Source: Undaria pinnatifida | Taxonomy: Eukaryota > Sar > Phaeophyceae > Laminariales > Alariaceae | Direction of reading: 5' to 3' | Length of the DNA: 64,000 bases | Assembly: GCA_012845835.1 (NCBI GenBank) | Contig: JABAKD010000028.1 | Coordinates: forward strand, 5,552,296 to 5,616,295 | Part shown: positions 1-64,000 of the stretch, piece by piece | Numbering within the stretch: position 1 is the first letter of the stretch | How the letters are laid out: the number at the start of each line of letters is the position of its first letter | Program-made: the position numbers and the translations under genes | The notes under the pieces: generated by a model | What the model was told of the DNA's origin: nothing | What the model saw: only the letters and a program-made list of their open reading frames with translations | Database searches by the model: none

Positions 1-219
1 TCGTTGCATGGTTGGTGGCGTGCCCAGATATTGATTTTTTTTTTCGCGGGGATAGTGTTGAAATTTTTGTCATTCGCCGGGGGGACGCTCTGTGATGAAT
101 GAATGTGCGTCTCGTCAATCGTTTTGGCATGGTGACCATGTATGCGTTACCACTCGTCGCTGGTGCCCTTGCTATTGGCGTGTTTACACGCTCTTGTGGT
201 TTTCTTGGGGGTTGCGCAG

Positions 220-285
220 GGAGGGGAGGCAGACGTCGGGTCAGCGGCTGCGTTGGAACGGATCCTTCGATTTTGCCCCAGAATG
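220..285 (+). CDS. ATM: ATM exon 1 of those in the window
   Basis: The acceptor is TTGCGCAG and the donor is ATG|GTAAGA. It is 66 bases, phase 0 at both ends, and encodes GGEADVGSAAALERILRFCP followed by RM. Phase agrees with exon 2. The 3' end of this exon (TTTTGCCCCAGAATG) is the first unit of the degenerate array that follows in the intron. Support is from splice sites and phase only. Confidence 0.6.
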
Positions 286-3200
286 GTAAGAGGGTTTTGC
301 TCCAGGCAGAATGATTTGCGATTCTGCTCCAGAATGAACATTTTCAGAGTTTTATTTTGCTCCAGAAAGGTGAGATAGGTTGCTCCAGACTCAATATTGG
401 TAGTGAGAGATGTTGCTCCAAAATTGGTGCACGGTTTTACTCCAGAAACGTTATTTGTTGAGATTTTACATCAGATTGTTGAGCGAATTTGCTCCAGAAT
501 GAGTGATAATAGGAGTTTTGCCCAGTTTTGCCCACTTTTTTTTTTTTCTAATTTTCGACGGCGCCAAAACAATAGGGGCTCGTTTCCAACTCTGAGTGCC
601 CAGCTTTCGTGCGTGCTTCGTATTCCAGCCGACGACCGGATCTACCAACCTTCGATTTTTTTTTTTTTTTTTTTTTGCCTTTTTGGAACGCACATACACT
701 ACTCGTCGTAACGCCCGAATGTCAGTAAAGCGATTTTGTTGGGTTGGGTTGGGTTGGGTTGGGTTGGGTTGGGTTGGGTTGGGTTGGGTTGGGTTGGGTT
801 GGGTTGGGTTGGGTTGGGTTGGGTTGGGTTGGGTTGGGTTGGGTTGGGTTGGGTTGGGTTGGGTTGGGTTGGGTTGGGTTGGGTAGGGTTGGGCTGGGTT
901 GGGTTGGGACGTTCGGTTGGCTAGTGTTTTTTTGGGTTGAGTTGGGTTGGGTTGGATTCGGTTCGATTGACCTGGGACGTTCGGTTGGGTTGGGACGGTT
1001 GGTTGGCTAGGTCTTTTGGGTTGAGTTGGGCTCGGTTCGGTTCGGTTCGGTTCGGTTCGGTTCGGTTCGGTTCGGTTCGGTTCGGTTCGGTTCGGTTCGG
1101 TTCGGTTCGGTTCGGTTCGGTTCGGTTCGGTTGGGACTTTCCCGCTTCCCACCAACGCAGACAAGTTGACGACAATTACAGATATCCAGGGCTTTTCACG
1201 GTTCATGACCCGGCCCGCCGGTCGGGTCGGCTGGTTCTAAATAATCTCGCGGGTCGAGTCGGGTCGGATCAGGAGGATTTGGACATGTCCCGGCTCGAGT
1301 TGGGTCGGACCAGGACATTTTGGAGTGTGGCACGTCGGGCCGGGTCACGCTGACCCGATCCGACCCGCGAGAAGCCATCTGACCCGTGAATTGCCTTGCG
1401 AATATCCGCCAGCGATATTTCATAGTGAGAAGTACAGGCGCTGTTAATATAGAGATTTTGCTCTAGAAGTGGTTGAGTGATTTGATTTCCAGGATGGTGA
1501 GATCGCTGGTTGCTCGCGCGCTGTATCTATCCCAAGCCGCGCGTGAGTGTGTGTAAGGTGAAGGTCATGTACAAAAAAGTTACCAGTCCGACGATAAAAA
1601 TAAGCTCGATGTGACCAATACTTGGAAATGTGCAAAATTCCGAGATCTAAGGTAGGGGATGATAATTAAACATCCCCGGGTCAACCAATGCGATGTTTCA
1701 ATCCTTGATCGACCTGCATGTAGATGCGATTATTGTTGATTCATAGCTTTATGATAAAATAGCAGTACCGCATGGCTTCAATTCCATATCGACCATACCC
1801 GGTACATTTTATCGCTTTTCCTGTCGAGTTCATAGATTCTGCCGTACTAGTAGCTCTATGATAGTCACCTTGCACCCATTGATCGCCAAGCCGTTTCGTT
1901 GGCAACCTCTGGGTCCACCCGCGCTTTTTGGTTCGCTTCTCGCGTCCTTTTTTCGGAGGAACTTCTTGGCCATGTGCTCCCCCCTCCCCGCCCCCCCCCC
2001 CCCACCCCCTGTGGTCATACGACTAGGGTTAATCATGAATGAGTACCCCTCCTTTTCCCCCGTCCCAACCCCCCCCCCTACTATCGCCCCCACCTTCCCT
2101 CACGCGCCCAACTGTAGGTCAGGGACTGGCATAAAGGCAACCTGCCGGAGTTAGCCCCAGCGGCCACCGCAAGCTCCCTGGGACGCGGGGGCGGGGGCGG
2201 GGGCTCCCCCTCAAGCTCCGGTCGCGGCGGCAACGCTGGCAGTAGAGGAAGCGGACGGTACCACGGAGGCCGCCAATCGCGCGGGGGAACAGGGTCTCCT
2301 GGCGGCGGCGGTGGTAGTGGCAGCGGGAGAAATACCCCTACGCAAGGGGGGGGCAGTGGGTTCTCGAACGGCGATGACGATGATGACATGATGAACGATG
2401 ACGATGATGTTGTTTCGAATGTCGGTAGGAGCGGCAGCGGCAGCGGGGGCGGGGGGGGATGGGAGGGCGCGGGGGGTCTCTCGCTCGCGTCTCAGTACTC
2501 TTCCACTCAGGGAGGGGGGGGTGGTGGCGGGGGAGGCGGGGCCGGCGGGGGGAGCGGTGGAAGCCGTGCTGGGGGAGCGGGGGGAGACGGGCGGGCGTTT
2601 GGGGAGGGGAAGGAGCCGGATGGTGCCCTAAAAGGGTCGATGATGTGGTGCGCGCGGCTTTCGTTAGCCATCCGCCCCGACCCGGCTACGGCTCGCCGGC
2701 TTTCGCAAGTGTTTGGAAAGGTGAGGAAGGGGAAAACGTACGTAAAATACTGTTTGTTGGAAAGATGCCACAGTGCTCTTACTTTATTTGTTTTCAATCG
2801 TCGCTTTTGCTCTCCAACTCAACCTATAGAAGATTTCTCGCCCTCGATTGATTCTATGATACCCCCTCCCCCCTAAAAAGTAGCGATTTTTATTCACGAA
2901 CGTCTCATGGCTGCTCGATACGAGGAGGTATGCTATGAAAAAATATCTTCTCATCTTTTTTTGTTAGCAAAGGAACGACTATCGAACGATGACGTCGGGG
3001 TGGCAAGGGGGCACAATGTTTCAGGAGATACGGCCGAGATCTCGCTTCAAAACCAGCGATTTCGCTATATATATATAAGTTGGAGGGGCTACCGTAGAAC
3101 GACTCCCGCACAGTCGACATTCTGGACCAGCCGTGGTCGCGGGTGTCATCCCTTTCCGCCCCCAGCACGCCCCCTCATCTTTGTCGCGCAAAAAAGGGTT

Positions 3201-6200
3201 CAGCAAATCCCACTGCCCGTCGATTTGCATCGGGTAGTGGCCAACTCGCGCGTTCGCACTTTCCTCGGCATGTCATTTTGTTTTCGCAGAGAAAGGCCCT
3301 TTAGAGATTTGAACTCGCGAACGAGATCGACCTCAATAGTTGCGCTACTTGCTGTTGAATCGCTGGGGACGCCGGTACTGAAATTGCTGTACCGGTAACC
3401 AGAGCTTTTCGCCTGTCAGATCACGTTTTGCGGCTCGGATCGGATCAGGCCCCCTGACCCGGCCCGCGAGGTTTCGAAAACCTCCTGATCCGAGCGGCGG
3501 GCCGGATCGTGACCCGTGAAAACCCGTGGTTGCAAGGCTTGTGGGACCCTGAGATGGGGGCAATTAGAATATTATACCATGTGTATATTAACTAGCGGGA
3601 AGACCGCGGCTCCCCGCCTTTAGCACTAGGTCTGCGTTGCCTCATAGAGCTGCTGAAGCCATGATAAGGTTGGCGTATTCATCAGTCGGCGATCCGCGAG
3701 TTAGTGTGGGCTGACCCTTTTAGAACCCGGAGATAGAGGCTAAAGCCAACGATATGTTTGGTGTTGTCAACTGTCTGCGAGTTCGTAAGTGTGAGCGCGC
3801 CGCATGTGCTTGCGAGTAGGATCATGCCGCACCTCGTGCAAACAAGTCATTGTTTGCGTTGTAGTTATAGGTCGGACAGGCAACGTTAATCATGCCTCAA
3901 CCAAGAAGTTGCCGATGCTGAACTCATCTATTTTTTTATTGGGAGGGGACACTTTTTTGTTCTCAAGTAACATTTTTCACGAACAAGTATAAGTAACCGG
4001 TAGCCCTTTTCGAACTGCACCCCCGGTTTACGCTGAATCCACCCCCCCCGCCCCCCTCCCCCTTCTCCTCTGTCCCCATCTCCTGCGTTGGATGCGGTCG
4101 ATCTGTGCGACTCGCCACAGGCCTACAACGATGGCTTGGTTGACGAAGCGGAGCTTTTTGCGGTGGCAAGAGCGGCGGCAGAGGTGTTTTACCAGGGTGG
4201 AGTGGGGAGCGACGGGCAGGAGGTACGGGAGAAGTGTTGATTTTTCCATGACAAAATATACCTCAGCTGCGAGATCGAGAAATTTCGTCGAAACTGATAT
4301 TTTCCAGACTATCTGTAGTGGTAGGCGATCGCGCGGGCTAGTGGACGGTGGCGAGGACTTGGCTTACTGACCCTTTTTTTGTTGATCGTGGTATATCATG
4401 GCGGCCATACCAACAGAATCGCCTCGGTAGCCCCTTAAGGGCATCCAAACGGAGAACAAAAAGGGGCAGAGTAAAAGGGAAACACACAAATACAGGGACG
4501 AAGCAAGGGGAAAAAAGGGGTGAAAGGGAAAAAAAGGGGAAACCCCGTTCAGCAAGAGACCGCATACCGGCGGTGATAGAGTACCGCAGTATTGGCTGAC
4601 ACGGCACCCCCGACGGGAATGGGGAAGGCAACAACAAGAATGAAAAATGGCCAAACAAATGGCCAGTTTGGTTCTATCAACCGTCTACGAGTAGTGTGCG
4701 AGCGCCATGGCGCGGGCGGGGTCAGGTTGCATGCACCGCGTGGTGTACGACTCCTTGCATCTCGCTTCTGACCGTATAGAGGTTGCGATTTGGGGTGGAG
4801 AAACAAAAAATTATGACCGTCGGTCGGGATAGCGTTGTGTCTTACGCGTGTGTTTTCTTTTCGTTTGCCGGGGGATATGTTGATCGGATTGGTTGCACTT
4901 TCTGTTTTTCTCGCAATATTTTTGTTTTGGGGTAAAGGTGCATAGACCTCCTGACGAAACGAATCCCGGAAAAGTAGGCTTTGCCTCTGCCTCTATCGCA
5001 GAATGCGTCGGGTATCACTCCCCCCCCCCCCCCCCCCCCCCTCCCAGCCAAGCGATGGTCAATGCTGCATTTTTTTTTTGTCTTTTTTTGTCGTCGTCAT
5101 TGTATAACTAACTCCTTTCGTAATTGATTAGAGAGCTGTCATCCGCCCGCAAAAAAAAAGTACGCACAAGGTGCCGAAGCCCGCCTTACAAGTGGTTCCT
5201 AGTAGGCTGCAGCTCGCACACCCTTCATGCGACTCGCCGAACACCTCACGGCGCCTTCTTTTGGCGCGCTTGGTGCACGCCATGTCTGCCTGGTCGGTGA
5301 AAACCCGAGGTGACCTGCTCCGTCCCGGCATTGTAGGGGTGCGAGGGTCTGTAGTCATGGTCATACCACTACGGCCATGCATGAATGTCGAGTACCCTCC
5401 CCCCCCCCCCTCCTTCCCTCCCCCCATCCTGACGTCTCACAGGGATTAGCCCTTACCTTTAGCCGCCTTTCTTGACCTCATAAACCGGTCAATAAGCCCC
5501 CGCACGAGTCGAGGAGGCGCGTGATAAACGAGTGCAACTCGCTCCACGCTTGCATTCAGCTCCTTTTTATTTCGGTGCTAAACGCTCGTCCCACTCACCC
5601 CACGCTTACATTCAGCTCGTTGTTATTTCGTGGTCGGCGCTGAGCGCTCGTCACGATCCCCCGAGGCTTGAGGGCGTGCGAAGACTTTTGGCTACGATAT
5701 GGGTGCCCAGCGCTGTTTGGCCACACTATTTCTGATTGAGGGCGCTCCTTAACCGCGGACCTAACCATTGTGGTTGGAACACCACTTGCGTTTTGACAAC
5801 GTTGCTCGTTCAAAGCTTAGGCGGCGGTGGGATTGTTTGTCGGGGTTAGGTCGGTTTTTGGGTGATACACAAGCGCTCCTCTAGTGAGGATTATAACCTT
5901 ATTTTATTTTTTGGTGCACCCCTGTTGGTAGCATGGGCCTGTGGCACCGCATCCCCCCGGCTCTTCCCCACTTCCGCCCCCCCTCCGCTCTCCCCCCTCT
6001 TTCCCCCCCCCTTCGCCCCCTCCCCCCCCCCCCCGGCTCTTTCCCACACTTCCGCCCCCCCTCCGCTCTTTCCGCCCCCCCTTTCTGCGTGCCGCCCCTT
6101 GGTTATCAACACCGGGCAGGTCGGCGGCAACGCGGAGGATGGAGAGGGAGGGCTGGAGCTTGTGCGCTCGGCCGTAGACCTCGTCCTCGCTTTCGCAGAC

Positions 6201-9200
6201 CCGGACGACCCGTCCAATGGCTGGCTGCTCCGGCTGCTGGGGGTAAGCAAGGAGACAGAACAACAGCGCTTTTTTTAGAAAATCATAGTGCCACTAACTT
6301 TTAAGTTTTTGTTGTTGTCATAACTGTAAATATTGCCGAGTGCCTGGTACCAGGTATCTGGTTGACTGTTGTCAGAGCTCCTGCTGCTGGGGGTGAGTGA
6401 GACAGAGCAGCAGCGTTTGTTGCTGTTGTCATGCCGCCGAAAAATTCAGATTTAGTAAACATCTGATTCGCTGGTTTTTCAGAGCAGTGGCGGACCCGCC
6501 ACATAGTCTGCCCTAGAAGCAGGTCGGCTTCATGAGAAAAGTTCTTGCCCCGGCTGCCTATCTGTTTGGTCGAGGGTGGCCAATCGGCCGCTCGTTTTGA
6601 TTGTCAAGCGCCACCATAGCCCGCTCTGGACCCGCGCGGCCGCCGTTGTTAACCTCGGTCCCCCCAAAGGCTTAATATTAGGGTTAGGGTTGAGGTTGTT
6701 AGGGATTAGCTCTGGGACGACGTCCAATGTTGCATTTGGCCACAGGCCACCTGCAGGATTTTTTGTATTTTATAAAAATTGAAAAACGTCGGCTGTGAGT
6801 ACGAACGATTGGATGGTTGAAACTCGACTTTGCAAGCTGCGTGGTACAACTGTGTTTCGCTGATACACAGTAGTAGTGGCACAGAATTTACGGAAGGTCG
6901 TTCGCACGTGTTATATATTTGACCCTCATGAAAGATATAGGTCGGTGACTCCCCTGTGTTGTAGGGCCATAATTTAAGGCGAACCATCGGTCGTGTCTCT
7001 CTCGATCATTGTTGGTGGCGTATTTGCCACGGTGTGTGCGCATTTCCTCCTATGAGGGAGAAGCTGCTGGCGCCAGCAGGCAGCGCTGGTGGATGGCTCA
7101 GCCTCGTTTTGCTGTTAATGTTTGAGGGCTGCCGTATGTCTTTGCGAAGCAGTTTTGCCGATCGTGTTAACTAGTGGCTGCTCCAAGTGTTTAGGGGCTC
7201 TTCTAAGTAGTTAGGCCTATGGGTGCCCTCGTAGCTGTGAACCTCCTGTCGCCTCGTGGGTGGGTCGAGCTCTATTGCGCCGATCGCGTTCGTAGAGGTC
7301 CCAACGTGGTACCAAGTAGGTTCATAAGATGTGACCACGTCAGAGGTTGTGCGGCTACATGAAAACCAGTAGATGTCGCAAACAAACCCAAGAAGTTGTG
7401 ACTTTCATGTGGTCACAAGGTGTTAGGAGCTTTCAGGAAGCTGTGAGTGTTGTGAGACTTGCATGTAAGGGCGTGGCTTTTTCTGGCGCGGCAATCGTAG
7501 CTTTTTGCTGGCCCAACCTGACAGACACGCGTATACTTTGGTGTTGGGCGGTCCGGTACAAATGCGTAGCTGCGTTTTGTTCGCGATGGCTACGCGGCAC
7601 CCACTTCCAGCAATCGACAGATAGGAAGGACCCCGAACCTTTGTCCGCAAGAAACCAGAGTAATTTTCTGAGAACGAAAATTCGGCGGAATATGTGGTGT
7701 AAGGTAACCGTTTTCATGAGTGTGCTGTTGCTTTGTTTTGGTGTGATGCTGTGGGATATGTAGTACGCGTACATAGGCGTTATACCGATTGGTGATTTGG
7801 CGCTCACTTTATTTCTTGCTGCTGCTGCTGTTCCCGTCGATGCACAGTTCATCCAGCAAGCGGTGGTTGCGCGGGGGCGGGGGCGAAGCTACCGTTCGGC
7901 CGGAAACGACACGGTTGACTCGGCGACGGGCGAGAGAGAGCGCGCGTGCCTTGCACATCTGGCGCACGTCGTGTTCAAGGACGAGCTTGTGCTTGCTGGT
8001 GCTAAGATAAGGTGAGAAGGAAAAAATCGAGTTTGTTTTTACGTGTGTTGCTTGTGGCTGGGTAGCGCGTGCTGCTTCTGCTGCGGTGTGATATTGTTAC
8101 TACTCGCGTGCGTCCTTGTGTGTTTCGCACCAAACGGTAAGACCAGACAGACAGGCATAATCGAAAAGCTGAAACTGCGATTTGTGTAGGGGACCTGGAC
8201 CTACCAGAAATGAAAAAAAGATATACCAGAGGACGTGGATGCACATATGTGCCCGTGTGGGAAAACACTAAAGAGTAGGACTCACATGGTAGGACAATGT
8301 GAAATATACAAGAGGGAACGAGTTGTGTTAGAGGAGACGAAGAAATTAGACGAATGTGATATGGAAGAGTTTGGTAGACTAGAACGTAGGGGGAAAACGA
8401 TCGCTATCCTAGGAGATAGATGGTGGCCACAGATGGCGAAACAGGACGGGGATAGGATAAGCAAATAGTTTTTATTTACTATACATGGAAAAAGCGTATT
8501 GAGCGCCCAAATGTTGGAGATGCCTATTTTAAGAGTAGGAACGTTTCTCCGTCTCGAAAGGGATGCATGGCCAATGGTCAAAGGACTAAGGCAAGCAACA
8601 AATGAGCACCCCCCCCCCCCCCCCCCCCCTTATATTATCGCATGCAAAAACAGCCGATTGGTCGGCGCGGCCCACCTGTTCGCGGCGAGAGCCTTTATTT
8701 TCGTCGTTGCGGCCTACCCTATCTTATCATGTTCAAGTTCTGCTGCCGCCACCATCCCCCACCTTATGACGTGACAAAACAGCCGATTGCTTCACGTGGC
8801 CTACCTGTCCGCGACGAGAGCTATCTTCGACGCCTTTCCAGCCTACCCCACCTTGCCTTGTGCAAAGTCCCCCCCCCCCCCCCCATCTTATCGCGTGCAA
8901 AACCAGCCGATTGGTCCGCGCGGCCTTCCTGTCTGCAGCGAGAACCATAATTGACGCATTTCCGGCCTACTCCATCTCACCGTATGCCAAACTTCCCCCT
9001 GTCCTCTTCCCCCTCCCTCATACTCTCGCGTGCGAAACCAGTGGATTGTTTCGTGGGGCTCACCTGTTAGTGACGGGAGCTCTCTTGGACATCTTTCCGG
9101 CCTACTCCATCTTGTCGCATGGATCCCCCCCCCCCCTCCCCGTCACCCATCTTGTCGCATGCAAAACCCGCCGATTGGTCCGGGCGGCGCACCTGTCCGC

Positions 9201-12200
9201 GGCTCGGGCCATCTTCGACGCCTTCCCGGCCTACTTCGTCTTATTGCATGCTAAGTCTACCCCCCCCTCCCCTCCCCTCCTCCCCCTCCCCCTCTCTCCT
9301 CTTATCGGATGCAAAACCAGCCGATTGGCCCGCGCGGCTCACCTCTCCGCCGCTCGGGCTATCTTCGACGCCTTCCCGGACGCGAGCCTCCGCGACGATT
9401 TTGCCGCATGCGTTTTCTCAGGAACGAGGGATGTTGACTCGGGAGTTCGATCAATCGCGGCGGAGGCCACCCGAGTGCTTTTTCGCCGCTTCCTCCCGGG
9501 AAAACACCAAGCCATTTTCGCGACGATTGTGGCCAAGCTGCCGCCCGTGGTGGTGGTCGACGGCGAGGGGGAAGAAGAGGGGGAAGATGAGGATGGCACC
9601 GGTGGAAGTGTGAAGGCGGCGGTGGTGGCGTCTGAACGGGCCTATGCTAAGCTGTCGAGCCGTAGGTCCGACAATGAGCGCAGGTGGGGTTTACGGGGGG
9701 AGGGGCGAAATGTGTGTAGGGGGGGAGAGTGTGACGGAGGGGGGGGGTAGGGGAGGGGGCGGCCATGTATGGTGGGATGTGTTTGTTGTCGTGCATGGAC
9801 GTAATCTTTAGACCGTAGACCCTCGCAGGCGGTAAGGCGGGGAGGGGCGCAAAGTGGATTGGAGCGGAGGGGGTCGCGAGGTAGGGGTGGGGTTTTGGCG
9901 AAAGGGGGATAGGGGAGGAGGAGGCGGTGGGGTTTCGGTGTGAGGGGTGGGGATTCTGATATTGTGGGGCTACTCAATGGTGTGTTGATTGAGTTTGCCT
10001 TCGGGCGTGTTATGGTTTAAACTTCTCCCCCGCTCCTCCCCCCCCTCTAACCTTCCCCCCCCCCGCTCCGGCCCCCGTCCACCGATGTATATATATAATA
10101 GTTGGCCTCGGTTGGCACTGACGCTGTAAAACGTTGTATGTATATTGGAGTTGTCGTTGGTTGGCAACAGTTCTGTAAAACATGTCAATCACTGCGTGAG
10201 CTAGACAACCAGGGTACCATTTTTTTTTTTTCTTGGCGGTCACCATGATGGTTATCGAGTTGGATAATATTTTGCGGGGTGGAGAACCCTAACTCCGCAC
10301 AAGGGGAATGATCGCATCACGTAGTGTGAATTTGGTGAGCCCCCCGCGACGCGGTTACATATTAATACCCATTACTGTCTCTGGAGCGACCACGCCAGAA
10401 AACAAAGTAACTCGTTGGCGCTGTCATCCCTGGCAAGAAAGTAGGCACAAGGTGCCGAAAGCCCGTCCTAGGAGCGGTTCTTTGAAGGATGCAGTTCACC
10501 CTTCATGCGACTCGCCGAACACCTCACGGCGCTTCCCGCTTGGTGCAAGCAATATCTGACTGGTTGGTAAAGACCCGACGTGCTCCGTCCCGGCACAGTA
10601 GGGATGCGAGGGTCTACGGTCATACGACTACGGCCGTTCACAAACTGAGTACACCCCCCCCCCACCCCCCCCCTCCGGCCCACGTTTTTCCCTCCTCTTC
10701 TCCCTCCTTCGATAAGGTACTTCGTGGTCGGTCGTCGAGAGCTCGAGGCCACCTCCCTGGCCACAGTGGCGGACATGGCTGTTTCCAGTCCTAGAGTTAC
10801 CCGGGCGGCCCTGTTCCACCTCTTGCGGCGCTTTGTCAGGCCGGAACTCGCCGCTGCCATTCGGCGACTGATCGAGCGACTGGCGGTCAGGCTGGGGTTT
10901 GCTTCGGGTCCCGCGCTCCTGAGGCAAGGAGTTGCCTTGCGTTTTTTTTTGCTATTTGCATTTTTCCCTTGGGGCAGGGGGGGTGGGTCATAGCTAAACG
11001 AACCCCCAAAGAAGATCAAGTGTTTTAATGATATCACGACTCGCGACGAAACGTATTGAAACGTAGCTCTGTATGCTTGTACTTTTTTTTTTTCGTTTTG
11101 CTCATCCCTTCTATTGTTGTGTGCATTTTTCCTTTCCCTTTTCCCCTCCCTAGACGTATCGCGGATCCAGGGTTACCAAGCAGCCTCTGCTATCCCCTCC
11201 CCGCTACGGTGCTTGCCTTCTTTTATATCTCGGGAAGATTCCAGTTGTTCCTCCCCTCGCAGACTCGCACCGAAGTGTGCCTGCCCACGCTTCTAGGCGG
11301 TCTCAGCGGTTGATTTACCAGGCTCGAGGATAACCTGATACGCTACCGGGGCGACCGGTACTGGAGCACACTGAACCCTAACCTCTAGATGAGAGTTTCG
11401 ATGTTAGCCACAACCTGCAGCTCGGTACTCCGCTTCCTGGTTGACCTTCGCTTAATTGAAGTCGCAGCTATCATAACTACTGTCGTGTACTTTGGACTTT
11501 TTGCGAATGAGCTCAAGGGTCAAAACCCACGTGGGAGTTTTACCTGGTAGGCGATACCTCGTTTGGGACCCAGGTACAGTATCGCCGCCTGCAAGGTGGG
11601 AAGTGCGGTCTTACCTTACTTTCGGGAAAGAGCGTGCAGCAGGCAACCGTGCAGATTTTTAATGTGCTGCCTCGCGTGTCGTGTTGAATCTCCTCACGCC
11701 GCTCGCTCTCCTGGCACGTTCCCCCCCCCATAGACTTGCCCTGCCACAGACACCTGCTTCGGTAGAGGTGGCCGTTTTAACCCTTTTAGCAGCGCACTCC
11801 CGATATGGGGACACAATACTTGGAATTAGACTACGATAATACTAGGAGTTGGAGAAGGGTTAACGGGACGCATGGTTTCTGCATGACGGGCTCCTTTCTC
11901 AGCTAGAGTAGCTACCTAAATATATACTATATATTGGAACCCCGTTTGTGTTTCCTGTAGTATTCGTTCTCTGCATTACGGATCGCTTAATGGAAGTGTT
12001 GAATTGGATGAGGCTTCCTGCGCCGGCCGGATCCCCTACGCCAGTTTTGTGTTTCCTAATCCATTTGCTGTGCACCTACTATAGCCCATGGGATTTGTCC
12101 ATCGAAGTTAGCCCTTTTTCAGCACCGCAGTCCCGCCATGGGGATGAAGCACTGGAGTTAGGCTACGAAAATTGTAGGAGCTGGAAGTGAGTTAAGTGAA

Positions 12201-15200
12201 CAATGTAGACAAAGCGAGTCTTGGGTGAGGATTTTTGGGGGAAAATGATGTCCACCTGTATCGTAACGTATATATATATATACCCGAACACTTCGTATGG
12301 TACACACGTGAAAAAAACACCCGAACAAACGCATAGAAAGGAAGCTCCCACGAAAGAATGAAAACATAAAAAAAAAGTGTTACTCGTCGTCTGCCGTCCA
12401 ACATGCATGCGCGGGGCGGCGCTTCGACAGCACACGGTCCAACCAGAAATACACAACATAGAAAAATAACCCGAACAAACACAAAAAAAGGAAGTTTCCA
12501 CGAAAGAATGAACACATAAAAAAAAGAGTTACTCGTCGTATGCCGTCCAACATGCATGCGCGGGGCGGCGCTTCGACAGCACACGGTCCAACCAGAAATA
12601 CACAACATAGAAAAAGAACAGAAAAAAAAACGGGGGACGATGTCGTAACATGCGCGTCCCTAGTAGTGCGTGCTGTTTCGGCGAGGCCGATTCTGCATTC
12701 GTCACTAATGTTCGCCAGTGTTTTTTCCTCTGAATATCAAAAGGGGTTGTATGAAACACTGCCGTGTGCAATGCGCTTTTACTGTTATTGCAGTACTCTT
12801 CTCCGTGTATATATATATATATATATATTTTTTTACGCACAATTGGGAAGTATAGCATAGATAACGGAGATTTTCTTGTGTACTTTCTAATATCGTCGAG
12901 CATATATAGTGTTGCGAGCACATGGGATAGTATAGCGTAGAAAACAGAGATGTCAAAAATAGAAGTTTTTAGTGTCGTCGAGCCTATATAATTTTACAAG
13001 GGTGTGTTCGGTGCGGTACCGGTATTCTCGGTACCGGTATTGATGTCATATCGAACTCACCGAGGTGTCTGGTACCGGTATTGGCGTCGTACCGAACTTA
13101 CCGAAGTGTCCGGTACCGGTATTGGAGGTGTACCGAACTTACCGAAGTGTCCGGCACCGGTACGAAAGAATGTTACCGGCATTGATGCCATACCGAATTT
13201 ATCGAAGTTTTCGGTACCGGTATTGATATTGTACCGAACTTACCGAAGTTTCCGGTACCGGTATTGACGTCGTACCGAACTTACCGAAGTTTTCGGCACC
13301 GGTATTGATGTCGTACCGAACTTTTACCGAAGCGTCCGGTACCGTAACGAAAGTCTGTATCGGTACCGGTACCAGTACCGGCACACACTTGAATACATAT
13401 ACCGCAGTACCGGCGGTATATACCGCCGGCAAGGTACCGACGCACGCTTGCCCTTGGGCACAAAGGCTGGACATAAACTGGCGGTACATGTACAGACCAA
13501 ATCCGGTATTGGCCGGGGGTACCCGCTGAGGTATTTAATTTAAGTGAGATATAATTTGTTTTTATATTTTCAATATTTTTCTCTCATTTGATCTTGGTCT
13601 TGATATGCTGTTCAAAAGGTAAGGTACCCTTTGGATTATCAGCAGGGCGCCGTCTTCTCGTCGATCGTTTCGACGTACACGCCAATCGAGTACGTAAATG
13701 AGGCTTTTACGCGTCCCTTACCTTCGAAAACCGGCCGGCACCGGGAAACCATCGACGGCTTTGATCGTCTCCGCCGGCAACTCGTACGCGTCTCCCGTGA
13801 GCGAGTTGTACACTGTCTGGAGCCTAAGCTCCAAAGGATGACGTCACAATGTGGTGAAATCGGGTTGATATCGTGCCAAACGTACCGAAGTGTCCGGTAC
13901 CGGGTTGATGTTGTGCCGATCTCACCGAGGTGTCCGGTACCGGTATTGATGTCGTACCGAACTCACCGAAGTTTCCGGTACCGGTATTGATAGCGTACCG
14001 AACTTACCGAAATGTCCGGTACCGGTATTGACGTCGTACCGAACTTGCCGAAGCGTCCGGTTTCGGTACGAAAGTCTGTACCGGCACCGCCGGTACCGTT
14101 ATTGATGTCGTACCGAACTTACCGAAGTGGTATTGATGTCGTACCGAACTTACCGAAGTTTCCGGTACCGGTATTGACGCCGTACCGAACTTACCGAAGT
14201 GGTAATACCGGCGGTACATACCGCCGGTGCGCCTCAGCATGTACCGCACCGAACACACCTTTGTAATTTCACGAACATACCAGGTATGGCATGGTGTAGC
14301 GTAGAAAACGGAGATTTCTTTTAAAATAGTACTTCTTAATATCGTCGAGCTTTTGTTGCGGTACTTGTTTTTTTCGCCGGAATCTCACCCCGACAAAGCG
14401 CTCTTTTGGTCAGTAGAGTCGTAGGGTAGGGTAGGCGCTAGTTTAGAGTTCAGGTCAGGATTTAGGCTAGGGTTTGGCCGTGTTTAAATATGCCTCCTCT
14501 CATATTATTGGGATCACACGGCAGCCACACGACATTCCCCGCAGCCCATACTAATAAGCTATCACCTTTATAGTGTTTTTTACAAATTGGGCTCTCTTGT
14601 TGCCTACGAGTATGCTTGCTGGCACTTTCGTTCCCTATCCCTCAGGGAGCACTTGATGTTTTTCATGTCAAAGTGGCTAAACGGTCGGCCGTCTCTGGGC
14701 GGATTTCCTTTCGAACTTCTGCGGCATGCTCAAGCGAATGGGGACCGGGGAGACGCGCTTCGAGCGTGCGCGCACGTCGCGGTTCCGCTCGCGGTGGTTC
14801 AGGTATATTAAATGCGTCTTGTCTCCAGATTGTTTTTTTTGTTTTTCTTTGCTTTTGTTTTCCTTATGGGCTGCCGAAAGGGTTAATCAATGCCAACCTC
14901 CGTCCACCCACGAAGCGACCGACGCTGTCGAAGATTCAGCTGAAACGTGTGCTCTGCGTATGACCCATGGTCAACATCTCCCGTAGGCCTACGCCGTTGC
15001 TGCCGCATGTATGTGCTGTATGATGTGTATAAACACGAGCGGTTTCGACCAAATTCTTGACCTAACAGCTAGGGCGTGTGTGGTTTAAACTATGGATGTT
15101 GCAGTTGTCCCCTAAGGAGCGTCTGAGAGAGGTGCAGACCATGGCGGGAGAGATGGGATTGGGCGCCACGGACAACGGTGTCGCCCGCCTCGTCAGACTG

Positions 15201-18200
15201 CACGTCGCCGACATCAAGGTGAGGTGGTCCGTTCGAACGGCCAGACAGGTAGACGTATCATAGATCATAGCTGTATGATCCTAGCTACCTCTTTTTTTCT
15301 TTCTTTTTCCTTTTTGCTCATCCCATCTGTTATCTTCGAACTTTATCTTTCTCTTTCTCCTTCCCCAGACGAAACTCAGATCCAGGGTCACTAACGAGGC
15401 TCTTCTCCCCCCCCCCCCCCCCCATCCCCACTGCGGTACGTGCCTTCGATTGTAACACGAGAATACACGAGCCCTTTCTTCCGTCATGGACCCGAATCGA
15501 ATTGTCTCTTCTTGGTGGGAAAATTCTCTTGCTGCGTTTTCTCTGTACTTTTTTTTTTCCGATCATGCATATCGTGACAGTGGTGCACCTGAGGCTTTTG
15601 AAGCGTCTCACGTGAGGAGGAGCTCTCTAAAGCGTACCCAACGACCGACCTCGAGATTGTGTACGTAATTTAATGAGCAGTCCCACGGCCTACGGTAAAG
15701 GTACACCTCTTTTTTTTTCTTGTTTTTTTGGCGCTCCTTCACTTAAGAACCGCCGTATCTCACCTCCAATTTTTTTTTTGGGACTAAAGCTGAACGTGAA
15801 ATCCGACGTCCAAAACCCATGGCCCAAGCCTAAAAACAATAGTGTTGCTGTAAATCAAGAATGCCATTCCGACGATTTTTGGTCAAGGAGCCGCGTCATC
15901 CAGAAAATACCCCTCCCTCCCCCGCCGCAAATGCTACGTCTATCGTAGCACGCGTCTATCGGAGATGAATATGAGGTGCAACTTGATGGGCAGACCCTGG
16001 GTGCGGTCGCGGTGTCATTTGTCGGGCCTGTTTTCGAAGAGGCTCCGGGTCACTGGTGCGAGCGACCCACCCCCTAACCCCCCTTTCCTTTTGCGGTCCC
16101 TTTAAAGCTCAAAAATCCCTTATACTAACTTCAAGTAAGTTTGCCCGTGTTTCCCAGTTGTAAAGACGTTATCCTTTCGTGATTTTTTTTTTTTGCCATG
16201 TGAAACCTCCGTGGAATGGTTAGCCACGCTGGACCAAAAAATAACCGCCGAAAGTTTTTTTTCGTTGAGGTACAGAGTCACTCGGGCGAGTACGTCATAC
16301 CAAGTAGTGAATAAAGGGTTACCCCTTCCCTACCGTCAGCCGTGGTCAGCATCAGTCGTCAGTCCCACCGCCTATGCATAGGAACAACACGAAAGTTGTG
16401 GAGCTGAGTTAACGTGAGAACGGCAACAACAAGTGTAAGCCACTTTTGGTATTCGAACGGTATTGGAGTATTAGTATGTGCCTTGTGGAGCTCCGCCCCG
16501 TCAGTGTTTAAAACATGGTCAAAGCATGCCTACCTTCTTCGCCTATGGCAGCACGCGTCACGCTGACAGCCCATCAAAGACGAGGGACGAGCCCAAGGTT
16601 TTGCGATCCCTTCTTAAATAAACTACCTGGTAGAATTTATCTGCGTGACGCTCGATCTCCCGAGACGATTTGTGCTCTTATTGACCCGATCAATAGCCCA
16701 GTCTCCCATTTTACGAGGAACCTTGAGTAATCAGAATCCACGTCAAGCGCACGAAAAACTGTACACTTCTCTCTGTTTTTTTCTAGCTATACTTCGTTCT
16801 GGCTTCTATTGTTTGTCCCCTCTGTGTTGTTTGTATCACGGATCATATGGATACATACTAACAGTGTTCCACCGGCATTTGGTACAGTATGTTACTTGAG
16901 GAGCCGCGTCAGTCTTAAGAGAAGGCCGAAAATGCTTAACTATCCCTATCGTGATGCATGTCCAACACGCTAGCGATTTTCGCGCCCTTGTTTGTGCGCG
17001 GCGCTGCTGCAGGCGGTGTACCTTCCCCTGCTGTACACGGAGAGCGAGGATGGTGTTGATGAGGACAGACAAGTGGCCAACGAGGCGGATGGTTTTTTGC
17101 AGAGGTGATGACTTTTTTTTTGTTTTGTTTTGTTTGGATTGGTTTGGTTTGGTTTGGTTTGGTTTGGTTTGGTTTGGTTTGGTTTGGTTTGGTTTGGTTT
17201 GGTTTGGTTTGGTTTGGCTTTGGTTCAACTTTGGTTTGGCTTTGGTTTGGTTTGGTTTGGTTTGGTTTAACTTTGGTTTGGCTTGGTTTGATGTGGTTTG
17301 GTTTGGGCTGGATTGGTTTTATTTGGTTTGGTTTGGTCTGGTTTGGTTTGGTTTGGTTTAGTTTGGTTTGGTTTGGTTTGGTTTGGTTTGGTTTGGTTTG
17401 GTTTGGTTTGGTTTGGTTTGGTTTGGTTTGGTTTGGTTTGGTTTGGTTTGGCTTGGTTTGGTTTACGTATGTTTGGTTTCGTTAGGCCTTGCTGGTTTAG
17501 ATTTGTGTTGTTGGTTGTAGTTTGGTTTGCCTCGTGGTTGGTACGCGCTATCTATCTATGGTGCAGTTTTTCGCTACTTTATTTTCGGGTGGCATTTTTT
17601 TTATTGTGTGTTGTTGCTTTCGGGTGCCTCGTCTGTTTTGCTGGCGCATGGGCTGTCTTCTGCGCTTGCGCAACAGGGGGAATCGCGATGCGTTCTTATT
17701 CGTATTTTCTACGCTTGTCTCAGCATTGTACGTTTTTGCGTGTTGTGTTGCCTCTTGCGTCTCGGCTTTTTGCGGGACCGGTACGGTTTTTGTCCACATC
17801 TTGTTTGCTCTTTGCTTGGTTTTGAAGTGGTACATGCGAGAGAGAACATTTGTCACCAACACGAAATAACCTGAACGATCAGCCTCATTGCCACAAACAT
17901 ATGGCTGCCGCAGCGAGCGACACACACGGCAAGCAGCTGCAGCGGTCTTGTACTGCACGGCTGCTGCGACGAAGCTAGGTCAAGTGGCAGACACTGCCGC
18001 GACAAGGTGGGGCGAAGAACCGCTTATTCAACCGCGTGTGTGGTACAGCACAGCAGTAGTACACCAAGCCAAGCCCCCCTCACCGATGGCCGTCACGCTT
18101 GGCCGCGTGCGCTGTTCGCCCTCCTCGCACCTCCTCACACTTGCTCTGTTCTCATCCTAACTTTGGCACGCCCGCGCGAAGGGTCATCGACGGGGGTAAG

Positions 18201-21200
18201 GCGGGCAAGACGGCGGACAATCTACAGACCCTCGTGCTCCGGCTGCTGGACATGGGCGCCATGGATCCGTTCGGAGCGTTCGGCCGGGTTACGCTCAAGC
18301 CAATCGCGGAAACGCTCGATCAGGTGGGTTTGATTCGATGGTTGGTGCTGATTCGTTTGTTCCGTCGGTGTGTTTTCGATGATCTTGCCGTCGGCAGTGT
18401 CATGGGTTGGTCCATTGGTCCTTGCGTCGGTCGTTTGGCTGGTCGCTCTGTTCGTCGGTCCGTTGGTCGTTCCCCTGGTCGGTCCGCTCGTAATTCTGCC
18501 GTTCGTTGTGTTGGTCGGTCTGTTGGTCCTTCCCTTGGTGGGTTCGATTGCCTGTTGGTAGGCTCGTTGGTCGTTCCGTTTGTCTCTCTGTTTGCCGTTC
18601 CGTTGGTCGTTCCGTGGGTCGGTCCATTGTTCTCGTCTTGCCCACTGGTTGGTCCATTCAACGGTGGCGCGGGCACGGCGAAAATCGCCGTCGAGATCGG
18701 CGGGAATACTTTTTTTTGTACTTGGACGAAGACTTTTTACCGGCAGACCCTAATCTATTCACCATTACTTATAGCTCATTTGCGCACAACCTCGCTATCG
18801 TATTTGTTCGGTGATAACCCCTGCACCTCTGCCAGCCGCCTCCTCTACTACCCTACTACCCACGCTGCCGCTTTGAATCCCAGCCCGCGCCTACCCCCCC
18901 CCCCCCCTCCCCCCAACCCCCAGCTCCGCCCCAACCTTCACCCCTCTTCCACCCTGGGCTTGTGTGTCCTCTTCTCCTTACCGCCCCCTTCACGCCTGCG
19001 ATTCCGTCCGCGTTGACAGGTCGCTAGGCAACTGGAAGGCGGTTCTGCGAGCCAGGGGAGCACCTCGGGGGTTGATGGTGCGGGGGATCTCTTGAGGCGG
19101 GTGAACTTCGTCGAGGTGGGTGCCGGCGTCGTGTCGTCTAGTTTTTGTTCACGTCTGCTATTAGCTCTTTTGATAGTTGAGAGGGAAGCGGTGTCGAAAT
19201 ATGGTGGCGATGACGGACGGTGTCGGCCATACCAAGCTATCATACTAGGACTGCTGCTGAGGCATGATATCGTAGATGGTGTGCTCGAAGTTCAACGCAT
19301 GGAGTTCTATGCCAAGCGCACTTCATGATATGATACTACTTACACGACGCGCTCATATCATAAAGGACCGCACTTTTTTGGTGGTTTTGTCGCTGTGTCT
19401 GAGTCCCGCAGGGGTCAACACATTGGAGACGGGGGGTCTTTTTGGTCGTGTTAAGGCTTCTTTTGCAGCGATTCGCGCTGTTTGTACGGGAAAGGCTTGG
19501 TGTGTGCAAGATTGCAACACCAGCAGCTATCCCCGCCCCCCCCCTTCCGGTACCCTCGATAAAGTGTTTTAGGTTGGTGGATCTTACCGCCCTTCGGGCG
19601 GCTGCTAGTTTCTGATTTACACGGTGCCCAAAAGGGGCGACCTAGGTCGTTGACGTTGGATTATATGTCCGCCGACGCTGACCGAAAAAACAAGTGACAC
19701 ACGTTGATGACAGGCGCATACAGCTTGACAGACGCGCACAAGCTGGCAACATTTACCAACATCCTGCTGTGCTAGATCCTAGCGACCGTTATTACATTTT
19801 AATATGAACACCTTTTGCGGCGACCCACCGTCCGCAATCGCGCAGGTTTTGCTCCACGTTCGCAGGCATATTGCACGCGCGAGGGAACCGGAGGCACAGC
19901 GACGAGTGTTCGGCATGCTGGAGTTTGTGGTGACGAAGGCGCGCGTAGAGGAGGTGGGGAGTTGTTCCGCACTACGTACTGTATTGCCATTTTTCAAGGC
20001 CTGTGGTTGGTGGAGTCATGTTTTCGCCGCTATGCCCAGCCCTAGGACCTTGATTAAAATCCGGCCATGCGACCCTCTTCCGCTGTTCATGGGTTACGGT
20101 ATGATACCAAATATGTGACATTCGAGTCGATATTGTGAGCGGCATTCGCGGGGCAGAACATTTGGACGTTTAACGTCCCCCGGCCTGTGCAGTGAACTCT
20201 ATTGGGGAAGGGAGCGGTGAGCACGAGTTAGGAATGTGCAGCAGCGAAGCGCGCCGCTGCCATGCCGCGCGGGTGCTGTCGTTTTTTGCGCCCCCACGCT
20301 TTTATGTAACGTATGGAAGAAACGTGATGAACGCCCAAATGTTGGAGGTGTCTCTATTGAAAATAGGAACTGTGCTCCAGCTGTAAAGAGATGCGTGGCC
20401 AATGGTCACATGGCTAAGGCAAGCAACAAACGAGGATGCCCGCCCCCCCCCACCCCCGCCGCCCCCCAATGAGCTGGTGTCGCATGTGCTCGCGGCGGTA
20501 TGCGTGCGCCGCGTTTGCCTGCGTGCTAATACTATGCAATACCTTTACTCGTGCGGCGTTTGGTGTGGGGATATGTGGGAGCAAGAAAAAAAATACAGTT
20601 CGAAAAGTGTTTTCATGTGCATGGTCGCTTAGAAAAACCACACACGCGAAGGTTTGTTGCTGCCGCCCGTCGTATCGCTGGCCCTTGTCTCCCCCCACGA
20701 AGCCGTTGGGTGCTGCCGCATCTTTGATTTCTTCAAACGTTGGTTTACCTTTTTCTAGCGCGTGATGTGTTAGGGCGACGATCGAGCATACGATTTATAC
20801 TTTTGAGGGAATGCGAGCGTCTGATTTTCACTACGAAAAAGATACGAGTTCCTTTAGAGATTTGCTGAAGTAAGACGAGACGTTCACAAGTTAACGGCAG
20901 TTGGAAGTATCCTGCTGTGCGAGTTCCTATCGACAGCTATGCTATCCTTTGCCGCTCTCGTCTTGCCAACCGATGGTCGAAATTACGAAACGAAGCTCGG
21001 CCGTCCTTTCCGTCTGTAACCGCTGCCCCCTAGGCTTACACCCGTTCTGCTCTTCCTCCCCTAATTTTCGTGTTTTTTTCCCTGGATAATTGAGTACCAC
21101 CTCGTCCGGAACATAACCAACATTATTTTTGTTTTTTAGCGTCCAAAGGTTGGTTACGTTTCCGGATGGAGTGGTATACAATTAGTGTGCAATCCCCCCC

Positions 21201-24200
21201 CCCCCTAATTGTGCAATTTCTGCTCGGAAAAATCCCAACTATACTACTTTTACGCTCTTCACAACGCCCAATGATAGCACAAGGGCTGCCAGCAGAATAG
21301 ATACGAGTGTACGATCCCCGTAAGCAATGTCCACACCTTAGCCTAATTCCCGCCGTACGCGTTCGCGCTGTTGCCACCCCCCCGCCCGTGTGGATCCGGA
21401 TAAGTAGGACTCTAGCTGCTTGTCGTCGACGGTCAGCGTCCTTTTCTGGCTTTTGGAGATTCGAGCATCGGCGCTTACATCCACAGCCGCCGCCGCCGCT
21501 GTCGGGGCTGCCGCTGCCGCCACCCTCGCGTCCGCGGGCGACGCCAATGTGGGGAGTGGTAGTGGTGGTAGCGCCGATGGTGGTGGTGATCCCATGGACG
21601 GCGGTGCGGCGGCGGTAGTCGCGCTTATGGATGGGGTGTTCGGTAGGTGCATGTCGACGGTGAAAGGGCGGCAGCTGCTGGGCAAGCATTTCGGAGCTGT
21701 TGTGGAGCAACTGGTACGTAATTGGGTGGGTGGGTGGATGGGTTTGTGAGTGGGTCGGTGGGTACGTGGTCGGTGGGTTTGGTGGGTGGGGCGTTTCGTC
21801 TTGATGCAGTAGTTGGCGGTCGGCGCGACGAACAGTTTTTTGTCGTTGTTAGCTCTTTGTTCCCGTCAACAGCAGGGGACGTCGGGCACGCCTTGGTTCT
21901 GCGAGCAATTCACCTAGCGCGTTTTATGCTGGCGGTGCTCGTCTCAGGCATAAGTCAGGGAATGATAATGCATCCGGTCGCCGCGGTGGCGTATCTGGTT
22001 ATCCTCGAGCCTGGTATAGGTCAGTTTCGTGAGTTCGAATCCCCCCGAGTGCATACTCGTATAAATTCGTGGGGACTTTTTCCTGCGCACAAATTGACTT
22101 GCGGAAAGCGCGAGAGCGTGAGTTAGCAACACTCAATGAAAAATCGACGAGCAGTGGGATTGCTGAACCGTATGCGCGATAAAAATTGAAGGCGAGAACC
22201 GGGGGAGAGAAGAGATGACACCTGTGACCACGGCTTGTCCAGAAGCTGGAAAGTAGATGTGTGTGAAAAAAAAATATTAAAAAATGTACGCTTACCTTTC
22301 TTTCCGTTGCATCGCTTTGTGTTTACCGTCGTTGTTTCCTCTGTTTTTCCACCTGATTGGTTGCGTGAGCGACGGTTGAGTGTGGTTTTTCCGCATGGAA
22401 TGCGATACCACCCTTTTTGGTGGCATGATAGCAATTGTTGACCGTGTTTTTTCGGTCGCACGCCGTCCGTTCGGATGCCATTCATTGAACCGACTTGCTC
22501 GTTTTCGGATGCCATTCATTGAACCGACTTGCTCGTTTTTGCTCGTTTACGAGGAAATGTTTGCGCGAGTTGTGTGTTAATCGCATTGGATCTTGATGCG
22601 GCGCCGTGCGGTAGCCCGCTTATTGACCTCCACTCACTGTTGCCTATCTTCCTTTTCTTGGTCTCTGTCCTATATTGATAACGTCGTCCCTAAAGAGCCC
22701 CCCATCGCGTCTGGTCTGTCGCGCGCACAAGCCACAATGCACTTGTGGAACAGTGTGAACTTTCGGCGTGTGCCTTGGCTGAAACGGCGCGTAATCTTGT
22801 CAGCTTCGATGCAGGGGAAACATTTTCCCATCAAGTTGCTGAAACATTGTTTTGTCTCGCACGCTTGACTTGACGCGCCCAGGTGGGCGTGCACTTGGAC
22901 CTGCATGCGGCTCAGACATCGCACGCGGCGCGGCGCCCATCTTCAAGGAGCCGCGTGGAGCGGTCTTCGGCGCGTGAGTTGTTAACGCTATTGGTGACAA
23001 CGCGATATAATAGTTTGTAGTGGTTGCTTTTCTGGGGTCATTACCCGGTCTGCGGGTCCGGTCAAGATGGTTTCAAAACCTCGTGGATCGGGCCAGAAGG
23101 TGATCGAAATCTCCCGGTTCGGGCTCGGGTCGGCCCTGGATCGGATCAGGTCGGGTCGGGTCGGGTCGGGTTACCCTGATCCGATCCGACCCGCGGGTTA
23201 CCCTGACCCGATCCGACCCGCGAAAAACAAACAAACAGAAAATGATGCGACTCGTGAACAACCCTGGTTTTTGTCACCGCTTTCGGAAGAGCGTACAGCC
23301 GTAATAGTAGGTAGCGTAATGCCGAGCGTGTGTCTCACAGCTCGTGACACATGCTAGACACAACACATGCTAACGGTAAAACCGTACACCTTTTTTTTGT
23401 TTTGTTTCGGGGCTTGTTCCTCGCTTGAAAAGCTTGCTTCGCTTAACCTCCACCTCACCCTAAAATGTGATTTTTGGGTGGAAAGCTGCAACCCAGCCAA
23501 AAAACGTGGGCTCTAGGCTATAACAGTAAAATTCGTCTTGCCAAACAAGATTTTTTTTTTGGGGGGCGATTTGGGGTTAAGGAATCCCGTCACTCCAAAA
23601 GTGTTTTCGCCAGAAAGTGGTATGCCACAATACCTCCGTCGTAGCGCGCGCCTCGCTACGTTAATTGTTGGGACACACCCTCTGCTTTAGCAGCCGGGGC
23701 TGCTTCGTGTAACGGATGCCGTAAAAATCGTCAGGTTTGTTTGGCATTTTCCTCTTTTTTGAAAATCCTAAAGGGATCAGCGGGGTGGGTGGATGGGGGT
23801 GCCCGCAGTTTGTGCATGGCCGTAGTCGTATGACCATAGACCCCGGGTTACGTCGGTGCATGATTGAAGCCTACCGCGGTGGTGTTGGTTAACTTGTGGT
23901 GTGAGCCATGTGACCACAGCGGTAGTTAGATCATCGCGTGTCGTTTGTGGTTTTCAACCGTGGGAGGAGTTTGATCTGAACGCTCCCGCTTCGTTGTAAA
24001 CGCATGGAAAAGGCGGCATGTCTGCAGGCCTTGATGTGAACACGAAAAATCTCGTTGTATGCTCTGCAGTATTGTGTTACGGTTGTACGCTAGGTAGGGG
24101 CGGAGATCGACTACGCCAATAGATGCGAGGGAAAAAATATTTTCGCCAGGTGCGAGTATCGCCTTCAAGCCGTGAACGTTATACACGTCTTCATGTTTTT

Positions 24201-27200
24201 GTAAGGGCGCGCGAGGGAACGCGGGCGATCACCCTGCGGAAGGTTTGCCTTCTTCTTTTTTTCCAGTTTTGAGACGGCTTGTCGGCAATTTTTTGGTTTT
24301 ACATCTGCTTGTTTTGCTTACAATGCGCAATCTTGCAGTTGGCGGGTCCAAATGTAATATTTTTGTAGGTATCGCGCCTACTTTGCTGACGATACACCTA
24401 CTTGCATTTAGCGCTGCGTTCTGCCCCCCCCCCCCGCATCCCGTGCTTCCCCTTCGCGCCTATATCCGCGGTGCTCATGTCTTGTTCCATTCGCGCACGG
24501 CGTTGGATCACACGGGTATCACCATTGCGGGACGCTAATTTCGACGCATGTCAGCCGAAGAGAGCTCAAGCGACGACGAAGACTTCGAGCTGAATCCTTC
24601 AAGTGCTGCCAGAAGAAAAGCGGCCGAGCGACGGTCGCGACGGTCGGCCTCATCCTCTCGCGTACCCGGCGCCTCTGGAGAAGAAGAAGAAGGCGACTGC
24701 GGGCGCGTGGCTAATCTTGTGCTGGGCCTCCTCAAGGTGCGCTGTTTCTGCGTGCGTCGCTGGTCCTCGATTCAGAGTGGTCGTTTATAGCCGGGCGCAG
24801 GGTTTGCTGCGAGGCTAGAGAGAAACCTCCAACAGCTGTATGCCTCCGCCAAGAACTGACTTTGAGGGAAACTGAAAGTGCAACTCGATGGGCAATCCTT
24901 TCGCCTAGGCATGTGTCCATTTTTTTTGTAAAATCACTAACGGTACTCGAGCCACAATGGGTGATTCCTTAGGTGCAAAACCAAACCCGTAACCCTAACC
25001 CTAAGGCAGTCAGAAACATTCGCGCTGTTGCGTTGCTTGTCGGAAAAAAAAAGTGGGGCAGCAGGATTGTTTCCAAACCAAGCGTTGGAGTATTTTGCGT
25101 AGTCGGGTTGAAGTTGGAGAAAGCCGCCGAAGTGCCCCCCGCCCCACTCCCTCTCCCTCTGCTTGCACAACGCGTATCGTTATTTTTTTGCATATTTTTC
25201 CACTCTTTTTGTTAAGCTTTTTATTGCGCCTTTTGTTTCACCCCGTTCGTGAAATGCAAATGGTAAAAAGTGTGTGTGTTTCCTTCTCCGCCCGACTGCC
25301 CACGAGGGAGCCGTCCACGTGACCTCCCGCCCGCCTTCTTGCGCAACGCGTAGCGCCCCTTTATTTTGCGCTTTTCCGACCCGTTTCGTAAAAATCGCAA
25401 ATTGAGAAAAGCATGGGTCATTCGCTACCCACCCCGTTGGTAAAGTATACCCACACTGAAAACTCGTTTTGTTTTCGTTCCTCGCCCGACCCCTCGGTGA
25501 ACACGCTCGAAAAGGCGCTCGTAGTGGACTCTCCCGGATCGATGTCTTCCTACGTCTGTCACCTCCACCCCTTCCCTGATGGAGTGGCCTCATCGCCGGG
25601 CCTGCAATCCGTATCTCGCGCCCTTGCGTCGAGGCAGAAGGCGGAGGCCGCAGCCGACCTCACCACAGCCTCCGCCACCGCCGCAGCTGCGTCTGCCGCT
25701 GCGGCTATAGCTCTAGCAGGGGAGGCAGCGGCTGGAGACGCGGGTGAGGCGGCGAGCTCGATCGAGGTTTGGCAGGCCGCCGAACGTCTAGTGGAGGCCA
25801 GTGTGGGGGAGGGAGGTTTCGCTTCGCGGTCTGCGGGGTCGCTTCTTGCGAGCTTGTCGCGCCTGAGGGGCGCTCTACACCGGTGTTCTAACGGTGGTGG
25901 TGGCGGTGTTGGGGCTTGGGAGGCGATCTCTTCGGGGCCAAAAGGCGTTGCGCTGGCTCGGGCCGCGGTCGGGGCGGTGGTGCGCATTTGCCGGTCGGAG
26001 AGACCGGCGGCGGTTCACTTGGAGGCCTCGCGCTTGGCGGGAGAGGTAAGGAGGAGGCGTTTCTCGGGGGGGGGGGGGGGGGGGTCGGGGGGCGCGGAGG
26101 GGGAGGGTAGAACGTACGGTGTTAGCTGTTGTTGTTGTTGTTGTTGTTCTCGCATTGGTCTAACTCACCAATCATAATATAGTCTATGGTCACAGGATAG
26201 GCCCCAACAACATATGGATTAGAGATGCACTCTAGGCTTCTCTCGGAGAGAGAGGTCGATTCAGCAGCTAAACGCACGTCTGCCCGTGGCCCTCTAGTTC
26301 ATTGTCCCCGGAAAGTTGGCGGTATTGACTGTGATGGTGGTGTCTTCGATGCACGGGCCTCCACTTCCATTTGTCGTTCCAAACCTGCCATCGTTTCTCT
26401 TGCACGCCCTCGCTTCCTTGTGCTCCGCGTCGGTATCGACTGGCGTGACCAATCTACGTGCGTGTGCACGCCCTCGTTGCTTTCCCGCTCGGGCGCTAAA
26501 ACTCATCATTTTCGTTGCCGCGGTCTGTGGCTCGTTAGATTGGCGCGGTTGACCCCTACGACGTGGAGCTTGCCGAGAGAGCTTCGACCAGAAGTGGTGG
26601 AAGGTGAGGGTGCATGCGAGGGAGCAGATAATTCGGTGTTGGTTCTACTGTAGTTGTGCCGCCCAACGTTTGGTTCTGCCATGATGCGCTACGAATGTGT
26701 ACTGGTGCTGGGGCATTCTGCGGGAGGCGCCCGACTCAACGCGTTCGTGTCGTACATCGTTGAAAACCCCCTACAGTACACAATCGTTACTGATCAACTT
26801 ACCATTAATTCGTTCATGTGGTTCTTGCTTGCCAGGTTATTTTTTTATTTTTGCTTTCAAGATTTTTTGTGTTCATCGTTCTTGCCCGGCGGCTGCACAC
26901 GAGTACTCATTCGTTCTTTAGCTTTCGGCTGGGTTTGATTTTTGTCTAGGTCCGGCGTTCACCTGCTGCTGTTGCTGCTTATTTGCAGCAATGCTGCTCT
27001 GCTACTGCCGAGGTGCTGGGTACAGGGAATGCGAGTGCCCTCTTTGTCTTGCGCCACCCACGTTCGGACGGCGTGCTATGGGCAAGTTTTCTAGATACTA
27101 CACCGTTCATATGCATCATGGGTATACTGTACGATGTAGGTGCAATTCTTCAGCGATGTAACAAATATATAAGGCCGCATAGAGAAACCCAGGGGAATCG

Positions 27201-30200
27201 TTTTGTTCACTCCAGACGGAAAGGGTTTGAAAGCACGCCATGGCGCACGGCCAAACAAAATGGTAACTAACCACCGACTTGTCTCTGCACAGACCATTAG
27301 ATATTCGGCGTATACTGTGGGCAACTATTTGAGCAAACAAACTCCAAGATTTCACACACTTATGTATACGTGCCAGGCATGTATGGTTCGGTCGATATGG
27401 CTCGGGGTGTCTAGTGATGACACAGTTGTACATCCGTATCGAGGGCTGCCCAGGCTATGCGTCCTATCATCAACCGGGCTGCCTTTCCCGCGCTGCCTAG
27501 TATGTAGCAGGTTCTTGGAAGATTTTCCATCGGGAACGTGCGTCACCATCCCGGCGACCAGGGCTAAAGAGACGCACGCACGAATAGCTACCACGTGCCT
27601 TATACACAACTTCGTCCCCCTTACACGAAGTCTGTACACTCGTACACTTGTTTGCGTGTTTTTCTCACGCATCGACTGCTTTACTGTGTCGTCTCTCTGA
27701 ATCCCGTAACTAAATCAATTACCCGTATATTTATTACCCCCTCGCCACGAACAAACAATTCATTACATATAAAGTAACCCTCCCCTTAGGTACACCCGAA
27801 GCGTACCCTTGATGTCTGCCTGCCTCCCTCCCCTCCCGACCCCGCCCCCACTTGTACCCACCCAAACCCGAATCGCTTTTCCGATTTGTCGTGCAAAACG
27901 ACATGGCGGCGGACAACAATGACAACGTCAACAGATGGGGGGGGTTGGGTCCTGACTCATCCGTCAGTAAAAGCGCCTCCAGCAGCCTCGAAGACCCGCT
28001 TTCGGGGCCGAAGCTGCAGGCCCTTCGCCTGGTGGCGAGCTATCTCATGGATCGCGATGAAGGGCTTTCGGAGTGGTGAGTTATTTCCCGAGGAAACAGC
28101 AGGCGCGTTGTATGATAGGGGGCTCCCCGCGTTTTTTGGGGTCCTTGCTTAAGGCGCTGTGTACCTCACTTCAAAGTTGACATGGAGAAAATTGTCGATC
28201 GGAAGCGTTTGGGGGAAAAAAACGCCACCCTTGCGTCGCAGCACGTCGGCAGCGCATCCTCTGTCCCGCCACAGGACGGTACAACATTTGGTCGTGCAGT
28301 CATGCATGGTACAGCAGTAGCTGGTGTGGTAGTATGTGGTACAACAATACATGGTACAGCAGCAGCGGGAGAGGTAGTATGTGGTGCATCAGTAGGTTGT
28401 GTACCTGTAGGTGATACGTCGGTAGATGGTACCTGGTGCATCGGTAGGAAATATCCATAGCATAGTGAGGGGGTGGTACAGCAATAGGTGGTATATTAAT
28501 AGGTGGTACACCAGTAGGCGGTAGTAGTGCGCCAGTAGGCGGTGCACCAGGTAGGAGGTATCACAGCAGTGGGTGGTGCACCAGCAGGTGCCGCAGCAGT
28601 GGCTGGCAGGAAGCCGCGCGCGCGTTTGAGTCGCGGATGCCGTGGTATGTTCGGTCGACCACCGTGCACTATAAGCCGCGGTGATTGTTTGTACAGTACG
28701 TATTTTTGCTGGGATACACACACTGATGGATGTATTCGGTGGAGGTACCTAGCTGGTGATAGCAACTGTGCGAATGTGTTGGCTGATGGGCAGACAACAC
28801 CGTCGAACGAAACTTGGTCACCGCTGCTCGTCCAACCCCATCCCGCACCACCTTGCCCCACGCCACCCCCCCCCACCCCGACCCACCCCACCCAATCCCA
28901 CCCCACCCCACGCCACCCCACCCTACCCCAACCCACCCCACGCCATGCCATCCCACCCCACCCCACCCCACCCCACCCACCGCACTCCACCCCACTCCAC
29001 CCCACTCCACCCCACCCCACCCCACCCCAACCTACCCCACCCCCCATCCCACCCCACCCCACCCCACCCCAACCCAACCCAACCTAACCCAACCCAACCC
29101 AACCCAACCCAACCCAACCCAACCCAACCCAACCCAACCCAACCCAACCCAACCCAACCCAACCCAACCCAACCCAACCCAACCCAACCCAACCCAACCC
29201 AACCCAACCCAACCCAACCAAACCCAACCCAACCCAACCCAACCCACCTCCCCCGCCCCGCTCTCCGTTCCCTTCTCCGCCTACCCAATCCCTTGACCCC
29301 CAAGCGCGCTGTGCACGGCCAAGGCTCTGCTTTCTCGACCGGACACGAACGACCGCCTCCTGAAGGCCAGCTCCTTCGAAGTCCAGGCTCTGCTCCAGCC
29401 TTTCACAGCAAGGTTGGCCCAGATGAACACCGTTCGCACTGCCTTGCGCGTGTGGAACGGCCTATTCGGTAGCGCTTGCGCTAGTAACACTGGCGGCGGT
29501 GGCAGCGAAACTGCGGGAGTAGTAGCTACAGGAGGAGGGAGTGCCGCGGGGGAGGTGGGAGGGGTGGAAACCGCGGGCTCGGCTATGTCGTTCGAGGTCT
29601 GGACGACATCAAGTGCGTACGTCGTCGTCGTCGTCGTTGTTGTTAGTCCCCCGGCGGATGGGTTAATGAAGCTTAAGTAAAGTATAATCACCACGCTTCC
29701 ACGTGTGTGTCGTGTGCCAATCCAACTCGGTTGCCGAAACATCGACGTTGTTAAGGTTGTAAAGTTCACGGCGGGTGTCGGTCGTGCCTCTGACCGTGTA
29801 TCATTGAGGTGAAAGGGGCTGCTAGGCTGATCGGGGGCAACAGTTGTGGTCGTTTGTGTGCTTGTCTCAAGAATTGTCTGGGGGGGGCGATAAATGGCGT
29901 ATGGGCTCGGGTGGGAACTGGGGTAAGGTGCGAAGCCACCCCAACCCGCATGACACAACCCCACCCTACCCCACCCCACCCGACCCCAACCACCAGACTT
30001 TCTCTGGGGGCGTTTCTTTGTTTGCATGGCGAGTGATCGACTCCCGGCATATCTATGTATAGCTCGTGCGACAGCTGCATTCTTCGTTGACGTTGCCGTA
30101 GCGGGTCGAAATACTATCGCCGCGAATGCCTTGTAACTAAGAGTGCAACACCACGGCGAATGTTGCCGTTCGTTCTTGCCAGAATCCCGTCGCCCCTTGG

Positions 30201-33200
30201 TTGTCAGCCTCGCTCGACTCCCCGCTCCATTGGTAGACGACAACGTTCTCGCCGCTTTCGCCTTGCCATGCTGGGTATAAAACCCTGGGTCGTACTGCCG
30301 ATACCCTTACGAGATACACATCCCGCCCTGTCGCTCGTAATACACGCTAACGTACGCCCCCCCCCCCCCCCCCCCCCCCCTTTGGCTTCCTCAATCTGAG
30401 ATAACCTTAAAATGCCGGACGTTCTTCACCCAACCAGGCAAAACGTTCGCGCAATGGGTGTGCGGGCTCACGTCGGCACTCTTGTTGGAATGCTATGCGG
30501 GGGTGGCGTTTGAGAGCTTCAAACATGCCTCTTCTAAGGGCGGGGGCGAGGACCCTACTTTCCCCCCACGCCCGCCTGGGGGGTGGCAGGTGAGTGGACA
30601 CACTTTGGCATTTATCTTTTTGCGGGGAGCGAGTAGCACGAAACATGAGTAACCCATAATATTTTTGTGCAAGGCGAAACATTGTTTCAGGAGTGGTGTC
30701 GCGTACTGCAGTACTCACAATATATCCACTACATATATTGATCGACCTGTGCATGTCATCTGGTGGCAACATTGGTGCGAATGTGCGTCGTTTGGTCTGG
30801 CTCTTGCTCTTGTTTGCCGGTGCTGAGCGCAGGGGTCGAAGCCCCCGCTCGAAGGTCAGGACGAGATGTTGGCGCTGTGCTATGCGCTATGCCGGCGAAA
30901 GCCCGAGCTGGCAGCATGCCTTTTCCCGGCGGTGAGTAAATGCAAAGTTCCTCTCAGGCCCCGTCATTTGGTGGTGCAGTCACTTGCTCCGGTCGATTCA
31001 GAGTCGCGCAGCTACACCACGACAAGTAGGCGTGCTGCGGTAGACGCGTGCTACGATAGAGCCGAGGTGTACCATTTGTTGGCTAAATATTTTCCATTTT
31101 CTGAACGACGGGGCTCCTTAGCCCAAAACCGTCGGAATGGCTTGTGTTTTGCACGATGGCTATTTTTTTTTGTACCCAGGCCATCAGTTTGTCCATCGGT
31201 TTGCACTTTCAGTGTGGAGCTCCTCAGGTGGTTAGGAGCCTCAGAAAACGAAGTGGTGCACCCTCTTTTACCGTAGCATGTGTCTGTAGGGGCTCCTTGG
31301 CCGTAAAGTCGTCGGAATGGCATTCTTGTGTTTTGCACGATGAATATTTGTTCTGTTGTACCTACCTAGGCCATGGGATTTGCTAGGAATCGGGATGCGC
31401 TTTCAGTGTACTCGAAACGTTTTTGTTTTGGTGAGGTGTGGAGCTCCTCACGTGGTTAGGATCCTCAGAACACGACAATAGTTCACCTTTTCACCGTACT
31501 AGTTGTCGATAAGGGTAGCCTACTCTTGGTCCAATGCATTTCCCGTTGATGGTATTTCCTCAACCGAAGAGCTACTCAACATCGCTTGACTACCGTGTGG
31601 GTTTTTCGCTATATGGTTCTTTAGATACCTTGGCCATGGGATTCTTCGTCGGGTTACACTCCCATTTTGTTTTGCTCAGAGTCAAGTTTTTGGGTGAAGC
31701 ATACTATAGAGCTCCTGAAATGTGAGGCGCATCAGAGAATTTGGTGCGCCGCTACTAGCGTGCGTCTATGCGACCTTCGCAGCCGGATGCATGGACAAGG
31801 TGAGGAGGGGGGGGTGCTTGGGAGGGACAGTGGAAACGGAAGCGAGATCAACGGAATATGCATGCGGGAATGGAGTGACGGCATGTGTGACGTTGTGAAA
31901 GTGCCCCCCTTGTAGCGGGCCCTCTCGCGCGACGTATTTTCTCAGCTTGTTGTGGCCCACGATTGGCCGATAATACGCTTTTTAGCTCGGCGTCCCTGTT
32001 CAGACAACGCTATACCTGGTGGACCAGTACGATTGGAACGACACTGCCGTGTAATCGTTTAACGTTTTTCCTTAGATAATTTAACGGAGCCTTTCGATGG
32101 TTCAAACGCATTTTATGCAGAACTAGATCTCAGCGACCCACACATGTTTACGCTGTGGTTTGACCTCTGACCAAATCCACAGACTACTTCTTTGCTGTAT
32201 CTTTTTCTCTTGCATTTGATGTGGAAGCGTGCTATACGAACTCGCAACCGCAAAACGCACCTGTTTTTCCAGAAAAAAATACGAGACACATCAATCACGC
32301 GCGACTGACGTATCCTGGCCGCTTGCAAAGCTGGGTATCGACCACCCAACCGGTCGAAGTCGCAGTTGACGTATTTGAAATATTTGAGTAAACTATTCGA
32401 GAGCGTCTCCCCCCCACCCGTCCTCGGTGTTCCATAAATCACGCAACACAACATGTTGAGGCCTGACTGTATCTGCCGACGGCTCTGCCTCCTTTTCTTC
32501 TGCGATGCCTATGGACGCGGGGTGAACGGTGTAGCACTCGCGGAACGCAAGCGTTTGAGAGCGTCCTCCTCCCCGCCTGCTCCCCGTCTTCGGTTTTATG
32601 TAGATCGTGTACGACTTGGTGCGATCCCACGATGACCTCGAGGACGAAGGCGAGGGCAGCAGCAGCCGAGGTCGGACAAACCGCGCTACGTCAGAACTTT
32701 CGGCGGCGTTCCGCGAACACCTTTTTTGTTCGGACGGGTTGCTGGGGGACGGATCACGGGTGAATCCGCAGGCGGTCGCGCTTGGCATCGAAGCGCTCAA
32801 CTTCTTGCGAGGGCGCCAGGTGAGGGGTACTTGGAGGCGGGGGGAAGGGGTGGGGAGGGGGTAGACGGGAGGAGGGGTGAGGGTCGATAGGGAGAGGAGG
32901 GGAAAACGGGTGTGGTGGGTAGAGGAGAAGGGGGAGGAGGGGGGGGGGGAGGGATGATTTCTTTTGGTGACGTAGGCGTGAGCTCAGGCTTGGGCGCTAT
33001 ACCAGACTCGTGACAGACGGTGGCGTGGGCTGATGTAGCTGCGGCAGCAGCAACTGTAACCGCCGCAAGGCATCTTGAGCCATGTCATGGCAGAGAGGGC
33101 CCCTATGAGTAGTTTTTCCTGGTTTCTGACATGAGAAGCTCTATACCTCACCTCACACCCCGATTTTTTGGAAATAGTGTGTGCGCGTAACCCAGTAAAC

Positions 33201-36200
33201 GGCCCCAATGGCCACATAAGCATGTCGCAATTTTGTTCTTCTTCACAAGTGGTATTGCAAAGATGCTGGACAGTTCCGCGCTCGAGTCGCCCCGTCAGGC
33301 ACAGAAATGTTTTGGTCCATCATGTGTACGGTAATGATTGAGTATCTCGAGGTAGAGCGAGTTGCCCCTCTCGTCACCGTAGCGTAGCTCCCTCGTGTGC
33401 TTGCCCCCCTCCTCAATCGCGTTTGATTTACTGGTGCCCTCGCCCGTCATCGTCCACCAGGTTTCCGCGTTTCTTCGCTACCATGGACCAGGAAAGCGAA
33501 CCCGCACGGGGGTGGGTGGCAGCGGCAGCGGCAGTGGCGACGGTGACGTCGTTCCTTACAGCGCCCGGTGGCTCGAGTGGGCCGGCAAAGGTCGGGAGAA
33601 AGACGGCGGGAGCGGGTTGCCGTTCGGCTACTACCTGAACCTTGACGCGCTGAGCGTCGCGCGCGCGGCAGCGCAGTGCGGCGCGCAGTGCTCCGCGCTG
33701 TTTTACGCGGAGGCGTGGATAGAAGGAAAGTTTGGGGAATCTTCCGGGATTACCGCCTCGAGGTGGCGAGACCAGGGCGAGGGCAGCGGTGGGGATGGGC
33801 TAGACGATTGGGGCTTGGAACCCGAGGAAGACGGGGCGGGACAGATGGGCGGGCGGGGGATAGCAGAAGGCCGGGAGGCGGTAGGTGGGGAGGAGAAGCG
33901 GGAGGTAGAAAGGCTCTTGCTCGAGGTGTTTTCGAGTTTGCCCGAGCCTGATAGCATCTACGGCGTGCCGGCGCCGGCGGCGGATTTGTCGGCGCAGGCA
34001 ACGATATACGCCCACGAGGGGGGCTGGCAAAACACTCTCCCGGCGTACGACACGCTCTTGCAGCATCAGCTATCGTCATCGTTTGCCGGGCAGGACGGGG
34101 GTGTGGCGGCGGAGGCGGCAGCGGCGCCAGCAGACGGTCTTCTTATCAGCTGCGTTGGATCGTCGCCGGGCAATGGCCTGCAGACCGGTGTGGCAGCGTC
34201 TCTACAGGTAGATGTTTATTGAGAAGCCGCGCTATTGTGGGGTTTTGAAAGCCTTTTTTTCGACACAAAACGATTTTCGTGGCTTCCAAGAGTGAAAGTG
34301 GGGAACGCCTTGCTTAGAGCGCGCGGTCAGTCTTCCGAATCACCTGGGTGTACCACGCGCATTCATGTGCACGTCTTATGATAGAGCTGCACTCATCCCA
34401 CACTATCGCGTCCTACTGTAGCAGCGATCGCCACCACCAACACCTGCGTCGCCCTACCTTGTGGTTCACACACTGTGTCTTCCCAGATCTCCCGTTTTTT
34501 TTTTTGCACTCCCAACCTCACCTGTGGCGCGTTGTTTCACGACGATGATGCCAAAACATCCGTCCAAAAACTTATCTTGGGCGGCATGCACGCCGTCCGT
34601 GATGATTCCCTGCCCTTACTTGTGATTCCGTCGACCCTGACTTGACCCTCAATCGACCCGCAGCCGATCCGAACCTGGCTCGCAACTGAGCTGAAATCGG
34701 ATCAAACCTGAACCAAACCCGAACCCGAATCCGAGTCCGACATTTAAACCGGACCCGAACCCGAACCCCGAATGCGAACCTGAGCCTGAACCCCGAACCC
34801 AAACGGAACGTCCCGGGAATTTTCTCTTATCAATGTGTGTGTGCTCTCCACGTTAAGCTGATATTTCCACCCATCTACATCCAGCGCAACCGGTGTCCGT
34901 GCTGATGCCTCGTAGAGAGACGAGCTTTGTGATAACGAACTACACGACAGAGATACACACTGCAATACAGCAAAGTGATTTATTTGACCATGCAATGCCA
35001 ACCGCAGTGTGCACGCGGGCCAAAAACCAAAACGTACAGGCCAACACACGAGATTACTTGCAATAAAATGCAATGAGTAGGGCTGAACCATCTCTCTGGT
35101 AGGCAATTGTAATGTCCACCACCCGCGCCTGATGTCCCAACCCCAACTTGAATCGCCCGCGCCCCCCCGCTCTGAAGCGCATGGGCCTACGTCACGTACT
35201 GGAGCACTACTTGCGGGGGCTACGCGTGGGGCCGGCGTCGCTAGTCGGCCTTCCCGATCTGGACGGTGATCTGCGCGACATGCAGTTCGAGTCGAAGTGG
35301 AGGATGTGCGAGTGGGACCCAGGACTGGCGGTGGGTCATGCCGCAGAAGCGTTGTATATTACACGAAGTGTCTAGATTAGGCTATACACTCGTCTGGGCT
35401 GGTCGGTCTTGCTCGCCGGGTTGCTTGCGGGGTGACTCTTTTTTTTTAATTTGGTTTTCAAGAGATTTCCCCCTCCTTCTACTTGCGACAGCCCCCGGGG
35501 TTTCACGCCAACCACATCTCGAAGGGGAAGGTTGTATAAACAAACTCGACCTGCAAAAGCCCGGGCAGGGTTGGCTTGGGTGCGAAGCGCGGTTTCAATG
35601 CTGGTTGGTGTTTTTGGTGAAGTTCGTGCTGTTATTAAAATTGAATCTGATTGCTGGTTCTCGCGTGTCCGAAGTCCACCGGCATTGGAGCATGTCGAGT
35701 AAATTGTGTCAGAAACGCCCAATGTTTTTTTGTTTTTTGTGGCCACGGTGGGTACTCCTTCTTGTGTCATCACCTTGCCGGCCCGGAAGTCTGGCCTTCA
35801 ACCGATTGATGGGACATTCCGCGTTGAGGCAGAGGGTCGGATAAGGGTCACGGTTGATGCGTGCGCTCAGCGTTCAACCCTCCTTATTTCTTCCGCTCAG
35901 TTAGGCACGGTGCGATGTCGGAAGTTGTTTATTGTTTATCTTAGTGACACTACGATCAGACAACCCAGGCTCAAAGAGCGGTGCTTGCCCCCCCCCCCCC
36001 CGCCCCCCGCCCGCTGATGTTTTTTCCGGCGTGTGTCGGCCCCCGGCACATTGTATTCAGACCCTCGCCGACCGTCGGAGCAGTCAAGGCGGCGGCAGCA
36101 GTGAGATACCTTGGGGACGCGCCCTTGGAGGCAACTCCCTTTTGGACTGCACCGGCGGTGCGGCGGGTATCAGTGCCGCGGGTAGGGGCCCCGGCGGTGG

Positions 36201-39200
36201 CGGTGGCCGCCCCGTGTTTCACGAGCACGTATTCCAGGCCCTCGGTTCCCTGCGGCAGCGAAACGCGCGGGTCTTCGAGTCGGCGGTGGGAAATGCGCGC
36301 GCGTTAGCTTTGGCGAAGCTGGGCTCCGGCGGAGGCGGCCAGGAAGGGGGCAAGGGGTTGTACCCGTGTTTGGTTCAGCTTCAGTGCGTCGTGGAGATGG
36401 AGGAGATGTTTTCGGTGCTATCGGGAGCTGGGGCCGGAGCCAGAGCCGGCGGTGGCAATGGGGGTCACGAGATCGATGATGAGGTGAGACGTGTGTTTGA
36501 CGGGTTGGGGTGGTGTCCTGCGTGCGCAGCCTGCTGCACGCTTGGGAGTGCGATTTTCATGTACCACGAAGATGTCGACATTGCATGCTTCGGATGTGCT
36601 GATCATGTAGCACGCAGATCCAGATATTTGGGACCGTCGACTGTACGTCTCGTCTGTTGAATCCTTGCTTTTTTTGCGGTGCGCATCTGCTAGAGAAAAC
36701 GAGAGCTACAGGTGCTCGTTCCTCTACTCCCTTTCGGATCCCAAGAAACCTCCGCCGGCGGCTGCAGACTAGTTTTTTCTTGATTTCCGACCCACCCGTC
36801 CCCTCTCTCCGTTGTTTTGCACGTTGTAACCACCGGCCGGCTCGGCTACCGCAAGGCGGAGTGTTTGATGGAGCGATGGCGTGCGCGGTCTGCGCCAGTG
36901 CAGGGGCATTTCGAGTCGCTGGAGCCTGCGCTTGCTCTAAGGTATGGTCTGTTTTTGCAGTTGTCGTTGTGGGCCACTTTTTCGCCGCCATGAGCGAGTT
37001 TTCGAGGGTGGGATGCTTCTGCTATGTGTCGTTTTGTAACAATTTCTGGCTGCTGTGAAGCCATATCGAATTTGCAGCGGTTTTTCCGGAGGCTGTTGCG
37101 GAATGTTTCGGAGGAGGGGGGGAAAAAAGTGTTCTCCGGATAGAATCGTGTTGCGCTGCGGGAGGCAGCGAACCTTTGCGTTTGAGTGGGAAAACTGTGC
37201 GGTGCTAAAAATATGTGTAATTCCGGCGATGCGCGTGTTGGACGAGACTACTGTTGATTGGAAGTTTAAAGTGTTGTTTGTTAACGCCTGAGAAGGTGCA
37301 GATTTACTGTCTTCTCGCAGAGCAGCGTCCATGAGCCCGTCGTTTCCCCCGAACCCTGGCCCCAACCGTCTTAGACAGCCCACTGCCATGATGATGACAC
37401 CGAACAAAACTGGTAGTGCAGTTTTTTTAATGTAAAATATGGAGGAACATAGGGGGCGCCCAGGTGTTGGAGGTGTCTCTGTCACGTGTGGGAACGGTGC
37501 TCCATCTTGAAACGGATGCGTGGTCAACGGTCAAGTTATCAAGACAGGCAACAAACGAGTACGCCCCCACCCGACGCATTTTTCGACACGTATCCGTTAG
37601 GGAGGCGATGGTACGGGTGCTGCACCAAGAGAGACCAGGCCGGGCAGGTCGCCGGCTTGTTTTACGCCACCTTTTGGACGTGTGCGGGTCCGCGAGAAGG
37701 GTCGGCCACCACTCCATCGCCCAGGTACGCTTGAGTGTGTTGCACTGGAATGATGCGTAGACGAACCGAGCGTTGATTTATTTCGTTTTTTTTGTGGGGA
37801 GCCTCGGGGCGTTTTGCTCCTCGCTTGATTTCGCGTGCTTACGTGCGTGTATGCTCGCGTATCGTACATGCCTGCTTGCCTGCCTGCCTGCCTGCATTCC
37901 TGCGTGTCTGCCGACGTTTTGAGCTCTGCGGATTTGCGGGTTTTGCGCCTATCGCGCCCATGACGCTTTTTGTCTGCTTTGGGTCCACTTTTCGTCTGTC
38001 GGCTCCGCCGTACTACTGTCGCCGACGCGTGCTACGATAGAGGTGCGCCACTTTTGTTGTTCATACTACCCCTCAATTTGGGAGCTCAAGACCTGTCCCA
38101 AGAACCGATTTGGAGAAAAATTAAGCTGCTACCGTATGAAAAATCCCATGTCCTAGGTACGCGACGAGACTCGTGCAAAAACATGGCCAATTTTTTTCCG
38201 ATGATTTCGGGTTAAGGAGCCCTGTCATTCAGAAATAATTTTCGCCAAAAAAAGGTATACCTATATCGTAGCACGCATCCCCCCATCCCACATACATACC
38301 ATGGTAGTTTTTCCTCCTCGACGAAATGGTACAATGTGCTCGGTATCACACCTTGCGAGCTGCTCCAGCTCTAAGGTACCGCAACGAAAATGGTCTACTT
38401 GGTATAAGATCGAACAGGCGGTTGCTCGGAGTTCGCACAGCATCATACTAACAACTGTCGTCGACTTAGGTGCGTTATTTTCGGTCAGACGGACATGCCA
38501 TCCCGCTTTAGCGATCTCGAACGGGAGACCTATTTTTTAGGCTCGCTGTAAGTTGGAAACTCGCATGACAAACTTATCCTGGTCGTGGCGCCGTCCTCGA
38601 AACCTGCTGTACCTCAGGCTGCCCTCCACCGCTTTCTGCAAGTCAGTCGCGCCGGCCCTCGGGGGGGCGTCGACATCCCGGGACCCGACGAACGCGCGGC
38701 CGAGGCCATGCGGTGTCGGCTGGCGGAGGCGCGCGTGTCCTGGGGGAAAGGGGAGACAGACGGGGCCCTGAGAGCCGCACGGGCTGTGGCAACGCGACTG
38801 AGAGGTCCAGTCGAGGGGAGCGGTGGGGGTGGGGGTTCGACGGCGGCGCCGGTCGTGGCGGTGGCGGAGGATGGGCGGGAGCGGGAGGAACAGCGTATTC
38901 TGTCTGAGGTGAATGGTGTTGTGGAGGTCTTGGAAGGGATCGCGTGCTTGGAATAGGCAGAAAAGAGTGTGCTCTTTGTCCGCGCGAAACTGATCCGAGT
39001 ATGTTATCGCAGGTTCACTCTTTTTTTTGCGATTCCCGTCTTCATTTCACTTCGACAATTTTGCCCTTCGTCCTCGCTTCACCTTGAACATTTGAGAAGC
39101 GACGCGCGCGCAAGGGGTGGGGGGAGGGTGGGTCTTTATGAGGTGTAGGGTTGGATCTGACGCGTGACGGAGATCGTCGGTAGTGCTGACGGCGGTGAGT

Positions 39201-42200
39201 TGTGTCGCTTGACCCTGAGTGGGGAAGGGTAGCTATCGCACTGCCAGAACGGTGTTGTGACTGCTGTATGCGTGGTTTGTTGTTGGAGAAGATCGAGGCG
39301 AGCCTGCAGTTTGGGTGTGCTTCGGCATCCTTGGTAGGTAATGCATTCTGACGTGAAGGGTGGAACGTAGTGGAGATGGGTGGTGCCAGGGCCTGGCCTG
39401 CTGCGCTGCAGGTCCGACGACCCCCAGCGTATCGCATAGCCACATCTTGGTACACGCTTGGTTTTAGTCCTTGGCTGGATTTGACGGTTGGCTATCTCTT
39501 GTTGACGATTGACAAATCATGATGCATCATACTGCACACCACGCCACACGTGAAAAAAAATACTGCTCCTTGCCGTGCGCAAGCAGAACCGCCAGAAACG
39601 ATACGGTCATGCTTTCGTGACACCGCCAGAATCCCCATCGTGGCAGAACCCCCCCCTCCCCCCGCCCTAACGCATGCGCTCCTGTTTGCGGTATGTGCTT
39701 TCGTTGATTGAAACGAAACGTGAAACAAATGTCGACCTTCAGGCGTTGCGCCTTACCGGGGCCTGGGTATCGAAGACAAGGAGCGAGAGCAGCCGAGAGA
39801 TCCTTGAATCCTACCTCAACCCTGCTGTGGAAGCCGCGCTGGCGGGTGGCGGGGCGGCTTTGGCCGCGCTCTCAGGTGGCGCCGGGAAGGACGAGGAAAT
39901 CGACGGTGATGGCGACGGTGGCGGTGGAGGGTGGGGGGGCGATGGCGCCCGGCAACTGCTGTGTGCCGCGCATTTCACCCTCGCGGAGTATCTCGCGGGC
40001 CTCTACGCGTCCGTGAGAGGGCGCGTGGACAGTCCTGAGTGGGCGGCGGCGGGGCGCGTCGCTGATAGCCGAGCGAGGGAGCTGGCGGCCTGTCTCGAGC
40101 AGGTAGGAGGTTGGAGTAGCTAGGGTAGCGCCCTTTGCGGCGGATGCTAGGGTCACCGCGTGCATGTCGAACGACGAGCGTTGTTTCTTGCTGTGCGTGG
40201 TGCTCCCGCGGGAATGGAATGGTCGAACAAGCGGTCAGACGCACGTTATTTTTTTTACAGCCGGGTAGGTGTTTTTTCTCGTGGTGCTTGAGTTTTCCGC
40301 GGTCTTTCTTGCTTAGTGCCAAACGTGATTGCGGGGATTCTCACTGATAGCCTAGAGCGCCTGTCCGGCAAAGCTGTCGCGGAATCCCTTAATCACTGAC
40401 TTGCAACTATTGCCACCCCTACCTCTTTGTCTGTCCTTTGGGATGTCGCTTACGCCGGTCTGTATGCTCAAGCTCAACGAGATGAAACGGCAAGGGCGGC
40501 CTAACCTTCGCCAGGACCCAGACTACTTGAATCTGTATCGATATGCCGCCACCCTTAAGAAGGAGAGCAAGCTCGACGGAGATGAGCGGGCAGGCGTGGA
40601 GCTATCGGTGGTGAGTATAATGTTCATTTCCGATTGATACAGGAGTGGTCCCTCTATAGCGCTGGTTTAGCAGTCCCGGTTGCCCGTTACACTGCCTGTG
40701 GAATTGCTTGGCGTTTATGGGAAAACTTAGAAGTAAGCGAACTAGTGCCGGTCGCCGTTGTAGTGCCGGTATTTTCTGGCTGGGCGTTGCGGCGTGGTAC
40801 GGGGGGCTGCGCGATCATGGCAGCGCCGGATCTATGTGGTACGAGTATAGCGCTCATTTCGATTTGGATGCGGCTTCGTCGTGCTCGTCTGTCACGGAAC
40901 TGCTGACAATGTGCTTAAAAGACCCTGCCCGATCCTACACCAAAACACCACTTTCCCCCCCGTACCAGCACTGCCTTAGTTGACGCACGACTTGGTACAG
41001 CGGCTGACGTGTTCGGGGGGCGCCAGGGATGCTCCGTCGGGCTGTCCTGACGCGAGTGACCTTTTGCAGAACTGCACAGTTATTCCGTCACCGGAATTCG
41101 TAACCCCCTCATCCATTCGCTTCCCCCCCCCCTTTTATCATCCAAACCCCAACAACTGTATCGCTCTCACATCCTACCCGCCCCCGTCTCCTCATACACG
41201 GACACACCACCTTGGCGAACCGGTACGCTGCTTTAGGGCACTTTCCTTGCGGATGCCTTGCGGAACTACGGAAAGGCGCTGGCCGCGAGCAGGGAGCCTG
41301 ATCTTCGTGCGGTCTTTGCGGTGGTATCTCTGTGGTTCAACAACCAGGCGGACCCGGCGGTGGAAAAGGAGATGAAAGATATTACTAGCGCGGTGAGCGG
41401 GGAGTGATTGTTCTCGTGGTTTCAACAGTTTCTGCGGCCCTTTGCAAATCGCCGTTTTTCGAGAATCGCGTAGAAAGTACGCCGGCTGTGATATTGAGAA
41501 AACGCAGCACCGCGTGTGTTCGACACCTTCACAGTAGCTGTATAAATCGTATTTGTTTTGTGTAGGGTCCCGTGCAGTATTTTCGTGATCGAAAACTTTG
41601 TCTCATTCTCGTCCTTTTTTTCGTTCTATTTGGTTGGTAGCGTCTGGAATTTCTCGGGGGAAAGGCCGCCTTTCCCCCCCGGAAGATATGTATAAATACT
41701 TGTGGGCGATTATTACGACTGTTGCTCTCGTACGGCAGGGAGACCAGAGTTGGTTGTGCCCAATAGAAAACGCCCGCAATCCCGGCTAAGTGAGACCACT
41801 CTCCGTGGTATCGTTTCGACTGCACCCGACACAAAACCGCGGGCGATGTCGACCGAGAAGCCCCACAGCCCTAGCTGGCGAAGCACGGCATGCTTGCCTG
41901 ATACCGCTCGGTTGATGGTCTATTGTTTGGGGCACGTGCGCATCGTTGATGCCAGTGGCTAGGCCGGATATAACATAAGCGAGATCTTGCGTTGACCCCG
42001 CGCACCCCCGTCTTCCTTGTAGTTGCCTTCTTGCCGTTATGCAACCCGTCGATGGTTGAATTTCGACGTTTTCTGTTCTCTCATAGGTACCGAGCTACAA
42101 GTTCATCCCCCTCACGTACCAGATTTCGAGCCGGGTGGGGTCAGCAGAAAACGCGAGATTCCGTGCTGGTGTGCACCGTCTTATCTTGCGCCTCTGCCGA

Positions 42201-45200
42201 GAGCACCCCCACCACTCTCTCCTGCAACTCCTTGCGCTGGCAAACGGCGAGAACGTCAGCGGTGGTGGTGCCACACAGGCAAGTGGCCACGTGGGTGGGG
42301 GGTGGGAGGTTGGTAGGTGTAATTTTCTCGGAGATCCGTCGTGTTTTCGTTGTTTGTCGCCTGCCGTAATGGTATTGGTACACGGTGTCGGTATTTGTGC
42401 ATGCCATTTTTTTTTTGTGGGATTGCAACAAGTGTTCGTATGCCTTGCTTCTGGCGTGCGTCCAGCAGGTGTCGCTCGGGTGTAGTCCTTTGTAACACTG
42501 CAGTATGTTCGCGTATCTTGCGTTGGTCATTAGTTATCCGGTTGATGTCGATGCAAGTTGTACTTTATATAGTGCAGAAAGTCTTCAACGCATGGAAACG
42601 TGAGTCTTTTTTCCGTGTTTTTTTGCTATTGATCGACGTCTCCCCGCGAGAACGGCTAGGTCCTACCATACCCACCAGGGTCCCTCCTTTCGCTTCCAGC
42701 TGCCGTACGGCTAGGTCCTACCATACCCACCAGGGCCCCTCCTTTCGCTTCCAGCTGCCGTATTGCTTTCTGCTCGACGTGGTTTACCAAGGAAACACTT
42801 GCCGAACAAGGTGGTAACGGGCAGCGTAGCCCGCGCGCTGTGCCCCGCCCTGCGGGCTCCTGCTTCGGAGGGGGTAGCACCTACTTTTTCTGATACTGCT
42901 TAGTTGAGGAGCTGTACACCAAAACACAGAAACTGATGTTGAGAAATAGACACTGAAGGCGCTGACATGAACAAGGCTACGGTTCGGAGGGGGGTACCCC
43001 GTTCTTCACCCCCTGGCTCGAGCAACTCTCGCGAGTGACTCTGTATTTGGGGGATTTGTTTCACGCAGCTGACTATGCCATTGCGGATTCGTATCGCCAA
43101 ATTAAAGCAGCACCAAAAGGTCAAGACCGCGAAGGAATAGGGGGGTCGGTCGGTTTTGTGCGAGTGACCCCGAGCAACTGCAGAAAAAGGCCCCCAAAAG
43201 TGAACCTTATGGCACCGTAGCCTTGGTCCGACTATGGCACCGTAGCCTTGGTCCGATTGAGGTGGCATTTTTGGTCTGAGAACGGTTGTGTCAGTGACGG
43301 AAATCCTCGACCCGAAATCGGTGGGATTGTCATTTTTTTTTTTTTTTGCAAATGAATATTGTTTGTTGTACCTAGGCCATAGGTTTGTTTGGTCATCGGG
43401 TCTCACTTTCGCTTTTGCTCGAAACGCGGGTTTGGGTGAGGTGTTGAGCTCCTCCAGTGGAGGAAAACATTTGGTGTATCTTTGCCGTGGCATATGTCCA
43501 CAATGAAAGTGCAAGCCGGTTTTGTTTTGTTGCTCATCCCTTCTCTTGTCGTCGCAGTTTTCCTTGCTCCTTTGTTCCTCCCTAGACCTGACTCAGATCT
43601 GGGGTCACTAGTCAGGCTCCTCCCCTCCCTCCCCACTTCGGCACGTGCCTTTGTTTTGGTCGCGAGAGGATTCCAGCTATATCTTCTCTCGTCGACTCCT
43701 CGAACCATGCCATCGCCAACGAAACAAATGTACCTTCAGTAAAGCTGTTGCGACGATATCGGGCAGAGTAGTCAGTAGTTAAGGAAGCCCCCTAGTCAGA
43801 AACGATTGACCCATAATTTCTACCTCTATTGTAGTACGGCTTTACCCCTCGTCCCCCCGTCCCCGTCTCAACTCTTTCGGGATTGTCGCTGATGGTCACT
43901 GTGGTAAGAGCGATCCGTACTTAACCCGTTCGAAACTGTCAACACTGCTTGTCGCACTCCAAATTCCAAGTAGAATGTTACAAAAAAAATAGCGCGGGTG
44001 CTGTCCGCATGAGGTTGTCTTACCACCAGCGGTCTTAGCTGGCCCATTGATGATTACTGTGGTTGATGATTTTTTGTCAACCCGCCACTAAAAACGCTCC
44101 CACCCGTGTTACGTTCTCTTGTGCGCCCACGGTGGAACAGTACAAGCAAAACGTTTCGACGGAAAAAATCCAAGCCGCGCGGGGTTTGCTGCAAGAGCTC
44201 AAGGGACACGGCGGAGGGGCAGCGGTGGCAGCGGTTGGCGCCGGGCCGGCGGCGTCCGCTGCTGATATGCCCGCGCTTGTTGGCGCCTTAGAGCGTCTCG
44301 TGGAGGCGTACATCGAATTGGCCATGGTGGGTGTCGACAGGTTTAGGCTGTCATTTTTTGGCTTCGTTCGACCGTTTTTTTCTTGTCTTGGGTGTGTTCC
44401 ACGAACCAGTTGCTGATGTTTTTCTTCTGCATTGGTCCCAGTTAGGCTTTTGTTTTAGCTCGAATTGGTTTGACCGGTGTACCTTTCGGTTACGGTAGTG
44501 TGCGGGCAGAGGTGGAGGATGAAGGGCTTGTGCACCCGGTAGGCGAAGGATACAAAACGGTTGCTGCAGGGGGTCACGTTCCTGTAACATGAGCACTATT
44601 ATTTGATGCACCCAAGGGGCGCAAGGTCACCTACTTATATTTGCCTACCATTGGGCAGCGGCGGGCATGTACAGGAGCCGTGTGTAGTTAGGTTATATTT
44701 TTCTCATGGTTATTAGGAAGGAATCCGGCTTTAATGTGATTTCGTAGCGATTATTGGGATGCACACAATGTCCAACGCAGATGATGGGTAACGACCAAGA
44801 AAACACGCGCCAATGGTCAGCAGCCTGGGATTGGTTTGCTTGTTTTTGTTGCGGGGGCGCGCTTGCTGCGGCGCGTCGTTCACGATTTTGCACTCCTGCG
44901 GATGGGTTCGCCTTGCATCTGAAACCGTGTTCCAGCCCAGGGTTCCCCTAACGCACGGCCAAATGGGTTCGATATTCTAGCTGGTCGGATGCCCACATTA
45001 TCGGCGTTCAAAAACAAAATCGTGCTGCCTCCTACCATACCTCTCGCCGACAGGCGAACACCATGAAGTACCACAACAAGAAGCCGGGCAACATCTCTTT
45101 TTCGGACGTCGTGCCCAAAGGACGTCCCACCTTGGACCGGTGCTTGCGCGATAGGGCGTCATCCTCGGCGTCTCGAGGGCGAGGGGGTGGCGGGGGCGCC

Positions 45201-48200
45201 GGGACGGCGGGTCGCGTTTTGCCCGGGGTCGTGACACGACCTCCCTCTATCCGACCAGACGCGGATTATCGGTCAATGCCAACCATCGCGGGGTTCCAGG
45301 GGTCCTTTTCCATCACCGAGAGGTGGGGGTGGGGGTGGGGGTGGGGGTCGTGTGCGTGAGCTGATAGCACGAGTCGTTTTTCTGTTCGTTTGTGTAGATG
45401 AAGAGCCGCACTCTAAAGCCCAAACCTTTACACGATATCGTAGCTGGCGGAGACTCAGTTAAAGAGATGCCCAATAAAATTTCGGATCTGATTTTTGTTT
45501 CACACGAAGCTTCGGTAGACCCCTAAGCTTGCGTTTTTGGGCTTCTCTTGCGTTTTTGTTTGCTTGGAAAAAAGAAAGCCAGTTGTTGGGTGATGTGTGG
45601 GGTTCCTCGGGCGAGGATGCTCAGAAGTTTAGGTGCTTCTCCTGCTGTAGAAAGCGGGGGAAGACGGCTAAGGCTATACGGTAGGGGGAGCTACCCCCCT
45701 TTCCATCGCCGAGTTTAGGGTGCGAGGTTGCGCCCAAGACCGGGCCGCACAATACCTTGTGGGCGCAAGCATAACAAAACATTCGGTGGCCGTGCGTATC
45801 GTGAGATTAGGCGTCACATCGAAATGATACGTAGCCGCTCGCGAGCTCTCCCGAGTGACTCTCTTGGGCCTGAGAAAAGAGACCCTCGAAGTGAACTCCC
45901 CACGGTAGCCGTGGTCAGGCGGGCTGTAGAAGGGGCGGTTTGCTCCTCGCTGTGGTTGTCGTATGCGTGATATGCAGGAGGGAGAGGGAAAGGGGAAGGG
46001 GGAGGTATACTTATTTCGTGCATAGCTGTAGTCATATGACCATAGACCCTCCCATCCTTACAATGCCGGGACGGAGCACGTCGGGTTTCTATCGACGAGG
46101 TAGACATCGCGTGCAGCAAGCGCGAAGCGCCGTGAGGTGCTGGGTGGGACGCATGAAGGGGGGCAGGTTTTCTCAGACTCGAATGTGTGTTCGTTTGGTC
46201 GTCTGTGGTCTTTCGGGGGATGCACCGTGTGACGCACCTTGATTGTTTTTTCATGTTTGTGTTTGCGGTCGGCAGGCTTAACGCTTGCCTGCTCGCTTCA
46301 ATTCAGCGTTATTGTTGGTCCGTATGTTGACGTTTGTGTCACCTCTGTTGAGTTGATGCGTCGATCGGTGAACTGCAAAATGTTTTTACCCCCTCGTTAT
46401 TGCTCCGTTTAATACTTTCTCTCAATGGAATGCTTCCAGCGGCCTCCATCGGCCGAAGATCGTGCACTGCGACGACTCGGCGGGCGAGCGCTGCCGCCAG
46501 CTGGTGAAGGGAGCGGACGACATCCGACAGGATGCCGTTATGGAGCAGGCGAGAAAATCGTCTTACTTTTTCCCGCGAGGTCGAGCGAAGTGATCATCGT
46601 GCTAACTGACGTTGACGCGCTTTTTTGTTTGCCCGACGTGTGTAGCCGTGGTATGCACGGCGCTTCGAAGCTGAGCCGGCTGGTCTATGGGTTGAGCTAC
46701 GTACTTGTGTGCAGTATTGCCCATGGTCTATGGTGTTATACGGGCAGACGATGGTGTTGTGAGTGCTCCAACAAGGACAACAACAAGGATATCCCCCTTC
46801 CTCACGCGTTCGCCACCCCTCCCCCCTTGACGCCTTCGTCCTGTTGCCCTTCCCGATAATTTCTTCCCCCCCTTCTTGGCCGCCAATATTTTGCTTTTTG
46901 ACACGAAGACCAGGTGTTTGCCACGGTGAATTCCTTCCTGCGAGAAGACCCGGCGGCCAGAAAACGGCGGCTACGCGTGTTCACCTACACGATAATACCA
47001 CTGTCGCCGGACTCAGGGGTGCTGGAGTGGGTGGAAGACACGATGCCCTTCGGCTCGTTTCTTACAGATCGAGGCTCGGGGAGGGCGGGGGCTCACCGAC
47101 GGTACTTTCCAAAGGACTGGTGCGTGGTTTCGATGAATTTTGGCTCTGCACATACATTAAACATAGTAAATATCGATGTTGTTGATGATGCTATATGTGA
47201 ATTCGGACCAAGGGTGGAAATATATGGTGTTGCACGCTCAGTACTGCTTGCTGCTGCCACGACATACCGCTTAGTAGATACCGCGTCTGCTGCTCCACTA
47301 CCATCACGACGGACGGGCGCTGCTGTTGCTGCCGATGCTGCTGCCGCCGCGGGTGCCGCACGAACGTACCAGTACTGGGGTGGGAACGATGGGTGGTCGA
47401 CCGTATGCCCGCTGCTTGATGCCTGCTGCTGCTGTTGTTGTAGAAGTCGACGTAGGTAGGCGATAGTGTGAGGTGAAATATGTGCTGAGATGTACGGGTC
47501 ACGCGAAAGTGGAGGCGTTGTCGAGATGTTCTGGGCGGTAATAATGGCAGTGGGTCGAAAATTAGGGCACGTGGCCTGGGGTACCCCACTGGTCACCCAC
47601 CGCCCCCTCCCCTTTCCCCGTCACTCAAGTAATTCGGAGCTGTCATCCAAACGCAAGAAAACATGCGCAAGGTGCCGAAGTCCGCCTCACAGGTGTTCTT
47701 AGTAGGATGCAGCTTACCATTAATGCGACTCGCGTAACACCTCACAGCGCTTTGCGCTTGGTGCACGGGATATCTGCCTGGTCGCTGGAAATCCGACGTG
47801 CTCCGTCATGGTATTGTGGGGATGGGAGGGTCTATGGCCACACGCCTGCGGCTATGCATGAAATAGGTACACCCCCCCCCGAAAGCGACCGGGCAACATG
47901 CCATTGATTAACAGTTGAGAGCATTTACCGGAGACAACAGAGATTGAAATGGTGCCAGGTGGTAGCATCTTTGGCTTTTGAGAGCGTCGTCTTCTGTGCA
48001 TGGCCGAGATTCCTTGCGCAGTGTGCTTGGCTAAAGACATTCCGATCGTTTCTTTTTCTTTGCCTCTTGTGCCTGAGCGCTCTTTTTTTGTTTTCGGGCA
48101 CGTGCCCTATATCTTCTTGCTCGACGGTGTACCTGGTATGCAATAGCCAGCCTTCGACGTCCCGATGGAAACTGGTGCTGGTCCTTTCGCGCGGGATTTT

Positions 48201-51200
48201 TTTTTTTTTCGTTCGGCATTTTTTTTGCTGTCGGACACGTCCACGGGGCTCCGTCCGTATCTGATTTTTCCCCCCGATATATTTGTTGAAATATCATTTG
48301 TGTTTGTTTCTTGGTGTTGTTTGTTGTGTATCTATTAATAGGCCGTTTTTTTTGTTCTTCTGAAAGTTGACCCGTTTTTTTTGTGTTTTGGGGTGCGGCA
48401 AGAGAGCTACCCACCCCTGACGCGTGAAGCCGAGCCCCAGAAGAATTACATACTGCCCCCCCTGTCGAAGCATGCATGCGTCCGTGCGCGCCGTAACGTT
48501 CATGTGATCGATGCCATGCAGGTTACACTCCAAGTGCCAACAGCACATGAAGAACGCGGTTGACAAGCGAGCGGCGTACGCGGATGTGGAGAACAACTTC
48601 CACCCGGCCTTCCGGTTCTTCTTCCTCGAGAACTTTCCGGAGCCGTTCGCGTGGTACAACAGCAGGCTCACGTTCACCAGGTAGGTGTGCGACATTCCAT
48701 GGACCGGGTGCGCGGGCAACGGGAATGGAAACAGACTGGTACTATTCTAGACGGAATAATCAGCATCGTTTGGTATTCATATTTGTGCGCCGACGAAAAT
48801 GATCGCAGATAATCCCCAAATATTGGACTCGGCGATTGTAGCATAAGTATTTGATAAACACTCACATACCAGTGGTATACCTGCGGTAGTTTATTCAACT
48901 TAATTTGTTAACTATGATACTGATTGCCACCACTACGTTTTATTGACGGTGTACAGTTAAGGCCAGTTGTTAAGAAACACGGTCCAAGGAATTGAGTTTC
49001 GACCTTTCACGAACAACACGAAACTCAGTTTAAGAAACACAAGCCTCAAACCGGCAGCCATTTCGTGTTGGATATAGGAAAATATGAGAATCAGCGATCG
49101 ACATACCAGATAAAAAATGAGATCGCTGTGGAATCGCGGACCGGAATGAGAAACGAGGACTACGATATCCCCCCACAGCGGAAGTTCCTGACTGTTGCGT
49201 TTCGTGTTTTTCTTCACAAATCGGGGTCCATGCCCTTTGCTTTGTATGGACACTGTTAGGTTATCCCGTTCGTGTTCCCTGCAAAACTGTAATCTTTTCA
49301 CTGATCTGCCTCATCATGCTGCCTACAGAGCGTACAGCAGTTGGAGGCATCAAAGCCGGCCGTAAGATGACGAAAGCTAAGAAATACAACGGTTGAAGAC
49401 GGCCCAGAGAAAAAATAAATCGCCGTTTAAGAAATACGGCTGGTGTGCGTGCGCACACGAAATAATGCGTTGGGTCCTCAAGTTGATGTTCCTTCGAACG
49501 ACGCTCCTGTAGAAATCATAACAGCTCGAGATGCATACTGTACGGCGGAGGAGCCTGGAGGTACTGCGAGTGCTGTCAGTGTTTGAGCATTGGAGCCGTG
49601 CTACGATGGGGGGCGCGCTTTCTGGACACAGTATTTCTCACAATGTGTTACATGAGCTGGCTTGACGGATCGCACTTTCATAATGTATTGCCTTTTTCCC
49701 GCCTGGTCCTACAGGAAATTGGGGACCATGCCGATGCCATATAGCCGTGCTCCGTAGCTTTCCGTTTCTGCCTTTTTTACGATTGGTTCGCGTAGTTGTT
49801 TAGATATGGCTGTTCGAGTGCAGTGAAGTTCCTTCTGCGAAGACGGTTAACAAGCTATTGTGAGTGCCTTAAACAAATTCCCCTTGAAATGCAGTGGCTT
49901 CATTATTATATCTGACTTTTTCCCCGAGAGGCAGAACCACAGCGTATAATCTTAGGAGCCCGTGAGACTGACAAAGATACTCAGAAACGAGCTTGAGGTG
50001 AGCCTGATAGCTATCTGGGAAACGAGAGATTGGGAACTCATTATCGTTCCACATCAAGTGAACGAGCCTGATAAACATACCATGTATCTACTACCACTTC
50101 AAATGAGACTGATGGACATCTCAGCAGTGGATGCGATAACTGAGACTGAGAAAGGAATCTCACAAAAACGCGCCCGATAAAATACCGTTTAAATAAGCCT
50201 GGCAACTGAACACTACCCGAATATTAAGCAATGGCAATATGAGAAAGTTGGAACAAATTCCGCATGCAAAAGGTGCGGCCGGTTTGTCACGCAGCTTGCA
50301 AATATGAGTATTATCGACCGTCACATTTATCGAGTTCACGGCTGACGAATTTAAAGTAGTTGTATAAGTACGAGACTGTTGTGGAAACCTCAGAAGTGAG
50401 TCTGAAAACCGACACTGATCAAGGAGCCGCAGAAACGAGGCTGATGAAACGTCTGAAGAATGAGACTGATAATTGGCTCAGAAATGAGATTGACGATTAA
50501 AAATCAGAAATGCGAGGGGTGAGAAATTGTACTGGTTCATGAGACCGACAATCGAAACAAGTCTTAGAGTCGAGCCTGAGGAGGAAAACAAATGTCAGCA
50601 GCGAGCCTGACAACTAATAAGTGAGACTGAGTCCTGTTATTCCAATTTCTTCATTCTATTGGTAGTTTCCTTCCATGTTTTTCAACGTGGCGCTGCCTTT
50701 ATCCTCTGATGTATGGCAGTGTATTCATCCTACTGCAACCCTTGGCTTGCGAAACACTTACCAGGTATGAACTATGTGCGTGTTCGGCGCATATTCTAGA
50801 TCGTGCAAGCACGAGTGTAAACAGGGACCCAAACGTGACACAAAACAATGACACAGGAATGTTAGTCTATCCTAAGCATGCAGAGTTCTTGTATGTATAC
50901 ATGGCATATATACATTTTTTCCCGCGCCAACACCAAGGAAGCACACTCCAGATCCGCGGGGGTACTTTCGTGCGTTTTTGGCCTCGTTTTTGTTTACGTC
51001 TTCGGGCGAAGGCGTCTTGCACCATTTGCACACAAGCAAGGGTATCGTGGCGCATTTCTACTTCATTTACACACGGTTAATCCTTTTGGGCGCCGTTTGA
51101 ATCGACCAAAAACACGGGAAGAGCGATCTCTGCCAATCTCAGATGCTGTGCGCGTGTTGTCTAGCTCCTGACGTTGCACTTGGGAACACAGCCCCTGTCC

Positions 51201-51997
51201 AACAGAATGGGCTCCTTGGTGTGACCGATTCATCGTTATATCGTCACTTTTGTCCTCATGTTTCCATCTTGACAGCGACAAAGGGGTCAAGGCATGCGGC
51301 TGCGGACCCGCCGCATCTTACACGTTTTGTCCTCTGCCCTGACCGCGTTAATGCCAGGAGCGCCGCCGTGAGCTCCATCGTCGGGTACATCCTCGGAATA
51401 GGCGACCGTCACGCGCACAACATTCTAGTCCATCAGCGTACCGCTGAGGTTGTGCACATCGATTTCGGGGTTACCTTCGAGCAGGGCAAGGCGCTGTCCA
51501 CGCCGGAGACTGTGCCCTTTCGCCTGACCAGGGATTTCGTGGATGGCATGGGTGTGACCGGTACTGAGGGAGCCTTCCGTAGGGCCTGCGACGCGGCCAT
51601 GCGAGTGCTTCGCTCGGACGCGCCCAGCGTCCTCACCATCTTGGAGGTCTTGCTGCATGACCCTCTTTACCGGTGGATGCTCTCACCCCTTGCCGCGCGC
51701 CAGCGCCAACAGGATGAGGAAAAAGGAGGTTACAGCGGTGGGAACGGGGCAGGGGTGAAGCCGCCTGCGGCGGCCGCGGCTGCGGCTGCGGCTGCGGCAG
51801 CGGCAGCGGAAGATGCGGGGGTCGGGGGGGACGCTGCGCAGCGGGCGCTTGCAAAGATCAAGCACAAGCTGCAGGGGTATGTGGACCCCAACGGGGACGC
51901 GATGAGCGTTGAGGGGCAGGTGAAACTGCTGATTAATGAGGCCAAGGACCCGGAAAAATTGTGCAAGCTGTACCCTGGCTGGGCGCCGTGGCTGTGA
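220..51997 (+). CDS. ATM: ATM/Tel1-family PI3K-like protein kinase, 3' part of a split gene (38 exons seen)
   Basis: ATM/Tel1 is the nuclear serine/threonine kinase that responds to DNA double-strand breaks together with the Mre11-Rad50-Nbs1 complex and phosphorylates checkpoint and repair proteins. The identification rests on a collinear match to animal ATM from exon 16 onward, ending in a complete kinase core (GDRHAHN at 51401, HIDFG at 51455) and a FATC tail ending PGWAPWL. The total coding length of the 38 exons is a multiple of three, about 2,838 residues; human ATM has 3,056. The 5' end lies outside the window. Introns average about 1.2 kb and carry many repeats. Exons contain Gly/Ser/Ala-rich inserts not found in animal ATM. 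ATR, TOR and DNA-PK are less likely because the FAT and kinase residues follow ATM. Exons 1-15 are less certain than 16-38. Confidence 0.93.
271..535 (+). repeat. Degenerate array of TTTTGCTCCAGAAT units starting at the exon 1 donor
   Basis: About nine to ten related units (near 271, 295, 322, 355, 380, 411, 434, 487 and 517) follow each other every 20-40 bases. The first unit is the end of exon 1 plus its donor. Several units are followed by donor-like GGTGAG or GAGTGA. See the finding on decoy splice sites. Confidence 0.6.
738..907 (+). repeat. (GGGTT)n microsatellite
   Basis: About 33 near-perfect pentanucleotide units in intron 1, with a few changes near the 3' end. It is G-rich on the sense strand. 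The apparent proteins read across it on both strands are repeat artefacts. Confidence 0.97.
1033..1131 (+). repeat. (TTCGG)n microsatellite
   Basis: About 20 pentanucleotide units in the same intron as the GGGTT tract. The sequence between the two tracts is a mixture of the two unit types. Confidence 0.97.
1197..1385. repeat. GGGTCGGATC / GATCCGACCC imperfect palindromic repeat
   Basis: Short motifs of the type CGGGTCGGATCAGG recur and then appear inverted (GACCCGATCCGACCC). The same motif family occurs at 3420-3520, 23040-23225 and, more diverged, 34620-34800. Confidence 0.6.
2011..2100 (+). repeat. 3' end fragment of oligo-C-tailed repeat family A
   Basis: The stretch GTGGTCATACGACT...ATGAATGAGTACCCCTCC matches the 3' ends of family A copies at 5345-5410 and 10615-10660. 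The following C-rich tail runs into the polypyrimidine tract of exon 2. Confidence 0.5.
2118..2720 (+). CDS. ATM: ATM exon 2: Gly/Ser-rich and acidic insert
   Basis: A long C/T tract ends in CAACTGTAG at 2117; the donor is AAG|GTGAGG. It is 603 bases, phase 0 at both ends. It begins VRDWHKGNLPELAPA, then holds low-complexity Gly/Ser/Arg runs and an Asp-rich stretch (near 2370-2410), and ends with the more ordinary MMWCARLSLAIRPDPATARR. I infer the low-complexity part is a disordered loop in the N-terminal helical repeats. Confidence 0.7.
3115..3335 (-). mobile_element. tRNA-headed SINE (family B), partial, - strand
   Basis: The sequence from CTGGACCAGCCGTGGTC to the GAACTCGCGAACGAG region matches the reverse complement of the copies at 21976 and 59450, but more diverged and without the head. 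Confidence 0.6.
3420..3520. repeat. GATCCGACCC-type palindromic repeat
   Basis: CTCGGATCGGATCAGG and its near inverse CCTGATCCGAGC flank GACCCGGCCCGCGAGG, so the segment could fold as a hairpin. Related to 1197-1385. Confidence 0.5.
4121..4222 (+). CDS. ATM: ATM exon 3
   Basis: After a C-rich tract, CGCCACAG is the first AG; the donor is GAG|GTACGG. It is 102 bases, phase 0 at both ends, encoding AYNDGLVDEAELFAVARAAA and then EVFYQGGVGSDGQE. Codon use and composition look coding. Confidence 0.75.
5135..5430 (+). mobile_element. SINE-like repeat family A with oligo-C tail
   Basis: About 290 bp shared with 10435-10680, 47635-47880 and, inverted, 45990-46215. It starts near GAGCTGTCATCC and ends GAGTACCCTCCCCC with a long C run. 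Landmarks are CACAAGGTGCCGAAG, GCGACTCGCCGAACACCTC and GTGCTCCGTCCCGGCA-like blocks. I see no coding capacity. Orientation is assigned by the C tail. Confidence 0.7.
5940..6085 (+). repeat. C/T-rich tract upstream of exon 4
   Basis: Two imperfect copies of CTCTTTCC..CACTTCCGCCCCCCCTCCG in a nearly pure pyrimidine strand, ending 35 bases before the acceptor of exon 4. It serves as, or extends, the polypyrimidine tract. Confidence 0.6.
6120..6242 (+). CDS. ATM: ATM exon 4
   Basis: The acceptor is CCGGGCAG and the donor GGG|GTAAGC. It is 123 bases, phase 0 at both ends. It encodes VGGNAEDGEGGLELVRSAVD, then a leucine-rich helix ending PSNGWLLRLLG. Phase agrees with exons 3 and 5. Confidence 0.75.
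6377..6418 (+). repeat. Second copy of the exon 4 donor region
   Basis: CTCCTGCTGCTGGGGGTGAG and the following GACAGAGCAGCAGCG repeat the end of exon 4 and the start of its intron (6228-6270) 150 bp downstream, complete with a GGTGAGT donor-like site. Confidence 0.6.
6675..6712. repeat. Short TTAGGG-like stretch
   Basis: Two TTAGGG units followed by degenerate GTTAGGG. Too short to be more than an internal telomere-like motif. Confidence 0.4.
7848..8011 (+). CDS. ATM: ATM exon 5
   Basis: The acceptor is GATGCACAG after a pyrimidine-rich stretch; the donor is AAG|GTGAGA. It is 164 bases, starts in phase 0 and ends with two bases (AG) of a codon. It encodes FIQQAVVARGRGRSYRSAGN and ends AHLAHVVFKDELVLAGAKI. 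The split codon is completed by the first base of exon 6 (AG+C), which supports both boundaries. Confidence 0.78.
8180..8632 (+). mobile_element. 5'-truncated LINE (family D) with oligo-C 3' tail
   Basis: The open frame at 8235-8468 encodes the C-terminus of a non-LTR reverse transcriptase. It has the zinc-knuckle pattern C-x-C-x8-H-x4-C (CPCGKTLKSRTHMVGQC) followed by EEFGRLERRGKTIAILGDRW. After a stop at 8468 the sequence continues with a part (WKKRIERPNVG) that is shared with 20285-20445 and 37435-37570, and ends ATGAGCACCCCC in a run of about 20 C. It lies in intron 5, sense to ATM. It is a dead fragment. Confidence 0.8.
8636..9320 (+). repeat. Tandem array of the exon 6 acceptor region (five upstream copies)
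   Basis: Units of about 125-150 bp begin at 8653, 8783, 8907, 9042 and 9171; the sixth (9321) is the real exon. Each has a C-rich tract, TTATCGCATGCAAAACCAG, then CCGATTGGTCCGCGCGGC and ATCTTCGACGCCTTTCCGGC. Units 3 to 6 are spaced by multiples of three and read in one open frame (8860-9683). Unit 5 has lost the acceptor AG. Confidence 0.85.
9321..9683 (+). CDS. ATM: ATM exon 6
   Basis: The acceptor is GCAAAACCAG and the donor CGCAG|GTGGGG; it takes one base to finish the split codon and leaves two. It encodes RLARAAHLSAARAIFDAFPD, a helical stretch ATRVLFRRFLPGKHQ, and an acidic Glu/Gly run. Because the 5' boundary is tandemly duplicated, transcripts starting this exon at 8907 or 9042 would stay in frame. 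An alternative donor is at 9666. Confidence 0.75.
10435..10680 (+). mobile_element. SINE-like repeat family A with oligo-C tail
   Basis: It matches 5135-5430 along most of its length, including ACAAGGTGCCGAA, TTCATGCGACTCGCCGAACA and the ending GAGTACACCCCC. The C tail leads straight into the polypyrimidine tract and acceptor of exon 7, 40 bases downstream. Confidence 0.75.
10717..10923 (+). CDS. ATM: ATM exon 7, with a probable GC donor
   Basis: The acceptor is TTCGATAAG; one base completes the split codon from exon 6. It encodes YFVVGRRELEATSLATVADM and the helical RAALFHLLRRFVRPELAAAI. No GT donor of the right phase has a good consensus, but CTGAG|GCAAGG at 10924 does and joins exon 8 in frame (AG+G). 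I therefore infer a GC-AG intron. Confidence 0.7.
11080..11270 (+). repeat. Dispersed repeat family F, copy 1
   Basis: TTTTGCTCATCCCTTCT, CCCTCCCTAGACG, ATCCAGGGTTACCAAGC and TTGCCTTC-like blocks recur in the same order at 15290-15490 and 43517-43740. Noncoding, about 200 bp, nature unknown. Confidence 0.6.
11308..11372 (-). mobile_element. Head-only fragment of SINE family B, - strand
   Basis: Reverse-complemented it reads CCGGTCGCCCCGGTAGCGTA and then CAGGTTATCCTCGAGCCTGG, the 5' head of the copies at 21976 and 59450, without the body. Confidence 0.6.
11780..12200 (+). repeat. Pair of 85-bp direct repeats
   Basis: Sequence 11785-11865 (GCACTCCCGATATGGGGA.. TAGGAGTTGGAGAAGGGTTA) recurs at 12120-12195 (CCGCAGTCCCGCCATGGGGA.. 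TAGGAGCTGGAAGTGAGTTA). Nothing else recognised here. Confidence 0.45.
12311..12620 (+). repeat. Recent tandem duplication, 150-bp unit
   Basis: CCCGAACAAAC..GGAAG..CACGAAAGAATG..ACTCGTCGT..CCGTCCAACATGCATGC is present twice (12321 and 12471), nearly identical, within intron 7. Confidence 0.85.
12840..12990 (+). repeat. Tandem 80-bp repeats interrupted by the hAT-like element
   Basis: Units with GTATAGC(A/G)TAGA(T/A)AACGGAGAT and AATATCGTCGAGC occur near 12850, 12930 and, beyond the element, at 14285-14350. Confidence 0.6.
13012..13345. repeat. GGTACCGGTATTG minisatellite, block 1
   Basis: Units of about 42 bp: GTACCGAACTTACCGAAGT, TTCCGGTACCGGTATTGA, TGTC. The unit contains the palindrome GGTACCGGTACC in places. 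Some 7-8 units, inside the hAT-like element. Confidence 0.85.
13880..14215. repeat. GGTACCGGTATTG minisatellite, block 2
   Basis: The same 42-bp unit as block 1, some 8 copies, after a 500-bp spacer that has no repeats. The unit length is a multiple of three, so long pseudo-proteins appear across it. Confidence 0.85.
14646..14802 (+). CDS. ATM: ATM exon 8
   Basis: The acceptor is TATCCCTCAG and the donor CAG|GTATAT. One base completes the split codon left by exon 7; it ends in phase 0. It encodes EHLMFFMSKWLNGRPSLGGF and PFELLRHAQ. The pattern of a helix, a W, then S-L-x-x-F-P-x-x-L-L looks like a conserved block of the ATM/Tel1 helical region. Confidence 0.8.
15105..15218 (+). CDS. ATM: ATM exon 9
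   Basis: The acceptor is GATGTTGCAG and the donor AAG|GTGAGG. It is 114 bases, phase 0 at both ends, encoding LSPKERLREVQTMAGEMGLG and ARLVRLHVADIK. Confidence 0.78.
15290..15490 (+). repeat. Dispersed repeat family F, copy 2
   Basis: It shares TTTTTGCTCATCCCATCT, CCCCAGACG, AGATCCAGGGTCACTAA and CGGTACGTGCCTTCGAT with 11080 and 43517. A C run of about 16 lies inside. Confidence 0.6.
15681..15956 (-). mobile_element. MITE-like family C, copy 1
   Basis: One end is CTACGGTAAAGGTACACCTC and the other is CTATCGTAGCACGCGTC, an imperfect terminal inverted repeat seen again at 38024-38275. The interior CATTCCGACGATTTTTGG and AAGGAGCCGCGTCAT is also shared with other copies. Confidence 0.6.
16100..16172 (+). 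repeat. Short repeat also present at 54995-55072
   Basis: CTTATACTAACTTCAAGTAA and TTTCCCAGTTGTAAAG recur in the same order at 55010-55072. Nothing else is recognised between 15960 and 17012. Confidence 0.4.
17013..17104 (+). CDS. ATM: ATM exon 10
   Basis: The acceptor is GCTGCTGCAG and the donor CAGAG|GTGATG. It is 92 bases, phase 0 in, two bases left over. It encodes AVYLPLLYTESEDGVDEDRQ and VANEADGFLQ. The leftover AG plus the first base of exon 11 gives a proper codon. Confidence 0.75.
17124..17470 (+). repeat. (GGTTT)n microsatellite
   Basis: About 350 bases of GGTTT units with interspersed variants (GGCTTTGGTT, AACTTTGGTT). It lies just inside intron 10, 20 bases after the donor. Apparent Trp/Phe/Gly/Leu/Val proteins across it are artefacts. 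Confidence 0.97.
18182..18323 (+). CDS. ATM: ATM exon 11
   Basis: The acceptor is CGCGCGAAG and the donor CAG|GTGGGT. One base completes the codon from exon 10; it ends in phase 0. It encodes VIDGGKAGKTADNLQTLVLR, LLDMGAMDPFGAFG and LKPIAETLDQ. Confidence 0.8.
18400..18660 (+). repeat. Degenerate GGTCSGT minisatellite
   Basis: A loose repetition of TTGGTCGKTC / GGTCGGTC motifs of 8 to 12 bases through 260 bases of intron 11. Open frames across it are compositional artefacts. Confidence 0.7.
19020..19115 (+). CDS. ATM: ATM exon 12
   Basis: The acceptor is CGCGTTGACAG and the donor GAG|GTGGGT. It is 96 bases, phase 0 at both ends, encoding VARQLEGGSASQGSTSGVDG and DLLRRVNFVE. A C-rich tract (18895-18915) precedes it. 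Confidence 0.72.
19846..19953 (+). CDS. ATM: ATM exon 13
   Basis: The acceptor is ATCGCGCAG and the donor GAG|GTGGGG. It is 108 bases, phase 0 at both ends, encoding VLLHVRRHIARAREPEAQRR and VFGMLEFVVTKARVEE. The intron before it (19116-19845) holds nothing I recognise. Confidence 0.78.
20285..20470 (+). mobile_element. LINE 3' end (family D) with C-rich tail
   Basis: It encodes VWKKRDERPNVGGVSI, matching the end of the LINE at 8180, then GGCAAGCAACAAACGAGGAT and a C-rich tail (20440-20468). A 5'-truncated retrotransposed copy in intron 13. Confidence 0.75.
21459..21713 (+). CDS. ATM: ATM exon 14: Ala/Gly-rich insert
   Basis: The acceptor is CTTTTGGAG and the donor CTG|GTACGT. It is 255 bases, phase 0 at both ends. 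It starts IRASALTSTAAAAAVGAAAA, holds a Gly/Ser run, and ends in a helical part GRQLLGKHFGAVVEQL. A second possible donor is at 21718 (GTAATT), which would pair with an acceptor at 24554. Confidence 0.7.
21975..22275 (+). mobile_element. tRNA-headed SINE (family B)
   Basis: It starts CCGGTCGCCGCGG. The head has an A-box-like TGGCGTATCTGG and a B-box-like GAGTTCGAATCC, the internal promoter of a tRNA gene. The body ends CTTGTCCAGAAGCTGGAAAG and an A-rich tail. The same element is at 59450-59769 and, on the other strand, 56963-57290. Confidence 0.8.
22465..22542 (+). repeat. 35-bp tandem duplication
   Basis: TTCGGATGCCATTCATTGAA and CCGACTTGCTCGTTTT occur twice back to back. Confidence 0.85.
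23040..23225. repeat. GGGTCGGATC palindromic repeat
   Basis: GGATCGGATCAGGTCGGG and several CGGGT units are followed by their inverse CCCTGATCCGATCCGACCC twice. It could form a strong hairpin. Related to 1197-1385 and 3420-3520. Confidence 0.7.
23352..23655 (-). mobile_element. MITE-like family C, copy 2
   Basis: One end reads ATGCTAACGGTAAAACCGTA and the other CTCCGTCGTAGCGCGCGCC. The interior GGGTTAAGGAATCCCGTCA and TTTTCGCCAGAAAGTGGTAT match the copy at 38024. Confidence 0.5.
23770..23870 (-). mobile_element. 3' fragment of repeat family A, - strand
   Basis: GCATGGCCGTAGTCGTATGA and CCATAGACCC match the inverted copy at 46015-46060. The C-rich tail appears as GGGGTGGGTGGATGGGGG. Confidence 0.5.
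24563..24736 (+). CDS. ATM: ATM exon 15: acidic/basic low-complexity segment
   Basis: The donor is AAG|GTGCGC. It encodes SSSDDEDFELNPSSAARRKA, a basic Arg run, an acidic Glu run and RVANLVLGLLK. The start is uncertain. 24563 keeps phase with the best exon 14 donor; an acceptor at 24554 (ATGTCAG) needs the alternative donor at 21718. Either keeps the frame. Confidence 0.65.
25195..25512 (+). repeat. Imperfect direct duplication just upstream of exon 16
   Basis: TTTATTGCGCCTTTTGTTTC, ACCCCGTTCGTGAAATGCAAAT and TTCTCCGCCCGACTGCCC (25215-25305) recur in order as TTTATTTTGCGCTTTTCCGA, CCCGTTTCGTAAAAATCGCAAA and TTCCTCGCCCGACCCC (25360-25495), the second copy running up to the exon. Confidence 0.45.
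25515..26045 (+). CDS. ATM: ATM exon 16, first block with clear ATM collinearity
   Basis: The donor is GAG|GTAAGG, phase 0. Residues LHPFPDGVA correspond to the DPFPDH block of animal ATM, and SERPAAVHLEASRLAGE to the block that ends GSCLGEVG. Between them lies an Ala-rich expansion (near 25640-25740). The exact start (CTCGAAAAG|GCG) is uncertain, as no strong pyrimidine tract precedes it. Confidence 0.85.
26060..26170 (+). repeat. G-rich run and (TTG)n
   Basis: A run of about 18 G followed by a short GTT repeat inside intron 16. Nothing else is recognised in the intron. Confidence 0.7.
26539..26603 (+). CDS. ATM: ATM exon 17
   Basis: The acceptor is GGCTCGTTAG and the donor GGAAG|GTGAGG. 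It is 65 bases, phase 0 in, two bases left. It encodes IGAVDPYDVELAERASTRSG, which continues the animal motif VGPIDFSTIA directly after exon 16. One of the clearest short exons. Confidence 0.88.
27935..28075 (+). CDS. ATM: ATM exon 18
   Basis: The acceptor is CGTCAACAG and the donor GAGTG|GTGAGT. One base completes the codon from exon 17 (AG+A) and two are left (TG). It encodes WGGLGPDSSVSKSASSSLED and KLQALRLVASYLMDRDEGLS. The long intron before it (26604-27934) holds nothing I recognise. Confidence 0.85.
28270..28610 (+). repeat. Degenerate GGTACARCAGTAG / GGTGCACCAGTAGG minisatellite
   Basis: Loose units of 12 to 18 bases such as GTGGTACAGCAGTAGCTG and GTGGTGCACCAGTAGGCG repeat through intron 18. 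Confidence 0.65.
28840..29062 (+). repeat. (CACCC)n degenerate microsatellite
   Basis: Variants of ACCCC, CACCC and ACTCC in a C-rich sense strand, grading into the AACCC tract. Confidence 0.9.
29063..29247 (+). repeat. (AACCC)n microsatellite
   Basis: About 36 near-perfect units, the complement of the GGGTT repeat at 738. It ends about 60 bases before exon 19, so the pyrimidine-rich strand reaches the acceptor. Confidence 0.97.
29305..29612 (+). CDS. ATM: ATM exon 19
   Basis: The acceptor is GACCCCCAAG and the donor TCAA|GTGCGT. One base completes the codon TG+C; one base is left. ALCTAKALLSRPDTNDRLLK and ALLQPFTARL correspond to the animal blocks AAVTCLKNILATKTG and YLQPFRTSR. A Gly/Ala/Thr-rich insert follows. 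Confidence 0.88.
29940..29992 (+). repeat. Short (ACCCC)n tract
   Basis: About ten ACCCC-type units in intron 19. A run of about 22 C at 30357-30380 lies 60 bases upstream of exon 20 and probably acts as its pyrimidine tract. Confidence 0.85.
30438..30589 (+). CDS. ATM: ATM exon 20
   Basis: The acceptor is CCCAACCAG and the donor CAG|GTGAGT. Two bases complete A+GC; it ends in phase 0. KTFAQWVCGLTSALLLECYA matches the animal block DIWIKTLTCAFLDSGGT. Confidence 0.88.
30833..30931 (+). CDS. ATM: ATM exon 21
   Basis: The acceptor is TGAGCGCAG and the donor GCG|GTGAGT, phase 0 at both ends. EMLALCYALCRRKPELAACL then FPA corresponds to the animal block LLKPMCEVKTDFCQTVLPY. Confidence 0.9.
31043..31765 (+). 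mobile_element. Cluster of MITE-like family C copies
   Basis: Three related copies lie end to end (about 31043-31283, 31284-31505, 31506-31765). The first starts ACGCGTGCTACGATAGAG and ends TTTACCGTAGCATGTGTC, an imperfect terminal inverted repeat. Shared interior blocks are GGGGCTCCTTAGCC, TACC.AGGCCAT and GTGGAGCTCCTCA.GTGGTTAGGA. It occupies much of intron 21. Confidence 0.6.
32604..32819 (+). CDS. ATM: ATM exon 22
   Basis: The acceptor is TTTTATGTAG and the donor CAG|GTGAGG, phase 0 at both ends. IVYDLVRSHDD follows exon 21 as animal LIHDILLQD does. The exon ends ALGIEALNFLRGRQ, matching the animal helix before MRRQKR. Confidence 0.9.
32830..32960 (+). repeat. G-rich purine tract
   Basis: Irregular GGGGAGG and GGAGGAGGGG runs in intron 22. 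No other feature is visible up to exon 23. Confidence 0.7.
33461..34207 (+). CDS. ATM: ATM exon 23, start of the FAT domain
   Basis: The acceptor is CGTCCACCAG and the donor CAG|GTAGAT; 747 bases, the largest internal exon, phase 0 at both ends. YYLNLDALSVARAAAQCGAQ and CSALFYAEAWIEGK match the animal FAT-domain block LDLNYLEVAKVAQSCAAHF. Later EVFSSLPEPDSIYGV and IYAHEGGWQNTLPAYDTLL match EPDSLYG and YEHEAMWGKALVTYD. Acidic/Gly insertions separate the blocks. Confidence 0.95.
34620..34802 (+). repeat. Degenerate CCGAACC / GACCC repeat
   Basis: Irregular GAACCCGAACC, GATCCGAACC and CCTGAACC units in intron 23, related in style to the GATCCGACCC repeats elsewhere. Confidence 0.6.
35178..35330 (+). 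CDS. ATM: ATM exon 24
   Basis: The acceptor is CGCTCTGAAG and the donor GCG|GTGGGT, phase 0 at both ends. RMGLRHVLEHYLRGL corresponds to NLGLCHILSVYLKGL and MQFESKWRMCEWDPGLA to YQAAWRNMQWDH of animal ATM. Confidence 0.93.
36061..36483 (+). CDS. ATM: ATM exon 25
   Basis: The acceptor is TTGTATTCAG and the donor GAG|GTGAGA, phase 0 at both ends. FHEHVFQALGSLRQRNARVF then ESAVGNARALALAKL matches YHESLYNALQSLRDREFST of animal ATM. Gly-rich inserts flank it. The C run at 35988-36010 lies 50 bases upstream. Confidence 0.92.
36856..36941 (+). CDS. ATM: ATM exon 26
   Basis: The acceptor is GGCTACCGCAAG and the donor CTAAG|GTATGG; phase 0 in, two bases left. AECLMERWRARSAPVQGHFE and SLEPALALR corresponds to SEVYIKWQKHSQLLKDSDF..PIMALR. 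Confidence 0.9.
37435..37575 (+). mobile_element. LINE 3' end (family D) upstream of exon 27
   Basis: GCGCCCAGGTGTTGGAGGTG, GGAACGGTGCTCCA, GGATGCGTGGTCAACGGTCA and GGCAACAAACGAGTACGCCC match 8495-8610 and 20330-20440. Its C-rich end is about 25 bases from the acceptor of exon 27. Confidence 0.75.
37601..37724 (+). CDS. ATM: ATM exon 27
   Basis: The acceptor is TATCCGTTAG and the donor CAG|GTACGC. One base completes AG+G; it ends in phase 0. EAMVRVLHQERPGRAGRRLV and LRHLLDVCGSARRVGHHSIA correspond to animal TVILEILMEK..IKDILTKHLVELSILAR. Confidence 0.9.
38024..38275 (-). mobile_element. MITE-like family C, best-preserved copy
   Basis: The ends are ACGCGTGCTACGATAGAGG and CCTATATCGTAGCACGCAT, an inverted repeat of about 20 bases. 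Inside, CTAGGTACGCGACGAG and GGGTTAAGGAGCCCTGTCAT match other copies in reverse. No coding capacity. Confidence 0.7.
38618..38908 (+). CDS. ATM: ATM exon 28
   Basis: The acceptor is GTACCTCAG and the donor GAG|GTGAAT, phase 0 at both ends. AALHRFLQVS then AAEAMRCRLAEARVSWGKGE matches AIFQIKQYNS and WQLEEAQVFWAKKE of animal ATM. Confidence 0.92.
39743..40102 (+). CDS. ATM: ATM exon 29
   Basis: The acceptor is GACCTTCAG and the donor CAG|GTAGGA, phase 0 at both ends. ALRLTGAWVSKTRSESSREI and LESYLNPAVEAAL match CLRVCGNWLAETCLENP..YLEKAVEVA. An Asp/Gly-rich insert follows, then FTLAEYLAGLYASV. Confidence 0.92.
40473..40610 (+). CDS. ATM: ATM exon 30
   Basis: The acceptor is TATGCTCAAG and the donor GTG|GTGAGT, phase 0 at both ends. 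LNEMKRQGRPNLRQDPDYLN and RYAATLKKESKLDGDERAGV corresponds to the RYTVKVQRELELDELAL block of animal ATM. Confidence 0.9.
41237..41392 (+). CDS. ATM: ATM exon 31
   Basis: The acceptor is CGCTGCTTTAG and the donor GCG|GTGAGC, phase 0 at both ends. GTFLADALRNYGKALAASRE and FAVVSLWFNNQADPAV correspond to FLCKAVENYINCLLSGEEH and FRLCSLWLENSG. Confidence 0.93.
42087..42278 (+). CDS. ATM: ATM exon 32, with a GC donor
   Basis: The acceptor is TTCTCTCATAG. VPSYKFIPLTYQISSRVGSA and REHPHHSLLQLLALANGEN match IPTYKFLPLMYQLAARMG and MDHPHHTLFIILALANA. The frame joins exon 33 in phase 0 only if the exon ends CACACAG|GCAAGT, a GC donor with otherwise perfect consensus. The nearest GT choice gives the wrong phase. 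Confidence 0.92.
42652..42764 (+). repeat. 56-bp tandem duplication
   Basis: ACGGCTAGGTCCTACCATAC and CCTCCTTTCGCTTCCAGCTG are present twice, almost identical. Confidence 0.85.
43212..43260 (+). repeat. 25-bp tandem duplication
   Basis: TATGGCACCGTAGCCTTGGT followed by CCGA occurs twice back to back in intron 32. Confidence 0.85.
43260..43500 (+). mobile_element. MITE-like family C, copy in intron 32
   Basis: TTGTTGTACCTAGGCCATAG, TCTCACTTTCGCTTTTGCTC and TGAGCTCCTCCAGTGGAGG match the cluster at 31043-31765; it ends TTTGCCGTGGCATATGTC. Confidence 0.55.
43517..43740 (+). repeat. Dispersed repeat family F, copy 3
   Basis: TTGCTCATCCCTTCT, CCTCCCTAGACCTGACTCAG, GGGTCACTAGTCAGGCTCC and GCACGTGCCTT align with 11080 and 15290. 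A family C end fragment follows at 43740-43850. Confidence 0.6.
44141..44326 (+). CDS. ATM: ATM exon 33
   Basis: The acceptor is GGTGGAACAG and the donor ATG|GTGGGT, phase 0 at both ends. YKQNVSTEKIQAARGLLQEL and ALERLVEAYIELAM corresponds to EDRTEAANRIICTIR and SVEALCDAYIILANL. An Ala/Gly insert separates them. Confidence 0.9.
45054..45322 (+). CDS. ATM: ATM exon 34, entry into the kinase domain
   Basis: The acceptor is CTCGCCGACAG and the donor GAGAG|GTGGGG; phase 0 in, two bases left. FSDVVPKGRPTLDRCLRD, then RVLPGVVTRPPSIRPDADY and MPTIAGFQGSFSITE match the animal stretch LEDVVVPTMEIKVDHTGEY..IQSFKAEFRLA. A basic Gly-rich insert sits in the middle. Confidence 0.92.
45480..45665 (+). mobile_element. 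Diverged fragment of MITE-like family C
   Basis: GGGTGATGTGTGGGGTTCCTC, GGGCGAGGATGCTCAGAAG and TTCTCCTGCTGTAG resemble the 3' half of copies at 31284-31505. Low similarity. Confidence 0.35.
45985..46215 (-). mobile_element. SINE-like repeat family A, - strand
   Basis: The reverse complement carries CTTCATGCG..CACCTCACGGCGCTTCGC, CCGACGTGCTCCGTCCCGGC and the TATGACTACAGCTATGCA block, matching 10435-10660. The C tail appears as GGGGAAGGGGGAGG. Confidence 0.7.
46440..46548 (+). CDS. ATM: ATM exon 35, kinase N-lobe, with a GC donor
   Basis: The acceptor is TGCTTCCAG; one base completes AG+C. GLHRPKIVHCDD and RCRQLVKGADDIRQDAVMEQ match NLPKIIDC and RRQLVKGRDDLRQDAVMQQ, including the lysine that contacts ATP. 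The exon must end at GAGCAG because the next residue (V of exon 36) follows directly in the family, so the donor is GCGAGA. Confidence 0.95.
46914..47119 (+). CDS. ATM: ATM exon 36, kinase domain
   Basis: The acceptor is GAAGACCAG and the donor GACTG|GTGCGT; phase 0 in, two bases left. VFATVNSFLREDPAARKRRL, RVFTYTIIPLSPDSGVLEWV and GAHRRYFPKDW follow the animal kinase domain closely (TYKVVPLSQRSGVLEW). Confidence 0.96.
47635..47880 (+). mobile_element. SINE-like repeat family A with oligo-C tail
   Basis: GAGCTGTCATCCAAACGCAA, GCGCAAGGTGCCGAAGTCCG and GACGTGCTCCGTCATGG align with 5135 and 10435; it ends AGGTACACCCCCCCC. This copy is not next to an exon. Confidence 0.75.
48522..48680 (+). CDS. 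ATM: ATM exon 37, kinase C-lobe
   Basis: The acceptor is GCCATGCAG and the donor ACCAG|GTAGGT. One base completes TG+G. LHSKCQQHMKNAVDKRAAYA and FHPAFRFFFLENFPEPFAWY correspond to FQCQKKMMEVQKKSFE and [20 protein letters not shown]. Confidence 0.95.
49960..50640 (+). repeat. Degenerate GAAAYGAGNCTGAYRA array in intron 37
   Basis: About 18 to 20 loose copies of a core such as CAGAAACGAGGCTGATGAAA, CAGAAATGAGATTGACGAT, GAGCCTGATAA and GTGAGACTGAG are scattered at 20 to 50-base intervals. The rest of intron 37 (48681-51357) shows nothing recognisable. Confidence 0.55.
51358..51997 (+). CDS. ATM: ATM exon 38, kinase catalytic loop, FATC tail and stop
   Basis: The acceptor is TTAATGCCAG; one base completes AG+G. 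SAAVSSIVGYILGIGDRHAH then N holds the catalytic loop (D codon at 51404, N at 51419). VHIDFGVTFEQG holds the metal-binding Asp (51461). TPETVPFRLTRDFVDGMGVT and LTILEVLLHDPLYRWMLSP match animal ATM. An Ala run of about 14 (51765-51810) precedes the FATC domain (about 51904-51994), which ends KLYPGWAPWL before TGA. Confidence 0.98.
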
Positions 51998-54960
51998 CGA
52001 TGGTTTTGGTGTCGGTAGTGTTTTTCCCCATCGCTTCAGAGACCGGTTTGAACGATTATGTCGCCGATACCGTGCGTAGATACACTGGCTCAGACTCGGT
52101 CTATGAACGTATACCGCAAATTGGGGGTTTGGGTGGGAAGTTTGTTGTTTAGGTGTCATCGACCTTTTTTTTTTTTCCTTTCGTACAAAATGTGCGGTTG
52201 CAGCAGGTGCGTTTGTCGACAAGCACACGCAGTGCGCTTCATAAGTCTACTTGCGGGGATAGCCAGCGAAGGGAGCTGTTTATGGTTTAGGATTCACCAC
52301 CATTGTGGCGATTCACATGGAACTGGGTGGGGTTGTTGGTGTTTCATGTTGGCGATCTTGCTGGCCAGATACCAGATAAACCCTATGAACAGCAATGGTG
52401 CCAGGTTTGTACCAGACGGTTGACTGCGTCCCTCTTATCTCTGTGCCTTTTGAACGCGGATGGCATAACCGTTGGCGCATCCTTCAGCGCTTTACCGCGC
52501 GCTGTGTGGTAGTGTTCTGCGTTCGATCATTCGTTTTTTTTTTAAAGATTCTGGGATGATTGTCGCAACCCTTGCATCCAGACGAAGCTTCCCTGCGTTT
52601 AGTGTACACCCTCGGGCTGCCTCGAGTTTGGTTCGGTTTAGGGATCTACATTCAAGCTTGCACTCGCTCTACTGTACGGTTAGTTCTAGACAGTTTACAC
52701 TTAAAGCAGCAGTGATGCCTCTACGAAGGACATATGTCTCGCTGAGAACGTTATCGTTTCGTGCTTTCCATCCATCGTCACGGTGCTGGTGCGTTACGGT
52801 ATTGGTTTCCGGCAGTTTGTTGGCTCGACTCAGTACGGAGTCATCTATTTACAATCAGGAGCGGCATCTTTCTCTTTGGCATGTGCACCGTGTAATCCAT
52901 GTCTGTTTTCTGGTTTTGATTGTGACGCCCAAACCTCGTGCAGGGACAACACTCGCTCGGCGGCATGGAACTGTACGCCCTCGAAGACGACGCCTTTGGT
53001 TTAACGTTTCACAAAATCGGACAGATGACAATCTAGACCAGGTAGATGCTATATTTTCCTCGCTTAGATCTCGCCCTCGTTGTGACGTTCTCCGCTCGGT
53101 AGAAGTCGACGTCAGCCTTGCAACTTATACTCGTGCCTGTTTCTTTGGGTTCTGTTAAGCAGAAACTCCAAGTGTGCCCGGTCCAACCTAAATAATGAAG
53201 CAGTACGGGGAGCAGCACGCGAACACGTTGTTGACGTTGCGTTCCAGCAAACACATACCTGGTGCAAATCAAACAAATTAGAATATGTACTGAATTATAA
53301 CCGAGTGCGGTTCTTCCTCGTTCATCGGAGGAACCAGAAATCGGTACAGCAACGCATCGCACAACAGCAAGGTTTTCAGAGTACAGGGTAATCGTCTTGT
53401 AGCTCCATTGGTTCATCCCGGATATTGGTGGAGATGCCATGGGATAATGGGATACGATCACCCTGTCTGCACTCTTTCAATTTTCAATTTAAATTTTAAG
53501 CTTTGATTAAAAAACTTCTCCCCCCAGCCAAGATGTCTACTGGCGGCAGGTTAGGGGTGTGGTGACGGACGGACTTTTTCGGGAAAGTTAGTCTGACGGA
53601 CGCGTGCTACTATCGGCACTACCAGGTTATAGTGTGGAACACGTCGGCCGCACACCCGTGGTTGATGCCCGTTTCTTGTTGACTGATCGTGGATATAGTT
53701 GGGCCCAGAGCTACTCGTATGACGAGCAGGACATGTGCATGTACGTGCGAACGTACGGATCATAGACTCGCTTACTTCAATGCCGGTGCCTTCGGAGGTC
53801 GCCCTCGGTAGTTTTGTGACCTCTCAGACTACTTTCGGTTCTTAATTGCCGACGCGGAAAGGATGTTTTCCGGATCAATCCGTGGCCTGCCCCCGCTCTT
53901 TGCTCGTTTTCGTTTTTTGTTTTTGAGCCTGCTTTTTCTGCGCACACCCCGCGAAGCGAAGGCCCAAACGAAGCTACGATAGGCACAACAGTATCTACGC
54001 ACCGCAAGCACCACAGAACAGCCTGCAATCGGCCGTGCACAGAGCAGCAAATTACATACAGCAGCACGTTCGTGACGACCAGACATCAGAGTGCGACAAC
54101 ACAAGCGAGCAGACAAGAAGAAGTGTGCCCGAGATACAGCCACCATGCACGCGTAGATCATGGTTCCTTTTCCATTCTTTGCTGTTTTTCTTTACCAACA
54201 ACTAAATATTTTCAGGCTGGCTTAGGAACCCCCCCCATTTTTTTTCTCCCCAGCGAATGCCGCTCGCAATATCCACTCAAAGGGTGAATATTCGGTATTA
54301 TACTAACCCCATGACGAAAGGAAGCGGAGGGTGACGTGGCCAATTTTGTTTTTAACGGCCCCTGGCTGTCTGTATGTAGGAGGAGCAACACTCGTATCGA
54401 CCGATGACAGACCTTTAGTCTATATTCTTCAATAATATTCACGCTTGTCCAAGCGGAGGCAAGATTTTTTTTGCGCCATATTTTGCACAAACCGGTTGGA
54501 GGTGCTCCAAGGCATGTCTGTAGAAATTTCCGCGCGAAAAAACGAAGATCTGACCTGCCTGTGTTCAACATTATTATGCAGAATCTAGCGAAAAAATTGG
54601 ATCCTAAACTAAAAACCAAGTAATTTGAAGGAAATAACGATTCTTACTCGTTTTTACGCGCAAAATTCCAAAAGTCCAAGCCGTTTTTGAAAAATAGATC
54701 CTGAATTTCTGTACACGTACGTGTTCGACATGCCCGTCCCGAGGCCTGACCTCCCGTTCTTTTTTTTTTCTCGCCGAAAAAAAATGGCCCAAGGTGGGCC
54801 ACATTTTCCAAAAATTTTTTAACAACTGACGAAAATTCAGACCCCCCCCATAAAAACCCCGACAAGTGAGGTCTTCGCAATGAATGGCACATATGTACAT
54901 GGAAGACGTTTGTTTGCAAAATATCACGGTCTGAATCGAAATAAACGGCGTGGACATTCG
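51998..54960. other. 3' flank of ATM, no gene recognised
   Basis: It presumably starts with the ATM 3' untranslated region, but I see no clear AATAAA near the stop. A family C-like terminus (GACGCGTGCTACTATCGG) lies near 53598. The rest is unassigned. Confidence 0.5.
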
Positions 54961-54989
54961 CCCGGGAGTAGTAGTTTTTTTTTTTCTCA

Positions 54990-55075
54990 ACCCCTTTATA
55001 GCCCCCGAACTACTCCCTATACTAAATCCAAGTAATTTTGTCCCCCAACAGGGGTTTCCAGTTGTAAAGGGGTTA
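54990..55075 (+). repeat. Second copy of the short repeat at 16100
   Basis: CCTATACTAAATCCAAGTAA and TTTCCAGTTGTAAAGGGG match 16118-16170. Confidence 0.4.
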
Positions 55076-56960
55076 ACGTAAACCAGCCTGTATTATTTCC
55101 CAAGTACCGCTGACACTCAGTGCCGTGACGGACGCCGTCTAGACATATGCTACTGTTTTTAGTATAGGATGTCTTAAGGGAGTACATCACATATTCTTTG
55201 TACACACGTACATTTTGTTTATTATTTTTTGAAGCTGTCATCTTTCAAATTGATAGCCAGAAGGACCAATGAGCAGCTTCTTCTTGAGACAAAGGGATAT
55301 TTTGCTGAAGCATGGCGACGGTGATCTTGGTATTTTCAAGTCGCCAGTTTTACCTACAACCAATCATGGACTTCTGTTCGGGCTGCACATTAGTTATAGT
55401 TTTCCCATGGTATATGTCATATACGTTGTACACCGCGTGACTCAAGCGCGAGATGTATGTATTAGCGGCCTGCCGTTGACCGTTGAGTTTGGTGTTGTGA
55501 CCAGCGGTATATGCCGGAAACCAATTGCCTGGCTTTTCTTACCAGGTAGTATGCATAAAATCGCTACCTGGTATGATACCGAAGGACGTTGGTCGGTAAA
55601 TGCGTCTATCAAGCAATACAAATAAATACATGTAGCTTTCCCTTTTCTCCCGCCGACCACTTTGGTCGCACTTAACTCGTCCCTTTAAAGTGCTTCATCA
55701 GACATTTATTTCAGGAAGGAGTTGCCGCACGCAAACATTCTTCAGGGTGCTCGCACCGTTCGTTTCGTGATTGAAATGGTGGCATTTCGTTGGTTTACCC
55801 AGTGTATGTGCTCGTTTGGATGTATGTGCGTTGTGGACGTTCTGTGATTGGGGCGAAGTTGCGATTCGTCTTGTACCCTACGAACTTCAGTTACTTGTGG
55901 ATTTGACCCGCTAATAATGGACCCGAGAGGTCGATGTGTTCGCGCGGAACACTTTCGATAGTCTATAGGCACGGCTGAGCCGATAGCGAGCTGCGAATAG
56001 CTCGGCTTCCGGGGTTGCTTACATGAGATTGGTCGCATCCTTACCCTTTCGTACATGGGTGATATACGTTTACTCGCCCGAACGCTCTAAGCACAGCAGT
56101 GAACGGCTTTCGCATACTCAAATCTCGACCAAGGTTCGCCGTCATCTCAGATGCCTGTGCGAGCCCCTTGTGCCGTCGCTGTGGAAGAAGTCCCTACCCA
56201 CACCTGTCTCGTCCTTATATCCGCCCTCACGCGGGTTTCCCGCAATTCCTTTAGCGTCCTACTATCCGTGGCGAGGTACCACGTGCTTGGATCGGCACCA
56301 TAGACATGTCTTGCTGCCAGCGGAGGAGACTGCTTGTCGATCATACAATGGCAAGGAAAAAGTCTACGATCACGCGCACGAGGGCGGGGCGGTTGCGAAT
56401 ATATTCGAAGAATTCTGCAGGAAAATCTTGTGCATGGCGAGTTGGAACTTTATAATGAGTTCAGTGAGTAACAAAATACAAGGTTGTTTATCAGCCCACG
56501 AACCACTCGACACAAAAGCTGGTCACAAACTAGCGACTTTACGAGCATTCATGTATCCAGATACAGTACAACCGAACGGCATCTGTATATTAGTCGGCGT
56601 CCGGGGAGTAGATATCGCCAAAACAACCCGCACGGTTACTACATACAATACCTGGCATTATTTGCGGGGACACAGAGATTAAACGTAGCTAATAAACGAT
56701 GAGATTGAATTATGCTTTAATGCCAACAGCACTGCCCCCCCACACCGCCCTTCAAGCACAATTCCAACCCGTTGTCGTGTTCTCGCTCGGTCCAGGAATT
56801 GACCAACCCACACGAGCAGTTTACGGGGTTCTTCGCATCCTGGATCAGGGTCTTTGACCCGTGTCCCCGCAGGAGGTTAACGTCGGTAGCGCGATGCAAC
56901 ATTGAGAACTTCGATGCTTGACAAAGGAGGATCCTCCTTGTCTTGAGGTATAGACTAGTC
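55076..56960. other. Unassigned stretch
   Basis: Long open frames exist at 55269-55625 and 56023-56682 (+), but neither has a composition or motif that I can tie to a protein family. GTTCAGTGAGTAAC near 56458 looks like a splice donor but has no supporting partner. Confidence 0.4.
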
Positions 56961-56962
56961 TA

Positions 56963-57290
56963 GTGCTACCAGAGTTGTTTTTTTTCTTCACACTTTTACT
57001 TTCCAGCTTCTGGACAAGCCGTGGTCACACAGGTGTCGTCCCATCTCCCCCTCGGTTCTTGCCTTCAATTTTTATCGCGCATAGGGTTCAGCAATCCCAC
57101 TGCTCGTCGATTTTTCATCGGAGTGTTGCTAACTCACGCTCTCGCGCTTTCCGCAAGTCATTTTGTGCACAAGAAAAAGTCCCCACGAACTTATACGAGT
57201 ATGCACCCGGCGAGGCTCGAACTCTCGAAACTGACCTATTATACCAGGCTCGAGGATTGATACGCCACCGGGGGCGACCGGAGAGAAATA
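56963..57290 (-). mobile_element. tRNA-headed SINE (family B), - strand
   Basis: The complement of the element at 59450: CTTCTGGACAAGCCGTGGTC, TCAGCAATCCCACTGCTCGT, then GGCTCGAACTC (B-box complement) and GATACGCCACCGGGGGCGAC at the head. The A-rich tail appears as a T run at 56978-56988. Confidence 0.8.
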
Positions 57291-59445
57291 TACAGCACCA
57301 CGGCGGAAACGTCCGTTTGAGGGGCAATCATCATGCCCCTAAATATGAACACGTCTTCTGTATAGATGAAAATCCTCATTCGCTGCATGTACGATTGCCC
57401 CGGAAATGCAACAACGCAGGCAGAGAAGACGTTTGGAACGTGGTGGGTAACACTACAGGAACGACACCAACGTTCCACGATGTGCAGCCCCCTGAGCACC
57501 AAACGACGGGGAAGCACCAGCGCGACCGCCAGTACATTACCCGTGCTTGATACTGCAAGGTCAATCCATAGTCGTACCGCTTATTTCCAATTTCCTTTAA
57601 GATGCGTGCAATCAACCGCCGCTCTCTTTCTAAACAGCGAGTTGAGTCGTGTTACGGTATAGTCTAGCCCCCCCAACATTTCTTTAACGAAAGGGCCGAT
57701 TTCGAAGCCATCTCCCGCACGTATCTCCCGGAATACGTTGCCCCTTGACACCCCGACGTCATCGCTCGATAGACCTTTGCACACGAGAAAATATATGGAT
57801 ACTTTTTTTTCAATAGTATCCTTCCTCGTGTCGAGCAGCCATGAAACATTCGTTAGAGAAAATCACTGGTTTTGCGGGGGGCTATCGTAGAATCAGTCAG
57901 TTGCTACTTCTTCCTTGCGCCTCTTGCCCCCCCCTGCCTCTTAATCCCTATTGTGCTCCACGACTTTTCACCCCCGGCGACACTTTGTCGCCGCCCCCGT
58001 TTTTTTTACGTTAGTTGGTATGTGGTATGACCCCACACAGAGATTCAAACAGCCGAACTGTTGCGGACGACGACAAGGGCATGCTGGCATTCATTCACGA
58101 CACGCGTTTCCGTCGGGAGATTGGGATCACTAAATGCATATGTTCTGGCGCTACTACAGGCCCTGCAGGGGAGAACGCCCGGACGTATTCTCCCTAGTGA
58201 CCAAGCCCCCTAGCAATCACGTGGAGAGGAATAAAGTTGGAGACCATTATCCCGAAAATATTCTTCCTTTGCCTCTAGACTAAGTGTTACATTTCAGAGT
58301 GGAACAGCAACCTGACGAGGGTGCTGACAGATGACCTAACTAACGCGCTTCGACGTCTCCAGGTAGCTTGATTTAGCCTACGAAGTTACCATCGGACCTG
58401 GCGTTACCGCATCACCTCCCGGTCTTCGTTGGATTGGATTCGTTTGGCCTCAAGCCTGAGGTGTTGGTGTGGAGAACGACCGGACGCGGTTTAAGAGACC
58501 ATTTTGCGCGTTCCGATGTCTTTGGGGGGCATATGAAATGGCCACATCTGGCCTGGCATAACCGTATTGCCCTACGGTTATATATATGCTACGACGGTCT
58601 GGCGCGGTCATGTGTAAGACAAGAATATGTCAACCGTGCTAAGGTTATTATTGTAGGGGGTTCTATCATCACAATAATAATGTTGCGACAAGAAGAGGGT
58701 GTTCCCACAAAGGAGGGACGTTGTCATGGAGGTGCAGCACGATGTCAAGAGGTCGGCGCAAAGGGCGATTCATGACCTGTCTTCAGAAAAGGGTACAAAA
58801 TTGCCGGCGACATTTCGCCGAGGTACGAAGCCCACCCAACGCGCCCCGCCGGGTACCAGTGTATATCGTGAATGAGAGAATACGTCGCCGCACGCGTTCA
58901 ATATTTCTTGTGACGGGTGTTGGAACACAAATTCACTCCTCCACTTTCTCCGGCTGTGGAATCGAAATCAAAACGTCTACCTGCACACGACGAGTTCTGC
59001 TTCTCCTTCATGATGTGGGTTACCTGAACCCGGACATGGCTTGGTCGACGCGCCTATCCGCACGCGCGGGCGCATCCTTAGCGGAAGTGGCCATGACCGG
59101 TCGAATAATGCGACTCTGCACCGCCAAGTGGCGGCGTCTGCTGACGTATACATATCGTCTAGACCTAGCATCACGTGTACAACAAACTCCTAAAGTATAC
59201 ATTTATGCGACCTTGAAATGTCGGAACCCATCCCTCCCCCCGCCCGCCTCAAAAAACCGGCCCTACCCCCACCGGTTATACGACTTACAGGATACACAAG
59301 AAAAGCGATGCATTCCAAAGCCGTCAGATTTTGTCCCCATCAAAAACGGGTTAAATACGTAGTTTCCGTGCACCCTGTGGTTGATCAGCATCACCTTGTT
59401 GGCCCCGGTACAAGCTAGTTTTAAGGGGAATCGCCGACCTATATC
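57291..59445. other. Unassigned stretch with one exon-like segment
   Basis: Nothing firm. At 58297-58362, TTACATTTCAG is followed by a short open segment (WNSNLTRVLTDDLTNALRRL, then Q) and CAG|GTAGCT, which looks like an isolated exon. I could not find partner exons. Confidence 0.3.
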
Positions 59446-59449
59446 CTTG

Positions 59450-59769
59450 CCGGTCGCCCCGGTGGCGTATCAGGTTATCCTCGAGCCTGGTATAGGTCAG
59501 TTTCGTGAGTTCGAGCCCCGCCGAGTGCATACTCGTAAAAATTCGTAGGGACTTTTTCTAGTAGTGCACAAATTGACTTGCGGAAAGCGCGAAAGCGTGG
59601 GTTAGCAACTAACACTCGATGAGAAATCGACGAGCAGTGGGATTGCTGAACTCTATGCGCGATAAAAGTTGGAGGCAAGAACCGAGGGGGAGAAGGGACG
59701 ACACCTGTGAGACCACGGCTTGTCCAGAAGCTGGAAAGTCAAAGTGTGAGAGAAAAAACAAAAACAACA
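59450..59769 (+). mobile_element. tRNA-headed SINE (family B), boundaries set by an empty-site paralogue
   Basis: It begins CCGGTCGCCCCGGTGGCG with A-box-like TGGCGTATCAGG and B-box-like GAGTTCGAGCC, and ends in an A-rich AGAGAAAAAACAAAAACAAC tail. Flanks CGCCGACCTATATCCTT and GGCCACACACCC..CGCGATCGGAG are adjacent at 60498-60560 without the insert. Confidence 0.85.
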
Positions 59770-59784
59770 GGCCACACACCCAGT

Positions 59785-60610
59785 AATACACGCGATCGGA
59801 GCAACAACACAGCTTGCAAATACGAGTTTCAACAGAAACTTCCGATTTCACATCTAGAGTGGGTTATGTATAATTGATACTATATACCAGGTAGTAAGAA
59901 CGACACACGTACACAGGTTGGTTGGACAACAGATCAGGTAAGTTTGGTCTTTAAAATGTCGTGTGTAGACTATGGCTTCTGCTGCTTCGTGCGTCGCCAC
60001 ATAAATCGGTGTTTGAATTTCCCGCTCAGAGGAAGAGCACAAACGGCTGGCTTGGTTGACCAACTCACCGTCTCTCTCGTGTCTGAACCCGTCATCAGCA
60101 AGGGGCTCCCGACATGCTCGCGTCCGGCGAGGGTTTGCTCGCCTACACGGAACGAGTTCCCCCCCAATGATACTACTGTCAGGTGCGTACGATTTCTCTA
60201 TCATTATAGTCTAATCTAACCCCACTCCCCAATGAAGACATGCCTAATTCCCTTCCACCACAATAAACACCGTTTTGTTCGTTACTGCCTGCATTCGAGT
60301 TATTCTTGTAGTTACTGAAATTCGTAACCTCAGCCCAACAAAATGCTAGGACAGGGGATAAGAGCGGTAACACTGCTGTATTATTAAGCCGGGTACGCTA
60401 CTCTATAATACGCGTATGCGAAACCAGGTTAGAAATGACTCGGTCGAGTGAAGTTCTTCCTCGGTTATCGGAACAGTAGAAATATTACGTTTTACATAAA
60501 GTCGCCGACCTATATCCTTAATGAGGACACACAACTCGTAATGCGCGCGATCGGAGTATCACACACAGCTTGCAAATATGAGTTTCGACGAAATCTTCGA
60601 TCTCACAGCT
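59785..60610 (+). repeat. Diverged duplicated segment (filled and empty SINE site)
   Basis: 59790-59855 (CGCGATCGGAGCAAC, AGCTTGCAAATACGAGTTTC) recurs at 60543-60610 (GCGCGATCGGAGTATC, AGCTTGCAAATATGAGTTTC). With the left flank (59431 and 60498) this shows an older duplication. Unannotated DNA lies between the copies. Confidence 0.65.
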
Positions 60611-61530
60611 GGAGTGTATTTTCAATTTTTATAATAAAGTGGCCCCGGCTCTCGTATTTTCGCTCTTGCCGCTATCTCCATTTGAAACAGAGCATTCTAT
60701 TGCTCCGTGCACAATACGCGTACACCGGTCTTTTCGCTCTCCTGCCGCTGGCATTAGCAACGCACCATTTTTGAGTTGGTCCACACACATTACGCAATGC
60801 CGATGTTTTCGCTCTCTTGCCTGCGTGCTTGCATTTTAATGGCAGCAATACTTTCGTCGGAAGAACCTTAAAATCGTTCGTTCACTGAGTCATCCCACGG
60901 TAGGGGTCGCAGTTGTAAGATTGCGCCAAAAAGTCCCTGGGCGATAGAGTTCCTCATGTGAGGAACTGCCGGCCAATGAAGTAATTTCACGAGTACAATG
61001 TATTTTTGGACTGAGGCATGGAAGCTTTGTCGGGTTGCGCGAACGAATGCCTTCGAAGTCATTTTTCGGGTGAGATTTTGAGTTTCCCTGATTCATGTGA
61101 GGAGCTCAGGGACTGATCGATCATGCTGCAACCCTACCGTGGGATAGCTCCACGCGTGATTGCTCACTCACTTAATCATCGTTTCAAAGTTGTCATCGTT
61201 GAAGAGTTTCAGACACACCACCCACGCAAAATCATGAAAAAAAATACCAGGTAGGTGCAAAGTACCATTACGAAGCAGGGTACGACGAGCACTACACCAG
61301 AGATCGCTACCGACAACAACATCAACAACACGAGAGCGTTAGACCTACAGACTAGTTTAATGTTATAAAACACGTGGCTTGCGATTACAGCTCGACTTTG
61401 ACTTTCGTTTCTGGTGAACGTTTTGTACTATTTTCAGTATTATAATAGACAAATAGTAGTACGACGAGCACCGGGCCAGATACCACTGCGGCATCTGCGC
61501 GTCAGAACGCGCGCGCAGTAGTTGCAACCG
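60611..61530. other. Unassigned stretch
   Basis: No gene, repeat or motif recognised. Confidence 0.5.
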
Positions 61531-61537
61531 GTGCATA

Positions 61538-61558
61538 GTAGTAGTAGTAGTAGACTAG

Positions 61559-61602
<44 letters not shown>

Positions 61603-61608
61603 ATTGTT

Positions 61609-61643
<35 letters not shown>

Positions 61644-61690
61644 AGTTGTAGTTGTTGTTGTTGTTATTGTTGCTGCTGCTGCTGCTCTCA
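61538..61690 (+). repeat. (GTT)n with short (TAG)n and (GCT)n
   Basis: Short AGT/TAG trinucleotides, then about 36 GTT units with ATT and AGT variants, then GCT units. Apparent poly-Val and poly-Thr frames are artefacts. Confidence 0.95.
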
Positions 61691-62800
61691 GATCAAGCAT
61701 ATCCAAGTCCGTGCTCACAGGACAGGCTCCAGTCACTCTGGAGTGGAGGGGTACCCCTGGGCAAAATACACAAACCAAAAGTGGCACACGCATAGACTAT
61801 ATCATAGTTGACGCAATTCATGTGTAATGGAGTGCCCTCCGTACGTAGAAGGATAGCTTATAGACTCGACGTGAAACCGTGCCATGGTTGTGGTGAAACC
61901 ACGTAGTATTAGATGTCACATTCACGCCAGGGCCACCATAGTTGGACGATATGTAGGTGACGATGATGGGATAAGCAGGACGCCCCTCATCTCGCTACCC
62001 TACCCTACCCAGCTTTACTCTGCGCTACCCTGCAGCCCTGGTATGTCTGTCTTTCAGAGTTCAATGTAGAGGGAATTATTACATAAAACGTTTTTGAGTC
62101 TATCCAGCGAGCCATGAGGAGAGACCAACCAAAGACACCGGAACGCATGAGGAGCACGCTTCCCAACACCGACCAATCACGCATCCTGCACTCGGAGTAC
62201 TATTAACAATACTACACATCATGCCTCCGCCAGAAAAAAATGTAAGAGGAAATCGGGAGTCAGACTACGATGTGCCACGTTCATACTGGTGCATACGTCT
62301 CACTACTCGCGCCTGAAAAACCGACTACACCGCTTGCCACCCGGAAAAGACTTCCACGTATACATTACACGTAGTATCTATCACTACGCATACGCACGTC
62401 AGACTCAAGTCCATTGGAAAAAACGAAGAAATGGAAAGAAAGAAAATAATGGAACACGAAAACGAAAACGAAAAAGAAAAGGAAACAAAAGAAAACGAAC
62501 GAAGAAACACAAGAGAAAAAGAAAAAAAAGGCAAGATTAGAGGAAGCAACGAAAGGAAAGGGACACAAACAGCATGCTAAAAGACGCCAGGAACCGGCTA
62601 AAGGCGGAACTGGGCGCATAGATAGAGGGTATCAAGTGTATCAATGGCACTGGGGGGAGAACGCAACAAAAGGCGAATAAGTCAGGGCGGCCTTACGCTA
62701 GCTTGTGACGGCCGTTGGAAGCCCCACAAACTTCAAGACGATGATGGCCAATCGCGGACTTCAGTCTCTTAGACACCCCTGGCCGCTTAGATGTACCGAC
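61691..62800. other. Unassigned stretch
   Basis: A purine-rich, A-rich region at 62415-62535 (GAAAACGAAAACG type) is low complexity. No gene recognised. Confidence 0.5.
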
Positions 62801-62809
62801 GGTGGATGG

Positions 62810-63600
62810 CGCGGCCGCGGCCTTTCCGTTTCGCTCTGCAGCTCTGCATCTCTCCGCGTCATGCGATTTCTGCGTGAATGACTCTGCTCCCTCCTCTACC
62901 CGTCAACACTATCTGCCGGCCTTCTGTGCAGTCTTTCACCACCCTTCCAACTTCATTCCAAAGGCCAACATAGCCTTCTTCGGGGTGCACCATCCAGTCC
63001 TTCTCCTGCCCCCCTGAGTAGCCGTTACCCCCAACAAGCCTTCCACACATCACCCTCTGTGGCAATCGCTCCTCCCCCATACGTGCCACAAGTCCCGCGA
63101 ACAATATCCTCCGTTTGCGCACTATCGCCTCTATGCTCTCGGAAGCTGTCTTGGCAAGCGCGTCGGCGTACGATAGGGTGTGGTCGTCGCGATGCCGTTT
63201 TCGCTCTCCGAGGCATGGGAGGAGCATGGAGTGGTGAACCCGTCGTAGCCTGTCACAGTCAGGCTTGTTCGGGCTCCATGTCATGCAACTGTGGAGTAGT
63301 TGTCTCGATCACCTCGTCTTTCAGCAGCCGCACCCTCAACCGTAAGCGCACACCCGGGAGATCATAGATTTCCATCTTGTACCGCTGGAAGCACGCCCAG
63401 GCCCTCCGAAGACGCCGCGTTTTCTCGATGCCTTGGGTTCTCTGTCTGTGCTGATAGCCCCACCCAAGCACACAAACTCGATCGTCTGTTGGTATACCTG
63501 GCCGGCTGCATTGATGGTGAACGATACCTTCCCCCCAGCTTTAGTCTGCAGGCACATGATTTCCGTTGGCCTCGGAGACCGTAAACCTATTAATAGTACG
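62810..63600 (-). pseudogene. Decayed C-terminal part of a LINE reverse transcriptase ORF
   Basis: Read on the - strand, successive frames give IEFVCLGGAISTDREP (63450-63500), RRLRRAWACFQRYKMEIYDL (63345-63420), then RRVHHSMLLPCLG and VRKRRILFAGLVARMGEERL (63050-63240). The last blocks (RKRRILFAG..RMGEERLPQRV) are typical of the region after the polymerase domain in non-LTR elements. At least two frame shifts separate the blocks, so the copy is dead. It is a different part of a LINE ORF from the 8180 copy. Confidence 0.75.
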
Positions 63601-64000
63601 ATACAACGAATGCCGTACAGTAGTATTATTACAGTGGTCCCTCAATGGTGGCGTTTGAGCAGTGCCGGCTGCCTGGCAAAGCGCCTGTGTTGTTATCGTT
63701 TGGCCAGCAGGGAACCACCAGCAGTGGCAGTATAAGGAGAAGTAGTGCTGTACTGTAGTCGTCATTACGGGGCCGGTGTTTCTGGCTGGCACATAATGCA
63801 CTTCGCCGAGGCTTATTTTCATACAATTGAAACTTCAAGGCTCAAGTCTATTTTATACTCCGGAGTATGAACGGGCCGATACTGCTGCAGGTCGGATGAA
63901 ATATGCATGAAGAACGCAGGGGTAGAAAACTGTTGACGATTGCTTAGTTTTTAGCTTCGCTTTTCGGCTTCAGCCGTCAATCCTGTTACGTGCGTACCAG

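Follow-up and report, generated by a model that had tools for sequence, protein, structure and literature searches.

The window (the whole stretch of DNA analysed, 64,000 nucleotides from Undaria pinnatifida) carries a gene that is, judged by its predicted protein, ATM-like. Pfam identifies a PI3K-like kinase domain with a FATC end in the 3' part of the window, and the best matches of this part in PDB are to ATM (E 2.8e-57), the closest member of that family. A rough coding scan finds further plus-strand coding segments up to about 52 kb, which probably form one gene with exon 6. The peptide of exons 5 and 6 finds no ATM match in PDB at E up to 10, and its resemblance to a segment of human ATM is weak: the score of the whole peptide is reached by 208 of 2000 shuffles and that of its core by 46 of 2000. 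With exon 6 as the query, tblastn found no relatives in viral contigs and prokaryote genome contigs, as is to be expected of a eukaryote gene.

Both exons lie on the plus strand. Exon 5 is borne by an open stretch at 7764..8011, within which its true start is not fixed; the coding score begins at 7836, and the donor, GTGAGA, is at 8012. The 248 bases of the stretch leave 2 over, matching the phase of the acceptor at 9321. Exon 6 (9321..9684), recognized by its coding score, is open, in phase with exon 5, and followed by a donor GT at 9685.

Six tandem copies at the acceptor of exon 6

The initial annotation saw six tandem copies at this acceptor, and a mechanical repeat finder recovers all six (its family D2): a unit of 105 nt at 8608-9379, with spacings of 129, 124, 135, 129, and 150. 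An alignment z of 19.8 puts the repeat far outside what chance would give. Each unit consists of a C-rich tract, a short sequence near ATCTTATCGCATGCAAAACCAG, and then about 60 bases resembling the start of exon 6. The tail that follows the FP codons (GCCTAC...) is common to units 1-5, and unit 6 continues instead into the remainder of exon 6. The copies span both the end of the intron and the start of the exon, the mark of a tandem duplication of an intron-exon boundary.

The exon-like parts begin at 8654, 8783, 8907, 9042, 9171, and 9321, positions that agree with those given before save for the first, which had been put at 8653. An acceptor sequence had also been said to recur from unit to unit. 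This holds for a 20-mer around GCAAAACCAG, which, with up to three mismatches, matches four times in the 64 kb (units 1, 3, 5, and 6) against 0.01 expected by chance, but the exact decamer GCAAAACCAG is confined to units 3 and 6, and units 1, 2, 4, and 5 have variants of it.

All six units read on the plus strand. Unit 1 (8608..8736) has a pure C-tract and an AG at 8652-8653. Unit 2 (8737..8860) follows it, and use of either as an acceptor leads to a stop. Unit 3 (8861..8995) and unit 4 (8996..9124) have kept their AG, and their exon-like parts are in frame with exon 6, 414 and 279 bases upstream of it, unit 4 being strongly diverged. Unit 5 (9125..9274) is the nearest in sequence to unit 6 and has lost its acceptor, with CG for AG. 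The intron end of unit 6 (9275..9320) is a C/T tract and the acceptor AG at 9319-9320.

C-tracts are hard to sequence, and misassembly across them might be suspected of having made the copies. The exon-like parts differ pairwise by 12-38%, hence they are not one sequence counted repeatedly, and an error of assembly is extremely improbable.

Directly before unit 1 lies a degraded stretch (8179-8606) containing an open frame at 8214-8468 (CPCGKTLKSRTHMVGQCE...). It has no Pfam match and looks like the C-terminal end of a retroelement protein. A search for a target-site duplication around the stretch turned up only a 7-base match.

Candidate acceptors and the open frame

Could the upstream acceptors be used? 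The spacings of units 3 to 6 are multiples of three, as had been noted, and so is that of units 1 and 2, making four of the five; that of units 2 and 3 (124) is not. The acceptors at 8907, 9042, and 9321 do share a phase, and exon 5 joined to 8907 or 9042 reads through without a stop, in phase, to give 138 or 93 additional residues. Joined to 8654 or 8783, it is cut short by stops at codons 123 and 140 of the resulting frame. The AG is intact in four of the five upstream units (1-4); its loss from unit 5 was already recognized in the initial annotation. The AG-free stretches upstream of the acceptors run from 37 to 97 bases, and a branch-like YTNAY stands 15-20 bases 5' of the AG in units 1-4 and 6, while the stretch scanned in unit 5 has none. 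Use of 8907 and 9042 is thus possible on paper. Donor-like sites in the array, by the few patterns tested, number two (GTATG at 8982 and GTGGGG at 9053), and a scan of 8601-9321 for AGGT found none.

One view, then, is that some transcripts use 8907 and 9042 and that ATM thereby gains repeated helix-like sequence with a proline-rich linker. The common phase, the lack of stops, the AG, the C-rich tract, and the branch-like motif all agree with it, yet it is unlikely, for reasons that begin with the open frame itself. The frame, said to be open from 8860 through the end of exon 6, in fact reaches back further and lacks stops from 8770 to 9747. Among random sequences matched to the part of the array concerned, a given frame is open in 18-19% under Markov models of order 2 and order 3, and in about 6% under order 1. 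If three units decay neutrally, by substitution alone, at 0.2-0.3 changes per site, all remain open in 12-22% of simulations (16-22% at 0.20-0.25). The open frame needs no function at such rates; it is not clearly unusual, and I set it aside as evidence of function.

The paucity of gaps outside the tracts was likewise considered as a sign of selection for frame and set aside, since control blocks disagree. Pairs among units 1-5 show 8 gap events at 287 mismatches in their non-tract parts. Counted over pairs whose lengths differ by at most 12 bases, two 41-bp control blocks in the window show 0 gaps at 68 mismatches and 5 at 41, and a 149-bp pair shows 2 at 12.

Divergence and probable decay of the copies

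Coding constraint on the extra modules should be visible in the kinds of changes they carry. Over 19 codons compared with the majority consensus (in which codon 13 is a three-to-three tie), nonsynonymous to synonymous changes in units 1-6 number 9:3, 5:2, 4:6, 11.5:3.5, 0:7, and 1:7, where neutrality predicts a nonsynonymous share of 0.68. The nonsynonymous count of unit 1 is inflated, because its best alignment to a consensus contains a +3/-3 gap pair. Units 1, 2, and 4 pooled fit neutrality (P 0.81). Unit 4 is contained in both of the longer products, so its change as neutral DNA, together with the lost acceptor of unit 5, weighs against the use of 8907 and 9042; the synonymous lean of unit 3 favors it and is borderline (P 0.064).

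Units 5 and 6 are a different matter. A tree joins them at a support of 94%, against 51% and 60% for its remaining groupings, and the branch leading to them, read by eye from the column table, carries 10 or 11 changes in the 19 codons, 1 of them nonsynonymous and 9 or 10 synonymous (P 8.8e-5 for 1 of 11). Of the seven changes of unit 5, four are common to unit 6 and probably arose in the exon before copying, two clearly belong to unit 5 itself, and the seventh is at the tied codon 13; with two changes of its own in 19 codons, the test of constraint on unit 5 is uninformative. Clear coding selection is seen in the last one or two units only, which favors decay over working alternative splice sites. 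A history in which units 1+2 were copied as a dimer into 3+4 was also tried and is not resolved by the informative sites (7 versus 5 and 5).

A further view is that the upstream acceptors act as decoys, competing with 9321 and lowering or tuning ATM output. The output would be affected because splicing to 8654 or 8783 ends the frame prematurely, and units 1 and 2 do keep their AG. Against this, conservation of the acceptor region does not clearly exceed that of its surroundings: units 1-5 differ pairwise by a mean of 0.255 over the 22 bases that precede the exon-like part, 0.305 within that part, and 0.317 over the 24 bases that follow. All three parts (acceptor, exon-like, and linker) have diverged to much the same degree, the first slightly less, and none stands out as held back. 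Decay accounts for the same facts, and a role as decoys is very unlikely.

I propose that the 3' end of intron 5 (C-tract, branch-like sequence, and AG) was duplicated in tandem, together with about 60 bases of exon 6, several times over, probably through slippage or unequal exchange aided by the C-tracts. The last copy alone would still be joined to the remainder of exon 6 and would serve as the working acceptor. The upstream copies would now be intron sequence in decay, unit 5 being probably the youngest, and splicing would be expected to use 9321 only or nearly so. This account, duplication across the boundary followed by decay with unit 6 at work, is very probably correct. The initial annotation offered a choice between a ladder of in-frame acceptors and decaying decoys. 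Decay is supported (units 1, 2, and 4 neutral, unit 5 without its AG, units 1 and 2 out of frame), while the ladder has little to back it. What speaks against decay is that all spacings but one are multiples of three, that four of five upstream AGs are intact, that unit 3 leans synonymous, that under an order-1 model so open a frame is less expected, that the pattern of units 5 and 6 comes from so few changes, that the count of unit 1 is inflated, and that gaps are few outside the tracts. The more specific idea, that 8907 and 9042 are chosen according to tissue or stage and so place their extra residues in the N-terminal part of ATM as length isoforms, is quite unlikely.

Tandem arrays elsewhere and related systems

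How exceptional is such an array? Both ends of 18 approximate exons (36 tests) were compared with 1500 bases of flank, the exons being 17 of the 31 segments from the coding scan plus one at 46902 from the Pfam search; 14 segments were dropped for overlapping frames or low complexity, and the placing of exon bounds was partly manual. The start of exon 6 is the sole strong case of such copies. Two ends reach a loose flag at z 3.5, the start of 44174 (in its upstream flank) and the end of 51353 (at 51994, downstream), where the resemblance is perhaps low complexity; two further ends, at 3.4 and 3.2, do not reach the flag. In the 511 Mb genome (68 contigs), a search with 8990-9400 that skips simple repeats and scores the best candidates only returns this locus and a 30-base C/T tract on another contig.

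Tandem arrays of other sequence are common. In 200 kb, taken as 20 stretches of 10 kb that are not random over the genome (15 from contig C35 and 5 from C30, one of the latter around the 30-base match), 38 diverged arrays with periods of 70-320 were found in 15 stretches, most of them counted without a check for more than two copies. Each of three Markov-shuffled versions of these stretches yielded 0 arrays. In 12 of the 38 there is a tract of seven or more C or G. Together with five from the window, they make 43 arrays in 29 groups; 23 groups have a single member, and some of the others turn up at several places and look dispersed. One group with C or G tracts is present at three places (L006 574-1011, L020 701-1108, and L023 3279-4255) and another at five (L011 6074, L014 6831, L020 384, L022 7026, and L023 2944); in the six arrays of these two groups that were printed, the tracts lie between the copies. 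Copies spaced by C-tracts therefore recur outside the ATM gene. Judged by its frequency in the sample, local duplication in tandem is usual here, sometimes with C-tracts separating the copies, and that one array should straddle an acceptor is then not very surprising. The window itself also holds a 41-bp minisatellite (CGGTACCGGTATTG...) in two blocks at 13029-14204 and long pentanucleotide arrays at 738-1135, 17118-17483, and 28856-29259 (GTTGG, TTTGG, and CCCCA).

The array shows clearly how a tandem duplication over an intron-exon boundary lays down extra in-phase acceptors, from which longer isoforms might be built, and how copies of this kind seem to decay. Should they work as a ladder, a DNA damage kinase would be gaining its length variants in an unusual way.

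Several same-phase acceptors before one exon are familiar from tandem alternative acceptors of the NAGNAG type. The likeness extends to the arrangement; here the spacing is 124-150 bases, and the upstream acceptors are candidates only. The Rogers/Hellsten model, as described in PMC4974935, has introns gained by duplication of an exon piece bearing AGGT. It shares with the present case the supply of splice sites by tandem duplication, but 8601-9321 lacks AGGT, and the piece duplicated is partly intronic. The nearest published case found, in the literature on duplicated acceptors and intron gain, appears to be the potato RdRp gene, with its tandem genomic duplication across an intron-exon boundary (PMC4974935). 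As that account presents it, one duplication led to a new intron with a recruited donor, and RNA reads stand behind it, whereas the array described here has six old copies, its two donor-like sites by the patterns tested, and no sign of a new intron. What the two share is the piece itself: in both, the 3' end of an intron was duplicated with the 5' end of the next exon, and polypyrimidine tract, putative branch site, and acceptor went with it.
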